Made by a program: the position numbers and the translations under genes. A DNA stretch of 64,000 bases, from assembly GCF_014803405.1 (NCBI RefSeq), contig NZ_JACYFG010000002.1, positions 248,001 through 312,000 of the forward strand. The letters run 5' to 3'. Source of the stretch: Pelagicoccus enzymogenes. Lineage in GTDB: Bacteria; Verrucomicrobiota; Verrucomicrobiia; Opitutales; Opitutaceae. Below the pieces are notes generated by a model. The model saw only the letters and a program-made list of their open reading frames with translations. It searched no databases and had not been told where the DNA came from. Shown here one piece after another: positions 1 to 64,000 of this stretch (its first letter is position 1; each line of letters begins with the position of its first letter).

Positions 1-273
1 AGGCGTGTGCATCCAGACGACCGGCAAGCGCGTTTCGATGACTTCGCCCGTCTCCTTATCTTTCGGACGATAGATATCGATGGCTATCTTTACGCCATCC
101 CTCATCTCGATGTAGCGCGAGCTGAGATCAAAATCGTCCGCATAGATCGCCTCGCTGTAGCCTTGGTAAACGCCGGGCTTGGAAATCTTCGCTTCGGCAA
201 TCAACGAACGCTGCATGCTGCAACATACGAGCGTTCCTGCTAGGAAACTGAGAAAGGCTTTGGGGTAGTTCAT
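1..273 (-). CDS. CocE/NonD-family hydrolase, N-terminal 91 residues (cut by window start)
   Basis: The first 91 codons of a minus-strand gene run off the window start. The ATG is at 273. A hydrophobic export signal with two adjacent cysteines near residue 17 comes first. The segment that follows reads S-R-Y-I-E-M-R-D-G-V-K-I-A-I-D-I-Y-R-P and then L-P-V-V-W-M-H-T-P. This is the characteristic entry strand of CocE/NonD (peptidase S15-like) alpha/beta hydrolases, which cleave esters or amides. The catalytic Ser-Asp-His lie outside the window, so activity cannot be judged. It starts 29 bases after the DUF3237 gene stops and is probably the last visible gene of the esterase-rich operon. Substrate unknown; an acyl-ester role fits the neighbours. 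Confidence 0.75.
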   Translation of the reverse strand, partial: MNYPKAFLSFLAGTLVCCSMQRSLIAEAKISKPGVYQGYSEAIYADDFDLSSRYIEMRDGVKIAIDIYRPKDKETGEVIETRLPVVWMHTP

Positions 274-302
274 GTGAGGATTTTCGCTTCTCTGAACGAG
301 GT

Positions 303-800
303 TTATTTTACGCGGAAAACGCGAATCACCACTGTATCCGGTTCTTCGCTACCGCTTACGGTTCCAATATACAAAAAGTCGTCGAGCCAATTGTGCGGTC
401 CGTCGGGGACGGTAAACGTGGGTGTCGTCTTTAGATACGATCCGCCTGGCGAGATGATCCCTTGATTTCGAACGATGATCACCGTTCCGTCGTCGCAACG
501 CATCGAATACAAGGCGTCCAGTTCGATCCCCCCATCCGTGCGCTCCGTTTGCCAATCCGCGCCACCAGGAAGGACCGTCCCCTTCAGTCGGGGTCCCTCG
601 AAGCGGCCTCCTGTAATCGGGATGTAGCGACGAATGCCTTTGGCCGTCTCGCCCACCTCCACGATGTCGCCGATCGTGACATGCGCCTCGTAGACGAATT
701 CCGTTTCAAAGTCCCCTCCTCTATCCCGGGCATCGTCAGCTCGCAAGCCGTCGCTCACGGCGACGAAGGAAGCGAGTAAGCAAATGATGATTCGAATCAT
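303..800 (-). CDS. DUF3237 domain protein, exported
   Basis: A 165-residue protein. Residues 1-21 form a signal peptide. The rest matches the DUF3237 fold as I know it: an E-F-V-Y-E-A-H-V-T-I strand, then I-T-G-G-R-F-E-G-P-R-L-K-G-T-V-L-P-G-G-A-D-W, then an L-D-A-x-Y segment and a D-G-T-V-I-I-V-R-N-x-G strand. DUF3237 is a small beta-barrel family without an established biochemical function; members are often found beside hydrolases or aromatic-metabolism genes. Here it sits 19 bases after a carboxylesterase and 29 before a CocE-type hydrolase, so it probably belongs to the same transcript. Export to the periplasm is inferred from the signal. Domain assignment is firm; role unknown. Confidence 0.85.
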   Translation of the reverse strand: MIRIIICLLASFVAVSDGLRADDARDRGGDFETEFVYEAHVTIGDIVEVGETAKGIRRYIPITGGRFEGPRLKGTVLPGGADWQTERTDGGIELDALYSMRCDDGTVIIVRNQGIISPGGSYLKTTPTFTVPDGPHNWLDDFLYIGTVSGSEEPDTVVIRVFRVK

Positions 801-819
801 ACGCGTCTATTCCGTCTTT

Positions 820-2385
820 CTACTTGGCCCACGCTTTTCCTTCCTCAGTGCGACGCCATTCGAAATAGTCGTCCAGCACCTCGAGAGCTTCGGCATCGGG
901 AACCGGACCGACCCGGACCGGATGTTTCAATACCATAACCTTCTCCTGCTCTTCAGCGAACTGAGGCCATTGCGGAACTGCCGAACTGTTGGGATCGCCG
1001 CGCTTGGCAAAATTCGTCCAATAGGTCGCCATCGTATCCGACAGCTCCCAATCCTCTTCCGTAAGCTTTGCATCGTCGCGATCCAGCGTCTGGAAAACAT
1101 AGGGAACGTCCAGACCGTGAGGAGCTCCATGATCAGCTTCGGGCGACTCTCCATCTCGCGGCGGATGCTGGTCGAAATAGTAGAAATAGACCGGAGCCTC
1201 GCCAGTCTCGGCCTGCAGTTTCGCCCAGCTCCAGGTTTGCCATCCGAACGCAGCATCGCGCATCAGGCCGCGAGCCGCGTGCCCGATTCTGTCCCCATCG
1301 AGCGGGTACGCTTCCAGCAATCGATCCGCGAACGGTCCATAGCGTTTCTCCACGTTGGCGATATGCTCCTCCGCCGTCCTACCCGACGGGAAGCTCAGCC
1401 CTTCGTCGGAATTGTACCCGACAAGCACTGCCACATCGTTGTATTTGCCCTTCTCGTACAACACATGCTGATCATCCGGAATGACCCAGCCATCGACGAT
1501 CGGCCAGGCCGCCCCGCTTCCGAAGCCGGGAGGCATGGCACTTGGATCGAGCTCGCGTAGCTCCGCCAGCGATTCCGCGCCCGCTCGCTTCACGAAGGCA
1601 ACGCCCGCTTCTTCCGCCTGCTTCAGGCTTTTCATGTTTTCGCCCGGGTACGTCGTTGGGCGCGTCGGCCCGAACGATCCCCCGCTTTGCGAGATCGCTC
1701 CGTGAAACAAGCCTTTCGCTTCTGGCGAGGCGCAGAGCATGCTCACCGCGATGCCGCCCGCTGACTCGCCGAAGATCGTTACCTGATCCGGATCGCCACC
1801 AAAGGCTTCGATATTTTCCTGTATCCACTTCAAACCGGCAATTTGGTCCAGCAAGCCATAGTTGCCGGAAACGCCACGCGGCGACTCCGCACTCAGCTCT
1901 GGGTGGGCGAGGAAGCCCAGCGGACCTACGCGGTAGTTGATGCTGACCAATACCACGCCCTTGCGAGCGAGGTATTCGCCGTTGTGCACCGGGATCGATG
2001 AGGAGCCGAAGGAAAAACCGCCCCCGTAGATCCAGACCAGCACTGGCACCTTATCCTCTGCGGTTTCGGCAGGTGTCCAGATATTCAAATACAAACAGTC
2101 TTCTCCCACATTACCCGATCCGTCGCCTTGATATGGATCGTTGGCGAATTCCTTGGCCGGCCGCACACCTTCCCACGGTTCGAGGGGCTGCGGGGCCTTC
2201 CAACGAAACTCACCTACCGGTGGAGCGGCAAAGGGAACGCCGCGAAAGACGCGAAGGTCATTTTCCTGCACACCTTCGACCGAGCCGGCGGAGGTCTCAA
2301 CCAAAAGGTTGCCTTGGGCAGTTAATGAACCACTGCAAGCGCTTGCGAGCAGCAGGCAGAATAGGGGTAGTCGGTTTAGGGGCAT
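820..2385 (-). CDS. Type B carboxylesterase, exported
   Basis: A 521-residue carboxylesterase/lipase family enzyme hydrolysing carboxylic esters. Visible landmarks are the oxyanion G-G-G at about 121-123, the family signature E-D-C-L-Y-L-N-I-W at 95-103 and the nucleophile elbow G-E-S-A-G with Ser208. The catalytic acid lies in an S-D-E-G segment and the histidine in G-A-P-H-G-L-D-V-P-Y-V-F. Length is normal for the family. The N-terminus is a signal peptide ending in A-S-A-C, possibly a lipoprotein site at Cys17 though the -3 position is not ideal. It precedes the DUF3237 gene by 19 bases. It is separated from GH51 upstream by 125 bases that hold a palindromic repeat. Substrate is not readable; in this context acetyl or feruloyl esters on a plant glycan are plausible. 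Confidence 0.93.
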   Translation of the reverse strand: MPLNRLPLFCLLLASACSGSLTAQGNLLVETSAGSVEGVQENDLRVFRGVPFAAPPVGEFRWKAPQPLEPWEGVRPAKEFANDPYQGDGSGNVGEDCLYLNIWTPAETAEDKVPVLVWIYGGGFSFGSSSIPVHNGEYLARKGVVLVSINYRVGPLGFLAHPELSAESPRGVSGNYGLLDQIAGLKWIQENIEAFGGDPDQVTIFGESAGGIAVSMLCASPEAKGLFHGAISQSGGSFGPTRPTTYPGENMKSLKQAEEAGVAFVKRAGAESLAELRELDPSAMPPGFGSGAAWPIVDGWVIPDDQHVLYEKGKYNDVAVLVGYNSDEGLSFPSGRTAEEHIANVEKRYGPFADRLLEAYPLDGDRIGHAARGLMRDAAFGWQTWSWAKLQAETGEAPVYFYYFDQHPPRDGESPEADHGAPHGLDVPYVFQTLDRDDAKLTEEDWELSDTMATYWTNFAKRGDPNSSAVPQWPQFAEEQEKVMVLKHPVRVGPVPDAEALEVLDDYFEWRRTEEGKAWAK

Positions 2386-2420
2386 GAATCAGTGGTATTG
2401 AATTATGTGGCTTGTTTTTT

Positions 2421-2495
2421 AACCGCAGAGTTCGCGGAGTACGCAGAGAATTGAACCCAATATAGAATCTCAGCGATCTCCGCGTCCTCAGCGGT
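2421..2495. repeat. Large imperfect palindrome (REP-like element) between carboxylesterase and GH51
   Basis: The left arm (2421-2450) begins AACCGCAGAG and contains CGCGGAG. The right arm (about 2465-2495) is its imperfect reverse complement, ending CTCAGCGGTT. The arms pair over about 30 bases with several mismatches and enclose a loop of roughly 14 bases. The wording (AACCGC, then repeated GCAGAG/CGGAG blocks) resembles dispersed palindromic repeats common in many bacterial genomes. I see only this copy in the window. It could attenuate or process the transcript between GH51 and the carboxylesterase. Confidence 0.6.
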
Positions 2496-2510
2496 TGAAT
2501 ACTTTTCGTT

Positions 2511-4052
2511 TTAATCAATAGCGATCGTCACGAGGGACTTCGCCGGCAGTGAAACAACAAGCTTGCCGTTGGAAACCTTGGCTCCATCGAACTCGACAGG
2601 AACCAATGCGTCGGGGGCGTCGAAGGTGTTGCGGGCGTTCATCTCGTCGGCGGTCAGGATGCGGGCGGACTTCACAGACATACCCTTCATGCCGTCGAAG
2701 CTTAACTCGACGCTGCGGGCTTGATGGGGATCGATGTTTGTCAGGCTCACATGGATACGCCCTTCGTCGTTCTTGGAAACGGTGGCGCTGATCGCCGGCA
2801 ACGTGTTGCCGGCGAACTCGTATTGGCCACGGTCCAATTCGAAGGGCAAGGCGGTTGCCTCGCGGTGCGGCTTGTAGAGGTCGAACACGTGGTAGGTCGG
2901 CGTACGCAGCATCCGCTCGCCATCCGTTAGGATCATTGCCTGCAAAACGTTTATGGTTTGGGCGATGTTCGCCATTTTAACCCGGTCGAGGTGCTGGTGG
3001 AAGATGTCCAAGGTTACGGACGCGGTGAGTGCGTCACGCAGGGTATTCTGCTGATAGAGGAAGCCCGGAACGGAGCCCTCTTCCTGCTCGTGCCAGGTGC
3101 CCCACTCGCCCACGATCAGCCAAACACGCTTTTCGGGGTCGTGCGCATCCATGATCGCGGTGTGATTCGTGATGAGCTCGTCCATCCACATGGCCCGCTT
3201 CATCAGGCGGTACCAGCCGCTCTCGTCGAAGTTGACCGCCTGGCCCTTATGGGTGCTCCAAGAGCCGTCGATCGTGTAGACGTGCAAATCGAGGCCGTCG
3301 ATCCGGTCCCCCGCTCGCTCCATGACGACTTCGGTCCAGTTGTAGTCGGCTTCAGCTGGGCCAGTGGCAATGCGGAAGGGCCTGACGTTTTTGTAGCCGT
3401 GCAGGAAGGTCGAGAAGCGACGGTACAGGTCCGCGTAGTACTCGGGACGCATATGGCCGCCGCAGCCCCAGCTTTCGTTGCCCACGCCCCAATAGTGGAC
3501 GTCCCACGGCTCTTCACGACCGTTTTCACGGCGCAGATTGGCCATCGGGCTCTCGCCGGGGTGGTTGATGTATTGCCACCAGTTGGCCATGTCCTCGACG
3601 GTGCCGCTGCCTACGTTGCCGACCACGATCGGCTCGGCTTCCAGCTCCTCGCACAAGGCGAGAAACTCGTGCGTGCCCACAGAGTTGTCTTCCGTTACGC
3701 CGCCCCAGAGATTGTTGACCACGGTCGGACGCTCTTCCTTGGGGCCGATGCCGTGCTCCCAGAAGTAGTAGTCGGCGAAGCAGCCGCCCGGCCAGCGCAG
3801 GTTCGGCACGCCGATTTCCTTCATGGCGGCCACGACGTCGTCACGGATGATGTAGTCGCCGTTGGCGTCCTTCTTCCAAAAGCCGTCGTAGATGCCGCGA
3901 CCGAGGTGCTCGGCGAAGTGGCCGTAGATGTGGCGGCTGATGTGGCCGTTGGACTCGCCGGTATCGACGGTCATTTCATGGACTGGCTCCGCTGCGGCGA
4001 GAGAGGCCAAGGCAAGTCCGGATGCGAATAGGTAGGTTGATTTCATAAGCAT
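2511..4052 (-). CDS. GH51 alpha-L-arabinofuranosidase, exported
   Basis: A 513-residue GH51 enzyme releasing terminal alpha-L-arabinofuranose from arabinan, arabinoxylan or arabinogalactan side chains. The N-terminus (residues 1-21) is a signal peptide. The family-specific H-I-Y-G-H-F-A-E-H-L-G-R-G-I-Y block is at 41-55 and R-W-P-G-G-C-F-A-D-Y-Y-F-W at 86-98. The acid/base is Glu193 in G-N-E-S-W and the nucleophile Glu316 in V-G-E-W-G. A C-terminal beta-sandwich completes the usual length. The start at 4052 is favoured over the second ATG at 4046 because an AAGGA sits 7 bases upstream. It begins 3 bases after the upstream alpha/beta hydrolase stops, so the two are co-transcribed. Secretion to the periplasm or cell surface is inferred; many GH51 enzymes are cytoplasmic. 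Confidence 0.95.
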   Translation of the reverse strand: MLMKSTYLFASGLALASLAAAEPVHEMTVDTGESNGHISRHIYGHFAEHLGRGIYDGFWKKDANGDYIIRDDVVAAMKEIGVPNLRWPGGCFADYYFWEHGIGPKEERPTVVNNLWGGVTEDNSVGTHEFLALCEELEAEPIVVGNVGSGTVEDMANWWQYINHPGESPMANLRRENGREEPWDVHYWGVGNESWGCGGHMRPEYYADLYRRFSTFLHGYKNVRPFRIATGPAEADYNWTEVVMERAGDRIDGLDLHVYTIDGSWSTHKGQAVNFDESGWYRLMKRAMWMDELITNHTAIMDAHDPEKRVWLIVGEWGTWHEQEEGSVPGFLYQQNTLRDALTASVTLDIFHQHLDRVKMANIAQTINVLQAMILTDGERMLRTPTYHVFDLYKPHREATALPFELDRGQYEFAGNTLPAISATVSKNDEGRIHVSLTNIDPHQARSVELSFDGMKGMSVKSARILTADEMNARNTFDAPDALVPVEFDGAKVSNGKLVVSLPAKSLVTIAID

Positions 4053-4055
4053 AGA

Positions 4056-5015
4056 CTAGTCCTTCAGCTGGGAGAAAAAGTCCACTATCACCTCGGTCGT
4101 TCGTAAGAGCTGGTCGTGGTGCAGGTTGTGTCCCGAGTCGTCGATGTGCACGAGCTTCCCGTTTTGCATTACCTTCGCAGCCTCTTGGTGGGCCTGACGT
4201 TGCTCGGGGGACGCATCGGCCTTCAAGATCAAGGCCGGAACCGAGATCGTCGCCAAGGCGTCCTCGGTCCGCATGCTGCCAGACATCGATTGCCACGCTT
4301 GGTCGCTGTAGGCGCCGTGGTACTGCTTTTTAGAGAGCGCCCAATACTGGCAATCCACCAGATTCCAGCGCGGATTGTCGCGGCGGGCCTTCGCCACGAG
4401 GGCGTCGTAGCTGTAGTTGTTCTGGGCAACGAGATACTCCGGCGAGTTGTGCATGCTGAACGACAGCGTTTCCGGATTCGGCTCGCGAGCAGGCGGTCCC
4501 GGGCGACGGGCCGGGGCCTTGCCATCATCATCGCGGCTTCCCGGAGGAGGTCCCCGACGACCCACAAACGGGTCGAGCATGACGACTGCCCGAGCCAGAT
4601 CCGGATACTCGGCTCCAATGCGCATCACCGTGGCCGCACCCATGGAATGCCCCATGAGAATCGGTTTTTCGATGTCCATCACCCGCACGAACTCTACCAC
4701 GTCCTTGATCAAGGTGTCGCCGTCGTCGTTGGGCGTGAAGGGATCCGAAAGTCCGTGCCCTCGCGTATCCAACATGTAGATATCGTAATCCTTCTGCAGC
4801 TTCCACGTGAGCGTCGACCAGCACACGCCATTGTCCGTCACCCCGTGCACCATGACGATGACAGGCTTTTCCGTTTCCGGAACCGCCCGGTAGTAGTGGA
4901 CACGAATTCCGTTCACGTAAGCGTAGCCGCTTGTCCAATCGCCCGGGATCGGCGGGGCTCCCGCTTTAAGGATGGTTGAGGCGAATAGCAAAAGTCCTAT
5001 AATGAGATAGCGCAT
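4056..5015 (-). CDS. Alpha/beta hydrolase, exported
   Basis: A 319-residue alpha/beta hydrolase. The chosen ATG at 5015 opens a clean signal peptide (M-R-Y-L-I-I-G-L-L-L-F) and has AGGAA about 7 bases upstream; an in-frame ATG at 5048 would add 11 charged residues with no better ribosome site. The oxyanion segment V-M-V-H-G-V-T-D-N, the D-T-R-G-H-G-L-S-D motif and the nucleophile elbow G-H-S-M-G (Ser124) are present, with a late D-D-S-G-H-N histidine. The middle (about 170-200) is a proline/arginine-rich insert that probably forms a variable lid. It lies 40 bases after the beta-lactamase fusion gene and 3 bases before GH51. Substrate unknown; an esterase acting with the arabinofuranosidase is the simplest reading. 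Confidence 0.88.
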   Translation of the reverse strand: MRYLIIGLLLFASTILKAGAPPIPGDWTSGYAYVNGIRVHYYRAVPETEKPVIVMVHGVTDNGVCWSTLTWKLQKDYDIYMLDTRGHGLSDPFTPNDDGDTLIKDVVEFVRVMDIEKPILMGHSMGAATVMRIGAEYPDLARAVVMLDPFVGRRGPPPGSRDDDGKAPARRPGPPAREPNPETLSFSMHNSPEYLVAQNNYSYDALVAKARRDNPRWNLVDCQYWALSKKQYHGAYSDQAWQSMSGSMRTEDALATISVPALILKADASPEQRQAHQEAAKVMQNGKLVHIDDSGHNLHHDQLLRTTEVIVDFFSQLKD

Positions 5016-5055
5016 GGGGTGGTTCCTGTATTTGAGGTTCAGATACATATATAGT

Positions 5056-7242
5056 TTAATCGAAATTCTTCACTTCGACGCTCCAATCCGGATCGCGAGC
5101 TAACTGGCTCTCCTTTCCGAGAAACATCTTAGACGCGTCCTTTTCGCCCTTGAGCTGCCAATCAAGCCAGGCGAGCGCCACAGGAGAATACTCGCCTCCG
5201 TGGGGCTGGGCATAGGTGCCGCCATGGCCGACGTCCAAGTTGGTCATGACAATCGGCACGTGCTGCACGCGGGCGAAATCGTCCATGGCGTTGTTGTAGG
5301 CGATGTCGCTCGGACCGCCCATCAGGTAGAGAACCGGACCATGAAAGCTCTCCAAGGCGTCCTTCTTCAGAGCAGGCATTCCGCGCATGGGAGACGGATC
5401 CTTCAGCACGCCACTGTTGCAAACCACCGTAGTCCGGATACGCGGATCGCCGGAAATTTCAATCGCCTGCAAGCCGCCGCAAGACATCCCCATGGAGGCC
5501 ACCAGCTCCGGATCCACTTTTCCATAAAACACGCTGCCTTCGCTCTCGTTCTGTTCAAGAATCCAGTCAAGGGCCTCTAGGAGCTGGCTCGACTGCGTCT
5601 TCTGGTTGGCGAGATCGTCGCGCAGATCCAGCCGGTCCAGCAAGCCTATCCCCAGTACAAGGTACCCGTGCGAAGCGATCTCGTTTAGGAAGAGCTTATG
5701 CTCCTGCGTCGTGTTCACGCAGGCCCCATTCCCCCAAAGCAGGATGGGAAGCTTTTCGGAATCTCCGAAAGGCGACAAGTCCTTCGGCCGGTAGATCGTC
5801 ATCCCCGGCAAGGACGCGTCCTCCGTAACGATCGCCGGATGCGGGCCACGTCCGCCCTCCTCCAGCACAACCTCTGCAACCGTTTCTCCGGATTCCGACA
5901 ATCCCGCTAGCTCGTAGGCTTGGGCAATGAATTTTGGATACAAGGGCTCTAGGCCAAACATGTTGGTATAAAACAACGTCACCATATCGTTCTCCGGATC
6001 GATGGTGTAAGCCGTGCCCAGCATGCCGCCCCAGGCGAATGCGGAGTCCGAAACGGCAGGAGCGGGCTTTTTCTCCTCGTGTATCTCGAACCCAAGTCCG
6101 AATTGAAAGCCTTCCTCTGCGCCGCTATTCTCCGGTAAACGATCGATCATGGTCATCAGCTCCACCGTCTCCGGTTTCAGGATACGGTTTCCGTTGAAGA
6201 TCCCCTTGTTGAGCAACATCTGGCAGAACTTCGCATAGTCCTCGATCGGACCATTCAGGCCAATCGCTCCCTCCGCGTAGGTCTGCTGTTCGCTAATCGT
6301 GCCCTCGCTGTACATATTGGTGCCGGGCTCCAGCTTTCCGTCCACGGAACGATAGGCTTTCACAAAACGATCCAAGGCCTCCGGTTCGTAGTACCAATCT
6401 GTATCGTCCATATCCAAGGGCTCGAGGATGGTCTCCTTCACGTACTCCTGTAGTGATTTACCGGATATGCGTTCCACAAGGTAGCCCAGCATATTCGAAC
6501 TCACGTGGTAGTTCCACTTCGAGCCCGGATCGAACCCTAGCGGGTACTTGGCCAGGGCGAGCATTTCTTCTTCGAGGTACTTCGCCTCCGGGTTGCCTCC
6601 CCCGCTGTGCTGGCCGCTTGGCGTCTTGTCAGGCATCCTGCCACCGAAGCCAGCCGGAGCATCGTCGCCCTTGCGTTCGGCCCGGCGAATGTCTCTCACC
6701 TTGCCCGCGCCCAAGCCAGATGTATGCGTCATCAGATGCACGAAGGTCATGGGCGTTTCCACTGGCCGAGTCTCGTAGGTCCCGTCCTCGTGAACCTCCG
6801 TCACCACCTCGTCCGGGATCTCGGGAAAGAATTTCGACACGGGGTCGTGGATCGAGACAAGCCCCTGCTCCACCAAGGTCATAAACGCCACCGTGGTGAC
6901 CGCCTTGGTCTGCGACATGAGAACGTAGTAGTCGTCCTCTTCAGCAGGAACCTTGTTTTCCACGTCCTTCCAGCCGAAGGCCTTCTTGTAAAGCACGTCG
7001 CCATCCTTCGCCACGAAGCCCACCACGCTGTTGAGCTTCTGGTCGTCTACAAAGGACTGCAGCAGCGCGTCCGTTTGCTCGATCTCCGCAGCGCTCACAC
7101 CGAGGGCGGCGAGATCGGGATCGTGGTTAAACTCTTGGGGCGAGTCCGCAAAGGCACTCGCCACGGTTGCGGCAAATACAGCCGAGGCCGTTATGACGGA
7201 CCTAGCGCTTGGATAGCTGCGAATCATCGTTCTCATTTGCAT
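5056..7242 (-). CDS. Fusion: serine beta-lactamase-like hydrolase plus C-terminal alpha/beta hydrolase, exported
   Basis: A 728-residue two-enzyme protein. After a signal peptide (about 1-33), residues 50-450 are a class C beta-lactamase-like/EstB-type serine hydrolase. The S-x-x-K nucleophile motif is Ser110-Gln-Thr-Lys113, the tyrosine motif is at Tyr245 (N-Y-H-V-S-S-N), and a late W-G-G-M-L-G strand stands where the K-T-G box is usually found. From about 480 to the end there is a second hydrolase of the dienelactone-hydrolase/chlorophyllase kind, with an oxyanion W-G-N-G-A segment and G-M-S-C-G-G elbow (Ser587). Its histidine is probably in the late G-H-G-G-T-Y. Both sites look complete. 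The first domain is more likely an esterase or peptidase than a resistance enzyme. It lies 32 bases after the GH2 gene in the same operon. Confidence 0.9.
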   Translation of the reverse strand: MQMRTMIRSYPSARSVITASAVFAATVASAFADSPQEFNHDPDLAALGVSAAEIEQTDALLQSFVDDQKLNSVVGFVAKDGDVLYKKAFGWKDVENKVPAEEDDYYVLMSQTKAVTTVAFMTLVEQGLVSIHDPVSKFFPEIPDEVVTEVHEDGTYETRPVETPMTFVHLMTHTSGLGAGKVRDIRRAERKGDDAPAGFGGRMPDKTPSGQHSGGGNPEAKYLEEEMLALAKYPLGFDPGSKWNYHVSSNMLGYLVERISGKSLQEYVKETILEPLDMDDTDWYYEPEALDRFVKAYRSVDGKLEPGTNMYSEGTISEQQTYAEGAIGLNGPIEDYAKFCQMLLNKGIFNGNRILKPETVELMTMIDRLPENSGAEEGFQFGLGFEIHEEKKPAPAVSDSAFAWGGMLGTAYTIDPENDMVTLFYTNMFGLEPLYPKFIAQAYELAGLSESGETVAEVVLEEGGRGPHPAIVTEDASLPGMTIYRPKDLSPFGDSEKLPILLWGNGACVNTTQEHKLFLNEIASHGYLVLGIGLLDRLDLRDDLANQKTQSSQLLEALDWILEQNESEGSVFYGKVDPELVASMGMSCGGLQAIEISGDPRIRTTVVCNSGVLKDPSPMRGMPALKKDALESFHGPVLYLMGGPSDIAYNNAMDDFARVQHVPIVMTNLDVGHGGTYAQPHGGEYSPVALAWLDWQLKGEKDASKMFLGKESQLARDPDWSVEVKNFD

Positions 7243-7274
7243 GTAGTCTGTTTTTAGATACTTAAAAGTTTAGG

Positions 7275-9824
7275 TTAGTCGCCGATTGCTAGGCTGACCG
7301 ATGCGTCCGGCAGGCCGGGACTGCTCACCACGAGTCGCGCTTCGCCGGGTTCGAGCGTGGATTGCAACAAGGCAAGGGCCATTCCATAGTAGAGGGGTCG
7401 CTCGTTGCTCTGATAGCTGTCGTGATTCGCGAGGTCGCCATTGTCTACGCCGATCAGTTTCGCCACGCCGGAGAGCTCGAAGGTCAGCTGATTGTCGGCA
7501 AGTGGAACGAAGACGCCGTTCGCGTCGAAGGCCCGTACCGTCACGTGGGCAACGTCTCGGGCGTCGGCGGCTATCGACGCGCGGTCGATGGTCACCTCCA
7601 GTTTGGCCGGGTCGCCAGCCGTCCGCACGAATTCCGTCACCACCACGTTGCCGTCGCGGTCGTAGCCGACGGCCTTCAATTCGCCGGGTTCGTAGGGCAC
7701 GTCCCAAACGAACTTCATGTCGCCCGTGGTGGGGCGAATCACGGTCTTGGCATAGCTGGCCCAGCCGCCTTCAGCCCCTTGGGCGGGAAATTCGTGCGAC
7801 TTCGGGCCAAGGCTGCGTCCGTTTAGGAACAGTTCAACCACCGCGCAGTTGGTGTAGGCCACGACCGGTACGATCTCGCCAACGCGATCCGGCCAATTCC
7901 AGTGCGGCAACAGATGCACCATGGGATCGCTGGTCCAGATGCTCTGATAGAAATAGAACTGATCCTTCTTGAAGCCGCAGGTATCGAGCGGTCCCGGGCT
8001 GGCCCCTTTTCGTGGCCAGCGTGCCTCGCCGAGGTAGTCGATTCCCGTCCAGCCGAAGTCGCCGATCACGTAGTCGTTGAGTGAAACGAACCTCCAGATC
8101 CGTTCGGCCTGCACCGTATCGTCGAGGTAGAGCGCAGCCTCCGGTCCCTTGCCCGGCAGCACCCGTCTTTCCGAGAACGAAAATCCGCCGCCCAGCAGCG
8201 GGCCAAAGGTGTATTCACCGCGAGTGCCGCGAGCGGTCGTACTCTCGGTATGGACGAATTTGCGTTCCGGAAAATCGCGACGGTCATCGGAATGCAAAAG
8301 CTCGCGGCGGTCCCCCCAACGATCGGGGTAGTTGTATCCAACAACGTCGAGCAATTCGGTAAATGCCTCCGGAGCCCGGCCATCACCATTGAAGACATTG
8401 TCTAAGCCCGCCGTGACGGGACGCGTGGGATCCTCGCGATGGAAGATTTCTATGAGCTTTCCGAGTACCTCGATTCCGACCTCGGAGCGCTGCTCGCCGA
8501 TTTCGTTGCCGGCGCTCCACATCACGATGGACGGGTGGTTGCGGTCGCGTCGGACAAAATCAACTACGTCGCGTTCGAACCATTCCTCGAAGATGTCGGA
8601 GTAGCCAAACTTGATTTGCGGCTTCCGCACCGTCCATTCGTCGAACACTTCGTCCATGACAAGCATCCCGAGCCGGTCGCAAAGTTCGTAGAATTCAGGA
8701 GCCATGGGATTGTGACTGGCCCGCACCGCGTTGCAGCCCATCTCCATCAGCAGTCGCAAACGACGCTCGAGTACCGCTTCGGGTACCGCTGCGCCAACTG
8801 CCCCTCCATCCTCATGCAGGCACATGCCACGGAGCTTGACCTGCTCGCCGTTGATCAGCAGGCCGCGATCCACGTCGTAGACGAGCTCACGGATGCCAAA
8901 GGTCGTTTCCACCGCATCGACCACCACGTCATCGACCCGCAGCTCAGACCTCGCCCGATAAAGCTCCGGCGTATCCGGAGACCAAAGACGCGGCGTGGGA
9001 ACCTGCAAAGTCGCGGCCAGCTCGAGCTCCCCTCCCGCAGCGATTTCGGAAGGAGCGGATACCTCCTCTACATTCTGGGCGAGCGCCTCGCCACGCGAAC
9101 CCAGAAGGGAAGTATGCAGCGTGAAACGCGTCCCCTCAGAGCGTTCGTTGCGTACGCTCGTCTGCACGTGAACGGTTGCCGCCTCGGCGGAAACCTCGGG
9201 GGTGGTCACGTAAACGCCGAATGGGGCGACCGCCAGCGGGTCGGTGATTGTCAGCCAAGTATGGCGGTAGATGCCAGACCCCGAGTACCAGCGACTATTC
9301 GGCTGATCGGAGTTGTCCACCCGGACGGCGATGACGTTGGGCGTGGAACCGTAGTTGAGGTGCGGCGTGAGGTCGTAATGAAAGGTCGCGTAGCCGAAGG
9401 GCCGCGTGCCTAGCTCGTGCCCATTGATCCAAACCGTGCTGTTCTGGTAGACGCCATCGAATTGGATACGGGCCTGCTTTCCACGGGCCTCGTCCGGCAA
9501 GGTGAAGGTCTTGCGATACCAGCCGACGCCCGTGGGAAGATAGCCGCCCGAACCACCGCTCGGCGCGTCTTTGTCGTATGGACCTTCGATGCTCCAATCG
9601 TGCGGCAGGTCCAGAGAACGCCAGCTTTCGTCGTCAAAGCCTGGGTTCTTGGCCTCCGGCTCGTCGCCGAGGGAGAACCGCCAGCCAAAGTCGAAAGTCT
9701 GCTGTTCGCGGACAGCCGTGGAATCAAGGCTGATTTGGTTAGGGTTAAGCGCGGCTTCGCTGGCGCCAAACGCCGTCGAGGCAAGAACGACACAGCACAG
9801 GATGGGCAGGATCTTCTTCATCAT
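7275..9824 (-). CDS. GH2 beta-galactosidase-type enzyme with DUF4982, exported
   Basis: An 849-residue glycoside hydrolase family 2 protein. The order is signal peptide (1-23), sugar-binding jelly roll (about 35-190, with the hallmark L-P-H-D-W-S-I-E-G), immunoglobulin-like domain, TIM barrel (about 310-610), DUF4982 (about 640-710, starting H-W-N-W-P-D) and a C-terminal beta-sandwich. The acid/base is Glu441 in S-A-G-N-E-I-G and the nucleophile Glu527 in H-T-E-S-T. The S-H-N-P-M-A-P-E-F-Y-E-L-C-D-R-L-G block is typical of beta-galactosidase-like members. It likely removes beta-galactosyl residues, though GH2 also contains glucuronidases and mannosidases. It heads the run of esterase genes downstream and starts 105 bases after the FecR-LamG gene ends. 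Confidence 0.93.
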   Translation of the reverse strand: MMKKILPILCCVVLASTAFGASEAALNPNQISLDSTAVREQQTFDFGWRFSLGDEPEAKNPGFDDESWRSLDLPHDWSIEGPYDKDAPSGGSGGYLPTGVGWYRKTFTLPDEARGKQARIQFDGVYQNSTVWINGHELGTRPFGYATFHYDLTPHLNYGSTPNVIAVRVDNSDQPNSRWYSGSGIYRHTWLTITDPLAVAPFGVYVTTPEVSAEAATVHVQTSVRNERSEGTRFTLHTSLLGSRGEALAQNVEEVSAPSEIAAGGELELAATLQVPTPRLWSPDTPELYRARSELRVDDVVVDAVETTFGIRELVYDVDRGLLINGEQVKLRGMCLHEDGGAVGAAVPEAVLERRLRLLMEMGCNAVRASHNPMAPEFYELCDRLGMLVMDEVFDEWTVRKPQIKFGYSDIFEEWFERDVVDFVRRDRNHPSIVMWSAGNEIGEQRSEVGIEVLGKLIEIFHREDPTRPVTAGLDNVFNGDGRAPEAFTELLDVVGYNYPDRWGDRRELLHSDDRRDFPERKFVHTESTTARGTRGEYTFGPLLGGGFSFSERRVLPGKGPEAALYLDDTVQAERIWRFVSLNDYVIGDFGWTGIDYLGEARWPRKGASPGPLDTCGFKKDQFYFYQSIWTSDPMVHLLPHWNWPDRVGEIVPVVAYTNCAVVELFLNGRSLGPKSHEFPAQGAEGGWASYAKTVIRPTTGDMKFVWDVPYEPGELKAVGYDRDGNVVVTEFVRTAGDPAKLEVTIDRASIAADARDVAHVTVRAFDANGVFVPLADNQLTFELSGVAKLIGVDNGDLANHDSYQSNERPLYYGMALALLQSTLEPGEARLVVSSPGLPDASVSLAIGD

Positions 9825-9929
9825 ATGGGGTACTTTTCGAGGTTTAGGTAACGTAGTGGGGTATGTTGACGGGAGTTGAAAATTAGGGGTTGAGGGAGGC
9901 TCGCACGCACGCGGGAAGGCTAAGAAACG

Positions 9930-11576
9930 TCACCTTCGAAAGGCCAAAAGGTCCAAGTCCGGTCGGCCTTCCTGGTAGAGTGTCTCGATTTCCTCCGGCT
10001 CGAGAGCTCGGCTGAAAAGGCAAAATTCGTCCATCGACCCGCTGAAGTTGCGAATCATAAACGGGTCGTCCTCGGGAAACCCGCGAGCCGACCAATTGCC
10101 CAGCTCGGAGGGACCGACGCGGTACGGCGGCTTGATCATCAAAGCTTCGCGATCGACCTCCTGCCCATTCACAAAATGTGAAACACGACGGGAGCGACCA
10201 TCAACGACAACTGCGAGGTGTATCCATCTTCCAATGTCATCTAGCTCAACTACTGGCGGACTGGCCACGATCTGGTAGTCTCCCGGCTGGTCGCCGACCA
10301 CTGTCATCCCCAGTACACCGTCGTCGCGAAGCAGCCAGTGAATCGACTTCTCCATGAAGCCGTCGCTCATGAAAAGGGAATTCAATTCGCGATCCAATCC
10401 CTGCACCCGCACCCAGGCCGAAAGGGTCAGCGAATCGTATTCGCCCGGCACGTCCAACCGCACCCGATCGTTCACGTTTTGAAACTCGATGGCTTGCTTT
10501 CCGGGCCAGCGTCCCCTGCCCCACTGGCACCCAATCACCGACGCCATTTCCGCCACCGAACTTGACTGGGACAAATTGGGCAACTCCCAACGAGACGGGC
10601 TCGCTTGCTCGAAATCCAGCCGCACCAGCAGAGACTCCTCTTGATTCAATCGCTCGCCCATCACTTCCCAATAGTCCCGGCGCAGCGCCAGAGCCGCGGA
10701 GGATTCCGCGTGAAAATCATAGAGAGACGCGAACGCGGACCCGTCAGGCTGTATCCGTTGAACATCCCCTGTTTCGGTCACCAAAATTCCGATACCGCGT
10801 TCGACCGATTCCTCGGCAGAAGCATTTCGAGGACGTACTGCGGCCTGGCCGGCGAACACGTGAACCGCCGTCCCGCTGCCCTCCGCCTCAAAGCCAACGT
10901 TCGCCACTGTGGCATCGACGCTGGCATGCGGTCCATCGATGCGAAATCCGCTCGACTGCGATGGTATGTCAGCAGTGATCTTACCCTTTCGCACGGAAAC
11001 GTGGTTCGGGGCTAGGAGGTAGATCTCCGCGGGCCCTTCCACGATCAAGCGGGCCCCTTTATAAAAAACGATCTGAGCCAGGCCCGACTCGAGCGTCAGC
11101 CACCCCGGCTCCAGAGAATCGCCCGCCACAGGTTGCCCTTCCGCATCCGCCCATCGAGCGCGAACGGTGCGGTCCAACATCGCCACCGCTTGGCTGCCGA
11201 CTTGCCAATCAGGAGCTTGCTCGCGAACCCCGCTTTGCCAGACGCCCAAAGCAGCAAGCACCAGCAAGGCCGCCACTCCCCAAGCCCACCAAAGGCTACG
11301 CTTTGGCTTCGCTGCGGAATCGGGGTCTCCCCCGTCGAGAAAGCCTTGCTCCTCCGTATCGGTCTCCACTGACGAGAGCTGGTTCGCAGCGACGAACAAA
11401 TCCTCGTCGGACCCCAACCGCGAATGCAGTTCGGTCCGCAAGATGTATTCATCAAGCGCCGCCGCATCGTTTCGCAGCAGCTCATTCAGGGCCCGGCACA
11501 GAGCCTCGTCGGCCTCGCCGTGGCAAACCGCCGCCACCGCGTCATCAAATTCTGGAGACGGAAATGCGAGCGTCAT
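9930..11576 (-). CDS. FecR-LamG membrane protein, probable anti-sigma/sensor partner of the ECF factor
   Basis: A 548-residue protein. The ATG at 11576 forms an ATGA overlap with the sigma-factor stop, which decides the start and implies translational coupling. Residues 1-85 are an acidic cytoplasmic domain with no zinc motif. One membrane helix (W-W-A-W-G-V-A-A-L-L-V-L-A-A-L) follows at about 95-112. Residues 150-260 form a FecR-like beta domain (G-W-L-T-L-E-S-G-L-A-Q-I-V-F, then I-V-E-G-P-A-E). Residues 330-540 are a LamG/concanavalin-like lectin fold (L-S-A-W-V-R, F-V-N-G-Q-E-V-D, M-D-E-F-C-L-F-S-R-A-L). FecR proteins relay outer-membrane signals to ECF sigma factors. A LamG ectodomain suggests direct recognition of a glycan or surface protein. 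That it inhibits the neighbouring sigma factor is inference. Confidence 0.85.
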   Translation of the reverse strand: MTLAFPSPEFDDAVAAVCHGEADEALCRALNELLRNDAAALDEYILRTELHSRLGSDEDLFVAANQLSSVETDTEEQGFLDGGDPDSAAKPKRSLWWAWGVAALLVLAALGVWQSGVREQAPDWQVGSQAVAMLDRTVRARWADAEGQPVAGDSLEPGWLTLESGLAQIVFYKGARLIVEGPAEIYLLAPNHVSVRKGKITADIPSQSSGFRIDGPHASVDATVANVGFEAEGSGTAVHVFAGQAAVRPRNASAEESVERGIGILVTETGDVQRIQPDGSAFASLYDFHAESSAALALRRDYWEVMGERLNQEESLLVRLDFEQASPSRWELPNLSQSSSVAEMASVIGCQWGRGRWPGKQAIEFQNVNDRVRLDVPGEYDSLTLSAWVRVQGLDRELNSLFMSDGFMEKSIHWLLRDDGVLGMTVVGDQPGDYQIVASPPVVELDDIGRWIHLAVVVDGRSRRVSHFVNGQEVDREALMIKPPYRVGPSELGNWSARGFPEDDPFMIRNFSGSMDEFCLFSRALEPEEIETLYQEGRPDLDLLAFRR

Positions 11577-12121
11577 GTCGCCCCCTCCGTCCGAGTCGCG
11601 CCCTCGATGCACATTTGCAACGACTGGCGCACGCGCTGCAAGGCCTTATAAGTCGCTTCCACTGTCCGCCCCGACGCTTCCGCCAAGGCCTCGATAGTTT
11701 GGCGCTTGTAGTAATAGCCTTCCACCAAGGACCGCTTGTCCTCGGGCAGCTTTTCTAAACAGCCCTCCAACCGGCTCAAGCGGCGCTCCAATCGCGGCTT
11801 CAGCTCCTCACGTCGGACCACGATTTCCTCGGCCAGTCCATTCTCCAGCAATGCCTGCCAGCGCTTGCGTCGCTCCATCCACTGACGGGCCTTGTTCAGA
11901 GCGAAACGACAGGCCCAAGGGGTGAACGGTCTCGACGGGTCGTAGGAATCGAACTTCTCCCAAAGGGCGATGGCCGTCTGCTGAACGATATCCTCCGCGT
12001 CGGAAGCATTGGGCACTAGGGCTGCCACGTAGCGGAAGATTTCCCTCTCGCTTCGCAGAAAAAGCGAAAGGAATCGCTGCCGCTCCAACGCGTCGTCGCC
12101 CTGCTTCCCAGATTCAACCAT
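11573..12121 (-). CDS. ECF RNA polymerase sigma factor, Rhodopirellula/Verrucomicrobium type
   Basis: A 182-residue ECF sigma factor. Region 2 (about 20-90) carries I-F-R-Y-V-A-A-L-V-P-N-A-S-D-A-E-D-I-V-Q-Q-T and the F-T-P-W-A-C-R-F-A-L-N-K-A-R-Q core that contacts polymerase and the -10 element. Region 4 (about 120-175) has L-P-E-D-K-R-S-L-V and the helix-turn-helix around I-E-A-L-A-E-A-S-G-R-T-V-E-A-T-Y-K-A-L. The sequence style matches the family widespread in Planctomycetes and Verrucomicrobia. Its stop overlaps the FecR-LamG start by four bases. It starts 79 bases after the exported discoidin GH2, so it may be co-transcribed with it. Likely targets are genes in this locus, but no promoter consensus could be derived. 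Confidence 0.92.
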   Translation of the reverse strand: MVESGKQGDDALERQRFLSLFLRSEREIFRYVAALVPNASDAEDIVQQTAIALWEKFDSYDPSRPFTPWACRFALNKARQWMERRKRWQALLENGLAEEIVVRREELKPRLERRLSRLEGCLEKLPEDKRSLVEGYYYKRQTIEALAEASGRTVEATYKALQRVRQSLQMCIEGATRTEGAT

Positions 12122-12200
12122 TCATATCTACTTCCGGCCGCTCCCTGTTTTTGGACAAGTTTTCTTCAAAAAAAGCGTTCGCCACGGAATGGAGCATCGT

Positions 12201-15113
12201 TCAGTCGGCGAAAAGAACCTCGACCTTCGACTTGGGATAGCCTTCTGCTTTTACCGTGAGCGTCGCTCGTCCGGCCGTGCCGGGCTTGCTCCGCAGCACC
12301 GCGACTGCTTGTCCGTAGAACAAGGGATGGGTCTCGTCCGTGAGGGCGTCGAAGCCGATCGAGTTGCCATTGGCGACCCCCATGAAGGTGGCAGCCCCTT
12401 CGGTCTCGAAACTAAGTTCGTCCATGGCCCAAGGACACAGGCGGCCCTCGTCGTCGAGCAGCTTGATCGCCACGTAACAGAGATCCATACCATCCGCCTT
12501 CATGACCCTTCGGTCGGGCGTGAGCTCCAGCGTTGCCGGGGGTCCGGCCGTCTGGACCGCGGCCTCGCCGATCCGCTGTCCGTCACGATAAGCCACGACC
12601 TTCAGTTCGCCGGGTTCGTAGGGAATATCGAAAAAGCGGATACGGTAGGCGTCGACGACGTCGTAGTAGGGATTGCGGTTGGCCGTCTCCTTATCCAAAA
12701 CCTCAAGCTCTCTCACGCTCGCCCAGCGGTTATCTGCGATTTCGTTCACCTCCAGCTTCACGAAGCGGGCGTCAACCCAATCGAACTCGATGGTAGTGAG
12801 CTCGCCGATACGTCTCTCCTCGCCGCCCACTGGCGTCCAGTTTTCATCATCACTCGAGATCAAGACCGCGTAGTCGTAGATCTCAGCTGCTCTCTCCCAC
12901 TGGATACGGATCTGCTTGAAGGAACGCTCTTCTCCTAGGTCTACCTTGAGGAATTGCGGCGCGGTCCCGTCCGCAGCTGCCCAACGCGTGTTCGGGTTTC
13001 CGTCGAAGGCCTTGTCCGTGGTATTGTCCGTCAACACGTTTCCACCTTCGTCCTGCACCACCTGCGAGCTGCTGGCGTAACTAGTTTTCTGATACGCAAT
13101 ATTCGCGGTCTGCATCTGATCGGGGTCGACCTTCGACTTTCGCCCGATGCTGCGGCCATTGAGAAACAGCTCCGCTTCGTCGCCATCGGTATAGATGATG
13201 GCCGGCACTTGATCGCCCTCCGACCAGTTCCAGTGCGGAGAAAGGTGCACCGTGCGGTCCGCCTTGTTCCACTGGCTGCGGTAGAGGTAAAAGGTGTCCT
13301 TCGGCAGTCCCGCCAAATCAACGATGCCAAAGTAGCTGCTGCGCGCCTCGAGTTTTAGCTCTGGCGGCGAATTCACGCCACGAGCGGGCGTCGGTTCGCC
13401 GAGGTAGTCGAACCCGGTCCAAACGAAGTCGCCGTTGAGAAACCGATGCTTGCGCATGCGCTCGAATTCGTGCTCCGGGATATCTCCCCAAGGAGCAGAG
13501 GTCAGGATGAAGCCGTTTTGGAATCCGTCGTCGCCGAAATCGATCTTCGACTCGGGCAGATCCAGTTCGTAGTGGCCGCGGGTGCCGAAGGCCGATGCGG
13601 TTTCGCTGTAGATGACCGGCTTCTCGGGGTAGTTCTTGCGGAAGTTCATATAGCGCTGGGAGTAGTTCCAGCCCGAGCTGTCGAGCGCCTCGAAGATTCC
13701 CCACTCGCGTCGGGCTCCACTAGCCACGTGACAGCCCATGGTGGTGGGACGGGTGTTGTCGTACTTTTCGAAATACGAGACCATCTTCGCCACGTGCTCC
13801 GCCGACTTCCCATCGCGGTTGGTCAGCACCGCGCCATCCTCGTTGGCCACCGACCAAAGCATCACCGACGGATGGTTCCGATCGCGTCGCACGAAATTAC
13901 GCACCTCGCGTTCCGCGTACTCGTTGACGAAGGTCGCCGTGTCCACATCCACCCCACCGGTACGATCCCACTTGTCGTAGAGCTCGTTGAATACGACGAT
14001 TCCCAAGCGGTCGCACAGCTCCAAAACTTCAGGCGCTTCCGGATTGTGCGAAGTGCGCAGGGCGTTGACACCCATGTCCCGCAGGATCTCGAACTTACGC
14101 TCCACCGCTCGCGGAAAAAACGCCGCTCCCAGCATGCCGTGCGTGTGGTGCTCGTTCACCCCCTGCAAGTCCACGCGTCGCCCGTTAAGGTGAAACCCAT
14201 CGTCGGCCGTCCATTCGTAGGTACGGATGCCGAAATTCGTATCCAAATTATCTGACATTCCTCTATCGGCGAGAATAGCGGTCTTCGCCGTGTAAAGGTG
14301 CGGGTGCTCCACGTCCCAGCGCTTGACCGCGTCGAGCTCGAATTGGAGAGTTGCCTTGATTCCCGCGACCGGCACCTCTACCGCTAGAGTTTCCGTTCGC
14401 ACTACCTCGCCCAGCGGGTCCACGATTTCCACCACGACCTCAGCGGATTGAGCCTTTCCGGTTTCGTTCGCCAACTCCACGTCGACCTGCACCGACGCTT
14501 CATCGTCCTCGACTCGGGGCGTCGTAACCGCGACTCCCCAGTAGGGAATGTGCACCGGATCGACCAGACGCATCGAGACCTTGCGATAGATGCCTGCTCC
14601 CGGATACCAACGCGAATGGTGAGCTTGGGTATCCACATGCACCGCCAGCACATTTTCGCCTCCGAAGTTCGCCGCATCGGTCGCATCGATATGGAAGGAG
14701 TTGTATCCATAGATCCATGATCCGACTTCCTCGCCATTGAGGTAGACCGTCGGGTTGGCCATCACGCCGTCGAAGAGAAACTGCAACCGCTTCCCTTGGG
14801 CATCGGCGGGCAGTTCGAAAGTCTTTCGATACCAGCCCTCGCCCTTCCATTCCAGCTTGGCAGTATTCGGATCGCCCTCCGGGTCGAAATTCTTGTGGAT
14901 CGCCCAATCGTGCGGCAAGTCGACCGCTTCCCAGGTCGAATCGTCGAAGCCCGGCTGCATCGCGGTGGCGTTTTCCCCTTCAGCAAAGCGCCACCCGAAA
15001 TTGATGGGATCCGGCTTGGCGGATGGAAACGCGGCACTCGACAGCGTTGCCAGAATTAAAACGAAACAACCAGCCAAGCTGGCGCGAAAGAGGGACCGAC
15101 GCGTCTTTGTCAT
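12201..15113 (-). CDS. GH2 beta-galactosidase-type enzyme with discoidin (F5/8C) domain inserted in DUF4982, exported
   Basis: A 970-residue GH2 enzyme. The ATG at 15113 gives a clear signal peptide (R-A-S-L-A-G-C-F-V-L-I-L-A-T-L); an upstream in-frame start would add 32 non-signal residues. Domains are jelly roll (about 34-200, L-P-H-D-W-A-I-H), Ig-like, TIM barrel (acid/base near Glu426 in V-A-N-E-D-G, nucleophile near Glu505 in Y-S-E-T-A-S) and DUF4982 starting about 625. DUF4982 is interrupted after N-G-R-S-I-G-R-K by a discoidin/CBM32-like domain at about 673-806 (T-D-K-A-F-D-G-N-P-N-T-R-W, F-L-K-V-D-L-G-E-E), then resumes at V-D-A-Y-R-I-R-F. A C-terminal sandwich follows. The inserted domain probably binds galactose-type sugars. 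It is divergent from the GH105 fusion across 245 bases. Confidence 0.93.
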   Translation of the reverse strand: MTKTRRSLFRASLAGCFVLILATLSSAAFPSAKPDPINFGWRFAEGENATAMQPGFDDSTWEAVDLPHDWAIHKNFDPEGDPNTAKLEWKGEGWYRKTFELPADAQGKRLQFLFDGVMANPTVYLNGEEVGSWIYGYNSFHIDATDAANFGGENVLAVHVDTQAHHSRWYPGAGIYRKVSMRLVDPVHIPYWGVAVTTPRVEDDEASVQVDVELANETGKAQSAEVVVEIVDPLGEVVRTETLAVEVPVAGIKATLQFELDAVKRWDVEHPHLYTAKTAILADRGMSDNLDTNFGIRTYEWTADDGFHLNGRRVDLQGVNEHHTHGMLGAAFFPRAVERKFEILRDMGVNALRTSHNPEAPEVLELCDRLGIVVFNELYDKWDRTGGVDVDTATFVNEYAEREVRNFVRRDRNHPSVMLWSVANEDGAVLTNRDGKSAEHVAKMVSYFEKYDNTRPTTMGCHVASGARREWGIFEALDSSGWNYSQRYMNFRKNYPEKPVIYSETASAFGTRGHYELDLPESKIDFGDDGFQNGFILTSAPWGDIPEHEFERMRKHRFLNGDFVWTGFDYLGEPTPARGVNSPPELKLEARSSYFGIVDLAGLPKDTFYLYRSQWNKADRTVHLSPHWNWSEGDQVPAIIYTDGDEAELFLNGRSIGRKSKVDPDQMQTANIAYQKTSYASSSQVVQDEGGNVLTDNTTDKAFDGNPNTRWAAADGTAPQFLKVDLGEERSFKQIRIQWERAAEIYDYAVLISSDDENWTPVGGEERRIGELTTIEFDWVDARFVKLEVNEIADNRWASVRELEVLDKETANRNPYYDVVDAYRIRFFDIPYEPGELKVVAYRDGQRIGEAAVQTAGPPATLELTPDRRVMKADGMDLCYVAIKLLDDEGRLCPWAMDELSFETEGAATFMGVANGNSIGFDALTDETHPLFYGQAVAVLRSKPGTAGRATLTVKAEGYPKSKVEVLFAD

Positions 15114-15249
15114 TTTCAAAAAAATTTTGATAGGGTTTAGATCGCTGACGCAGCGAAGACGGCACACAGGCCGGCCGTCGGCTGAGCTCGCAGGGGAGCA
15201 GATTCGCATTTAGGGCCCGATCCCATCAAGATGTTACGGTTCGGTAATT

Positions 15250-15266
15250 AATCAAACAGTTTGATT
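15250..15266. promoter_or_regulatory. Perfect 17-bp palindrome, candidate repressor/activator operator
   Basis: AATCAAACAGTTTGATT is an exact 8+1+8 inverted repeat in the 245-base divergent region between the minus-strand GH2 (start 15113) and the plus-strand GH105 fusion (start 15359). Size and symmetry suit a dimeric regulator of LacI type. A site with the same AAAC-N-GTTT core lies upstream of the TonB receptor at 44052-44068. Which regulator binds is unknown. Confidence 0.45.
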
Positions 15267-15358
15267 TGCTTCCACATTCCCGCAGTGTTCCTTTTCTTCT
15301 GGTCCATCACTCCCACCGCGTTGAGAACACACCCCAGCCACATCACCCCTTTCATCCT

Positions 15359-17767
15359 ATGCGAAATTCACTGTTGCTCACACTCACCCTCGGCCTCGCC
15401 GCCTTCGGTTCCGCCGAGCCTATCAATACCGCTCAGCAAATCCTCACCCGCCCCGACTCAGTAAAAGAGATCATGTTGCGCGTCGCCGACTACCAGGAGC
15501 GCGACTTCGGCGGAGAAATTCGCACCGACTGGAAAGCGGGCACCTACTACTCCGGCCTCTACGCCGCCTATCAAGCCACGGGGGACGAAGACTTCCGCCG
15601 CCAAGCCATCGCCTGGTGCGAAAACGCGGACTGGGAGCTCTCGGAAAACCACTTCTTCGCCGACGACATCTGCGCCGCCCAAACCTTCCTCGACGTCTAC
15701 CTCGACGAGAAAGATCCCGAGATGATCGCCGACACCGTCGCCGCGCTCGAGCCCTACTTCACTCAGGAGACCATTCGCCGCGATCAGCTCGGCCATGCCG
15801 TCTGGCGCGACGAAAGCCGCCCCTTCACCGGCCGAAACGTCTGGTGGTGGTGCGACTCCCTCTACATGGCACCGCCGGTGCTCACCCGTCTGTATTCAGC
15901 GACCGGAGACCAACGCTACATCGACCTGCTGAACAATTTCTACTGGGATACCGTCGACTTCCTCTACAAGGAAAAGGACGGCCTTTTCGCTCGCGACGAA
16001 ACCTATTTCGACAAGGAGACGCCTAACGGCAATCCCGTCTATTGGTCTCGCGGAAACGGCTGGGTCTACGCGGGCTTGATCCGCCTACTCGACCACTTGC
16101 CCGAAGACGATCCCCACCGCCAGGACTACATCGACCTCTTCGTCGAGATGACCCGAGCCCTCGTCGATCTGCAGCATGAAGACGGCCTCTGGCGCCCTGC
16201 CCTCAACGATCCGGACTGGAAGCCGTCGAAGGAAAGCAGCGGCACCTCCTTCTTCACCTACGGCCTGCTCGGCGGCATCAACCGCGGCTTCCTCGACAAG
16301 CAAGCCTACCTGCCCGTAGCGCTCAAAGCCTGGGAAGGCCTCGTCGGTTGCATCAACACCGACGGCCGCCTCGGCTACGCCCAGCTCGTCGCCGGCGGCC
16401 CTGCCCACGTTCGCCCCAGCGATTCCATCGACTACGCCCACGGCGCCTTCCTGCTGGCCGCTAGCGAACTCTACAAGATGGACCTGGACAACCAAGACTT
16501 CGCGGCGCTGGAAGATCCCTACGAAATCAAGACGCTCGCCCGCGACGGCGTCTGGACCTGGTTCAACGACGAACGCGTGCTCTACGACGGAGCCGGCCTC
16601 TACATCGGTTCCATCGACTCGGAAGGCGTCAGTCGCATAGACTACTACAGCACCATTCTCACTCAAAGCCCCTTCGCCTACCAGCCCAAGGCCTTGAGCA
16701 GCTGGAAGAGCAAGGACGACCACAACAACCCTGCCATCATCGAGCTCGAAACCGGCGACCTGCTCGCCGCCTACTCGAAACACCATCTCGAGCCCGTGTG
16801 GTACACCCGCCACGGCACGAAGAAAGGGCCCGACAACTGGCGAACTGTGGATTGGTCCGAGGAACAAGCCATCGAAGCCCCCGCCTACACGACCTACAAC
16901 AACCTCGTGCAGCTCTCGGAAGAGAACGGACGCGTCTTCAACTTCATGCGGGTAATCGGCTGGAACCCGACCCTCGTGCTTTCCGAAGACAACGGAAAAT
17001 CCTGGAGCGACCCCATCGAACTCGTGCGCTCGGGCAACGACAGGACCCGCCCTTACGTCAAGTACAGCAACAACGGCCAAGACCGCATCGACCTCATCTT
17101 TACCGACGCCCACCCGCGCAAGGACCACGAAAACAACGTCTACCACATGTACTACCAGGACGGCGCCTTCCATAAGAGCGACGGCACCCTCATCCGCACC
17201 TTGGAAGACATAAAATCGCAGCCGCTGGTTCCCACCGAAGCCACCCTCATCTACGACGGCACCGAAGCCGGTCGCGGCTGGGTATGGGATCTTGAATACG
17301 ACGAGAAAGGCCAGCCCGTCGTCGCCTTCATAAACTCCGTGGATCACGAAATCGGCAACGACCTGCGCTACCGCATCGCCCGTTGGGACGACGCATCCAA
17401 AAAATGGACACAGGGCCAGGTCGCTTACGCCGGCACCCACCTCTACGACCGCGAGGAACACTACGCCGGCGGCATCGCCATCGACCCGCAGAACACCGAC
17501 CAAATCTATCTCTCCGCCGACGTCGACCCCGCCACCGGAAAGCCCAACGCCACCGGCCGCTACCAGATGTTCCGGGGAACCTACCAAGACGGCTCCTGGA
17601 GCTTCCAGCAGCTCACCCACGACGCCCAGGTCGACAACATCCGCCCCATCGTCCCCCGCGATCACGACTTCGACAAAATCGCCCTCTGGGTGCGCGGACG
17701 CTATACCACCTACGAAGACTACGACACCGCCATCGTCGGCATCCTCGAAAAGCCCGGTACCGAATAG
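15359..17767 (+). CDS. Fusion: GH105 unsaturated glucuronyl/rhamnogalacturonyl hydrolase plus BNR_4 propeller (lyase-like), exported
   Basis: An 802-residue protein starting at M-R-N-S-L-L-L-T-L with a signal peptide; an upstream in-frame ATG at 15266 adds 31 residues of leader. Residues 25-395 are a GH105 alpha6/alpha6 barrel: catalytic Asp166 in W-W-C-D-S-L-Y-M-A-P, S-R-G-N-G-W near 230 and the E-S-S-G-T-S-F-F-T-Y-G block. It removes 4,5-unsaturated uronic acids left by lyases. Residues about 415-800 form a BNR_4 beta-propeller, the fold of PL24/PL25/PL27 lyases and GH145. It keeps two histidines 20 apart (His455 in D-D-H-N-N-P, His475 in S-K-H-H), then Tyr513 and Arg531, an arrangement like the ulvan-lyase active site as I recall it. 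One protein may thus cleave a uronate linkage and remove the unsaturated product. First gene of a plus-strand run with two GH43 enzymes. Confidence 0.88.
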   Translation: MRNSLLLTLTLGLAAFGSAEPINTAQQILTRPDSVKEIMLRVADYQERDFGGEIRTDWKAGTYYSGLYAAYQATGDEDFRRQAIAWCENADWELSENHFFADDICAAQTFLDVYLDEKDPEMIADTVAALEPYFTQETIRRDQLGHAVWRDESRPFTGRNVWWWCDSLYMAPPVLTRLYSATGDQRYIDLLNNFYWDTVDFLYKEKDGLFARDETYFDKETPNGNPVYWSRGNGWVYAGLIRLLDHLPEDDPHRQDYIDLFVEMTRALVDLQHEDGLWRPALNDPDWKPSKESSGTSFFTYGLLGGINRGFLDKQAYLPVALKAWEGLVGCINTDGRLGYAQLVAGGPAHVRPSDSIDYAHGAFLLAASELYKMDLDNQDFAALEDPYEIKTLARDGVWTWFNDERVLYDGAGLYIGSIDSEGVSRIDYYSTILTQSPFAYQPKALSSWKSKDDHNNPAIIELETGDLLAAYSKHHLEPVWYTRHGTKKGPDNWRTVDWSEEQAIEAPAYTTYNNLVQLSEENGRVFNFMRVIGWNPTLVLSEDNGKSWSDPIELVRSGNDRTRPYVKYSNNGQDRIDLIFTDAHPRKDHENNVYHMYYQDGAFHKSDGTLIRTLEDIKSQPLVPTEATLIYDGTEAGRGWVWDLEYDEKGQPVVAFINSVDHEIGNDLRYRIARWDDASKKWTQGQVAYAGTHLYDREEHYAGGIAIDPQNTDQIYLSADVDPATGKPNATGRYQMFRGTYQDGSWSFQQLTHDAQVDNIRPIVPRDHDFDKIALWVRGRYTTYEDYDTAIVGILEKPGTE

Positions 17768-17791
17768 CAACCTGCAACACCCGTATCCACA

Positions 17792-18769
17792 ATGAAACGA
17801 CGCTTCAACGTCCTCGCTATTGCCGCCTCCCTTCTCGGCGTCGCCTCGCTCCCCGCAAAGCCAGCCGGCTATCTCTTCGCAACCTTCAAGGGGGAGCAAA
17901 CACCGCTCACCGAGCAAATCTACTTTGGCTTCAGCGAAAACGGGCGCGACTGGAAAGCGCTCAACGACGGCCAACCTGTCCTCGTCAGCAAACAAGGAGA
18001 AAAAGGCCTGCGCGACCCCTACATCCTCCGGTCCCACGACGGGGAAAAATTCTACATGGTCGCCACCGACCTCAACATCAACCTGAAGCCAAACTGGAGC
18101 AACGCCGTACGCGCCGGAAGCCGGAGCATCGTCGTATTCGAATCGGCCGACCTCGTAAATTGGTCGGAGCCGCGTCTCGTGGAGGTTGCCCCCGAAGACG
18201 CGGGCTGCGCCTGGGCCCCAGAGGCCATTTACGACGACGTCAACGAAGACTACATTGTCTTCTGGGCCTCCACTACCGCGAGAGACGACTTTGCGAAACA
18301 CCGCATCTGGGCAACTCGCACCGAAGACTTTAAAACCTTCGGCGAGCCCTTCATTTTCATCGAAAAACCGACCACCGTCATCGACACCACCATTATAAAC
18401 AACGGCCAAGCCTACTACCGCTTCACCAAGGACGAGAAGTTCAAAGCCATCAACATGGAAACCGCGCCTCAGCTCGCCGGACCTTGGATCGATGTCGACG
18501 GCTTCACGCTTGCCCACCTGCGCGGTTTCGAAGGCCCGGAGTGCTACCAGATCGAGTCGGCTCAAGGCGACCAGCCCGCACGCTGGTGCCTCATTCTCGA
18601 CAAGTACTCGACGGGCGAGGGCTACTATCCCTTCGTCACCTCCGACCTTGCTTCCGGCGACTTTGAACCCGCCGACGACTTCAGCTTCCCCTTCCATTTC
18701 CGCCACGGCTCCATCATCCCGCTCGACGCAGAAGAACTCCACCGCCTGCAGCAAAAGTGGGGCGACTGA
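17792..18769 (+). CDS. GH43-family glycosidase (arabinofuranosidase/xylosidase-like), exported
   Basis: A 325-residue five-bladed-propeller enzyme with a signal peptide (about 1-25). The expected GH43 catalytic positions are the base Asp75 in L-R-D-P-Y-I-L, the third acidic residue at W-A-P-E-A-I-Y-D (Glu144 or Asp148, where most family members have W-A-P-D) and the general acid Glu247 in F-E-G-P-E-C-Y. Family members cleave alpha-L-arabinofuranosyl, beta-xylosyl or beta-1,3-galactosyl linkages; sequence alone does not settle which. The gene starts 24 bases after the GH105 fusion and is probably co-transcribed with it. The subfamily is not one I can name. Confidence 0.88.
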   Translation: MKRRFNVLAIAASLLGVASLPAKPAGYLFATFKGEQTPLTEQIYFGFSENGRDWKALNDGQPVLVSKQGEKGLRDPYILRSHDGEKFYMVATDLNINLKPNWSNAVRAGSRSIVVFESADLVNWSEPRLVEVAPEDAGCAWAPEAIYDDVNEDYIVFWASTTARDDFAKHRIWATRTEDFKTFGEPFIFIEKPTTVIDTTIINNGQAYYRFTKDEKFKAINMETAPQLAGPWIDVDGFTLAHLRGFEGPECYQIESAQGDQPARWCLILDKYSTGEGYYPFVTSDLASGDFEPADDFSFPFHFRHGSIIPLDAEELHRLQQKWGD

Positions 18770-18943
18770 GCCGCGGCTCGCTGAATACCTCAGTGTTCGT
18801 TGCGGATAGTCGGGTTCAGAGGCGGATCGCCAGGAATCTGACAGGTTTCCGCAGCAAAAAGCGCATGTAACCTGTAGAGGCACCGCTCGGGCAGAGCCTA
18901 TGCCCGTTGCTTATCGTAACCAACCCCACAACCCGCGCTCACC

Positions 18944-20041
18944 ATGAAAATTGCGACACTCCAATCTCTGTTTCTCGCCACGGCATTGACCACCAGCATA
19001 ACCTCCGCTTCCGCACAGTCCGACGGGCCACCAAAGGATTGGCCGGACTTCTCCAAGCCGCACTCGGACATTCCCGTGCACGATCCGGTGATGGCCAAGG
19101 AAGGCGACACCTACTACTTGTTTTGCACCGGCAGGGGCATCGGGGTTTGGTCTTCGCCCGATCTCAAGCAATGGGTGCGACTCGATCCAGTCTTCAGCGA
19201 GCGTCCGGCGTGGGCAGTCGAGACCGTACCCACTTTTCGAGGACACATCTGGGCTCCCGACATCTACCACCACGACGGCACCTACTACCTCTACTATTCG
19301 ATCTCCGCGTTCGGCAAAAACACCTCAGCGATTGGCGTAGCGACCAACACCACGCTCGATCCCGAAAGTCCGGACTTCGAATGGGTCGACCATGGCAAGG
19401 TCATCCAGTCCTTCCCCGGGCTCACCAATTGGAACGCCATTGATCCCAACATCGTCGAAGCCCAAGACGGCACCCCCTACATGTCCTTCGGCTCCTTTTG
19501 GGGCGGGCTCAAACTCGTGGAGATCAATCCCGACCTTATCAGCCTCGTCGAAGAGGACCCGATAAACCTCCCCACCATCGCCAGCCGCAAGACCGATCCC
19601 GAAGCCCCCAACCCGCCTGCTCCCGGCAACAACCCTGTGGACGCGGGTGGCAACGCCATCGAGGCCCCCTTTATTTTCCGCCACGGCGACTATTATTACC
19701 AATTCGCCTCCATCGACTACTGCTGCCGCGGAGCCGACAGCACCTACAAGATGATCGTGGGTCGCTCTGAAACCGTCAAAGGCCCCTATCTCGACCGAGA
19801 AGGCAAGCGCATGGATCGCGGTGGCGGCACCATCCTCCTCGAAGGCGACGAAAACTGGTACGGGGTTGGGCACAACTCCGCCTACACCTTCGATGGCACC
19901 GACTACCTCATCTACCACGCTTACGACGCCTCTCACGAGCGCGGACTCGCCAAGCTGCGTATCAACAAGATCGACTGGACCGATGACGGCTGGCCCACCG
20001 TCGGCGAGCTCGTCACGCCCGAGGAAGCGAAAGACGAGTAG
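18944..20041 (+). CDS. GH43 endo-alpha-1,5-L-arabinanase-like enzyme, exported
   Basis: A 365-residue protein with a signal peptide ending near S-A-S-A-Q (about residue 25). All three GH43 catalytic acids are in place: base Asp47 in V-H-D-P-V-M, pKa modulator Asp106 in W-A-P-D-I-Y-H-H-D-G and acid Glu240 in N-A-I-E-A-P-F-I-F. The N-W-N-A-I-D-P-N segment and the late G-V-G-H-N-S-A-Y histidine are typical of arabinan endo-1,5-alpha-L-arabinosidases, which cut the arabinan backbone of pectin side chains. It follows the other GH43 by 174 bases, in which I see no clear terminator, so it may share the transcript or have its own promoter. It ends 37 bases before the convergent GH43. Confidence 0.92.
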   Translation: MKIATLQSLFLATALTTSITSASAQSDGPPKDWPDFSKPHSDIPVHDPVMAKEGDTYYLFCTGRGIGVWSSPDLKQWVRLDPVFSERPAWAVETVPTFRGHIWAPDIYHHDGTYYLYYSISAFGKNTSAIGVATNTTLDPESPDFEWVDHGKVIQSFPGLTNWNAIDPNIVEAQDGTPYMSFGSFWGGLKLVEINPDLISLVEEDPINLPTIASRKTDPEAPNPPAPGNNPVDAGGNAIEAPFIFRHGDYYYQFASIDYCCRGADSTYKMIVGRSETVKGPYLDREGKRMDRGGGTILLEGDENWYGVGHNSAYTFDGTDYLIYHAYDASHERGLAKLRINKIDWTDDGWPTVGELVTPEEAKDE

Positions 20042-20078
20042 CAAAAACGCGCCCAGAGCCCCTCAGACAATCGACTCC

Positions 20079-21152
20079 TTACTCCGCCAGGCCGAGCGCC
20101 TTCTGCAAGTCGTCGTATTCCGGATCGCCGTCTAGGTCCACCCGCTGGCGAAGGATTTCCAGATGGTCCCCGCGGTCGGCCATGTCGAAGAGCTTACCAC
20201 GGGCGTTGTAGAACGGACGATGCAGCACCATCATGAGATCGCCCTCGAAGGTGTGAAACAACATACCGTGCCCGGAGTCACGTTTCACCAGCGGATCGAG
20301 CTGCTCCCACGGGCCCATCAAGGTTCCCGACTCCGAGCGCGCGATCGCCTGCACATAGCTTCCAGACTCGTAGCTCGACCAAAGCATCAAAAGCACGTCG
20401 TCCTTGGTGCGATAGAACTGAGGTCCGTCGGTCACGTAATGTAGTCCCGCGTCGGATACTTCAATCGACTGGTTGAGCCAGGGAGCATCGGAAGCCTTGA
20501 AAAGGTGGATCGGATCATCGATCGCTCGCGACAAGTCGTCAGACACCTTCACCGCTTCGATGGTACCGTCGATTCTCTGCAGCCACTCGTGAGCGTAGAC
20601 CATCCACGGCTGCTCGTCTTGGTCGACGTACAGCGTTCCGTCCAGAGTCATGAGGTCCTTCGGCACCACGGGGCCGTCCTTGTTCAGCATTTCAAAAGGA
20701 CCGTCCGGCGTATCCGAAACGGCAGTGATCGTACCCCGCACGTAAGTGTCGCGCCAAGTTTCTGGTGGACGCTTGAGATAGGCGTCGCTGTCGTGCAGCG
20801 TCACGAAGAGATAGAACTTACCTTTGTACTCATGCACCTCCGGCGCCCAGTTCCCCTCTTGGGCAAAGGAATCCTCCGGAACCGTGAAGACGACCTTCGG
20901 CGGATCCCAGTTCTTCAAATCCTTCGACGTGTACGCCATGGTCCCGAGCTCCTCCACGCCGGTCAGTCTAGAGACGTTGCGGGTATACAGGTAATACGTC
21001 TGAGTCGGCTCATGAGCCACGATAAAGGGGTCGTGCAGCGGCATGTCCGGCATGTACATGGCATTCGACTCTCCATTACTCGAATCTGCCTCAAGGAATG
21101 GAGCAACTATCACGCAGGTCAGGCTAAAAGCAGCATGTATCCATTTTTTCAT
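20079..21152 (-). CDS. GH43-family glycosidase, exported
   Basis: A 357-residue GH43-like protein with a signal peptide (about 1-22). The base Asp41 sits in P-L-H-D-P-F-I-V. The second position reads N-W-A-P-E-V-H-E (Glu105 instead of the common Asp). The segment expected to carry the general acid reads V-T-D-G-P-Q-F-Y, with Asp242 where most enzymes have Glu. A following L-L-M-L-W-S-S-Y strand is intact. I believe a subset of GH43 proteins share this D-G-P version, so it may be a subfamily trait rather than inactivation. It lies 107 bases after GH35 on the same strand and may be the last gene of the DUF5107-SSS-GH35 operon. Substrate probably arabinosyl or galactosyl. Confidence 0.88.
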   Translation of the reverse strand: MKKWIHAAFSLTCVIVAPFLEADSSNGESNAMYMPDMPLHDPFIVAHEPTQTYYLYTRNVSRLTGVEELGTMAYTSKDLKNWDPPKVVFTVPEDSFAQEGNWAPEVHEYKGKFYLFVTLHDSDAYLKRPPETWRDTYVRGTITAVSDTPDGPFEMLNKDGPVVPKDLMTLDGTLYVDQDEQPWMVYAHEWLQRIDGTIEAVKVSDDLSRAIDDPIHLFKASDAPWLNQSIEVSDAGLHYVTDGPQFYRTKDDVLLMLWSSYESGSYVQAIARSESGTLMGPWEQLDPLVKRDSGHGMLFHTFEGDLMMVLHRPFYNARGKLFDMADRGDHLEILRQRVDLDGDPEYDDLQKALGLAE

Positions 21153-21259
21153 ATCTGTACAGTTTGGTCAAATTCAAGTGTTCCCAAAAATTTGTCGCTA
21201 CCACAAAAGCAGCGAAAAGCTGGCTTGGAGTCGGGAAGCTGCCGCTGAACCGCCCGTCG

Positions 21260-23689
21260 CTACTGACCGAAGGTCAAACGCGTGCGGTACTCGCTCTGGG
21301 CGGCGGGGTCCTCGATGCGTAGCAGCGGCTTGCCGCGCTCTTTGATTTCCGCCTGCACTGATTCCGGCAGATCCAGCAGGTAGCTCACATCGGGATGAAC
21401 CGGGTGGAAAACAAAGATCATTTCCTCGTCAGCCAAACGGTCCGCAAACTTGCGCAGGCCGATATCCCATGGCTGGCCGAAATAGAAGTGGTCCGCCACC
21501 AGCTCACCTCCGATGAAGGCGGCCACGCGATCTCCGATGTACGGCAACTGTAGCCATATGTCGTCCGTCTGTAACTGTCCTTCGGATACGGATAGCGCCA
21601 AGCGGCGATCGCCAATACGACGTACCTCAACCGGCGGCTCCACGGCTTCGAATTTCACTTGCCAATCGGCAAAGCCGTTTTTCTGTCCGGACCTGGATTC
21701 CACCACTCCGCGGCTCGACCGCAGCTGCGAGACTGCAGTTTCCGGATAGACCCGCAGACGTATCGAAGATTTACCTACGGTGCGAAGCTCCAAACCCTCC
21801 GGTGCAGGAAATCCGTCCGCATCGGCAAACACCAGTTTGCTAGCGTCCGCATGCACAAGAGAAAGGGCCAGCTCCCGTGGGACCACCAGAAAATGCTGGT
21901 TGCCAAGGCGAAAACGGAACGACTTGTCCGGTGCTCCGCTTACCACAGTAACCTCCCCACGTCGCTTCGCCGTGCTACCATCCTCGGTTTCGAACGCATG
22001 CTTCCCTTCGAACACCAGCTCTGGTTGCATGCCGTCAACCGTAATGAAAACCGTATGCGTCTCGTCGCCATTTCGCAAAACGGTCAGCGGCTGGGCAGTC
22101 GCGGTACGCAGCGTCAGGTCGGCGAGTTGGAGGTTGAACGGAAGCACCCCGCTCGCGTCTTTGGCCAGTGTGAAGGTACCGTCGTTTGGAAAGGCGATCT
22201 TCTCGTCGTTCTTTCCTTCGAGTTCCAAACGCAGGCTAGTTAGGTCGCGGTTTTCGACATGGTCCTGAAAATTGTGCAGGAACAAAAAGCCACATCTGCC
22301 ATCCGTCCGCACCGCCCATCGCAGCGTATCCACGTCGCTGGGTTCGATCGCGGCATTGGGCTCCGGAAGGAGCGGCGGCATGGGCGCTAGCTGGTCGCCC
22401 CAGTTGTCCAGCAGCAAGTGCAGCAGCTTCAGCTCCCGGTGGTGCAGGCGCATTTCGCCGTATTCGCCAATCGGGGCTTGGTAGTCGTAGTTGATGCGCG
22501 GTAGCCCACCGGACTGCTCGTTGAAGAAGTGCCCATCGATGACCGGATTCGATCCACCGTGATACATGTAGTAGCCGATTCCGTTCGCTCCGCTGCCTAA
22601 GGTCCTCACGATCAGCGGGGCCAAGCTGGAGGGCAGCACTGTGGTGCGACGCTTATAAGTCAGCGAAATCCCTGCCCCTAGCTCGGCAGGGATCGATGGA
22701 TACAAATCGGCTTCGTAGCTGATCGGCGGGTAGTCAGGGTTCAAGCGAATATCCTTGAACAAATAGAAGTCAGACGGCGCGGGCGGTGCCCAAAATGGAT
22801 ACGCATAGCCTGCGGTGACCGGGATGCTACCATTCTCTACGATCGCAGCATTGCCCCACCCAGTTGCGGTGTAGATCGGAACGTCTATGCCATGGGAACG
22901 GGCGATCTTCTTCAAGGTCGCCATGTGGTCGCGCCCTTCGTCGGCGAACTTGTTTTTCGGTCCGCCCGCGGTTATCTGGTAATGAGTCACGTCGACATCG
23001 CGATCGGCCACCGTCAATTCCCGTGGAGCACCTGGGTAGGTCCACTCCCACGGCGCGGCGCTGTGCTGGTATTCGTTTTCCAATTGCACGCCAACCACCG
23101 GTCCACCGTCCTTGAACAGCAGCCCATCCAACTGCTGGGCAATCTGGCTATAAAGTCGGTCTGCGTAAAAGAGATATCCCGGATCATTGGAGCGGATTTC
23201 CACGGGTCGTCCGTAGATCCAGTCCGGGATGCCACCGTTGCGAACCTCGCCATGGCAAAAAGGCCCCATGCGCACGATGGCTCGCACGTCGTTCGCAGCG
23301 CAAAGCTCCAAAAACCGTCTCAAATTGAGATCGCCCTCCCAGTCAAAATCGCCTTCGGCACGTTCGTGCATGCTCCAGAACACGTAGGTCGCGATCAGAT
23401 TGATACCTCCGGCCTTCATTTTGCGGATGGCTTCACTCCAATATTCCGCCGGATAGCGCGAAAAGTGGATTTCCCCAACGACTGGAATCCAAGGTTCTCC
23501 GTTAAGCTCAATGTATTGATTATTCACCGACACGCTCTCACCGGTCACACTCTCCCCTCCTAGATCGAGATGCCCACGCCGCACTGGCGGCAGCGGCTGG
23601 TCCAGGTCGAGCGAATATGTGCTCTGAGCGTTCAGTTCAGGTAAAGCCATAAGAAGGGTTAGCGAAGTTATGTAGATTAACTTTTTCAT
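21260..23689 (-). CDS. GH35 beta-galactosidase, exported
   Basis: An 809-residue GH35 enzyme. The ATG at 23689 overlaps the stop of the upstream symporter as ATGA and opens a signal peptide (M-K-K-L-I-Y-I-T-S-L-T-L-L-M-A-L); longer in-frame starts would lie inside the symporter gene. Landmarks are V-V-G-E-I-H-F-S-R-Y-P (about 71-81), T-Y-V-F-W-S-M-H-E and the acid/base Glu206 in Q-L-E-N-E-Y. The nucleophile is probably in P-A-E-L-G-A-G, and Y-Y-M-Y-H-G-G-S-N is conserved further on. C-terminal beta-sandwiches make up residues about 450-809. It removes terminal beta-galactose from galactan or arabinogalactan oligosaccharides. Coupling to a sodium symporter suggests the released sugar is what the symporter imports. 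Confidence 0.94.
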   Translation of the reverse strand: MKKLIYITSLTLLMALPELNAQSTYSLDLDQPLPPVRRGHLDLGGESVTGESVSVNNQYIELNGEPWIPVVGEIHFSRYPAEYWSEAIRKMKAGGINLIATYVFWSMHERAEGDFDWEGDLNLRRFLELCAANDVRAIVRMGPFCHGEVRNGGIPDWIYGRPVEIRSNDPGYLFYADRLYSQIAQQLDGLLFKDGGPVVGVQLENEYQHSAAPWEWTYPGAPRELTVADRDVDVTHYQITAGGPKNKFADEGRDHMATLKKIARSHGIDVPIYTATGWGNAAIVENGSIPVTAGYAYPFWAPPAPSDFYLFKDIRLNPDYPPISYEADLYPSIPAELGAGISLTYKRRTTVLPSSLAPLIVRTLGSGANGIGYYMYHGGSNPVIDGHFFNEQSGGLPRINYDYQAPIGEYGEMRLHHRELKLLHLLLDNWGDQLAPMPPLLPEPNAAIEPSDVDTLRWAVRTDGRCGFLFLHNFQDHVENRDLTSLRLELEGKNDEKIAFPNDGTFTLAKDASGVLPFNLQLADLTLRTATAQPLTVLRNGDETHTVFITVDGMQPELVFEGKHAFETEDGSTAKRRGEVTVVSGAPDKSFRFRLGNQHFLVVPRELALSLVHADASKLVFADADGFPAPEGLELRTVGKSSIRLRVYPETAVSQLRSSRGVVESRSGQKNGFADWQVKFEAVEPPVEVRRIGDRRLALSVSEGQLQTDDIWLQLPYIGDRVAAFIGGELVADHFYFGQPWDIGLRKFADRLADEEMIFVFHPVHPDVSYLLDLPESVQAEIKERGKPLLRIEDPAAQSEYRTRLTFGQ

Positions 23690-25218
23690 CGAAATATCCA
23701 AATGATAATTACAGTTGCAATGACGACAGCTCCACCTGCGAATTTCAGTCGCGGAGAGCTGCTCACATCGAGATCCTCCCGCACAGGTAGCACGCGGGGC
23801 TTCTCCAGCGGCCAGACGAAGGCAATGAAGCCCATAGCAAACACCACCAACTGAAAGGTTAGGGCCACCTGAAGTAGAAAGTGTACATCCGGTGCGAACG
23901 CTTGAAACAGCCCGTACAATGCCGGTCCCGCCAACAGAGCGAACACACCCGCCGCTGCCGGCGCCGTGGGCACCAACAAACCAAACGCGAACGCAGCCAC
24001 TACCCCGGGCCAGATGTAGCCTTGGAATTGCTGGATAAACTGGAACACCCCACCGAAGCGCGGATCCGCCAATTGCGGCGCCATAAAACACGCCAGGGCC
24101 ACGCTAGCCGCCGTCACTAATCGCCCGACCAGCACCAGTCGCGACTGGCTCGCGTCAGGGCTAAACAGACGGCGGTAGATATCCATGGTGAAAATGGTGG
24201 ATGCGGAATTGAGCATGGATCCCAGAGAGCTCACGATGGCTCCGGCGATCGCCGCCAGCACGAACCCGCGTAGCCCGGCGGGGATAAGGTTGGTAACCAT
24301 GTACGGAAACGCCCGGTCCGGCGTCTCCGCGACCTCTGGAAAGAGCTGCGAGGCCATAGTCCCCGGCAGTACGATAGCAAAGGGTACCAGCAGCCAAAGG
24401 GCTCCCGCGAAGATTACCCCGGCCTGACCGTCTCGCAGCGTACGAGCGGCCAAGGTACGCTGTACGATGAACTGGTTGAGTCCGCAGTAGTAGAGAAGCA
24501 CGATCCACATTCCCGCAAAGGCACCCGTCCAAGGCAGCACCGGATGATCGGAGGGTAGAATCATGTGCAGCCGCTCCTCATTCGCTTCCGTAAACGCATC
24601 CCATCCTCCGACTGCATGTAGTCCCAACCCAAATACAAGCAGGCCACCCAACAGTAAGGCCAAGCCCTGAAAAAGGTCTGCCCAAGCGACCGCCTTTAAG
24701 CCGCCCCAAACCGTATACAAGGCAGCCACCACACCAAGCACCCAGACGCCTTGCGTCAACGGGACGCCTAACACCGTCTGCATAGTCAATCCGCCTGAGT
24801 AAAGCACTGCAGTGAGCAGGACCCCGATATAGATAATCACGGTGATCATCGCCATGATGGCTCGAGCCAAGCTGTTGTAGCGATACTCTAAGAATTCGGG
24901 GATCGTGTAGATGCCAGACTTCAACAACCGTGGCAGTAGTGAAAACGCAAATACAACGACTCCGATCGAACCAGCCAACTGCCAAAGGCTCACCGCAATT
25001 CCAACGTCGCCAGCGCCCTGCCCCGCCATGCCCACCATTTGTTCGGTGGAGATGTTGGCGGCCACGATCGATATTCCAATCAACCACCAAGGAAGACTAC
25101 GTCCGCCCAGAAAATAGTCGCTGCTATCGCTGCCCCCACGGCTCTTCCAAACAGAGAAGCCGACGACGACGACAAAGAAGGCCGCGAAGAATATGAGGTC
25201 AAAGACGCTTAGAGCCAT
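23686..25218 (-). CDS. Sodium/solute symporter, SSS family (SGLT-like)
   Basis: A 510-residue inner-membrane transporter with about 13-14 hydrophobic helices. The N-terminal block D-Y-F-L-G-G-R-S-L-P-W-W-L-I-G, the N-I-S-T-E-Q-M-V-G-M-A-G-Q-G-A segment of TM1-TM2 and I-Y-T-I-P-E-F-L-E-Y-R-Y are diagnostic of sugar-type SSS members. The T-V-W-G-G-L-K-A-V-A-W-A-D loop agrees. These proteins import glucose, galactose or similar sugars with sodium. Its TGA overlaps the GH35 ATG by four bases. It starts 38 bases after the DUF5107-TPR gene, so these genes form one operon. Galactose or an arabinose/galactose oligosaccharide is the likely cargo, by context only. Confidence 0.93.
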   Translation of the reverse strand: MALSVFDLIFFAAFFVVVVGFSVWKSRGGSDSSDYFLGGRSLPWWLIGISIVAANISTEQMVGMAGQGAGDVGIAVSLWQLAGSIGVVVFAFSLLPRLLKSGIYTIPEFLEYRYNSLARAIMAMITVIIYIGVLLTAVLYSGGLTMQTVLGVPLTQGVWVLGVVAALYTVWGGLKAVAWADLFQGLALLLGGLLVFGLGLHAVGGWDAFTEANEERLHMILPSDHPVLPWTGAFAGMWIVLLYYCGLNQFIVQRTLAARTLRDGQAGVIFAGALWLLVPFAIVLPGTMASQLFPEVAETPDRAFPYMVTNLIPAGLRGFVLAAIAGAIVSSLGSMLNSASTIFTMDIYRRLFSPDASQSRLVLVGRLVTAASVALACFMAPQLADPRFGGVFQFIQQFQGYIWPGVVAAFAFGLLVPTAPAAAGVFALLAGPALYGLFQAFAPDVHFLLQVALTFQLVVFAMGFIAFVWPLEKPRVLPVREDLDVSSSPRLKFAGGAVVIATVIIIWIFR

Positions 25219-25256
25219 AATTACGGTCGGGATTTGGGAGGCAAAAACAGGCGAGA

Positions 25257-28200
25257 CTAGTAGGCAGCAGCCATGAGATCAGCGGCCACAGCAGAACTAG
25301 GATCCTCTTTGAGCAAGGTCTCCAGCAATGCTGCCGCCTCTTTCTTCTGACCAAGACCGAACCGAGCCTGCGCCTCCAGAAGTCGAGCGGAGAAGTGCTG
25401 TCTCTGGTCGAGGTCCTCGTCGAATAGCAGCATCGTCGGCAGAGAAGTGGCGAAATAGTCGATCGACGCCGGCGTTTCCGCGAGCTCCCGAGCGTACTCC
25501 AGAAGCGACTCGAACAACTCGCGTGCCTCCTCGGCCTGCCCCAGGCGTTCCTTGGCTCGAGCGGAGAAGTATGTAGTCTCAGAGTAGCTACGCACGCTCA
25601 TCCCCTGGAAGTCGCCCTTGAAATTTGCAGCAGCCTGCCAATGGGTTCTAGCCGCTGCGTCGTCGCCGAGAGCGGCATGAGCTTCGCCCAGCCACCAGTG
25701 GATCTCGCTGGGATTGACCAGAAGGTGGCGAGCTTCGCCAAGGTTCCTCGGAATCTCCAAGGCGGCAGCGAAGTGCTCTTTGGCCGCGAGGGCGTCGCCG
25801 CGCTCCAAGTGTTTCCGACCGAGCAGAATGCGGGCTCTCGTGTATTCGCGGGAAACGAGCCCTTCGCCCCCTTCCCATGGCTGGAATACTCTTGATTGGA
25901 GCAGTTCCAGAGCGCCCTCAGGACGCCCCGTCTGGTTGAGCAAAGCAACCATTTCCACGACCAAGTCGTCGCGCTGGTTCACGCAATCTGGTACTTGATT
26001 CAGGGCCTGAAGACGTTTTGCCGGACTGTGCCCAAGTCGCTTCCACAACTGATCGCGCTCGTAATGGAGGCGAGCATCCATGGGAGTGCATTCGATGGCC
26101 CGCTCGTAAGCCTGCTGGGCTTCGTCAGGCTGCTTGCGGATATTGAAGTAGGCGATCCCCAAGCAGCGCCAAACGACTGCATCCTTTTTATGAATACTCA
26201 CCGACACTTCCCAATGCGCGATCGCCTCCTCATGCCGCCGGCGATCGTAAAGCCAGAACCCGAGCAAGGAGTGAGCCCGATAGTCCTTTTCGTCGGCAGC
26301 GATCGCTTCTTGCAGCACTGTTTGCTCTTCCAAGCGAACAGGAAAACACCTCTCGCCGCTTTCCTCTCGAGCCGCCTTACGACAGCGAGCCGCTTCAGCG
26401 GAACGTCCCAACTTGTCATTCAGCCAAGCCCGCGTGCACTCGACGATCGGCATGCTGCCGCCTTGAGGATCTAGGGTTGCCGTCTCCAGCACCTCTAAAG
26501 CCTCGAGCCAAAGGCTTGCTCGGGCGAAGTCGTGCGCCACATCGAGCCGCAGCTGATTGTCGTCCGGGATCTCTTCGTCCCGCAACCAAGTCGCCCAAAC
26601 GTCCTGCGGATCGGTTTCGAGAATGTCATCCAAGGTGGCCGTCGACCAATCCTCGAGGCCGCAGCGGGCGTAAACGATCGCCTGCAGGTTGCGAACTCGG
26701 AGATTGTCCTCGTCGAGGCGACGGGCACGGGTGAGCTTTTCGTCCGCTTCCGCCCAGCGTCCGCGGCCGATTTCGATCTCAGCCATTGCCAGCTGCGACG
26801 CGCCTGCCCAAGCCTGATTCCAGGACGCCTTGGCAAAGGCTGCATAGGCCTCGTCATCGCGATCGAGGAACCGCAAGCAGCGGCCGAGCTGATAGTAGGC
26901 CTCTCCGTCGGCGGGATTAGGATTACGGGAAACGAGCCGCTCCAAGCTTTTGCGAAAGTGTTCTTCAGCGATGTCAAATTCACCTCGCCGCAGTCGCCAG
27001 CGTCCTAGAGCGAGGTGGCAGCGGCTATCGCCTGAATCGCGGCGCAGCGCTTCTTGCCAGTACAAGCTCGGGCAACGGGTGGCGTGGCGGTATTGCTCCA
27101 AGTGGAGACCAATCAAGTATAGCTCGTCCGAGCTCGCCACTTGCTCAGGCACAGGAGGAGCCTCTGCCGGAGCCGGTGGCTCTTCTCTAACCGTTTCCCG
27201 CGGCCGGTAGCGGATGATCTCGGCTCCATCGGCGTCTCGCACCACCAACTGCAGATCCTTAAGGGCACTGCTCTTGGGCACGTCAAACGGCACAATGCCC
27301 GCATGTCCCGGCAGGAGCTCAACCGTCTCCTCCGCCAGAGGACGGCCATCCGCTCCCACAATCTGCACGAGAGCGGAAGGAAAGGTCCGTGTCACTGATA
27401 TCCGAGCCTCCACTCGGCACCCGCTCTCGGAAACACGCAAATTTACAGCCGCCTCCTCGTTGGCCTGACGCGGCACGCCGATACCATAGATCGGATACCA
27501 GAACTGGCTCCACTTCTTGGTTTCGCCCGGCTGGAGAAAAGAAAAGTCCGGTTGATTGTCGGTGAAAACTCCCGCCATCAGTTCTATATAAGGCGGGTGG
27601 CTTCCATCGTCGCGGGCGTCTGTGAGATTGCGGTCCCAGGCGTATCCAAATTCCTGATTCCCCCAAGTCCACTGCTTCTTGCCCGGGGCAATAAGGTGGT
27701 CCGCGATGTGCACGATGCCGATTCCAGCTCTATGATCGTAGCCGCCACAAAAATCGCCCGTCGATCCCATGCACATATAGGAGGTGGGCACGGGAATATT
27801 GGAATACCAAGAAAGGTCGTTGGGCGGGGGCGTATTTCCGTCGCTGTCCTTGGGAGGGAAATACTTGCGAGGCGTTTCGTGGGCTGGCACTCCGCTTTTA
27901 GAGCGACCTGCATAGTCGACTCCGTAATACGAGCCTTCGCACAAAGGAAAGGTGCTCATGGCCCGCTTCGCGTGGTCGGCCACGTAGCTCACGTCCGGAG
28001 GGAAAAATGACTGATATTGCTCATGAGCCTCCAGCCCTGCGTTGGCCCACCAAAGAAACGTCTGCACATCGTCCGTACGGTTATAGGCCCGCGCCCTCAG
28101 CTCCACCCGAGCGATGCCCGGCTGCAGCCGAATCCCATGCATCCCCTTCATCCGAGCCATGGGATCGTGCTCCGAAAGCCATACCGTCGTCGCGCCATCC

Positions 28201-28643
28201 TCTTCCTCCTCGACCGCTGCGTAGGCCGGCATAGTGGTCGAGGGACGGTGATGCTGCGGCCAATTGAATTCGATACCGCCGCTTACCCAAGGCCCCGCAA
28301 GACCAACCAGAGCCGGTTTGATTACTGGCTGATAATAGATCAGGTCGTGCTCGCGGATCTTGTCCCAGATGCGATGGATACGCCCACCTAGCTCGGGAAG
28401 GATCATTACCTTTATGTATTCATTTTCTATATACACGACCTCCCATGATTTCGGCTTGATCTCCGACTCGATGGCATCGCAAACGGGCATCGGATACACA
28501 CGACCACTGGAACCTTGGTAGACGCGCTTTTCCAGGAACTGCGGATGGCGGTCCGGCGTCCTCGGTAGATAGGTCGGGAACTCAGCAATTTCTCGGCTTA
28601 CGGATACGGATTGGGACACAGGTGTACGATAGTCGCAGGGCAT
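25257..28643 (-). CDS. DUF5107-TPR protein, cytoplasmic
   Basis: An 1128-residue protein with no signal peptide. Residues about 35-340 form the DUF5107 domain: V-Y-I-E-N-E-Y-I-K-V-M-I-L-P-E-L-G-G-R-I, then G-P-W-V-S-G-G-I-E-F-N-W-P-Q-H-H, a galactose-mutarotase-like beta-sandwich. From about 480 to the end are more than a dozen TPR-like helix pairs (for example A-L-G-R-W-R-L-R-R-G-E-F-D-I-A-E). The start at 28643 has a strong AAGGAG nine bases upstream. DUF5107-TPR proteins are common in carbohydrate operons of Verrucomicrobia, Bacteroidetes and Firmicutes; no activity is established to my knowledge. A mutarotase or sugar-sensing role is plausible. It is the first gene of the SSS/GH35 operon and diverges from AraC. 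Confidence 0.9.
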   Translation of the reverse strand: MPCDYRTPVSQSVSVSREIAEFPTYLPRTPDRHPQFLEKRVYQGSSGRVYPMPVCDAIESEIKPKSWEVVYIENEYIKVMILPELGGRIHRIWDKIREHDLIYYQPVIKPALVGLAGPWVSGGIEFNWPQHHRPSTTMPAYAAVEEEEDGATTVWLSEHDPMARMKGMHGIRLQPGIARVELRARAYNRTDDVQTFLWWANAGLEAHEQYQSFFPPDVSYVADHAKRAMSTFPLCEGSYYGVDYAGRSKSGVPAHETPRKYFPPKDSDGNTPPPNDLSWYSNIPVPTSYMCMGSTGDFCGGYDHRAGIGIVHIADHLIAPGKKQWTWGNQEFGYAWDRNLTDARDDGSHPPYIELMAGVFTDNQPDFSFLQPGETKKWSQFWYPIYGIGVPRQANEEAAVNLRVSESGCRVEARISVTRTFPSALVQIVGADGRPLAEETVELLPGHAGIVPFDVPKSSALKDLQLVVRDADGAEIIRYRPRETVREEPPAPAEAPPVPEQVASSDELYLIGLHLEQYRHATRCPSLYWQEALRRDSGDSRCHLALGRWRLRRGEFDIAEEHFRKSLERLVSRNPNPADGEAYYQLGRCLRFLDRDDEAYAAFAKASWNQAWAGASQLAMAEIEIGRGRWAEADEKLTRARRLDEDNLRVRNLQAIVYARCGLEDWSTATLDDILETDPQDVWATWLRDEEIPDDNQLRLDVAHDFARASLWLEALEVLETATLDPQGGSMPIVECTRAWLNDKLGRSAEAARCRKAAREESGERCFPVRLEEQTVLQEAIAADEKDYRAHSLLGFWLYDRRRHEEAIAHWEVSVSIHKKDAVVWRCLGIAYFNIRKQPDEAQQAYERAIECTPMDARLHYERDQLWKRLGHSPAKRLQALNQVPDCVNQRDDLVVEMVALLNQTGRPEGALELLQSRVFQPWEGGEGLVSREYTRARILLGRKHLERGDALAAKEHFAAALEIPRNLGEARHLLVNPSEIHWWLGEAHAALGDDAAARTHWQAAANFKGDFQGMSVRSYSETTYFSARAKERLGQAEEARELFESLLEYARELAETPASIDYFATSLPTMLLFDEDLDQRQHFSARLLEAQARFGLGQKKEAAALLETLLKEDPSSAVAADLMAAAY

Positions 28644-28765
28644 AGCTACTCACTCCTTTAATGGTTTTCGGGGCAGTTTGAATCGGGGGTAGTGCCACGA
28701 TATTACTCGAACTTCAGATGATTTACAATGGACGGTATTCTGGAAAACCTGCACGATCTTACACA

Positions 28766-29680
28766 ATGAAGGAAATCGAGCGACGACAGGACGGATTCAC
28801 GGGCCAAGTCCATTTAATGGTACCCGACGCCCAGCAACGCCTCATGGCCACGCACCCGCTCTTGGCAGGGCTACACGTCACGCACGCGGGATTCTTTCCC
28901 CGAGCAGAGGGCCATTTCCTGAATCGTCCCCGAGGTTGTTCAGATCATGTCCTAATCGCCTGCCTACGCGGCTCGGGTTGGGCTGAAGCCGACGGGCGAC
29001 GCCAGCAGCTCGTACGCGGCGACGTCGTGGGCTTGCGAGCGAATCACCCTCACCTCTACGAAGCATCGGACGAAGATCCTTGGTCGATCGCTTGGGTTCA
29101 TTTCGCAGGCAAGGAGGCAGATGCATGGTTCGAACATGCCACCAGCCAAGGCAAGGCACTTGCAGCCTGTCACACGCCTACGGAGAAACTGGATTCGCTC
29201 GGTATCGACCGTATCCACGCTTCGCTCGCCGCCGGCTACGGGCTGCCCGAGCTTCTCGATGCAGCCGTAAACCTGCGAATGTGCCTCGCGACGATCGCAC
29301 GGAGAAAAGCTCAAAACACCAATGCCCTTTCCGCCCAAGAACGCGTCACCGCCTCTATCGAGATGCTACGAAACAACTGGAAGCAACCCCATATCCTGCC
29401 AGAGCTGGCCGCAGCAGCGGGTGTATCCGTGACACACTATACCACGATCTTTCGGCGACTCACAGGTTTCCCGCCGATCGACTACCTCATACGGCAGCGT
29501 ATCCAGCACGGTGCGACACTGCTAGCGACCACATCCCACCCCATCGGCGATGTATCCAGCGAGTGCGGATTCAGCGATCCCTACTACTTTAGCCGCAGCT
29601 TCTCCCGCATCATGGGAGCATCTCCAAGACGCTACCGGCAGGTCCATCAACATAAGCTCAGTCATAGCGAATCAGCCTAG
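28766..29680 (+). CDS. AraC-family transcriptional regulator
   Basis: A 304-residue regulator. Residues about 20-150 are a cupin-like ligand-binding domain (L-I-A-C-L-R-G-S-G-W-A-E-A-D-G, then the G-D-V-V-G-L-R-A-N-H-P-H-L-Y strand). Residues 205-300 carry the two helix-turn-helix motifs, including L-P-E-L-A-A-A-A-G-V-S-V-T-H-Y and G-D-V-S-S-E-C-G-F-S-D-P-Y-Y-F-S-R-S-F. The ATG at 28766 gives the usual N-terminus; another in-frame ATG at 28718 is possible and neither has a clear ribosome site. It is divergent from the DUF5107 gene (122 bases apart) and probably activates that operon in response to a sugar. Its last nine bases overlap the end of the convergent cytoplasmic GH2 gene. Confidence 0.92.
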   Translation: MKEIERRQDGFTGQVHLMVPDAQQRLMATHPLLAGLHVTHAGFFPRAEGHFLNRPRGCSDHVLIACLRGSGWAEADGRRQQLVRGDVVGLRANHPHLYEASDEDPWSIAWVHFAGKEADAWFEHATSQGKALAACHTPTEKLDSLGIDRIHASLAAGYGLPELLDAAVNLRMCLATIARRKAQNTNALSAQERVTASIEMLRNNWKQPHILPELAAAAGVSVTHYTTIFRRLTGFPPIDYLIRQRIQHGATLLATTSHPIGDVSSECGFSDPYYFSRSFSRIMGASPRRYRQVHQHKLSHSESA

Positions 29681-31981
29681 CGGCTTTGGGGCCTCCGGTC
29701 GTTCGCTGCTTCCAACCATCGTTCCACCGATGCAGTATTCGAAGCTTGTCGCGCCGATCCCCTCGCAAGTGGCAACCAGGGTGAAGCGATCGCAACCGGG
29801 CGATCGATGCAGAACAATCGAGGCAACTCCTGACTCGCAGAGCACGTTCTCCGGACCAACAATCCTTGCTCCTCCCACGATCTCAAAGGCTACTTCGTTT
29901 GTAGCCATCTTGCAGATATTTCCAGCTTGATCCACCAATCTAGCATGAGCAAGCAGGACATCAGCTTCATGCGGGTTGCCGAAAATGCCTTCGTCCGAAA
30001 TTTGTAGAGTCAAACGCGCCGGCGTACCCGGGGTAGCAATACAATGTCGAGCCACCGCTATCCCATCAATTAACCCGGTTGCCTCTAGGGTCCCTCGTTC
30101 AAAACGGTCTAACTGAAACAAGAAGGGCGGGTAGCGAAGGTGCTGATTGTTTAAAGTGAGCGAGGGGACGAGCGGTCCGTGCATTTTGCCGTTCACCGTC
30201 AAAGAAACCTGTTGGCAATTGCTAAATACCAAGACATCGAGAATTGAGTTCTCCACCCATCGCGACGCGATGTACACCATGGGTCCCCCTTTCCAACGGT
30301 CGCTTACCTGATCTGGCGAACGCTGGCTCCGAAAGAAAAAGTAAGAGTACTTCGGCAAACGGTGGATATCCATCACCCCACAGGCGGCCCGAGTGGGACT
30401 GTACCCCCGCGGGTAATCGAACATCGACCAAAGTCCATCGGTAACAGCAGGAGAAGACAAAGTATCGTTCAAAGCGACGATGTGATTATGTGCCTGCCGC
30501 CGCAGGCGGCGTTCGCCCTCGCTACGAAAGGCGCGACTGTTGCTCCAATCCGCAAGTAGGCCTGCCCCCGTCTTTTGATCGAACCCTTCGTTCGAAGCGT
30601 AAAACTCCCAGTCACCATATTCGGCAACTACAAGCGCTTTGTCTCCGTTCTGCCAAGTATGGATCTTACCATGCTGTCTCGAATGGATGAATACGTCGAA
30701 GCGGTCGATCCAGCCACAGACGAGCATCTGGTCTCCCGGAAACTCCTCGTGGCCAATACGCATCAGTTCGGACATGAACGCTTCGTCCATTTCCGTTTCA
30801 TTGAGTGAAAGCTCCCAAAATATTACGCACGGATGGTTACGGTCTCTTCGCACGAGATCCCTCGCGTTTTGGAAACAGGCCTCCCTAAAAGCCTCGCCTC
30901 CGAGGAACTGCCAGCCCGGGATACAATTCATCACTAACAAGCCAAGTTCGTCACAGGCATCTAGAAAGGCTGGAGATTGTGGGTAGTGCGAGAGGCGGAC
31001 GTAATCAAAGCCCGCCTCCTTTATCCTTTTCGCGTCACGATACTGCGCAGCATCCGAAAGGGCGTATCCGATTCTTGGATAATCTTGATGCCGATTGGTT
31101 CCGAGTGGCCGTATTCGCTTTCCATTCAAGCGAAGTCCTTCGCTGCGAGAAACATCGATCCAGCGAATACCAAACCGCTCTTCTACGCAATGAATCAGGA
31201 CCCCTTCCGGACTAACAATTTCCACCACGATCGTGTGGAGGAGCGGAGCGTCTAGATCCCAAAGCTGAGGATTACGAATAACTTCCGAAAACACATGTGT
31301 TCGATCGTCGTAAGCTACCAGCACCTGCGACTCATGGGTGTTTGAGGCAACGATCTTCTTCGACTCATCGAGTATGCGATAACGAATACAATATGGACGG
31401 TTCAAGTTAGACCCGTTTGCCACGTGGACCGAGATCGCAAGAGTCGCCTCTTCCGAGTTCAGTTTCTCGGTACGTACAAATATACCTCCACTTGCTACAA
31501 CACTAGCTGAGACCGGATCCGTAATATGGATGGATGGATAGACTCTCAGCTCAACATGGCGATACAATCCTCCGTAGTAACAGAAATCGAGTTCATCGGA
31601 AGGTTTTCCGGGCGGCACTTCCGCGTTGTCTGTATTGTCGACCACGACGGTCAAAACATGCTCGCATCCATCGGCAACCCACTGGGTAATATCAACTTCA
31701 AACGGAAGGTAGCCTCCAGAGTGGCCTCCGACCCGTTCACCATCGATGGCAACCGCCGTCGTATGCATTGCCGCGCCAAAATGAAGCACGTACTTGGCAT
31801 CCTCTTGGATCGCGTCTAACTTCAGCGCTCGCCGATACTCGCAGAGGCCTTGCCAGTGGTCACACCCGTCTAGGTCTGAGACAAACGGGTTGTGAGGCAA
31901 GCAGACCGAAATCGGCAAATCTTCCGTATCCAATATCCGGAACGACCACCCCTCGATCAAACGTTTTCTAAAAATCGCCAT
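29672..31981 (-). CDS. GH2 beta-galactosidase-type enzyme, cytoplasmic
   Basis: A 769-residue GH2 enzyme without a signal peptide (M-A-I-F-R-K-R-L-I-E-G-W-S-F). The order is jelly roll (about 10-170), Ig-like domain, TIM barrel (about 270-570) and C-terminal sandwich. The acid/base is Glu395 in S-L-N-E-T and the nucleophile Glu454 in V-A-E-Y-G-D. The surrounding L-N-E and A-E-Y-G context differs from the three exported GH2 proteins in the window, so this is a separate subfamily. It is the last gene of an operon with a GPH symporter and a LacI regulator and starts 46 bases after the LacI stop. It most likely splits an imported galactoside or glucuronide inside the cell. Confidence 0.92.
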   Translation of the reverse strand: MAIFRKRLIEGWSFRILDTEDLPISVCLPHNPFVSDLDGCDHWQGLCEYRRALKLDAIQEDAKYVLHFGAAMHTTAVAIDGERVGGHSGGYLPFEVDITQWVADGCEHVLTVVVDNTDNAEVPPGKPSDELDFCYYGGLYRHVELRVYPSIHITDPVSASVVASGGIFVRTEKLNSEEATLAISVHVANGSNLNRPYCIRYRILDESKKIVASNTHESQVLVAYDDRTHVFSEVIRNPQLWDLDAPLLHTIVVEIVSPEGVLIHCVEERFGIRWIDVSRSEGLRLNGKRIRPLGTNRHQDYPRIGYALSDAAQYRDAKRIKEAGFDYVRLSHYPQSPAFLDACDELGLLVMNCIPGWQFLGGEAFREACFQNARDLVRRDRNHPCVIFWELSLNETEMDEAFMSELMRIGHEEFPGDQMLVCGWIDRFDVFIHSRQHGKIHTWQNGDKALVVAEYGDWEFYASNEGFDQKTGAGLLADWSNSRAFRSEGERRLRRQAHNHIVALNDTLSSPAVTDGLWSMFDYPRGYSPTRAACGVMDIHRLPKYSYFFFRSQRSPDQVSDRWKGGPMVYIASRWVENSILDVLVFSNCQQVSLTVNGKMHGPLVPSLTLNNQHLRYPPFLFQLDRFERGTLEATGLIDGIAVARHCIATPGTPARLTLQISDEGIFGNPHEADVLLAHARLVDQAGNICKMATNEVAFEIVGGARIVGPENVLCESGVASIVLHRSPGCDRFTLVATCEGIGATSFEYCIGGTMVGSSERPEAPKPLG

Positions 31982-32016
31982 TCTTCTCTGCCATCAAATC
32001 GGATGAACATTCAGCG

Positions 32017-32036
32017 TCAGTTTGAGTCTAAACTGA
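32017..32036. promoter_or_regulatory. Inverted repeat TCAGTTT-N6-AAACTGA at the LacI/GH2 junction
   Basis: Two perfect 7-base arms separated by six bases span the LacI stop codon and lie 36 bases upstream of the cytoplasmic GH2 start. The half-site CAGTTT/AAACTG recurs in the palindromes at 15250 and 44052. It could be an operator for internal control of the GH2 gene, or a short transcript hairpin. Binding is unproven. Confidence 0.3.
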
Positions 32037-33020
32037 ATTCCTTTCGATCATTCGCACCGGCATCTTCACAGTGCGCTTGTTAACTTTTTGCCCTAAGGTA
32101 AGATCATCCAGCATGTCTGCAGCGGCTTCCGCCATCTCGCTCAAAGGTTCCTCAATCGCCGTTAGCGGCGGATTGATCAGTTCTGAAATCCCTTCGTTTT
32201 CGCCCCCAATAATCCCGATATCCTCAGGAACCCGGAGCCCCATCACATAGGTCAATAGATGTATGCACTCCATCGCCTGCAAGCTTGTACCCGGCACGTA
32301 AATACAATCGGCTCCGCCTCTTATGATCCGTGTTACCGCAGCGGAGTCCCGACCGGACCTAGCTGAAATCATCATTCGGTTTTGGTATTCTAGGCCTGCT
32401 TCCTGGATCGCCTGCCGATAACCTTCGAGTCGCTGCTCAAAGCCCTGCCCTTCGCCGCCAAAGCAAGCGAGCTTTTGCTTGCCGTGCTCGATAAAGTATT
32501 TCGCTGCGAGATAGCCTGAATGATAGTGATCTGAGTAGACGCAGTACTGTCGTTCCGTGGCCTCGAACTTATCCATGTAAACAATAGGAATCCGCTTCTC
32601 GAAATCCTTTAGGAAGTCGAGCAACTTTTCATCATAGGTCACCACTACGATGCCGTCCAGGAACAATCCGGGAAGCTCCTCGTAGGGATCCGTAGGCAGC
32701 ACGATGCCCATCTTTCTGCGAGAAAGGGCGAACGATAAGTGAGCAGTCAAAGTGGCTGCATAACCTTCTACGCGGTCAGAAAATAGAGGATCCGTCAGGA
32801 TCGCGATCTGCCGCGCACGAACCGAGGCCTGAGGCTTCAAATCCAGCTCCTTGGCCGCTTTCAGGATGGTCTCACGGGTCTCGCTCTTGACTCGGTCCCG
32901 GTTGTTGAGCACGCGGCTTACGGTGCCGGGCGAAAATCCAGTGTGCTTGGCTAAATCGTAGATCGTAATCTTCTTCGCGGTACCGCTGCCGTTCGTCTTC
33001 ATTGTTTTCGCTTTCTTCAT
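32028..33020 (-). CDS. LacI-family transcriptional regulator
   Basis: A 330-residue repressor. Residues about 13-60 are the LacI helix-turn-helix and hinge (I-T-I-Y-D-L-A-K-H-T-G-F-S-P-G-T-V-S-R-V-L-N-N). Residues 65-330 form the periplasmic-binding-protein-like effector domain (A-I-L-T-D-P-L-F, G-I-V-V-V-T-Y-D, D-I-G-I-I-G-G-E-N-E-G). The ATG at 33020, seven bases after the symporter stop, was preferred over ATG 33002; longer in-frame starts would fall within the symporter gene. It sits between a GPH sugar symporter and a cytoplasmic GH2 on one transcript, so it most likely responds to the imported sugar and represses its own operon. Confidence 0.93.
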   Translation of the reverse strand: MKKAKTMKTNGSGTAKKITIYDLAKHTGFSPGTVSRVLNNRDRVKSETRETILKAAKELDLKPQASVRARQIAILTDPLFSDRVEGYAATLTAHLSFALSRRKMGIVLPTDPYEELPGLFLDGIVVVTYDEKLLDFLKDFEKRIPIVYMDKFEATERQYCVYSDHYHSGYLAAKYFIEHGKQKLACFGGEGQGFEQRLEGYRQAIQEAGLEYQNRMMISARSGRDSAAVTRIIRGGADCIYVPGTSLQAMECIHLLTYVMGLRVPEDIGIIGGENEGISELINPPLTAIEEPLSEMAEAAADMLDDLTLGQKVNKRTVKMPVRMIERNSV

Positions 33021-33027
33021 TTCGCTG

Positions 33028-34488
33028 CTAAACTGTACCTCGACGCTCCTCCAGAGCGTCTCGAGTCTCGTAGGCTCGCTGGCGGGTGATGGGATAAAAA
33101 AACAAGATGGCGATGGCAAGGATCGCCCACACTGCAGTCGAGATGGCGAGGAAGAGCCGTAGCGTCAGGATGCTTTCGGAACTTTGATCACCACCGCGTT
33201 CGGCGTCGAACCCAGACACCTGCAACGCGATCGTCATGCCAAAGATGGAAAGCGAGTAGCCGACCTTTTGTATCCACAAGAATACGGAGCCGAACATGCC
33301 CTCGCGACGTTGCCCATGCCTGAGCTCGTCATCGTCGCAGATATCGGCGACCATCGACGGTAGCAGCACCGCAATAGCGGTCCAGATAGGACCGCAGAAT
33401 AAGGGATCGATCAAAATTTTCCATGGGTTGCCCGGCGTATATAGCACCCATTTCCCGATCGATCCGAAGAAGACCATAGCAAAGATCACGTTCAACGCGG
33501 TCTTCTTCCCGTAGCGGTTCGAAAGCCAGTTTATCGGATAAATGGATACGATTCCCACGATCGCGTACGCTGTGGAAAGCACCGCCTTCCAATGCGAACC
33601 TTCGGTGATATCGCCGTCGAACATATAGTAGACGATCAGGTAATAGTCGGTGCTCGACGCGAACATGCCAGCGACGATTTGACAGATGGTCAAACCCACC
33701 AACACCGCAAAGGCTTTGTTCTTGAGAGACTCCGCGGCGCTCGACCAAAACTTAACCTTCTTCTGCTTCTTGGAGACTTTGTAGTAGCGCTCCTTCACGA
33801 AGATGCCCGGCAAGATTCCGACTACGCCCAAAAGCAAAATCGCCACAACCCAGCCCACGAATCGTACACCATACATCACGCTACCAAAAACCGACAAGGT
33901 CGCCAACGGAAACAGCCACGAATAGCCAAGCTCACCGATCTTGTGAAAAAAGCCGCAAAAGGAGGTCACCCGCGTACGCTCCTTGTAATCAGGCGTCATT
34001 TCAAAGGTCAGGCTGGTCAAGGGCACCCCAAATATGGTGTAGCAGGTGTAAAACACTAGAAGCGAACCGAGCAGGTAGCCGGCCATGGCCTTCTCGCCCC
34101 AATCCATCGGCACCATCCAAATCATGCCAAAGGCGATCGCTTGCAGGATCGCACCAAGCACGATCAATGGCCGGCGACGGCCCCATCGCGTATGCAGGTT
34201 GTCGGAAATGTATCCAACGGCTGGATCCGTGATCGCGTCCCAGAGCCGAGGGATCGACAAGGCCGTACCTAGCAAAATCGGACTCACGTGCAACGTCATG
34301 TTATAAACCGGCATCGCCAGGCTATTGACGGCCATGTTTCCAAAAAACAATGACAGATAGCCGGAGCCCAAGGCTGACTTCTCGCCGAGACTCACCTTGT
34401 CCTCAGGCTTCGTCAGACGGTCCTCCCCCTCCCTCTTAAAGAGTGCGTCGCCGGAGAGCGACCTAGAATTGGATTCGGATTCAATCAT
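33028..34488 (-). CDS. GPH-family (MelB-like) sugar:cation symporter
   Basis: A 486-residue inner-membrane protein of about 12 helices. The block S-I-P-R-L-W-D-A-I-T-D-P-A-V-G-Y-I-S-D followed by T-R-W-G-R-R-R-P-L-I is the glycoside-pentoside-hexuronide (GPH) family signature; its aspartates couple cation and sugar binding. An N-terminal extension of about 35 polar residues precedes the first helix. The ATG at 34488 has AAAGAG eleven bases upstream. It leads a three-gene operon with LacI (7-base gap) and a cytoplasmic GH2, matching uptake and hydrolysis of a galactoside, pentoside or glucuronide. The cargo cannot be read from sequence. Confidence 0.92.
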   Translation of the reverse strand: MIESESNSRSLSGDALFKREGEDRLTKPEDKVSLGEKSALGSGYLSLFFGNMAVNSLAMPVYNMTLHVSPILLGTALSIPRLWDAITDPAVGYISDNLHTRWGRRRPLIVLGAILQAIAFGMIWMVPMDWGEKAMAGYLLGSLLVFYTCYTIFGVPLTSLTFEMTPDYKERTRVTSFCGFFHKIGELGYSWLFPLATLSVFGSVMYGVRFVGWVVAILLLGVVGILPGIFVKERYYKVSKKQKKVKFWSSAAESLKNKAFAVLVGLTICQIVAGMFASSTDYYLIVYYMFDGDITEGSHWKAVLSTAYAIVGIVSIYPINWLSNRYGKKTALNVIFAMVFFGSIGKWVLYTPGNPWKILIDPLFCGPIWTAIAVLLPSMVADICDDDELRHGQRREGMFGSVFLWIQKVGYSLSIFGMTIALQVSGFDAERGGDQSSESILTLRLFLAISTAVWAILAIAILFFYPITRQRAYETRDALEERRGTV

Positions 34489-34656
34489 GCAGGCTAAACT
34501 CTTTCTTTGGAAGCGCATCGTGCGCACTGCCCAATCGTCAGCAGGTCAACCCCATGGGCGTTCGCACCGACACAGACATTCGGGAGCGCAGGTGAACAGG
34601 TCAAAAGTTTAATCATTCGTCATACTTTTTTATTAAAGTTGAACCACCGCGAGTAT

Positions 34657-37600
34657 TCACCATTTCACCTCCTCTATTTCTAGGCGTATCGGTTGTGCTG
34701 GGCCCTCTCCCCTTGCCTCAACCCTGAATCGGCCCGCATCCAGCGGAACTACGAGCGCAGCAGAGAAGGCCTTCGCCTCCTCTGCGCTCATGCCATCACG
34801 CAAGGCCAGCACCTCGACGATCGAGTCAAGGCTGCCTCGGTCACGTACTTTGTTGCTGGCGACAAGCGTCTCTCCATCAGCGTCGACACGTGAAAGCGAA
34901 ATCGTTGGCCGCGTGGATTCCTCGCCGTTCGTCCAAGCCCGTACGGCAAGTAGCCGGACTTCCCCACTCTCAATTTCAAACTCGGCCGAGACCGCTTCCT
35001 GCGTTCCCACTGGCGATGCGAGCAATGCGTCCGATAGGCCGCTCGCCTTCACTACAACCTTGTAATCAGGGGAATAGGAAGTGGATGGATCGTCATCGAA
35101 AACAAAAAACACGCCTTCATCCCCCGCCTGTTGAGCGGCGTCGACGCTGCTCGCTTGCGAGATAGGCCTCGGTTGCCCGTCATCGAAATCCAAAGTTACG
35201 AAGTTGCCATCGCTCCCACCGGCAGTCTTCAGCCCGAATATAGACTGCCTTAACGCGCTCGGCTTCACTGCCTTGCCTCTCAGCGAATGCGCCTTCAAGA
35301 AGGCTTCCACCCCTATACGTGCTCCCAACGTTCGACCAATAAAGTCGTCCGCTCGGACGTGGATACCGCCATAGAGGCGCGAGAGGCCCGCTTGGTCCGC
35401 GGCGTCGAAATAGGTTGCCCACTGCAAGGTCACGTCATCGCTTGGCCCGTACTCGAATTCGAGGAACTCGCCTTTCGGAAAGGTGTACTGCCCCATCCCG
35501 CCCGGGAAATAGGGCGAACCTGTAAGCAGCGAAACGACCTCAGCTCCGGCACGACTAAAAGTGCTGTGACCTGAAACATAAGCCGCGAAAGCCGGCGTCA
35601 CGAAGGTGCTGCGCTGGTACGGCAACCAGTTCTCCGCAAGGATCCAATCGACACCGCCGACTTGGGTATGGCTATCGGCCGGTTCACCGGCCCAAGCTCG
35701 TATCGCAATCTTTCCTATCTCGGCAGACAAGTGCTCGTGACGCTGCCCTGCCGCCACGCTTGCCTCAGTTACCACCTCGATCAAGCCCTCTATCAGCGGC
35801 AATCCGTAAACATGATAGCTCGGTCCATCGGGATCGCTCGATTGCCCAAATCCTCCTAGGCAGCGAATCATGGAGATGGGCCGCGAATAGTCGTATTGCC
35901 GCTTCAGGGTCCATGCTGCCACCGCCGCATCGTGCATGGCGCCATTCAAGGCGAGATACGATTGGATGTTCCATTCCAGCTCGTCCATCTCCACGCCTAG
36001 GCCCATGTACTTGCGCTCGAACAAAGGGTGCTCGCTCACTTCGTTCAACAACGTATTCCAGTGCCCCGGGGGCGTTTCCGAAGCTGGGCCGTCGGCCCAA
36101 AACTCGGCCAAGATTCTCCCATAGTCCGCGTGGTTGACCATATTCGGCTCGTACGGCTTTGGCTCTCCCGTTTCAGGATCGAGATCGAAGGGGTTCACGC
36201 TTCTGCCCTGCCCATCATTCGTTCCCAAAGGATTATTCAGCAAACCTCCGGGCGACACGTCGATCATCTCGCCCCCAGCCGGATCCAAGAGCGAGGAGTA
36301 GCGAATCACTTCCACCGCAGCCGCCACGAATTGGTCGTGCGTCTCCGTCCCAAACAGGGGCGGCGAACCGGGATCCCAAGCTATGGTTATTCCGCTGTCC
36401 TTCTCGATCGCGAACGTGTCCACTTCGCGCCAATTCACGCCTACGAAGCTCTGCACCTTTTCCTCGGTGGGTATTCCATTCTGCGTTACCCTAAAATCGA
36501 AGGCAAGCGGCTGCCAACGATTGGGGTCGGCCATGTTCGTACCGGGCAGCTTAAAGACCATCGGCTCGTTCGCTGCCTCGTAGCCACTTGTGTCCACGTA
36601 TCCATTCGACTCGTTTGATCCGTCGTTGAGCGTTTGCTGGAGAATACTAGCAGCGATCCGATTGCCCACGGCGGCAGGCGCATTGCCTTCGATTGAGTCA
36701 ATAAGGACATCGTAGCCCAACTGATCCATGAGCCAGGTGATATTGTAAAGTATTCGCTCGCTGCTTACACTGTTTCGGTAGCGCTGCTCAAGCACTCGAA
36801 AGCAGGCGTAGCTGATTGCTTCCCGCTGGGACGCAATGCGGTCCCCGTGCCAATCCGCCTCGGAGAGGGGTTCCTGATGAAACACTGCTCGGGCTCGGTT
36901 CCAACCGTCCGACTCGTAGGCCCAGAAAACATCCCACATCACAGCGGAAAGGTGGTACAGGTTTCTGCCGTGAATCGTTGGGGCAGGAAAATCCTTGCGG
37001 ATGGCATCCAACAAAAACTCGTTCCACCATCGGGCCACAGAGTGATCTTCCAGTGCGATCCCCACCTCGACCAAAACTTCATTAGTCAATGTCTCCCCTG
37101 CAGCGTTTTTGACACGCGCTCGATAGACTCCGGCATCGTAAGGCTGTAGGAGCTTGATGTTCAACTCGTGTCGGTTGGCTCCATCAAGCGGAACACCATC
37201 TTTCTCCCAGCTGACGGTCACGCCCGTGTCGCCAAGCACCGCCAGCGACAGTTCAAGTCTTTCCCCTACCTCGAAACTCCCACCGACTGGCTGTGTCTCG
37301 ATGATTGGAGCGATGAGCTCAACATCCGGCTCCACCAACAAATGCACTTCATTTGTATTCAGATTTTCTATATCCTGCCGAATCCCGCTCGGCCAGATCA
37401 CCTGAATGGAGTCTACCGTTTCGCCGGCATCCCCCAGTCCCAAGTGCAATACGCCTTCCCTTTGCCCCATGTAGGCATTGCTTGGATTGAAGAGAGCAGT
37501 CTGGGTCTTCGCTCCATCGGTCACGCGGACCACGGCTCCAATTCCGTCTCGATTCGACTGATCACCTTGTAAGCGAAAGCGTATCCACTTCTTTCCATTT

Positions 37601-38964
37601 TCGGACGCGTTGCTCCGATAAACGATCGGCTTGCCGAAGGTTTGGGTGACGATCACATCCTCGTCGCCGTCGTTATCGTAGTCCAGTACTACGACCGCCT
37701 TCCCATATCCCTGGTCCGCCACTCCCGAAGCTGGAGTGATATCGTTAAACCGTCCCGCACCGTCATTTTGAAATACTGTGGTGGGGTCGTCGAGGGCGTC
37801 CTGATAAAAGAAAACTTCCCATTCAGCCGAATCCATGCCGTTCGTAACAAAAAGGTCCGGATCGCCATCGTTGTCGTATTCGAAAAACGCCGCACCCCAA
37901 GACCACCCGACACGATCCACTCCCGCCGCCTTGGCAACTTCGTAGAATCGCCTTGATCCAGAATTCTGATACAACTTGTTTCCAGTGTTCGTACCCGTTT
38001 CGTCGAAGAGCTTCTGGTCGAAAATCGATGTCGCATAGTAGTCCAGGTCTCCGTCCAAATCGTAGTCCGCGATAGCGATCCCCATGCCAAACTCGTCCAG
38101 CCCAACACCAGCCGCATCGGTGCCTTCGATAAAGGTACCGTCCCCGCGATTCCAGTAGAAGCGGCTTCCTCCAAAATCCGCCATCAAAGCGAGATCCGGC
38201 CAACCATCCTCGTCGAAGTCGGCCCATCCAGTAGAAAACCCGTGCTGTCTGGCAACAGCATTTTCAGGTTGAGCCAGCCCGGCCGCCAGGGTTACGTTTT
38301 CGAAGTGTCCTGGGTTTTCTGCCCCTAGGTTTCTCAATAGCACGGAGTGCAGGTCTGGCTCCACACCAGCATCTGGTCCCCACTCGCTCACGTAGACGTC
38401 CAAGTACCCGTCCAAATCAAAATCGACCAGCCCGACGCTGTGCCCTTCGTGCGGAAGCTCGCTGGTCGAAACCGCCGCTCCCCGTTGCGTGGCTTCCTCT
38501 ACGAAGACGCCTGTCCCATCGTTGATAAAAAGATAGTAGCGCTCGCCACGATGCGGTACGACGAATAGGTCCTGATCACCATCTCCATCGAAGTCACCTG
38601 CGGCAAACGCTCCGCTGTCCTGCGCCACCGATAGCCCCCGTGCATCGCCTTCTTCGACGAAGGTTCCATCCCGCTGGTTTATAAACAACACGGGAGGCTT
38701 GTTGTATCGCCCCGCTACGAAATCCGTCCACCCATCGCCGTCCGCGTCAAACGCGGCAGCGCCCGCATGGTTTGAAACCGGGGTGTGAGTCACTCGATCC
38801 AAGCCCAAGGCTTCGTTACTCGGGACTTCGATCTTGTCCGCATGCAAATAGTCAATCCCCACGCTGTCGCTAACGTTAGTAAACCGCGCGAATCCGTTGT
38901 TCGAATACATCAAGGCACCGACGCATAGGAACGTCCGTATGAAAGCTGACGGGCTCGCCTTCAT
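34657..38964 (-). CDS. Fusion: FG-GAP/ASPIC-UnbV propeller, Ig-like domain and vanadium haloperoxidase/PAP2 domain, exported
   Basis: A 1435-residue secreted protein. After a signal peptide come FG-GAP/VCBS repeats with calcium loops such as D-A-D-G-D-G-W-T-D (about 40-450), an ASPIC/UnbV domain (about 470-545, V-I-W-P-S-G-I) and an Ig-like domain (about 555-640, V-S-W-E-K-D-G). A vanadium-haloperoxidase-like helical domain follows (about 645-1230). The whole vanadate/phosphatase signature is intact: K-x6-R-P (K-R-Q-Y-D-Y-S-R-P, about 1020), S-G-H-S (about 1131) and S-R-x5-H-x3-D (S-R-L-Y-G-G-I-H-V-R-A-D, about 1192). A C-terminal beta-rich tail of about 200 residues ends it. Haloperoxidases oxidise halides with peroxide; acid-phosphatase activity is an alternative. 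Its ATG directly abuts the TAA of the TPR gene upstream, so the pair is coupled. Confidence 0.88.
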   Translation of the reverse strand: MKASPSAFIRTFLCVGALMYSNNGFARFTNVSDSVGIDYLHADKIEVPSNEALGLDRVTHTPVSNHAGAAAFDADGDGWTDFVAGRYNKPPVLFINQRDGTFVEEGDARGLSVAQDSGAFAAGDFDGDGDQDLFVVPHRGERYYLFINDGTGVFVEEATQRGAAVSTSELPHEGHSVGLVDFDLDGYLDVYVSEWGPDAGVEPDLHSVLLRNLGAENPGHFENVTLAAGLAQPENAVARQHGFSTGWADFDEDGWPDLALMADFGGSRFYWNRGDGTFIEGTDAAGVGLDEFGMGIAIADYDLDGDLDYYATSIFDQKLFDETGTNTGNKLYQNSGSRRFYEVAKAAGVDRVGWSWGAAFFEYDNDGDPDLFVTNGMDSAEWEVFFYQDALDDPTTVFQNDGAGRFNDITPASGVADQGYGKAVVVLDYDNDGDEDVIVTQTFGKPIVYRSNASENGKKWIRFRLQGDQSNRDGIGAVVRVTDGAKTQTALFNPSNAYMGQREGVLHLGLGDAGETVDSIQVIWPSGIRQDIENLNTNEVHLLVEPDVELIAPIIETQPVGGSFEVGERLELSLAVLGDTGVTVSWEKDGVPLDGANRHELNIKLLQPYDAGVYRARVKNAAGETLTNEVLVEVGIALEDHSVARWWNEFLLDAIRKDFPAPTIHGRNLYHLSAVMWDVFWAYESDGWNRARAVFHQEPLSEADWHGDRIASQREAISYACFRVLEQRYRNSVSSERILYNITWLMDQLGYDVLIDSIEGNAPAAVGNRIAASILQQTLNDGSNESNGYVDTSGYEAANEPMVFKLPGTNMADPNRWQPLAFDFRVTQNGIPTEEKVQSFVGVNWREVDTFAIEKDSGITIAWDPGSPPLFGTETHDQFVAAAVEVIRYSSLLDPAGGEMIDVSPGGLLNNPLGTNDGQGRSVNPFDLDPETGEPKPYEPNMVNHADYGRILAEFWADGPASETPPGHWNTLLNEVSEHPLFERKYMGLGVEMDELEWNIQSYLALNGAMHDAAVAAWTLKRQYDYSRPISMIRCLGGFGQSSDPDGPSYHVYGLPLIEGLIEVVTEASVAAGQRHEHLSAEIGKIAIRAWAGEPADSHTQVGGVDWILAENWLPYQRSTFVTPAFAAYVSGHSTFSRAGAEVVSLLTGSPYFPGGMGQYTFPKGEFLEFEYGPSDDVTLQWATYFDAADQAGLSRLYGGIHVRADDFIGRTLGARIGVEAFLKAHSLRGKAVKPSALRQSIFGLKTAGGSDGNFVTLDFDDGQPRPISQASSVDAAQQAGDEGVFFVFDDDPSTSYSPDYKVVVKASGLSDALLASPVGTQEAVSAEFEIESGEVRLLAVRAWTNGEESTRPTISLSRVDADGETLVASNKVRDRGSLDSIVEVLALRDGMSAEEAKAFSAALVVPLDAGRFRVEARGEGPAQPIRLEIEEVKW

Positions 38965-40737
38965 TTAGCCGTCCTCCTTGAGCCGCTGTTCTATGACCCT
39001 GCGCAATTCGCGATTTCCCTCGCTGCGTACCATGGCCTCTTTCCAGCTGGCTATAGCTCCTTCCAAATCTCCAGATGCCATTCTCACGTCTCCAAGGCTT
39101 ACATACAAAACGGGGTCGTCAGGGCGCCGCTCGATCAGGTCCGCTACGGTCGCTTCGGCCAGGTCGAAGCGTTCGAGCTTCAGGCAAAGCTGCACCTTGT
39201 TCAGGTAAGCCTCCTCGCCATCTGCCGAGACGTCGATCGCTCGATCGTAAAAACTGATAGCGGAATCGAATGCGCCCGCCCGGGCTTCCTCGTTTCCTGT
39301 ACGCAAGCAAGCCAAAGCGAGCAAAGCGCTGGCATCCTGATTTTTCGGGTCGATCTCTACCGCCTCTTGCAAGGGATCGATCGCATCCTCCGGTCGGTCT
39401 AGCTCAAGAGCATAGCGGCCAATCATAACCCGCGAGGCTATGTCCTGAGTAAGCAACTGACGCAGTTTTTGGAGGGCCTCGACAGATTCGTTTCGTTTTC
39501 CCAGGCTCCAGTAAAGCCGAGAAATTTCGCGATTTCCTTCAACGTGATAGGGATCCATCGCCAAGGCTTTCTCCAACCATTTTTTCTGTTCAGCGCTCCC
39601 ACGTTCTCCTGCGAGTGAGGCCATCAAAACAAGGATGTCCGCGTCTCCTCCCGTACGGTTGATTTCCTCGAGCACGACGGACTCTGCACGTTTTCCCAAG
39701 CCTGCTTTCGCCAGAGAATCGGCAAGAAAATAGCGAACGGTGGACGGGTCGCCCCCATTTTCCAAGGCTTGCTCGTAGGCCTCTGCCGCATCCGCGTAAC
39801 GGCCTACTTGGTAGAAGGCGTATCCTCTTTGCTGGTACGCGTGCGGGTCATTAGGCCGTATCGCTTCCATCCGGTCTACCAGTTCCAAAGCCCGATCAAG
39901 CTCGCCAGCCTTGAGATGATTCTCGAACGCGAAACCGAGTCGCTGGCTGTCGTAGCAATCGCTCATCAAGGAATCTAGCCATGGATCCTCCAGAGGGGAA
40001 GGCTTTTGACGAGGTGCGCTCTCGCGGATTTCCGCTGCGAGCTGCCCCTGCCCGACCCGTTCCAATGCTTGGCTCAGCAATGAGAACCCATCCGAAAACC
40101 CGGGATTCGCGAGCACCAGCTTTTTCAACGTGACAATAGATTCTTGTACATCGTTTTCGCGCAATTGGTCGCGCGCTATTGCCAGCAAAGCTTGTGGCTG
40201 CGTTTTGTGCGAATCGAGAATGCTGCGATACCGCTGTAAGGCATGGTCGGCGTCGCCTGACTTGTATTCCAGTTCCGCCAACTTGAGACGGGCCGGCAGA
40301 TAGTCGGGCGTTTTCTCCAAACAATCGAACAAGGACGTTCGGGCCATAGCGAAATCGCCCATCTGGCTCGCTAGATCAGCACGACGGTAAAGCAGGATAT
40401 CCGCTGCTACATCGCTCTCGCTCAACGCGATTTTGTAGCACGCTAGTGCTTCCACGTTGAATCCATTTATATGATACAGGCCTGCCAGCTCGACAATCGA
40501 CTGCCCATGATCGTTCCACGGCAGCAGGAGCCGGCTCTCGATCCTGTCTATACGATGATCCAATTCCGTGGGAAAGCCCTCGGTGTCCGGACGATCTGGA
40601 AGCGCCGAACGGATTGCCCTACCATCGGCACCGCCCCAAAAGAGCCCGACCGCTATCGCTACCGCCACAGAGAAACCAATGGAAACAAAGAGTAATAATT
40701 TTGATTTCGAACGCAGCATCGGGGTTTTGCAGGCCAT
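38965..40737 (-). CDS. TPR-repeat protein with N-terminal membrane anchor
   Basis: A 590-residue protein. The ATG at 40737 is used (an upstream TTG at 40755 and ATG 40719 are alternatives). Residues about 8-32 are a signal anchor (L-L-L-F-V-S-I-G-F-S-V-A-V-A-I-A-V-G-L). From about 70 onward the chain is tetratricopeptide repeats, for example H-A-Y-Q-Q-R-G-Y-A-F-Y-Q-V-G-R-Y-A-D-A-A, arranged as a periplasmic scaffold. Its stop is immediately followed by the start of the haloperoxidase fusion with no intervening base. TPR and UnbV-type proteins are repeatedly found together in Planctomycetes and Verrucomicrobia. The function is unknown; assembly or presentation of the giant secreted partner is plausible. 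Confidence 0.88.
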   Translation of the reverse strand: MACKTPMLRSKSKLLLFVSIGFSVAVAIAVGLFWGGADGRAIRSALPDRPDTEGFPTELDHRIDRIESRLLLPWNDHGQSIVELAGLYHINGFNVEALACYKIALSESDVAADILLYRRADLASQMGDFAMARTSLFDCLEKTPDYLPARLKLAELEYKSGDADHALQRYRSILDSHKTQPQALLAIARDQLRENDVQESIVTLKKLVLANPGFSDGFSLLSQALERVGQGQLAAEIRESAPRQKPSPLEDPWLDSLMSDCYDSQRLGFAFENHLKAGELDRALELVDRMEAIRPNDPHAYQQRGYAFYQVGRYADAAEAYEQALENGGDPSTVRYFLADSLAKAGLGKRAESVVLEEINRTGGDADILVLMASLAGERGSAEQKKWLEKALAMDPYHVEGNREISRLYWSLGKRNESVEALQKLRQLLTQDIASRVMIGRYALELDRPEDAIDPLQEAVEIDPKNQDASALLALACLRTGNEEARAGAFDSAISFYDRAIDVSADGEEAYLNKVQLCLKLERFDLAEATVADLIERRPDDPVLYVSLGDVRMASGDLEGAIASWKEAMVRSEGNRELRRVIEQRLKEDG

Positions 40738-40810
40738 CGAACCGTAATAAAACAAAAAGGCGAGGCCCAGGAAAAAGCTGATTCAGTCTTTGGAAGAAGA
40801 CCTTTGTTCT

Positions 40811-40848
40811 AAAAAAAATGAAGGATGCCCAAGCCCCAAAGCCTGGGC
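40811..40848 (-). terminator. Probable intrinsic terminator after the TonB receptor
   Basis: On the minus strand a GCCC...GGGC hairpin (40848-40828, with extra inner pairing) is followed within seven bases by a run of eight or more T. It lies 26 bases past the TonB-receptor stop and before the TPR gene, so it separates the two transcripts. Confidence 0.5.
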
Positions 40849-40873
40849 AGCCCACCGCAAAGAAATAGCCCGA

Positions 40874-43855
40874 TTAGAAGCTAAACGTCGACTGCAAGGT
40901 CCATGTAGGGCCAAACTCGATACGGAAACCAGACTCCTGTCCGTCAGAGTTGGCGTTGATCGCCTGGAACCCTTCGTTGCGTGTGAGGTTGCGCACGTTC
41001 AACTGGACGTTTAGGTCGACGCGGTCGTTCATGATCTTCTTGTCGAAACCGATCCAGAAATCGACGTCGAGAGTCGCCTCGTCCATGTAAGGGCTGTTGA
41101 GCTCCAGACCAATCACATCGCCCGCTTCGTTGTTGATGGTCGGGAAGCCGATCGCAGCGTCATCCTGCCAACGAAGGGCTCCACCGATGTTCCAGCCTTT
41201 CATACCACCATCAGTAAAGGTGTAGTTGGTAATGGCATTGGCACGCCACTCGCGAAGCTGAGGATTGGTGGTACCCTCGGCCGCGTTGTAGGTCGCCGCG
41301 GAGAATGCAGGGAACGCATCGTAGAACTCGGATGGATTCCCCTCGAAGCCCCAGGTAGAATACGTGAAATCGCTATTCCAGACGGAACCGCCGCCTACGT
41401 TCTGCCAATATGGAAGAGCCTCTTCCAGGAACCGTGTAACAGCTGGAGCGATAGCGGAGGAAACCGCATCCTGCTGGGAAACGTTGGCCATGAAGCGCCA
41501 GTTTTCAGTCGGGTTGTAGATCATCTCGATTTCCATGCCCTTCGAGGTCATTTCAGAGGTGGTCACGATATTGATATCGCCTACGCTGAGAGGTGAGACC
41601 GGAGTGTAGGAAACGCCCTCTAGAGCGGCCACATCAGCCATCACGTTTTGGTCGATAAAGAGCAGCTCCCATTGGGCAAGGCGCATGGCGGGTCCCCAAG
41701 GCAGTCGATTGTTGGTCTGCTCGACCTCGTACCAATTGACGCGCAGGTTCATCTTGCCTTCAAGCAGGTTGAGCCCGAAGCCGTAGTCGACGCCCTCTCC
41801 CGTTGGCGGGGGCACGGACTCGTTGAACATGTTAACCTGGGTAGCGGCAGGACGGAAGTTTTCCGACTCGTTGTAATGCAAGCTAAGCCAATCGAGCGGG
41901 TGAACCACCACACCCATGGTGGTGGTGGGGCCACCTGATTCCGCAGGATCGCCCGCGGAATCGCCGAGGATCAGCAATCCGTCGTCGCCGAGCGCTGTGT
42001 AGGAGTTCGTGGCCTTCTCCTGGGTGTCATCGCGCCAGCCAGCGGTGCCTACGACCTTACCTTCGAGCCAGTAGCTCTGCCAGATAAAGCCGGTTGATTC
42101 GACGGTTTCCGCCTGAACATCGCGACGCTTGGGCGTAAACATCGAGCTGTAGCTATCGGTCGCCCACATGCCAGCGTCCGCATCCCAATAGAGGTTGGGC
42201 ACGCCTGACGGCGTCAGGTCCGGAACGCCCGGAGCCATGGTGGCTGGAGAATCGGCGGTGCCGCCGAGATAGCGGATACGCGTCATTTGCCACAAGTCCT
42301 CGTTCACCCGATTGTTGGTGGGGAGGTAGTCCACCAGCTCGGAGCGGATCTCATTGAAAACCGTATTGGTGTTGCCCGTTTCTTGGCGCTCCGCCAAAGC
42401 CGTAAAGTTGTGGCGTCCGAGCCACTTGTTGCGCTCGCGGAAATCCAGCTCATAGGTCAATGTACCGCGCAGCATTTCATTGTCGACGTTGCGGATCGAC
42501 TTGCTGTCGAGCGTTCTCTGAGGAACGTAGGTCTCGCCGAAGTGCGGATTCGGAGTACCGTCCATGAAGTGAGAATTGTTATCTACCCAAATCTGGAAGC
42601 CCCAGGTGAATCGTTGGGTATCCTCCTCGTAGTCCTCAGACAAGTATCCAACGTTCAGATACAAGTTCTCCGCGAGCTTCTGGTCCCAAGTGAAGGTAAG
42701 GGCTTCGAAGTCGTGGTTGCGAAGGCTGGGATTGAGATTCATGTCATGGAAGGGAGCGATCTTGTTGTCGGAAAAAGCGACCGAGGTGAAGTTGTCGGCG
42801 TCGCCGCGCTGCTGCACGACCCCGGTAAACCAGCGGTCGTTGCCCCCAGTTAGAAACTGAACCGTGTTTCCATCGTAGTCGGTAATCGCTACGGCCCCCA
42901 CGTTCTGCGGACGAGTGAGGTAGTCCGGAGACTCGCTGTACAGCTGCTCCGCAGCGTTCCAAGCGGGCCTTCCCTGCTCCACCCATTCAGACACGTAGTC
43001 GATCGGAGTGATGGAATTCGGGTTGTTCTGCTCCTGACGCGCCACTTCGTAGTTCAGCTTGAAGGTTGAGTTCTCGAAAGGTTTGTAGGTCGTCGCTAGG
43101 TTCAAGCGATTGTCGTGATAGTACGCAGGCTGCTGCTGGTAGCCCCGATCGGCCCAAAGCCCTAGGACGCGCACAGCCAACTTGTCGTCGATGAGCACAC
43201 GGTTGAAGTCTGCGGTCGTCCGAAAGTCGGTGTTGGATCCGACTCGAAGCGACAATTCCGTACTGTCTTCCGCGACCAGAGCGCTTTTGGTCGCGTAGTT
43301 AACCACGCCCGCTGGATCAGCCATCCCGTAGAGAATGGAGTTCGGGCCGCGATTGACGGTCACGCGCTCGAGGTTGTAAGCGTCGATACCGACGCTTCCG
43401 CCAATCGAGCGGAAAAAGTCACGGGTAAGCTCGGCGCTGCCTAGGCCGCGCACACGGTTCTGGATGTTCGGGTTGTCGGACACGAAGTCCTGAGTACCGT
43501 TTCCTCCCGCGTTGGTGTAGTTTAGCGTACTTTCCGTATTGGCAGTGTACACGAGGATGTCGTTCAAATCGGCCGCACCAACGTCCTCGATGAAGTCCTC
43601 AGTCACCACGCTGATCGAAGCGGCGACGTCCTTCAATTGGGTGTTGATGCGACTGCCCGCCAAGGTGCTGTTCGCGCGGTAGCCTTGGTCTTCATCCGCG
43701 TTCACTTCAAATGGAGAGAGCGTGAAAACTTCATCGTCCTCTTCATTGTCCTGAGCCCAACCAAGTGAAAGCGGCACGGCTGACACAAGGGCAACAATCG
43801 CAGCGTTTCGGGCCAGCAATCGTGGAGCATAGGGGTACTTTTCTGTCTGTTTCAT
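40874..43855 (-). CDS. TonB-dependent outer-membrane receptor (Opitutae type)
   Basis: A 993-residue receptor. A signal peptide (cut near G-W-A-Q) leads into an acidic stretch and the F-T-L-S-P-F-E-V motif (about 46-53). The plug domain follows (about 58-200: S-T-L-A-G-S-R-I-N-T, V-T-V-N-R-G-P-N-S-I-L-Y-G). The rest is a 22-strand barrel ending in a terminal Phe (T-L-Q-S-T-F-S-F), as needed for BAM insertion. The S-P-F-E-V block probably serves as the TonB-contacting region. No carboxypeptidase-like domain and no SusD partner are present. These receptors import oligosaccharides or siderophores; the neighbours suggest a glycan. A palindrome at 44052 lies 197 bases upstream. Confidence 0.94.
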   Translation of the reverse strand: MKQTEKYPYAPRLLARNAAIVALVSAVPLSLGWAQDNEEDDEVFTLSPFEVNADEDQGYRANSTLAGSRINTQLKDVAASISVVTEDFIEDVGAADLNDILVYTANTESTLNYTNAGGNGTQDFVSDNPNIQNRVRGLGSAELTRDFFRSIGGSVGIDAYNLERVTVNRGPNSILYGMADPAGVVNYATKSALVAEDSTELSLRVGSNTDFRTTADFNRVLIDDKLAVRVLGLWADRGYQQQPAYYHDNRLNLATTYKPFENSTFKLNYEVARQEQNNPNSITPIDYVSEWVEQGRPAWNAAEQLYSESPDYLTRPQNVGAVAITDYDGNTVQFLTGGNDRWFTGVVQQRGDADNFTSVAFSDNKIAPFHDMNLNPSLRNHDFEALTFTWDQKLAENLYLNVGYLSEDYEEDTQRFTWGFQIWVDNNSHFMDGTPNPHFGETYVPQRTLDSKSIRNVDNEMLRGTLTYELDFRERNKWLGRHNFTALAERQETGNTNTVFNEIRSELVDYLPTNNRVNEDLWQMTRIRYLGGTADSPATMAPGVPDLTPSGVPNLYWDADAGMWATDSYSSMFTPKRRDVQAETVESTGFIWQSYWLEGKVVGTAGWRDDTQEKATNSYTALGDDGLLILGDSAGDPAESGGPTTTMGVVVHPLDWLSLHYNESENFRPAATQVNMFNESVPPPTGEGVDYGFGLNLLEGKMNLRVNWYEVEQTNNRLPWGPAMRLAQWELLFIDQNVMADVAALEGVSYTPVSPLSVGDINIVTTSEMTSKGMEIEMIYNPTENWRFMANVSQQDAVSSAIAPAVTRFLEEALPYWQNVGGGSVWNSDFTYSTWGFEGNPSEFYDAFPAFSAATYNAAEGTTNPQLREWRANAITNYTFTDGGMKGWNIGGALRWQDDAAIGFPTINNEAGDVIGLELNSPYMDEATLDVDFWIGFDKKIMNDRVDLNVQLNVRNLTRNEGFQAINANSDGQESGFRIEFGPTWTLQSTFSF

Positions 43856-44051
43856 ATTTAGTTAGCTTGTTTGACAAAGCGTCTGCAAACGGAAGCTCCG
43901 CAAGGAGACTCGGAGTCCCTATTTGCAGCAGATCTGGATTAGTGGGGTGGAGGTATGAGGGGTAGCGTTCAGCGGGTGAGCCTGGACTCGGCCCGGGGCA
44001 CAAAGCGTGAAAGTCGAAGAAATCCGACAATAGATAATCTGTTAGATCTTT

Positions 44052-44068
44052 AGTTAAACTGTTTTACT
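44052..44068. promoter_or_regulatory. 17-bp near-perfect palindrome upstream of TonB receptor, candidate operator
   Basis: AGTTAAACTGTTTTACT pairs over 7 of 8 positions per arm around a central T. Its AAAC-T-GTTT core is the complement of the AAAC-A-GTTT core of the perfect palindrome at 15250. It sits in the 292-base gap between the FG-GAP lipoprotein and the TonB receptor, 197 bases before the latter's start. Confidence 0.4.
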
Positions 44069-44092
44069 TTTACGAGATCAAGCAAATTCTTG

Positions 44093-44107
44093 GGACGTTT
44101 CGTCCCC
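44093..44107. other. Perfect short hairpin downstream of FG-GAP lipoprotein
   Basis: GGGACGTTTCGTCCC forms a six-base stem with a three-base loop 41 bases past the lipoprotein stop. On the minus strand it is followed by AAGAATTTGC rather than a strong T-run, so it is at best a weak terminator; a regulatory palindrome is the alternative. The rest of this 292-base gap shows nothing else clear. Confidence 0.3.
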
Positions 44108-44147
44108 CTTGTTCTGCGATCGGCAAAGCAGCCCCAAGCGAACCGAC

Positions 44148-45416
44148 TTACTGGCTACGCTGCCAAAGACTCACGCGGCTGACATGGATCATGGGAGGAT
44201 AAAAATAAAAGCCTCCGCTTACTAACTCGACCCTACCGTCACCATCCAAATCTCCTGCTTCGAGCGCGATCAGATGAGTTGGAGCGTGAGCGAGGATGCG
44301 CTTTTCGAAGCGTCCTCCACCTAGATTTTCGAAGCAGGCCAAGGATATCGCGTTCGCGTCCGACCAATCGTTGAAGGCGCTGGTAGCAAGAAAATCCAGA
44401 TCCCCATCGCCGTCGATATCGGCCACACAGGGAGCGTAAGCGCCCGACAAGTCCCCAATGCGGCGATACTCGAATTCGCCCGAGCCATCATTCTCCAGCC
44501 ACTGGACACCGTGCCAACGCCGAGCTCCGGGAGTGGCATAGTCGAAGCCATCGCCATTGGTGTAGGCAATGTCCACGTCCCCATCCAAATCCATATCCAA
44601 CAATTGGATACCGCTGCTGCCAAAATCTTTGTTGGTTGAACCAAAAAGGACTTTCGCCTCGAAACGCCCCTCTCCTAGGTTCTCGAACAGGTAAATTTCC
44701 TCCCAGTCCTGGGAAACGAGAGCGATGATATCGAGGTCTCCGTCCCCATCAACGTCCGCGATCGGAGTGTGGATCGTCCCGGAAAGGCCCAGCAAGCTAT
44801 GGCTCGCGAACTCCAAATCTCCCCTATTCTCTAGCCAACGAATCTCGCCCTCGAAGTATCCAAACGCGCCAACCGACAAATCCAAGTCCCCGTCCCCGTC
44901 TAGGTCCCCCGCCTGCACATCCGTCACGCGATCAATTCCCTCCACCAAAACGCGCTTAGAGAAACCCTCTCGCCCGTCGTTCTCCAAGACGACCACGGCT
45001 CCAATCTTTTGATCGTTTGGCGTCACAATTCCCATGCTCGCCACCAATAGGTCAAGATCTCCATCCCCATCTAAATCGCATGCCTCCACATGAGCCGCTC
45101 CAGCGACTCCATCTGCGAGTGTCAATTCCTCGAAAACACCCCGCTCGACCTGTCGCATCCATCCCACCATATTCAATCGCCCTTCCGTGAATACGACATC
45201 CACCAACCCATCCCCATCCAGATCGACAATCGACAAGTCCGTCACCCAAGGACGCCCTTCTATGGGATCACCTATCGTCTTCCACTTCATGTATTCAACA
45301 TTCAGTACAGATTCGACGCCATTCACCGGCTCATCCTCAAGACCACTCTTCTCCTTGCCACAAGAGACCAATAGAAAACTAAGCCCAACTAGACTATTAG
45401 CCATAAGGTAGCGCAT
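44148..45416 (-). CDS. FG-GAP/VCBS-repeat lipoprotein
   Basis: A 422-residue lipoprotein: residues 1-19 end in a good lipobox, L-V-S-C (Cys19). The rest is a seven-bladed FG-GAP/VCBS propeller with repeated calcium loops D-L-D-G-D-G-D-L-D (at least six visible). A second ATG at 45404 would still leave the lipobox. No enzymatic residues are recognisable; such propellers usually bind proteins or carbohydrates. Location on the periplasmic or outer leaflet is inferred from the lipid site. It precedes the TonB receptor on the same strand by 292 bases with a palindrome between, so it may belong to the same uptake system, as a SusD-like accessory in role though not in sequence. Confidence 0.88.
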   Translation of the reverse strand: MRYLMANSLVGLSFLLVSCGKEKSGLEDEPVNGVESVLNVEYMKWKTIGDPIEGRPWVTDLSIVDLDGDGLVDVVFTEGRLNMVGWMRQVERGVFEELTLADGVAGAAHVEACDLDGDGDLDLLVASMGIVTPNDQKIGAVVVLENDGREGFSKRVLVEGIDRVTDVQAGDLDGDGDLDLSVGAFGYFEGEIRWLENRGDLEFASHSLLGLSGTIHTPIADVDGDGDLDIIALVSQDWEEIYLFENLGEGRFEAKVLFGSTNKDFGSSGIQLLDMDLDGDVDIAYTNGDGFDYATPGARRWHGVQWLENDGSGEFEYRRIGDLSGAYAPCVADIDGDGDLDFLATSAFNDWSDANAISLACFENLGGGRFEKRILAHAPTHLIALEAGDLDGDGRVELVSGGFYFYPPMIHVSRVSLWQRSQ

Positions 45417-45519
45417 GTCGTTCTTCTGAATCAGACGCTACAACGAATCCAGATTATTGTGAACAACCCTAGAGGCAGTAAATCAGACTAGAAGGGTTCT
45501 CCTCAAAATGGTAACGAAT

Positions 45520-45674
45520 CACAAAAACAGCCTCTTCCGTAATGACTCACGAATGAGGCCTTCTTTTCAAACGATCTGACCATCGGGCATCGGGATTTAC
45601 CCCCCGCGGATTGAAACCACACAGAGCACTGTACATCATTTCTTTGAATGGTCTGACTGGCGTGATTCGCGATC
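45520..45674. repeat. Decayed copy of the tRNA-Pro 3' end plus terminator
   Basis: This stretch aligns colinearly with 46233-46380. It shares the terminator words GCCTCTTCCGTAA and TTCTTTTCAAACRAT, the GTGGTTT.AA segment, the GTACA/ATATA tract and finally GGTCTGACTGGCGTGATTCG. The last word is a mutated match to the 3' end of tRNA-Pro (GGTCGGGCTAGCGGGATTCG). The hairpin at 45530-45559 has several mismatches, so the terminator is degenerate, and no complete tRNA is present. Confidence 0.65.
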
Positions 45675-46232
45675 GCATTATCTCCCTCAATTCAATTTTT
45701 CGGAGGATTTCATGGCAAGCGTCTGCGCTTCGAAACGATCCCCATTAAACGAAACCCAACTTATGCCCAAATTCGGACATTTGGTTTCATTAATCTTTTT
45801 TCATCGATGCCCCTAGACAGGCTCATATCCTGAAGGCAAACTGAGCATAACGACCACACGATCGGCAGGGAGTCCTCTGACGCGAATCTGGGGCATCCAT
45901 CCTGGGCCGCGAGCGCGGAGACTGGTGCCTTTAGGCACAGGATAGAACAATCAAGAATCCAAAAAATTCAAAGACGCTTCATTAAACGACGAATCGGCAG
46001 GCTCAGAAAAACGAATCTGACGACAACTGCTAGATGAACCAAAAGCCGGAGGCTTCTCCTTGCACGAATACAAACCTTCCGGGCAGTAAGCCCTCTTGTC
46101 CTATTGCCCGGTAAACTGAAATGAGTTTGCGAAAAGCTCGACCGGCAGAATGCCGTGGGAGATTTTCGTTGAAAACTCTCCAACAGTTCGCCGAAGCCCA
46201 ATCACTACCGTCCAGAGCACCGCCAATCAGCC
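45675..46232. other. Gene-free spacer between the tRNA-Pro repeat copies
   Basis: About 560 bases lie between the decayed and intact repeat copies. It is more A/T-rich than its surroundings. I see a GGTGCCTTTAGGCAC-type small hairpin near 45924-45940 and one 34-codon open frame (45712-45816) with a GGAGGA four bases upstream, but no recognisable protein. Together with 45417-45519, which shows nothing, this is the largest non-coding tract in the window. Confidence 0.5.
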
Positions 46233-46380
46233 CACAAAAAAGCCTCTTCCGTAACAACTTACGAAAGAGGCTTTCTTTTCAAACAATCGGGCCAGCGGGA
46301 TTTTATCCCGCAGGTTAAAACCACTCAAGGTGCTGTATATCAATGCTTTAAATGGTCGGGCTAGCGGGATTCGAACCCAC
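46233..46380. repeat. Intact copy of the tRNA-Pro 3' end/terminator repeat
   Basis: This is the reference copy of the duplicated block: terminator hairpin, spacer and the last 28 bases of tRNA-Pro. Within the spacer, 46283-46302 again echoes the tRNA end (CGGGCCAGCGGGATTTTATC against CGGGCTAGCGGGATTCGAAC), so the 3' tRNA word occurs more than twice in this area. Confidence 0.6.
46239..46274 (-). terminator. Intrinsic terminator of tRNA-Pro
   Basis: A ten-base stem (AAAGCCTCTT with AAGAGGCTTT) is extended by a further five-pair stem after one mismatch and closed by a four-base loop. The minus-strand 3' side ends in six T. It sits 78 bases beyond the 3' end of the tRNA. Confidence 0.8.
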
Positions 46381-46429
46381 GACCTCTTGTCCCCCAGACA
46401 AGCGCGCTACCAGGCTGCGCCATAGCCCG
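46353..46429 (-). tRNA. tRNA-Pro (anticodon GGG), CCA encoded
   Basis: A 77-base cloverleaf. The acceptor stem CGGGCTA pairs with TAGCCCG, followed by A and an encoded CCA. The D-arm GCGC...GCGC encloses a loop with GG. The anticodon stem CTTGT/ACAAG encloses the loop CTGGGGG, giving anticodon GGG for proline. The T-arm has GTGGG-TTCGAAT-CCCGC. It lies 68 bases downstream of folE2 on the same strand and is followed by a strong terminator. Confidence 0.96.
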
Positions 46430-46497
46430 TTTTTGAAAGAGCGGCCAATGTGAACAGCCACTCCACGAAGATCAATGAAAACTTACGCGAATTTTCA

Positions 46498-47481
<984 letters not shown>

Positions 47482-47671
47482 CGGAAATGTGGTTCTTTGC
47501 AGCCTGCTTCAGGACTCGCTCCCGCCGCCGCCTACAAAAAATCGAGCCGCCAGTAGAGGTTTCGTCAGAAAAAAAGCAAGAAAACAAGGTCAACGCAAAG
47601 GCGTACCGTAAGGCTGCGCAACTGAAACAGCGGTGGCCCGGCCCTCGATTGGGAACAATCCCTATGCCGCC

Positions 47672-48706
47672 CTAGCGCCACTGGCGCCGAAGCAGCGTCT
47701 CCCCCTCGATCCACTCGCTTTCCACCATTTCGATGCGCGGATTAGTGGGGATGCCCAGATCCTGATTCATGATGCGCGAGACCAAAAGCTCCACCGCCCA
47801 CTCCCCCATCAAGCGCTGGTTCTGCTGCATACCCGAAAAACGCGTCCCATCCAAAAGCTGCGTAACCGCTGCGATCCCCACGTCCCGCGGCACCTCCATG
47901 CCGTTGCCCTCCAAGATCATTTGCAGCTTCTCCACCTCCCGGCGATGGTGCACGCAGACGATGACGTCGGGACGGTTGCTGAGCACCCACTCCAAGGTAC
48001 GCTCCGCGCTCACCTCCGTCGTGCGCAAGATCGGCATCAGCGAAGCGTTGCCCAGAGCATGCTCGCACCACCCCAAGTAAGCGCTGGGATAAGAGTGGGC
48101 CGTGCGCCCCTCCTCGTACTCGTTCAACAACAGCCCCGGCCGCCGGTAGCCCATCGCGTGAAGGCGCTCCAAGGTGCGATACAGGTCGTTGAAAAAATGG
48201 CTGGTCACCCGATGCAACGGCGTCGAAATGCTCAGCCCTATCGTCACGACAGCGTAGTGGTCTAGCTCCTTGGGGAATTCCTCCTCGAAGTTCGGACTGC
48301 CGAAGCAGAGCAGTCCTTGGATTCCCCTCGTGTCCAGAACCGAGCTGAAACGCGCCGCATTCATCCCGGGAGCCTTCAATCCCAGGGACTCCAGGCGATA
48401 CCCCAAAGCCTCGCCCCGCGATCGCATGGCCTCGTAGACCGCAGTCAGGTGCCGTGACCCCTCCCAGGGTCGCAGGGTGTCGTAGAAGGAAATCACCCCG
48501 AAGCAGGCCACCGTCGGCCCGCTCCCATTCAGGCGCAAGTGACTCATCAGCTCGTTCAGCTTGGCGTTAGGCTTGTAGCCGAGGCCCTCCGCCTCCCGTA
48601 ATACCCGCTCCCGCGTGTCCGCGGAAATCTTCGGGCTGCTGCGCAAGGCAAGGGAAACCGTGGAAGGCGACAGGCCTAGCTTACTGGCAATTTTTCGAAC
48701 GCTCAT
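47672..48706 (-). CDS. LacI-family transcriptional regulator
   Basis: A 344-residue regulator. The N-terminus V-R-K-I-A-S-K-L-G-L-S-P-S-T-V-S-L-A-L (residues 3-21) is the LacI helix-turn-helix, followed by a hinge and a sugar-binding-protein-like core (V-A-C-F-G-V-I-S-F-Y, G-L-L-C-F-G-S-P, V-I-V-C-V-H-H-R-R, D-V-G-I-A-A-V). It diverges from the second TonB receptor across 491 bases. A 19-base palindrome 67 bases before its own start is a likely autoregulatory site. It probably controls the receptor and itself in response to a sugar; the target set is inferred. Confidence 0.93.
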   Translation of the reverse strand: MSVRKIASKLGLSPSTVSLALRSSPKISADTRERVLREAEGLGYKPNAKLNELMSHLRLNGSGPTVACFGVISFYDTLRPWEGSRHLTAVYEAMRSRGEALGYRLESLGLKAPGMNAARFSSVLDTRGIQGLLCFGSPNFEEEFPKELDHYAVVTIGLSISTPLHRVTSHFFNDLYRTLERLHAMGYRRPGLLLNEYEEGRTAHSYPSAYLGWCEHALGNASLMPILRTTEVSAERTLEWVLSNRPDVIVCVHHRREVEKLQMILEGNGMEVPRDVGIAAVTQLLDGTRFSGMQQNQRLMGEWAVELLVSRIMNQDLGIPTNPRIEMVESEWIEGETLLRRQWR

Positions 48707-48772
48707 GGGGAATCAAAGAGGTGTTGGGGCAATACCCGACACCATTTCGAAAAAACAGGAAGGTCAACGTCT

Positions 48773-48791
48773 AACGAATGTAAAATTCGTT
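48773..48791. promoter_or_regulatory. Palindrome upstream of LacI regulator, candidate operator
   Basis: AACGAATgtaaaATTCGTT has two perfect seven-base arms with a five-base centre. It lies 67 bases upstream of the LacI start in the divergent region shared with the TonB receptor. Size and position fit autoregulation by the adjacent LacI protein. It has no T-run to make it a terminator. Confidence 0.45.
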
Positions 48792-49197
48792 GCCTAAAAA
48801 TTCCCGATTTCATGCTCGAAACGATGAGTCCCGATTACGTCCTTACCTATAACTTTAGTCATAACACGGCTATATCCACGCACCTAGTCGGAAAATTCAA
48901 CGTCTACCTTACACGAGGTTGATAAGCCTCAGAAATGCTAAAAGTTCGGCCCTAAAACCAAAAATCCCCACCAACGCCTCCCCCTGCCTAGCGGCCTACC
49001 CACCGACGCTCCCCGAAACTTCCGGGCCCCCGCGAGCCAAACCACTGCTACCTCCCCCTATCGCCGACTTCCAGCGCACGACTCACCCTGCCGCCGCACC
49101 GCCCCACCCCTTTTCGACTCTACCCCTTTTTCGCCAATGGCAAACGCCAGCGGCAAAACGAAAAAAAACGAACCCATACCCAAAACAAGCTACAACT
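48792..49197. other. Leader region of TonB receptor
   Basis: This 406-base stretch lies between the palindrome and the receptor ATG. The receptor frame stays open upstream to 48919, but those 93 codons are proline-rich, lack a signal peptide and fall in a C-rich tract, so I read it as an untranslated leader. No confident promoter boxes or riboswitch fold seen. Confidence 0.45.
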
Positions 49198-52100
49198 ATG
49201 CATCGTAAAGCTACAGACAACACTGCGCCCGATCGCCAGCGATCCCTCCGGCTCGCCTGCGCGCTCGGCATGATCGGCTTCGCCCCGCTCGCCTTTTCCC
49301 AGGACGACGCGGACGAGGAGGTCTTCGAGCTCAGCCCCTTCGAGGTCACAGGAGAAGACAACGAAGGCTACCGCGCCAGCAGTACCCTTGCCGGCACGCG
49401 CATCCGCACCGACCTCAAGGACGTCGGTTCCGCCATCTCCGTCTACACCGACGAGTTCCTCAAGGACGTCGGAGCCACGGACAACACCACCCTGCTCCAA
49501 TACACGACCAATGCGGAAGTGGGCGGCACCCAGGGCACCTACGCGGGCACCGGAAACGGTACCGACGTGGAAGAACGAGCGGCCCTGCAAAGCCCTAACT
49601 CCAATAATCGCGTCCGCGGGCTCAGCGCCGCCGAAAACACTCGCGACTTCTTCGTCTCCAACATTCCATGGGACGGGTACAACGTAACCCGCGTCGACGT
49701 GCAGCGCGGAGCGAACTCCATCCTCTTCGGCCTCGGCAAGCCGGCCGGCATCATCAACGCCTCCCTTCAGGACGCCACCTATACGAACGAAGGCAACGCC
49801 ACCATTCGGTTCGGTTCCTACGGTTCCATCCGAACCAGCGTCAACCTGAACAAGGTCTTGATCGAAGACCAGCTCTCAGTACGGGTCGCCGCCTTGATGG
49901 ACGATCGCAAGTTCCAGCAGGATCCCGCCTTCGAAGACGACCACCGCGCCTACATCGCCCTTCGGTACGAGCCGAACCTCTTCGGCAACGACTCCATGAA
50001 GACCACCTTCAAGGCCAAGTACGAAACCGGCGACATCGAAGCCAACCGCCCTCGCAACGTGCCTCCCTACGACAGCGTATCGGCCTGGTTCGCCCCTAAG
50101 GAAGTAAGCGACAGCAATCCCTTCGGCGGCATGGGCAAGGTCCTCGTCAGCGATCTCTTCGACGCGGAACGTCTCCGCGACAAGGAGGAAGCCGGCGCGG
50201 AATGGCAGCCCTACCTCGGCGGCGGACTGTACAACGTGCAGCAGCCCTACTGGATCTTCGACGGCGGCACCGGCGAACTCCAAGACGTGCGCGGCGGCTT
50301 CTACAACGTCGGCGCCCTCAACCCCGACGGTTCCGCCCGCGGCGCCGGCGAGGGCCTCATCGGCAAGCGCTACTCCGGCCCCTTCGTCGGAGTCAACAGC
50401 CTCAGCGGCGTTGCGGACGACCTTGACCTCTACCTCAACGAGTACGGACAATACCGCTCGCAAACCATCACCGACACAGGAGTCTTCGACTACAACAACA
50501 TCCTGATCGACGGCGATACCAAGCGAGAGTACGAGAACTTCGACGCGATCAACCTCGAGTTCCAGCAGACCGCCCTCAACGACCGCATCGGCTTCCAGGT
50601 GATCTACGACCAGCAGGATTACAGCAGAGCCAACCAAGGCCTGCTCGGCTGGCGTCCGCGCATCAACATGGACATCCTAGAACGCTGGGAAGACGGCAGC
50701 CCCAATCCCAACGTTGGACGTCCCTACATCGTCACCTCCAGCGGCGGAAGCGGCGGCTCCTACGAGACCAATCGCGAATACTTGCGAGCCACCCTCTTCG
50801 CGGAACTACGGGCCGACGACTTCTTCGACTCGGACAGCCTGCTGGCAAAGATCCTCGGCAAGCACCGCTTCAACGCGGTCTCCAGCGAGGAAGACTTCCA
50901 GACCCAGTCCCGCAGCTGGCAAAACAACTCCACCGACCAGACATGGGACGCGTTTTGGAACGGTACGGATGGATCCCGCTCGGGCATCAACAACCGCCCG
51001 CCCATGTCCATCATCTACCTAGGCGACAGCCTCATCAGCACCTCCTCCGCCTCCATGGCGAACATCCCTGGCATCCAGGGCCGTTCCTTCGAAAACACCA
51101 GCGCCAACGCCTACCTCTTTAATCCCAAGTGGATCGCAGGCGGTGGCGTCGACCCCGGAGCAGCTTGGGCCGGGCCGAGCACGCTGCCTGCCGCCGCGCA
51201 GCTCATGTTCAGCGACGAGGCTCCCGAAGGCGGATGGACCCAGGCGTCCAACCCTGCGAACTACGAAAGCTGGACCCGCTACCCCGTCGGCGTAGTCAAC
51301 AACTACGGCATGGGCCAAAATCCTGACCTCCTGACGGACTGGAAAATGGACCAGCGGGAAACTAGCTCCATCGCCGGCACCTGGCAGGGCTTCCTCTGGG
51401 ACGGAGCGCTCGTCACCACCCTCGGCTGGCGCCAGGACGAGATCAAGAGCCGCGAAGACGTCGCCGAAAAGATCGCAAGCAATCGCGGTCGACTCGACCT
51501 CTCCCCCGACGCCTTCGGTCTCCCCGCCCAGTACGAAGCGGGCAAGATCCTCAAGGACCAGTCGGTCAGCGGCGGACTCGTCCTGCACTTGAACAAGATC
51601 CTGAACGACGACCCACTGCCCTTCAACCTCAGCTTGACCTACAACAAATCGAGCAACTTCGAGGTTGGAAACGTCCGCAGCGACTTGCTCGGCACTCCGA
51701 TCGACAATCCAAGTGGAACCTCCAAGGACTACGGATTCGTCCTCTCGACCAAGGACCAGCGCTACTCGCTTCGCGCCATCAAGTACAAGTCGGAGATCAA
51801 CCTGGCCTCCTCCTCGCTCGAAGCCGGCGCCCTTGGCGATATCATCGCCAACGGTCTGCAATGGAGAAACATCTACCTCTACGACCTCGGAGGCTACTCC
51901 TACGACACCAGGGACCAACCCAGCTACCGCAACCGCGCTTCCAACTACTACAGCGTCGGTAGCGACAGAAAGTACGAAGTCGAAGAGGACTCCCCCGAAG
52001 AGCTCGCCCTTGAAGATTCGATCATCGAAGCCTGGAACAAGATCCAAGGCGACTTGACCGCAAGCGGCTTCCTCGACGCGTGGGGCATCACCAACGTTAC

Positions 52101-52881
52101 TCCGCTGGACCAGCTCACCAACCGTTCGACCTATATCAGCGATCCTGCAGCCTGGGCTCCTTCCAATCTGGATACCGTCTACCAGTATTCAAATTCGGAT
52201 ACGCCGCCGGCTAACTTCGCTGTTACATCCGACACGATCTCAGAAGGCTACGAATTCGAGGCCATCGCCAACCCGACCGACAACTGGAGAATCTCCTTCA
52301 ACATGTCCAAGACGGAAGCCAGCAACAACAACGTTGGCGGCGAACTGATCAACGACTTCATCGACTACCTCGATACCGAGCTCTCCGGCCCCGCCGGCGA
52401 TATCACCCGTTGGGGCGGCAACCCGGTCTTCAGCCAGATGTACCTGCCTTGGCGCGCGAACTACGTCGCCATGAAGCTCTCCGAAGGCACCGCCGTTCCC
52501 GAGCTTCGCAAATGGCGCTACAACGTCGTCACCAACTACTCCTTCAAGGATGGCAATCTCAAGGGCGTAGGCATCGGCGGCAGCTACCGCTGGCAGGACA
52601 AGGTCGGCATCGGTTACCCACTCGTGCCGGAAGGCGACCTGTTCGGATTCGATATCGCAAATCCGATCTATGGCCCATCCGAGGACTTCATAGACCTCTG
52701 GGCGAGCTACCGGAAAAAACTGTCGGACAACATCGACTGGAAAATCCAGATCAACGTGAAGAACGCCTTCGCCGACGACAGCCTGATTCCGATCTCCGTG
52801 CAGCCGGACAACGAAACCTGGGCTGCCGCGCGCAGAGCTCCTGTCCAGGAGTGGATGATTACCAACTCCTTCAGTTTCTAA
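49198..52881 (+). CDS. TonB-dependent outer-membrane receptor (Opitutae type)
   Basis: A 1227-residue receptor. The ATG at 49198 opens a signal peptide (R-L-A-C-A-L-G-M-I-G-F-A-P-L-A-F-S-Q). Then come the acidic linker, F-E-L-S-P-F-E-V (about 43-50), the plug (S-T-L-A-G-T-R-I-R-T, V-D-V-Q-R-G-A-N-S-I-L-F-G) and a long barrel ending in N-S-F-S-F with a C-terminal Phe. It is more than 200 residues longer than the receptor at 40874, mainly from larger extracellular loops rich in Asp/Gly/Ser/Tyr, which suggests a different and bulkier ligand. It is transcribed away from a LacI regulator, so a sugar-inducible glycan importer is likely. No SusD partner. A strong terminator follows 30 bases after the stop. 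Confidence 0.93.
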   Translation: MHRKATDNTAPDRQRSLRLACALGMIGFAPLAFSQDDADEEVFELSPFEVTGEDNEGYRASSTLAGTRIRTDLKDVGSAISVYTDEFLKDVGATDNTTLLQYTTNAEVGGTQGTYAGTGNGTDVEERAALQSPNSNNRVRGLSAAENTRDFFVSNIPWDGYNVTRVDVQRGANSILFGLGKPAGIINASLQDATYTNEGNATIRFGSYGSIRTSVNLNKVLIEDQLSVRVAALMDDRKFQQDPAFEDDHRAYIALRYEPNLFGNDSMKTTFKAKYETGDIEANRPRNVPPYDSVSAWFAPKEVSDSNPFGGMGKVLVSDLFDAERLRDKEEAGAEWQPYLGGGLYNVQQPYWIFDGGTGELQDVRGGFYNVGALNPDGSARGAGEGLIGKRYSGPFVGVNSLSGVADDLDLYLNEYGQYRSQTITDTGVFDYNNILIDGDTKREYENFDAINLEFQQTALNDRIGFQVIYDQQDYSRANQGLLGWRPRINMDILERWEDGSPNPNVGRPYIVTSSGGSGGSYETNREYLRATLFAELRADDFFDSDSLLAKILGKHRFNAVSSEEDFQTQSRSWQNNSTDQTWDAFWNGTDGSRSGINNRPPMSIIYLGDSLISTSSASMANIPGIQGRSFENTSANAYLFNPKWIAGGGVDPGAAWAGPSTLPAAAQLMFSDEAPEGGWTQASNPANYESWTRYPVGVVNNYGMGQNPDLLTDWKMDQRETSSIAGTWQGFLWDGALVTTLGWRQDEIKSREDVAEKIASNRGRLDLSPDAFGLPAQYEAGKILKDQSVSGGLVLHLNKILNDDPLPFNLSLTYNKSSNFEVGNVRSDLLGTPIDNPSGTSKDYGFVLSTKDQRYSLRAIKYKSEINLASSSLEAGALGDIIANGLQWRNIYLYDLGGYSYDTRDQPSYRNRASNYYSVGSDRKYEVEEDSPEELALEDSIIEAWNKIQGDLTASGFLDAWGITNVTPLDQLTNRSTYISDPAAWAPSNLDTVYQYSNSDTPPANFAVTSDTISEGYEFEAIANPTDNWRISFNMSKTEASNNNVGGELINDFIDYLDTELSGPAGDITRWGGNPVFSQMYLPWRANYVAMKLSEGTAVPELRKWRYNVVTNYSFKDGNLKGVGIGGSYRWQDKVGIGYPLVPEGDLFGFDIANPIYGPSEDFIDLWASYRKKLSDNIDWKIQINVKNAFADDSLIPISVQPDNETWAAARRAPVQEWMITNSFSF

Positions 52882-52911
52882 TTCCTCAACGAAGTTGTCT
52901 TTCGTGATAGC

Positions 52912-52940
52912 AGCCCCTCGCCTCGTGCGGGGGGCTTTTT
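52912..52940 (+). terminator. Intrinsic terminator after TonB receptor
   Basis: The hairpin AGCCCC...GGGGCT, with an additional inner CGC/GCG pairing, is followed directly by five T. It lies 30 bases after the receptor stop and before the small lipoprotein, so the latter probably has its own promoter in the 44-base AT-rich gap. Confidence 0.8.
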
Positions 52941-52984
52941 CATACCAGCTCCCCTCGTATTATCATTTCAAATACACATTTTCA

Positions 52985-53413
52985 ATGAATAAGCTAAAGC
53001 TAACGATCCCCCTCCTCGCCGCCCTGCTTTACTTGTTCGGTTGCCAAACAACCGAACCCCAAGCCGGAAGGGAAATCAGGTCCACATTGTTGGACATCGC
53101 CAAAGGAAGCCACCAAGATGACCTCATAGCCGCTCTCGGAAAACCCACGCGAATCGAAGCCTACGCGGACGATCCGGAACGCGTAAAGATTTGGGTCTAC
53201 GAAACCGAATCTTCGGTAACCGAAATGATCACCGGCCGCTACGAAGAGACTCCCTACTTCGATCCGATCACCCTAGAAGAACGAACCATCAAGGAGCCGG
53301 TCTTCCTCCCCAAGACGAGAACCACAACTCGCACCCTCTATTTCTACGTCATCGACGAAAAGGTCTTCGGCTGGAAGGTCGAAGAGGAAATGGAAAACGA
53401 AATCACCGACTAG
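52985..53413 (+). CDS. Small lipoprotein of unknown function
   Basis: A 142-residue protein. The ATG at 52985 gives a classic lipoprotein signal ending L-F-G-C (Cys20); an in-frame start at 52895 would run through the terminator. The mature part begins around I-A-K-G-S-H-Q-D-D-L-I-A-A-L-G-K-P-T-R-I, which resembles the SmpA/OmlA (BamE-like) 'G-x-P' strand turn. It continues with V-W-V-Y-E-T-like strands and a charged C-terminus. I do not recognise a named family with confidence; an outer-membrane-assembly or envelope role is only a guess. It ends 21 bases before the convergent UnbV giant. Confidence 0.75.
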   Translation: MNKLKLTIPLLAALLYLFGCQTTEPQAGREIRSTLLDIAKGSHQDDLIAALGKPTRIEAYADDPERVKIWVYETESSVTEMITGRYEETPYFDPITLEERTIKEPVFLPKTRTTTRTLYFYVIDEKVFGWKVEEEMENEITD

Positions 53414-53434
53414 ATTTCTAGGCGGCTAAATCGC

Positions 53435-56400
53435 TTACTCTTGAATGCTGAAATAACCCGCTTCCCTAGGGAGCTCATGCCTTGAGCTCCCTCCCGACGG
53501 CCAGCGAACAAGCAACTCAGCGCTCTCCAAAGCTTCTCTCGGAACGGAAAAGTATACCAACGCTGCAGACTGACTCGCATAGCCACCACCGGCCTGAACC
53601 TCCTCCAGCCACGAAAGTTGCCCGTCGCAAAGCACCGACACCCTCGCGCCGACCCCGTTTCCGTTTCCACCCTTGCCCTGTAAGCGCAAGGCAAAGCAAA
53701 GCCGATCGCTCGGGATCTCATTACGAAAGGCGAAGCTCCGGTCGTCATTGCGGGTGCCCACCGCATCGGGAACGGCATCGCCGTCGAAATCGATTTTCAC
53801 TAGAGCTTTCGCGTTGCCCGCTACCAACCATCCGCTCGAGGTCGCAGGCACAAACTCGAAAGCACCCGAGCCATCCCCTCTGAAAAAGCCGCCCAAACCG
53901 CTATCGAATCGGCCATGAGCAGGAATCGCGGAAAAGTCGTTCTGCACCAAGAGCAAGTCGCAGTGTCCATCCAGGTCGAAGTCGCCGGCTTGCATCCCTT
54001 GAACTGGCGCCAGCTGAGCGACACGCGGCAACGGCTCAAAGGCATAACCATCCGCTCCACCGCTTAACAGTACCCCGCTACGCAATTCCTCCGCCGAAAA
54101 AACCGATGCCCCTGCCAAGGCCTCCTCACCCACTATTTCCGCCAAGCTCGCCCTCGCAAAGTCGTCGTTCGACGGAAACCGCGATCTAACTTCCGGTATC
54201 TTAGCCATCAACTCACCCCTGCTCGCCAAAGGATAATAAGCGCCCTCCCTTTCGTAGGCCAGCAGCGTCATCAACTCCGAACTCCGCGAAAACCGGCCGT
54301 AGAACAAATTCAGAGCGCCCTCGCCCCACTGGGAGTAGATTGTATTCAAACCGTGGTTACCCAACGCGTAGTCCAAAATGCCGTCCCCATTGAAGTCGCC
54401 CGAAGCCAAGGACGTCCAAAGCCCGTGGCCAGCGTTGTCGAATCCCCACTTTTCCGATACATCCGCGAAGCTTCGTCCCGCCTCGTTTCGAAAGACGCGC
54501 ACGCCGCCCCACTCAAGAGCGACCACCAAGTCGGTCCACCCGTCGCCATCCACGTCGCTGGCCAAAGCGGAAGTCACCAACCCAACTTCCGCTAATCCCG
54601 GAGCCAGGGAATCCGTCGCATCTTCAAAAGCGTCTCCCTTCCTCATCAACAAAGCGCTGTAGGCCGGTTCCGGATAATAGCCGGGAAAAAGGCGTCCCCC
54701 GATAAACAGATCCAAAGCCCCGTCCCGGTCGAAATCAGCAGACACGACGGCGCCGGCGCTGATCGGCGTAGAAGGCAAAATCCCCTCCTTCGCTCGCATG
54801 AAACCGCGAGCGCCAGCGTTCAGCCAAAGTCGTGGCTCGTACTCCGGCTCTTCCGCCGGCAAGGCCGCTCCGCCCCCCGTAAAGAGAATATCATTCAGCC
54901 CATCTCCGTTCGCGTCGAAGATCAAAGGCGGTCCATCGTTTATAGGAGGGGCTTCGCCAAGCGGCCCCGTATCCATAATCCGGTACTCTCCTTCGCTCAG
55001 CTTCAGAACCTTCGCTCCCGACTTCGCTGTCGCGCCCAGCAGAATTTCATCGAGACCGTCTCCATCAAGATCTTCCACCGCCAGGCCAGGCCCGCGACGA
55101 TTGAATCGCTTCGGCAATAGCGCTTGGGCAACCGTTCCCTCCAAGACCTCTTCCTCTTGCGCCAGCGAAAGCCCGATCTGCTCCGAAACCTCGCGAAACC
55201 GAACAGGAGCCGCTGCTTTACTTCTCGCCCCCAAGACCGGTTCCCCTTCCTCCTCGATAGTATAACGAAAACCGGCTGCTAAGCCCTCGTATCGCTGCTC
55301 GATCCCGCTCGGCCAATGCACCGTCAAGCTCTCGATTCCTTGATCTTCTCCTAAGCCGAAATGCGCGATCGTTTCGCTCGTCGACAAATAGCCGCGAGCC
55401 GACACCAATTCACGTACCTGTAGTCCCGATTCCGATACAAGTTCAATCCGCGCTCCTAATCCGAAGCGATTCGAGTGGACTCCCTTCAGCAGCACAATGA
55501 CCCGTTGCCCCGCCTGGCTGTCGTTACGCAATACCGTGGGCCCTGCCTCGTAGTTCGTATAAACAAGGTCCAAATCGCCATCGTTGTCCAAATCGCCGAA
55601 GGCAGCTCCGAAGCTCACGCCCTTTTCATGCAAGCCCCACTGTTCGCCCACCTCCTCGAACTGCAGGTCGCCTCGATTCGCAAACGCGAAGTTCGCCTGC
55701 TCGAGCACTGGGCTCGCCTTCAGGATCCCGATCCGCCCCCAAGCGTTCACCGAAGCCATACGCTTCTCTATCAAGTCCAAATTGTTCTGCTCGCGATCCA
55801 TTCCATTGGTCACAAACAAATCGAGCCGGCCATCGTTGTCCAAATCTTCGAAGCGCGTCGACCAAGTCCAATCCGTAGCCGAAATCCCCGCTAAGATCGC
55901 AGCTTCGTAAAAGCGGCCTTTACCCGAATTCTCATAGAGCGCGTTCTTCAGCAACTGCAGCGCCGTCCCTTTGCTCTCGTTCCGCCGCGCATCCAACAAA
56001 GCTCGCGAATCGGATTGCCCTCGATGCTCCTTCTCGAGAGTCGATCCTGCCATGTCCGATACGAAAAAGTCGATATGTCCATCGTTGTTCACATCCCCTA
56101 AATCCGCACCCATCGAGGAAAAGGAGGTATGAGGGACCGTCTCGTCTAAGACATTGGTAAAAGTTCCGTCACCGTTGTTTCGATACAAAAAGTCAGGAGG
56201 CCCAAAATCGTTGGCCACATAAAGGTCTTGCCAACCATCCTCATCGAAATCCCACCAGGTCGCGGAATGCCCTTGCGTCAAAGTCCCCAAAATCCCCGCC
56301 TCTTCAGTGACTTCCCGAAAATAGCCATGGCCCTCGTTGCGAAACAGCCGATCTCGCTGCCCATCCGGACTTGCCACCGAATCCATCAAGTTCGTCTGCA

Positions 56401-57052
56401 GGTACATGTCCAGCCAGCCGTCGCGATCGTAATCCGCAAAACAGGCCATGCCCGATCCGTCGACGACCGCGAGCCCGCGCTCCTGACCGACTTCCTCGAA
56501 ACGTCCGTCACCACGGTTCAAATACAATAGGTTCGCCGCTCGCGACCGGCAGACATGAAGATCCAAAAAACCGTCGTTGTTCACATCCACGAACGCCGCC
56601 CCTTGCTTCCAAGCTCCACTTGCATCCACGAGGCCCGCCGCTTCGGTGACGTCTTCGAAGCGAAAATCCCCCAGATTGCGAAACAGGCGACCCGTATCTA
56701 ATTTGCTCACTATATAGACATCCGCCAATCCATCCTTGTCATAGTCTCCAATCGCAACTCCCGTACCGATCGCTCCCAAGGCATACTCGCGATACAGCTG
56801 TCGCCACATGCTCGGATCGTCGAAGTCATTCGTAACCACAATACCAGTACGCGATTCCGGAAGCTTGGAAAACAGGGTCTCGCTTGCCGCAAGTGATGGC
56901 GGATTCAAGGCCGTGGAGGACAAGCTCTCGCTCGCTTCGGACAGAAAGCCCGGAGAAACGCTACCCACCATACCCAAAAGAAAAAAACACCTGTTTCGAA
57001 GCTGATTATTCCTCGCAAATTTCTCCTCTCGGGGCAGTCTCAAACGAATCAT
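53435..57052 (-). CDS. CRTAC1-like FG-GAP/ASPIC-UnbV repeat protein, exported
   Basis: A 1205-residue secreted protein. The ATG at 57052 is chosen because the hydrophobic N-terminal segment (C-F-F-L-L-G-M-V-G-S) follows it; longer in-frame starts extend into the divergent gene. It contains two consecutive FG-GAP/VCBS propellers with calcium loops of the D-x-D-x-D-G-x-x-D kind. Each is followed by an ASPIC/UnbV domain, one at about 555-630 (L-T-V-H-W-P-S-G-I-E-Q) and one at about 1130-1200 (L-L-V-R-W-P-S-G-G-S-S). Such proteins are abundant in Planctomycetes and Verrucomicrobia, with no agreed function; surface adhesion or calcium-dependent glycan binding is proposed by analogy. It is divergent (71 bases) from a GT-C-like membrane protein. 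Confidence 0.87.
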   Translation of the reverse strand: MIRLRLPREEKFARNNQLRNRCFFLLGMVGSVSPGFLSEASESLSSTALNPPSLAASETLFSKLPESRTGIVVTNDFDDPSMWRQLYREYALGAIGTGVAIGDYDKDGLADVYIVSKLDTGRLFRNLGDFRFEDVTEAAGLVDASGAWKQGAAFVDVNNDGFLDLHVCRSRAANLLYLNRGDGRFEEVGQERGLAVVDGSGMACFADYDRDGWLDMYLQTNLMDSVASPDGQRDRLFRNEGHGYFREVTEEAGILGTLTQGHSATWWDFDEDGWQDLYVANDFGPPDFLYRNNGDGTFTNVLDETVPHTSFSSMGADLGDVNNDGHIDFFVSDMAGSTLEKEHRGQSDSRALLDARRNESKGTALQLLKNALYENSGKGRFYEAAILAGISATDWTWSTRFEDLDNDGRLDLFVTNGMDREQNNLDLIEKRMASVNAWGRIGILKASPVLEQANFAFANRGDLQFEEVGEQWGLHEKGVSFGAAFGDLDNDGDLDLVYTNYEAGPTVLRNDSQAGQRVIVLLKGVHSNRFGLGARIELVSESGLQVRELVSARGYLSTSETIAHFGLGEDQGIESLTVHWPSGIEQRYEGLAAGFRYTIEEEGEPVLGARSKAAAPVRFREVSEQIGLSLAQEEEVLEGTVAQALLPKRFNRRGPGLAVEDLDGDGLDEILLGATAKSGAKVLKLSEGEYRIMDTGPLGEAPPINDGPPLIFDANGDGLNDILFTGGGAALPAEEPEYEPRLWLNAGARGFMRAKEGILPSTPISAGAVVSADFDRDGALDLFIGGRLFPGYYPEPAYSALLMRKGDAFEDATDSLAPGLAEVGLVTSALASDVDGDGWTDLVVALEWGGVRVFRNEAGRSFADVSEKWGFDNAGHGLWTSLASGDFNGDGILDYALGNHGLNTIYSQWGEGALNLFYGRFSRSSELMTLLAYEREGAYYPLASRGELMAKIPEVRSRFPSNDDFARASLAEIVGEEALAGASVFSAEELRSGVLLSGGADGYAFEPLPRVAQLAPVQGMQAGDFDLDGHCDLLLVQNDFSAIPAHGRFDSGLGGFFRGDGSGAFEFVPATSSGWLVAGNAKALVKIDFDGDAVPDAVGTRNDDRSFAFRNEIPSDRLCFALRLQGKGGNGNGVGARVSVLCDGQLSWLEEVQAGGGYASQSAALVYFSVPREALESAELLVRWPSGGSSRHELPREAGYFSIQE

Positions 57053-57123
57053 ATTAGTTACCCCAAACAAAGCTTTCCGCCCGCACCAAGTCAAGGGCAA
57101 GGCCCCGTCTAGATCCGCCCCAC

Positions 57124-59577
57124 ATGCCTCAAGCCAAACAAGCTTCCCGCACCCTTTTCCACAAACTTGAACCCCATCTATGGTGGGTCTCCCTAGTCCT
57201 CGCATCCGCGCTCCTCATCACAGCGACCTCGCGGCGTATCGAGCGCGTTGAAGCACTGAGCAGCTATCCCACTTGGTCCACCCCAGCGCCCGCAACCGAC
57301 GCCACCAGTCCCACCGGATTGGAGGGCGGACAGCGCTCGCTCATTGTCACCGGCCACCACAATCCGAGCTTCGCATGGATAACGGAAGCGCAGCAGGCTG
57401 CCGAAAAGGGCCTATGGAAAATTCGCTATATCGACTACGACTCCGCCCCGGACGGCAGAACGACTTCGCGAACCTCGCCGTACCGCTGGTGGTTGATCTC
57501 GATTGGCTGGATCCACGCTTTGGCGAGCGACGTTCCGCTTGGCTACGCGATCGAGCGGGCCAGCCTCTACGCGGATCCGATCCTGCTCGCCCTCCTTCTC
57601 GTCGTCGGAGCTCTCTATTGCCGACGCTACCTCTCGTCAACGGCCTCGGCAGGCTACTCGATCGCTTGCGTATCCATTTATCCACTATCGGCAAACTTCC
57701 AGGGCGGAGCACCAGACCACCACTCCCTAGCCTGGACCTTGGCAATGGCTAGCCTTCTCCCCCTTTTCGCCAGCCTTGGCTCCGCTCGCAACAAACGGTC
57801 CCACTCCCTCCTAGCGGGCGGCGCCGGAGCCCTTGCCCTCTGGAACGATGCAGCCAGCCAGTTTCCCATTCTCCTCGCCATCCTCGTGGGAGGCATCGCC
57901 TTCGAACTGCTCCGCAAATCCGCCTCCCCCGCGAGCGAAAGGCAATCCCACTGGCGAGCGTGGTCCTTCGCAGGCGCCGCCCTCACCCTGGCCGCTTCCC
58001 TCTTCGAGTTCGGCCTCTCCTCCTTCACGAATTCGCTTGAATCCATAAGCCCGATACACGCCATCACAATCCTCGGAATTGGAGAATGGCTCCATGCGGC
58101 CAATGCCCGGGGCAAGAACGGACTCAAAGGCTTCGACAAAAAGTGTCTTCCCGGTATCGCCCTTGGCGCGATCGCCCTGCTTGCTTGGCCGATTGCCGGG
58201 TTCCTTACCGATTCCGCCACGCTTTTCGCTGGCGATTTCTACGCGCGGCAACTGGCAAACCATCCGGCCGGGGGGATCGATCCTCACCTCGGAGCCTGGC
58301 TAGGACAAGCGTCCGGCACTGCGAAGCTCGCCTGCCTGATGCCTGCTTTAGCCCTTCCTCTCCTTTTCCTTTCCCGCATCTTCTCTGCAAAATGCGACGC
58401 AGACGCCAAAGCCCGCTTCGCCTTCGGCCTCGTCCCGCTCCTGCTAAGCATCGCTCTCGGCATCTTTCAACTACGCTGGTGGAACCTCTTCGACATCGTT
58501 GCCATTATCGCTCTCGTCTTGCTCGTTCACGAAGCCAGCAAGGACAAGCAGTTGGCAAGATTAGCCGCTTTGCTCCTCTTCATCCCGGGATTGATCGTGG
58601 GCTTTCCCCAAAAAGTCGATACAACCTCAAGCCTGGAACTGTCACCGACCGAAACCCAGCTCATCATCCAAAAGGACTTCGCCTACTGGCTCAACAAACG
58701 CTCAGGCGGAGAACCCATCACGCTCTTCTCCTCGCCCTTGCTCTCGGCCACGGCTGCCTACTACGGCGGATTCCGTACGATCGCCTCTACCGACGACGAA
58801 AACGAACAGGGCAAGCAAACCGCCATCCGCATCGCGAGCGCCGGATCCGCCCAAGAGACCAGCATCCTGCTCAACGCCTCGGGAATCACCCATATCGCCC
58901 TCCCGCTTTGGGATCCGATGCTAAACCACTTCGTCCGCATCGGCCTGAAAGTTCCCTCCGGACAGGAGCTTCCTCCCAACGCCTTCGCCGTGGCCCTGCG
59001 GGACTGGGAAGTTCCCGTCTGGCTTCGCACCCTCAACTACCAAACGCCCCACGCCGCCCCTTTTAAGGACTACCGCATCAGCAGCTTCGCCCTCGGCCCC
59101 GAACAATCCCCCGAGCTTGGCCTCAGTCGGCTGGCCGACATCTTCGTCGAAAACGGGCAGCTGTGGGAGGCTAAATCCATTCGCGGAGCTCTCCTCAACT
59201 ACCCTCGAGACCTCAACGCCCTCGGTGCCATCGCCAACATCGACCATGCACTCGGCGATCCCCAACAGCTGGAGGAATCCTTGGAAAAGCTGATCCCTTA
59301 CCTCTCCCGTAGATCCGCCCGCGATCTTCCCGCCGATCGCCGAATCAATCTCGCCTCCCTCTTCGTCCGCACCCAACGCATCGAACTCGCGAAAAAGCAA
59401 CTTCAGGCCTGTCTCGATGATTTGGATACAGAAACGCTGCGACTGCTCACTCCGACCGCGACCGCGAGTTTGCTCTTCCTTTCAAAGTCCCTCGGAATCC
59501 CCTTCCCCGACCCGAAGCTGAAGGCGCAGGCGCTTGAGCTCATCGCTCCCAGCCTTCGATCGGAACTGGCGAAGTAA
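57124..59577 (+). CDS. Polytopic membrane protein resembling GT-C/STT3-type glycosyltransferases
   Basis: An 817-residue inner-membrane protein with roughly 11-13 hydrophobic helices over the first 510 residues and a soluble periplasmic C-terminal part. The first large loop carries an acidic motif Asp104-Tyr-Asp106 followed by S-P-Y-R-W-W-L at the membrane edge, and a second loop has P-D-H-H (197-200). Acidic first-loop residues and this layout are typical of GT-C enzymes such as oligosaccharyltransferase STT3/PglB, which use lipid-linked sugar donors. A canonical W-W-D-Y-G motif is not present; an A-Y-Y-G-G-F-R-T-I segment occupies a comparable place in the soluble domain. The far C-terminus looks TPR-like (N-A-L-G-A-I-A-N-I-D-H-A-L-G). 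Function is therefore tentative. Confidence 0.7.
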   Translation: MPQAKQASRTLFHKLEPHLWWVSLVLASALLITATSRRIERVEALSSYPTWSTPAPATDATSPTGLEGGQRSLIVTGHHNPSFAWITEAQQAAEKGLWKIRYIDYDSAPDGRTTSRTSPYRWWLISIGWIHALASDVPLGYAIERASLYADPILLALLLVVGALYCRRYLSSTASAGYSIACVSIYPLSANFQGGAPDHHSLAWTLAMASLLPLFASLGSARNKRSHSLLAGGAGALALWNDAASQFPILLAILVGGIAFELLRKSASPASERQSHWRAWSFAGAALTLAASLFEFGLSSFTNSLESISPIHAITILGIGEWLHAANARGKNGLKGFDKKCLPGIALGAIALLAWPIAGFLTDSATLFAGDFYARQLANHPAGGIDPHLGAWLGQASGTAKLACLMPALALPLLFLSRIFSAKCDADAKARFAFGLVPLLLSIALGIFQLRWWNLFDIVAIIALVLLVHEASKDKQLARLAALLLFIPGLIVGFPQKVDTTSSLELSPTETQLIIQKDFAYWLNKRSGGEPITLFSSPLLSATAAYYGGFRTIASTDDENEQGKQTAIRIASAGSAQETSILLNASGITHIALPLWDPMLNHFVRIGLKVPSGQELPPNAFAVALRDWEVPVWLRTLNYQTPHAAPFKDYRISSFALGPEQSPELGLSRLADIFVENGQLWEAKSIRGALLNYPRDLNALGAIANIDHALGDPQQLEESLEKLIPYLSRRSARDLPADRRINLASLFVRTQRIELAKKQLQACLDDLDTETLRLLTPTATASLLFLSKSLGIPFPDPKLKAQALELIAPSLRSELAK

Positions 59578-59603
59578 GAGAGCGGCGCCCTAAACGCACT
59601 CAA

Positions 59604-61544
59604 CTACTCGACTTCAATCTCGAACGGCGAAGCCGGCAGACCTTCCGCGTTATAGAGATTGGCATGTTCCGGATTGTCCGCCCATGCGTAGCGCACCCGT
59701 GTAGGCTCCGGCACCGCATCGCTCCACACCATAATCTCGTCCCCTGCGATCCGAGCATCCGCCCAAACGAAATTCCCGTCTCCACCGGCGATCGCAAATT
59801 CCATCAGCTCCCCGCCGTTCGCCCGCAAGCCGCCTCCCACATTCCGGAAGCTCAACGCCACCTGACGGCCACGCCTTTCCGCGGAATCGATCAAAGGCCC
59901 CGAGCTCACCAGCTCCGTTTCTCCGTAAGCAACGCGACGCGCTTCCAAAGCGAGCCGCTTCCCCACAGTTTCCTTATCCAAAGGGTGAATATCGTTCCAC
60001 TCGCCTGCGTCGATCGTCACCGCCATGCCCGTATGTTCGAGCTCCAAGGCCAAGCGCTGCTGCTCCCTCAAACGCGCCCACGCGCTCTCGCCCGGTTCCT
60101 CCCTCGATTCCATGAAGTTCGGCAGTTGGGCCCAGACAAAAGGCAAGTCCGCCCGCCCCCACTGCTCGCGCCACCCCCCAACCAATTGGTTCAACAATTC
60201 CTGATAGTTGTCAGGCGTCCAAGCGTTCGACTCCCCTTGGTACCAAAGCACGCCCTTCAAATCGAGCGGCACTAGCGGGGCAATCATCGCGTTGTACAAG
60301 CCCATTGGTTTCCAGCGGATAAAAACCGTACCGGGACGCTCGTACAAAACCGCTCCTACTTTGTACTTCCAGTCTCCGCGCAAATCGATCGTTGCATCGT
60401 CCACCACCAAGTCGAAGGGCTTGTCTCTCGTGAAAGAGCCTCTTCCCGAATGACTGAAGGCTCGGATCGCAATTACATTCTCCCCTTCCTTCAGCAATCC
60501 GGCCGGCACCTCGTATCTGCGGGGTGGATACTGGTAAGTCGTCGCCCCGACCTTAACTCCATTGAGGTAGGTTTCATCGGCATCCACGATAGTACCCAAG
60601 TACAACATACCGGACTTCCCAGCCATCCCGGCCGGAACCTCGAAAGACTTACGGAACCAAACCACGCCATTCATCGGCTCCAGTCCACCTTCGTCCCAAA
60701 ACGTGGGCAGCGTCATGCTCGGCCAATCGCGGTCCGCAACGTCCGGATCGTACCAAGGCGTCTCGCCGCGCAATCCCTGATCCTTCTCCCGCGCCGCCCG
60801 ATCCCAATCACTGTAGATGGCGGCATTCGAAGATTCCGTACGTTCGATCAAAGCGTCGTCGCGCCATCGCTTTGCCTCCGCCAACTCTTCTGGATACGCC
60901 TCCAGCATCGCTTCGCTAAACCAGCACTGTATCCGAGAACCGCCTACGCTTGAATTCACGATCCCGATCGGCACCCCCTTTTCGCGTTCGATCTCCCTGG
61001 CGAAGAAGTATCCAACCGCGCTGAAATCGAGAATAGAGTCCGGCTCCGCCTTGATCCAAGAGCCCGACTGCACGTCGTTTCGCTCCTGCTTGAAATCGTA
61101 GCTGGTAGGCACCTTGAAGTAGCGGATCCGATCGTTATTCGCCGCAGACACTTCCTCAGGGAACCGCTCCTTAACCCGCTCCATGGTCAGCTCCATGTTG
61201 GACTGGCCGGAGGTCAACCATAGGTCGCCCACCAGCACATCCTGCAACACGATTCGGTTCTCTCCCTCCACCTGCAGCTCGAAGGGTCCCCCCGCAGCTC
61301 GCGGTTCGATGCCCACCGCCCACTCGCCTCGTTCGTCAGCAATCGCTTCGAACGCCTTGCCGCGAAAGGTCACGGTCACTCGCTCCGATGCGTCCGCCCA
61401 ACCCCAGATACGAGCCTCTTCCCCGCGTTGCAAAACCATGCCGTCGCTGAGTACCTTCGGAAGCCGTACCGCAGCGAAGCCGCCGACGCAGCAGGAGAGA
61501 GAGAAGGCCAATGCCGCCAACGAAAAGCTTCGTTTCGCATTCAT
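59604..61544 (-). CDS. Sialate O-acetylesterase-family (SASA) carbohydrate esterase, exported
   Basis: A 646-residue enzyme. After a signal peptide (about 1-24) comes a beta-domain beginning V-R-L-P-K-V-L-S-D-G-M-V-L-Q-R. The SGNH-like core has nucleophile Ser115 in S-G-Q-S-N-M-E, then L-W-Y-Q-G-E-S-N-A-W, and the catalytic Asp518-x-His520 in N-D-I-H-P. A GH2-type jelly roll is inserted at about 265-390 (W-F-R-K-S-F-E-V-P, L-Y-L-G-T-I-V-D-A-D-E-T-Y-L-N-G), as is usual for this family. It removes acetyl groups from sugars; despite the name, plant or algal glycans are the likely substrates here. It starts 41 bases after the GH2 gene ends, so the two form an operon. Confidence 0.93.
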   Translation of the reverse strand: MNAKRSFSLAALAFSLSCCVGGFAAVRLPKVLSDGMVLQRGEEARIWGWADASERVTVTFRGKAFEAIADERGEWAVGIEPRAAGGPFELQVEGENRIVLQDVLVGDLWLTSGQSNMELTMERVKERFPEEVSAANNDRIRYFKVPTSYDFKQERNDVQSGSWIKAEPDSILDFSAVGYFFAREIEREKGVPIGIVNSSVGGSRIQCWFSEAMLEAYPEELAEAKRWRDDALIERTESSNAAIYSDWDRAAREKDQGLRGETPWYDPDVADRDWPSMTLPTFWDEGGLEPMNGVVWFRKSFEVPAGMAGKSGMLYLGTIVDADETYLNGVKVGATTYQYPPRRYEVPAGLLKEGENVIAIRAFSHSGRGSFTRDKPFDLVVDDATIDLRGDWKYKVGAVLYERPGTVFIRWKPMGLYNAMIAPLVPLDLKGVLWYQGESNAWTPDNYQELLNQLVGGWREQWGRADLPFVWAQLPNFMESREEPGESAWARLREQQRLALELEHTGMAVTIDAGEWNDIHPLDKETVGKRLALEARRVAYGETELVSSGPLIDSAERRGRQVALSFRNVGGGLRANGGELMEFAIAGGDGNFVWADARIAGDEIMVWSDAVPEPTRVRYAWADNPEHANLYNAEGLPASPFEIEVE

Positions 61545-61585
61545 AGAATTCGAACTAAGGGGGGGTGGATACAGAGGAAATCAAC

Positions 61586-64000
61586 TCACTTAGTGGTCAC
61601 AATCGAAGCCATCGCAGAAGCAACTCCGTTGCCGGAAACCCTCAAGGTCAAGTCGCCCGCCTCCCCCGGCTTCCCCTTTACGATGACTAAGCACAAGCCA
61701 TTGAAGGCCTCTCTCTCAAGCGACTTGAAAGATACTAGACTGGTTGGGTCGCCGTTATCGGTCGCCACGATCTCGCCAGGTCCATCCAGTTCGAAAGTCA
61801 AAGGAGTCTTCGCGTTGCGTACGAAGCGACCCGCATCGTCGAGGATCCTTACAGTGACAAAGGATAGGTCCTTGCCGTCCGCCTTGATCTTCGCTCGATC
61901 CGCCTTCAATTCCAAAGCGCTTGCGGCGCCGGTCGTCTCCACCGCAGCGCGGGCCCACTGCTTTCCCTCCTTGTAGGCGACCACTTCGAGTATTCCGGGC
62001 TCGTAAGCGAGCTCATCCCAACGAAGCCTGTATTCAAATTCACCCTTCACCTTCCGACCAAGGGATTTTCCGTTGAGGAAAAGCTCAGCTTCGTCTCCAG
62101 ATGTGAATACGTGAACCGGCGTCACCTCTCCCTCGCGTCCTTCCCAATTCCAATGCGGCAGGATGTGGGCCATCGGATAGTCTGGACGCCAATGGGCCTG
62201 GTAGAGGTAGAAGCGATCCTTCTTGAATCCGGCGAGATCGATCACGCCGAAGTAGGAACTGCGGGCCGAGTAGTATGGGGTCGGCTCACCCAAGTAATCC
62301 CAACCGCTCCAGATGAAACCACCTCCCACATAAGGGTGACGCTCCAAGGATCCGAGCACCTTGTCGGCCGAGGAACCGAAGGGCGCTGTATACAGCTCGT
62401 AGGAACTCACATGGGCCGACACCGGATCCCCACCCGCTCCGTCAGCCACCGGAGCGCTGATGCCATCGGCCACAGGGAAAAGGTACTCGCCGCGCGAGCT
62501 CACCGCAGCGGCATTTTCGCTGCTGATGATCATTTTGTTCGGATACGCGTCGTGAAACTTTGGATACAAGGGCGGCGTGTTGATTCCTTTCAAGTGAGCA
62601 TAGGCAGGAGCGTTGCGAATTCCCTCCCCTTGGTAGTTTAAGCTGACGGTGTCCATTACCGCGGTGATCGGCATGTGCGGCTTGGCAAAGTTGAATGAAG
62701 CCGCGGTCGGACGGGTCGGGTCTTCTTCCTTCGCCATATCGTGCAAGCGTTGGGCCAAGGCGGAGCCGGCTTCCTCCGTATACTGTTCGCCGACTTCGTT
62801 GCCGATGCTCCACATGATCACCGACGGATAATTGCGATCCCGTCGAATGAAAGCCCGCAGGTCCGGCTCGTGCCACTCCGGAAAAATCAGGTGAAAATCG
62901 AGCGGAGTCTTTTTGCGGGCCCAGCAGTCGAAAATTTCGTCGATTACCAAAAAGCCCATACGGTCGGTCAGCTCGAGCAATTCGACCGCTGGCGGATTGT
63001 GGGCAATGCGAATCGCGTTGCAGCCCATCTCCCGCAAGATCTCGAGCTGACGCTCCGCCGCTCGCACATTGAAGGCCGCACCCAAGGCTCCCAAGTCGTG
63101 ATGCTGGTTCGCCCCCTGCAGGTAAATGCGCTCGCCATTTACGAACAACCCCTTCTCGCCGTCGAAGCGCAAGTCGCGAATGCCAAAGGTAGTCTCGTAG
63201 GTGTCAACGCTCCCGTCGGCCGCGCGCACTTTCGTGACCGCCACGTGCAGATGCGGTTCTTGATTCGGATACGGCCCCCAGAGCTTGGGGTTCTTGATCA
63301 CGACCGAATCCGCAAAGGTGGCGCTCGCTCCCGCCTCGAGTTCGCCTTCAAGAGCTTTGAGGGACGCGATCTTCCGTCCTTTCGCCTTCCCGTTTTCGTC
63401 AGCCCGGAAAATGTCAGTGCTCACCACAACGCTCGCGGCGCTGTCGCCGTCGTTATCCACCGTAACCTCTAGGGAAACCGTCGCCGCCTTTTCAGAAACT
63501 TCCGGCGTGGTCACGTAAGTCCCCCATTGGGCAACGTGCACTTTGGGAGTCTTGGTCAGCCAGACGTTGCGATAGAGGCCTCCTCCCGGATACCAACGAG
63601 AGGAAAAGGGAGGGTTGTCCACCCGAATCGCAATTTGGTTCGCGCCTCCAAAATTCAAATACGGGCTCAAGTCCACTCGCCACGACGCGTATCCGTAGGG
63701 CCAGCCGCCCACCAAATGCCCGTTGCACCAAACCATCGCATACGACATCGCTCCATCGATATCGAGAAAGATGGACCGAGCCTGATCGGCCTCTGGGATA
63801 TCCAGGGCCCGCCGGTACCAAGCAACGCCCGGACTTGGTAGGCGCCCCATGCCCCCTCCCACCGGAGCGTCCCAGCCTTCCATGAACGGACCCTCGATCG
63901 CCCAGTCGTGCGGCAAGGTCACCCGCTCCCAAGTGCTATCGTCGAAATCTTCCTGCACGAACGGGAAGTCGCTTCCTGGATTGCCTTCCGGTCGCTGGTG
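61586..64000 (-). CDS. GH2 beta-galactosidase-type enzyme with DUF4982 (5' end beyond window)
   Basis: The gene enters from beyond the window end; 804 codons are visible and the true start is not. The first residues seen already belong to the jelly-roll domain (F-D-D-S-T-W-E-R-V-T-L-P-H-D-W-A-I-E-G-P), so only about 20-60 residues, including any signal peptide, are missing. Ig-like, TIM-barrel, DUF4982 (H-W-N-W-E-G-R-E-G) and C-terminal beta-sandwich domains follow. The acid/base is in S-I-G-N-E-V-G-E-Q and the nucleophile in I-S-S-E-N-A-A. It resembles the GH2 at 7275 in layout. It lies 41 bases upstream of the acetylesterase, suggesting joint removal of acetyl groups and beta-galactosyl (or related) units. 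Confidence 0.92.
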   Translation of the reverse strand, partial: HQRPEGNPGSDFPFVQEDFDDSTWERVTLPHDWAIEGPFMEGWDAPVGGGMGRLPSPGVAWYRRALDIPEADQARSIFLDIDGAMSYAMVWCNGHLVGGWPYGYASWRVDLSPYLNFGGANQIAIRVDNPPFSSRWYPGGGLYRNVWLTKTPKVHVAQWGTYVTTPEVSEKAATVSLEVTVDNDGDSAASVVVSTDIFRADENGKAKGRKIASLKALEGELEAGASATFADSVVIKNPKLWGPYPNQEPHLHVAVTKVRAADGSVDTYETTFGIRDLRFDGEKGLFVNGERIYLQGANQHHDLGALGAAFNVRAAERQLEILREMGCNAIRIAHNPPAVELLELTDRMGFLVIDEIFDCWARKKTPLDFHLIFPEWHEPDLRAFIRRDRNYPSVIMWSIGNEVGEQYTEEAGSALAQRLHDMAKEEDPTRPTAASFNFAKPHMPITAVMDTVSLNYQGEGIRNAPAYAHLKGINTPPLYPKFHDAYPNKMIISSENAAAVSSRGEYLFPVADGISAPVADGAGGDPVSAHVSSYELYTAPFGSSADKVLGSLERHPYVGGGFIWSGWDYLGEPTPYYSARSSYFGVIDLAGFKKDRFYLYQAHWRPDYPMAHILPHWNWEGREGEVTPVHVFTSGDEAELFLNGKSLGRKVKGEFEYRLRWDELAYEPGILEVVAYKEGKQWARAAVETTGAASALELKADRAKIKADGKDLSFVTVRILDDAGRFVRNAKTPLTFELDGPGEIVATDNGDPTSLVSFKSLEREAFNGLCLVIVKGKPGEAGDLTLRVSGNGVASAMASIVTTK

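Follow-up and report, generated by a model that had tools for sequence, protein, structure and literature searches.

The window, a 64,000-nucleotide stretch of the Pelagicoccus enzymogenes genome, encodes a 1435-residue protein that joins an FG-GAP/UnbV propeller and an Ig domain to a domain whose motifs, profile matches and fold support membership of the vanadium haloperoxidase (VHPO) family. The fusion is a new architecture within a known enzyme family, and VHPOs pair recurrently with FG-GAP/UnbV proteins, either fused to them or encoded next to them. We regard the protein as probably an exported vanadium-dependent haloperoxidase borne on a calcium-binding propeller of the CRTAC1 type.

Architecture and genomic surroundings of the fusion protein

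The open reading frame and Pfam matches above cut-off bear out the description, given in an earlier note on this DNA, of a 1435-residue protein with an FG-GAP/UnbV propeller, an Ig domain and a haloperoxidase domain (Table 1). These matches are to FG-GAP_3 (2.6e-40), UnbV_ASPIC (residues 474-540, 2.8e-16), I-set (residues 555-625, 1.5e-6), DUF6851 (residues 711-819, 9.5e-9) and VCPO_2nd (residues 1002-1039, 1.8e-6; 28.5 bits versus a cut-off of 27), the last two of which we take to be Pfam markers of VHPOs. An NCBIfam search of the protein returned no family at E<=0.1. Inspection of the propeller reveals six strict DxDxDGxxD calcium-type motifs, and its FG-GAP repeats are followed by UnbV_ASPIC, the order by which we class a protein as CRTAC1-like. 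The structure of CRTAC1 (cartilage acidic protein 1, 9etn) aligns to residues 62-528 (4.4e-12), that is to say to the FG-GAP/UnbV part only, and its 586-residue chain leaves no room for a VHPO domain. The same note's remark that known bacterial haloperoxidases are much shorter agrees with the solved VHPO chains listed, which measure 458-666 residues versus 1435 for the fusion. Judging from a signal-like N-terminal stretch read by eye, the protein is probably exported. The C-terminal domain was rejected as a general sorting tag, since a single-sequence search of the genome matched only the fusion itself and, weakly, one paralogue.

Table 1. Features of the fusion gene and its neighbors in the window
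Feature	Coordinates	Strand	Basis or remark
Whole fusion gene, 1435 aa	34657..38964	minus	ORF, ATG start, runs 38964 to 34657; Pfam
Signal-peptide-like N-terminus, residues 1-26	38887..38964	minus	Read by eye
FG-GAP propeller, residues about 62-470	37555..38781	minus	Pfam; CRTAC1 structure match
UnbV_ASPIC domain, residues 474-540	37345..37545	minus	Pfam
Ig (I-set) domain, residues 552-634	37063..37311	minus	Pfam; PDB profile search
VHPO domain, residues 640-1232	35269..37047	minus	Pfam, PDB profiles, model, Foldseek
K1021-x6-R1028-P1029 motif, Trp1018 at K-3	35878..35904	minus	Motif read, family alignment
S1131-G1132-H1133 motif, Phe1126 at H-7	35566..35574	minus	Motif read, family alignment
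S1195-R1196-x5-H1202-x3-D1206 motif	35347..35382	minus	Motif read, family alignment
C-terminal domain, unclassified, residues 1240-1435	34660..35247	minus	No Pfam match
TPR protein	38965..40755	minus	Stop codon directly adjoins fusion start; also in L135 (81%), L001 (40%)
TonB-dependent receptor (Plug)	40874..43855	minus	Same strand, one gene upstream of fusion
Short FG-GAP protein	44148..45416	minus	Also in L135, L001
MFS_2/GPH-type symporter	33028..34527	minus	Directly downstream of fusion; also in L135, L001 (partial match)
LacI-type regulator	32028..33119	minus	Also in L135, L001
GH2 glycosidase	29672..31981	minus	Also in L135, L001

The surroundings are those of glycan degradation, as had been claimed: GH2, GH43, GH88, GH35 and an arabinofuranosidase are present together with an MFS_2/GPH-type symporter and a LacI regulator, and no SusD was detected among the 26 window proteins scanned. 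A relative in Verrucomicrobiae bacterium DG1235 (L001) matches fusion residues 12-1434, at 70% in the best segment. The TPR, short FG-GAP, symporter, regulator and GH2 genes recur in this locus and in L135, the two closest to the window. Five paralogous propeller-VHPO fusions were found in the P. enzymogenes genome itself.

Of 24 related loci, 10 have a TonB-dependent receptor no more than 500 bp away, and the number rises to 14 when the distance is extended to 5 kb. One further related locus has a receptor only at 8.5 kb, and nine have none in the fetched stretch, which in some cases was ended by a contig edge. No receptor was found within these distances at 25 non-fused large-clade loci from other families of the class. 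L151, from the same order, is a stand-alone VHPO with an adjacent receptor and no propeller, and it may thus be the VHPO by itself to which the receptor is linked. A general linkage of UnbV genes to these receptors within the P. enzymogenes genome was set aside as weak and modestly above chance: a receptor occurs within 7 kb of 7 of 19 UnbV genes versus 2.7 expected (p ~0.011, with the extents of some contigs estimated), and within 5 kb of 3 of 19, which is not significant.

Pairing of haloperoxidases with FG-GAP/UnbV proteins

Bacteroidota were sampled as one locus from each of 31 of the 57 matching genomes. In 13 of these 31 loci the distantly related VHPO gene has a CRTAC1-like neighbor at a distance of 300 bp or less, on the same strand in all but one of the 13. 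UnbV matches number 139 across the roughly 124 Mb of the 31 genomes, which puts the chance expectation for such pairing at ~0.2%, assuming about one gene per kb; the loci are related to one another, and 13 of 31 therefore does not represent 13 independent events. No CRTAC1-like gene was found within 300 bp of the VHPO in 29 Acidobacteriota loci (five of which come from contigs shorter than 7 kb) or in the 25 non-fused large-clade loci of Verrucomicrobiota.

In three Bacteroidota proteins FG-GAP repeats and a VHPO form a single chain, with the propeller ahead of the enzyme in each, as in the window protein. L311 has the order FG-GAP-UnbV-PKD-VHPO, with PKD where the window protein has Ig, and L291 and L302 are FG-GAP-VHPO proteins with no UnbV or Ig match. 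The VHPO part of L291 is 45% identical to the window protein over 626 columns, whereas its propeller is only 26% identical. Two of the three, L291 and L311, end in a type IX secretion sorting domain, unlike the window protein. All three fall inside the Bacteroidota VHPO clade (SH-aLRT 99), at two places, apart from the Verrucomicrobiota fusions. The presence of the same pairing in a distant bacterial group, whether fused or neighboring, suggests that the propeller and enzyme parts work together.

The pairing might instead be a passive by-product, in which promiscuous FG-GAP adhesion modules join many exported enzymes and say nothing of halide chemistry. FG-GAP/UnbV genes are indeed numerous and mostly lack a VHPO. 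The P. enzymogenes genome has 23 UnbV matches, and only one of 79 other CRTAC1 loci (L060) includes a VHPO within the stretch fetched, which led us to reject the idea that CRTAC1 genes generally lie beside VHPOs. However, the Bacteroidota adjacency stands far above the base rate and fusions occur at separate places of the tree, and we consider a passive origin unlikely.

Active site, family and fold of the enzyme domain

The three signature blocks attributed to the domain in the earlier note (K-x6-R-P, S-G-H and S-R-x5-H-x3-D) are all present and in order, and none of 20,000 shuffles of the fusion protein reproduced the ordered set with loose spacing. The catalytic K, R, H, R and H are invariant across all 24 aligned family rows, the window protein included, and in all eight rows of a wider alignment (A4); the Ser preceding the second Arg is replaced by Ala in six of the 24. 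At K-3, 23 of the 24 family rows have Trp, as do 9l8x, NapH3, NapH1 and the Zobellia enzyme in the alignments; at H-7, all 24 rows and the Zobellia enzyme have Phe. These two positions presumably correspond to Trp350 and Phe397 of the Curvularia enzyme. A prediction of chloride specificity from the Phe was rejected, because the Zobellia iodoperoxidase has Phe there too.

Identity to the window protein was compared over 21 rows (20 for the propeller), with the stand-alone L151 and L152 left out. The catalytic part is strongly conserved: identities are 55-90% for the catalytic stretch, 33-92% for the propeller, 24-78% for Ig and 9-51% for the C-terminus.

Profile searches of the PDB returned VHPO-family chains exclusively, for 10 of 10 matches at E<=0.01 with alignment A1 and 22 of 22 at E<=0.001 with A4; among them are iodo-, chloro- and bromoperoxidases and NapH1/NapH3. 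The best A4 match is the vanadium iodoperoxidase of Zobellia galactanivorans (4cit/4usz; 3.1e-56), a member of the same family, in an alignment that covers all three motifs. That enzyme is a 458-residue chain consisting of the enzyme unit only; the inserts of the window domain are longer, and the domain is part of a 1435-residue protein. In the A4 profile, the catalytic Lys, two Arg and two His align with those of solved VHPOs.

Structure prediction, which had been proposed as a check, gave a model with an apparent VHPO fold at medium confidence (pTM 0.69, mean pLDDT 60.4, 214 of 607 residues under 50), and all 17 of its Foldseek matches at E<=0.001 are VHPO-family. Nearest are XhnO11 (9l8x), NapH1 (3w35/3w36) and NapH3 (8cxl), none with a propeller; XhnO11 is also the best match of the close-family profile. 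The vanadium chloroperoxidase of Curvularia inaequalis (1idq and mutants), a fungal enzyme of 609 residues with no propeller, matches by both fold and profile. A first model (residues 545-1435, three sequences; pLDDT 35.1, pTM 0.24) was discarded as evidence neither way. Viral contigs, used only to deepen the second alignment, yielded five loci with the wider profile and no relative with the close-family profile; two single-protein scans added one locus, and the last such scan found nothing.

If the pocket held phosphate, the domain would be a phosphatase that dephosphorylates phosphorylated glycans or lipids outside the cell. VHPOs are related to PAP2 acid phosphatases, the neighborhood is one of glycan degradation, and phosphatase activity has been reported for the Curvularia chloroperoxidase (PMC4859513). 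We nevertheless hold this to be improbable: no phosphatase occurs among the 22 A4 profile matches or the Foldseek matches at E<=0.001 (the first appears at E=1.1), PAP2 scores 15.5 bits versus a Pfam cut-off of 27.2 while the best structural matches are VHPOs, and Trp at K-3 and Phe at H-7 are common to the window family and solved VHPO-family enzymes. Just as doubtful is a VHPO-fold enzyme with other chemistry, such as halide-free sulfoxidation or phenol oxidation, or a NapH3-like rearrangement, for NapH3 is a close fold and profile match whose entry title (8cxl) names a VHPO homologue catalyzing alpha-hydroxyketone rearrangement, but in the A1 alignments NapH3, like 9l8x, lacks the SGH histidine that is retained in the window protein and throughout the 24 aligned rows.

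Proposed function

The protein is most likely a VHPO that is secreted or located at the surface and whose position is set by its propeller, and we infer its role, halide and uptake link as follows. By presumed analogy with solved VHPOs, vanadate would be bound on His1202, Lys1021, Arg1028, Ser1131, Gly1132 and Arg1196 would hold the oxyanion, and His1133 may serve as acid/base. The enzyme would use H2O2 to oxidize a halide, most likely bromide or iodide, to a hypohalous species outside the cytoplasm. Calcium would stiffen the propeller, which may anchor the enzyme to a surface, to a glycan or to a partner, e.g., the neighboring TonB-dependent receptor, so that a short-lived oxidant could act locally and its products be taken up. 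Counting against this explanation, the propeller of the closest relative (L135) is about as conserved as the catalytic stretch, at 92% and 90%, respectively.

A broader proposal, which we advance tentatively and with some doubt, is that FG-GAP/CRTAC1 propeller and VHPO form a recurrent two-module machine for extracellular halide oxidation in Verrucomicrobiota and Bacteroidota. It would occur either as two adjacent genes or as fusions that evolved separately; the propeller would make it dependent on calcium, and it would be coupled to TonB-dependent uptake. Iodine uptake by Arenibacter strain C-21 is reported to require calcium and H2O2 (PMC5064120), and the Zobellia iodoperoxidase has at least five homologues in the genome of this strain. 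The two-module machine could be a missing component behind this requirement.

No description of a haloperoxidase joined to FG-GAP, UnbV, VCBS or CRTAC1 was found in the open-licence literature; the words haloperoxidase and VCBS each occur once in a Rhizobium genome paper (PMC3557214). The solved haloperoxidases listed are single enzymes without a propeller module, and the means by which a diffusible oxidant is directed in nature are at issue. In the present case one type of calcium-binding propeller accompanies the enzyme in two phyla, as a fused domain or as the product of a neighboring gene. Most CRTAC1-like proteins are not known to have an assigned function, and the pairing gives these proteins, numerous in such bacteria, a testable partner. 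The prediction is that these bacteria oxidize halides locally, in a calcium-dependent manner and in connection with uptake, a point of relevance to the cycling of iodine and bromine on algal surfaces.

A fused protein of the haloperoxidase family

The giant open reading frame claimed in the earlier note is borne out by an ORF call on the window (G000:C2:248001-312000, from a 6.2-Mb genome in 60 contigs). FG-GAP repeats, UnbV_ASPIC, I-set Ig, DUF6851 and VCPO_2nd all score over the Pfam cut-off in this protein, the PAP2 score stays below it, and the CRTAC1-like propeller holds six strict DxDxDGxxD calcium-type motifs. Inspection of the enzyme region also recovers the three vanadium haloperoxidase (VHPO) signature motifs that had been read directly, at residues 1021-1029, 1131-1133 and 1195-1206; the ordered set appeared in 0 of 20,000 shuffles of the protein. 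The window fusion is not unique in its own genome, which carries four others elsewhere (frames of 1367-1450 aa, VHPO part 53-68% identical).

We searched the PDB with the fusion protein alone and obtained matches to VHPOs, CRTAC1 and Ig proteins. With a profile built from 14 close relatives, 10 distinct sequences were found at E≤0.01, all VHPO-family, and a wider eight-sequence profile gave 22 matches at E≤0.001, again all VHPO-family and comprising iodo-, chloro- and bromoperoxidases as well as NapH1/NapH3. The predicted fold agrees with the claimed haloperoxidase assignment: for an eight-sequence structure model of the VHPO domain (mean pLDDT 60.4, pTM 0.69), Foldseek gives 17 matches at E≤0.001, every one in the VHPO family, and phosphatases are listed at E 1.1 (human lipid phosphate phosphatase 1) and 2.9 (PhoC). 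Lys1021, Arg1028, His1133, Arg1196 and His1202 are invariant in 24/24 family rows, window included, and in 8/8 rows of the wider alignment; Ala replaces Ser before Arg1196 in six of the 24. Together, profile matches, fold matches and invariant catalytic residues make membership of the VHPO family well supported for the fusion's enzyme domain, with activity as a prediction. A paralogue group (L134, L145, L147, L148, L149) has Ala for Ser before the second Arg and CG for GG before the last His.

Each domain of the window protein was then compared with the other aligned rows. Identity is 55-90% for the catalytic stretch (21 rows; 48% and 33% for stand-alone VHPOs L151 and L152), 46-85% for the first VHPO half (21 rows, without L151 and L152), 33-92% for the propeller (20 rows), 24-78% for Ig and 9-51% for the C-terminal domain (21 rows each). 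The catalytic stretch is the most conserved domain in every row except the congener locus L135 (propeller 92%, catalytic stretch 90%), a pattern to be expected if a functional enzyme rides on a carrier under weaker constraint.

Coordinates and composition of the window genes and related loci
Feature	Position	Strand	Description
Window fusion	window 34657-38964	-	1435 aa
TPR protein			directly upstream of fusion; stop adjoins fusion start
TonB-dependent receptor, then short FG-GAP protein			beyond TPR gene, upstream of fusion
MFS_2/GPH-type symporter, LacI regulator, GH2 enzyme			downstream of fusion
Second TonB-dependent receptor	window 48919-52881	+	faces the next feature
FG-GAP protein	window 53435-57205	-	1256 aa, double UnbV, without VHPO
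L210	7314-11428		propeller-VHPO fusion in two overlapping frames; another family of class
L209	8134-12342		one 1403-aa frame; two complete tandem VHPO domains, motifs intact in both
L291			1951 aa; FG-GAP, VHPO, thrombospondin-3 repeats, type IX sorting tail
L302			FG-GAP, VHPO
L311			FG-GAP, UnbV, PKD, VHPO, type IX sorting tail; N-terminal end cut by stretch
L292	3930-6875		Bacteroidota VHPO with MopE-type metal-binding motifs
L060	1957-18346		Holophagales; run of five CRTAC1-like frames, then VHPO gene
L264	12640-14367	opposite to run	GMC oxidoreductase, possible H2O2 source, ~3.5 kb from Bacteroidota CRTAC1-CRTAC1-VHPO run

Distribution and origin of propeller-VHPO fusions

In the window's family the class search gave fused frames of 1375-1530 aa among the matches listed, whereas the matches listed for other families are mostly shorter (647-904 aa). 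At least 21 long fusions occur in 10 of 38 genomes, own genome included; G005, one of eight genus members, has no long fusion among the matches listed. Class-wide, the VHPO profile has matches at E≤1e-10 in 50/384 genomes. The L210 frame split may be real or a sequencing error.

On a tree of 74 VHPO domains the label "fused" requires three changes, with L133/L146 and L150, an Ig-VHPO without propeller, beside the stand-alone clade at weak support (80/71). A quick-method tree of 68 domains, retaining 12 of the class's stand-alone rows, gathers 25/25 Verrucomicrobiota fusions and L150 in one fork with support of only 82. A single fusion event in Verrucomicrobiota, with losses later, is likely but not certain.

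The large VHPO clade extends to 22/395 Bacteroidota genomes, with at least 27 full-length domain matches. Eleven of the 27, comprising the longer frames plus two of ordinary length, were annotated with Pfam, and FG-GAP is joined to VHPO in three: L291, L302 and L311. L311 shares the domain order of the window fusion but differs in its linker domain; L291 keeps the complete active-site set, its VHPO 45% identical to that of the window and its propeller just 26%. All three lie within the Bacteroidota clade of the 68-domain tree (99), L291 with L302 (99) and L311 apart, grouped with L314 at 85 within a larger group supported at 97. The simplest reading of these sequences is at least three separate propeller-VHPO fusions across both phyla; alternatively, one ancient fusion may have been followed by many losses. 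Type IX tails at E≤0.001 on eight of the 11 (L291, L292, L294, L298, L308, L311, L316, L319; six over the Pfam cut-off) support export of the Bacteroidota large-clade VHPOs to surface or medium. MopE-type motifs also occur in L319 and L309, and two of these three MopE-type proteins, L292 included, have a type IX secretion tail.

The fusion is a true member of a known enzyme family in a new, recurrent architecture. The literature searches made here found no account of VHPOs coupled, in two phyla, to CRTAC1-type propellers. The term FG-GAP is absent from the main text of PMC5064120, on iodine uptake by Arenibacter strain C-21, and from that of PMC9296495; the latter describes up-regulation of one vanadium iodoperoxidase in Zobellia on the brown alga A. 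nodosum.

Gene neighbourhoods and proposed working

The gene order around the fusion recurs in L135 and in L001 (Verrucomicrobiae bacterium DG1235). A TonB-dependent receptor lies within 500 bp in 10/24 related loci and within 5 kb in 14/24, these being 23 propeller fusions and L150, with the window, L151, L152 and L210 excluded. Near non-fused large-clade VHPOs from other families of the class, tandem L209 among them, the count is 0/25 at either distance for a profile trained on the fusion family's receptors, L151's included, which other receptor types may escape. A receptor does adjoin L151, a stand-alone VHPO from the same taxonomic order. The second window receptor and the FG-GAP protein it faces form a receptor and CRTAC1-like gene pair without the enzyme.

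We propose that the fusion enzyme would be exported, that its VHPO residues would hold vanadate, that H2O2 would oxidise halide, and that the oxidant would act close to the propeller's binding target; a product may be taken up by the linked receptor. Only anatomy, family and pairing are demonstrated, and the mechanism beyond these is predicted as probable.

Profile A2, for a distant VHPO group of mostly smaller proteins, was run against two further phyla and at E≤1e-20 matched 30/247 Acidobacteriota and 57/247 Bacteroidota genomes. In each genome sampled, pairing was scored at a single locus surrounding the best match (at L277, from the second VHPO copy next to it), with CRTAC1-like genes called by a local profile at E<1e-20. 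The samples were 31 of the 57 Bacteroidota genomes (the first 30 by handle and G845) and 29 Acidobacteriota loci, five on stretches <7 kb; the 30th genome, that of L060, was excluded because it was found via CRTAC1. A CRTAC1-like gene lies within 300 bp in 13/31 Bacteroidota loci (12 same-strand) and within 5 kb in 17/31, and within 300 bp in 0/29 Acidobacteriota loci. For the window's class, the counts within 300 bp and 5 kb are 2/11 and 3/11 for small-clade loci, and 0/25 and 2/25 for non-fused large-clade loci. Outside these counts, the own genome's small VHPO (L152) directly precedes an UnbV gene; at L276 (Bacteroidota) a neighbouring CRTAC1-like match falls below threshold. With 139 UnbV matches in the 31 Bacteroidota genomes (~4.5 per genome) and one gene per kb, chance would give such a neighbour to ~0.2% of VHPOs. 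UnbV is present in 31/31 VHPO genomes versus 11/31 without a VHPO match, with genome size and kinship uncorrected. Contigs that IMG/VR lists as viral also carry VHPO-like genes (L285-L290).
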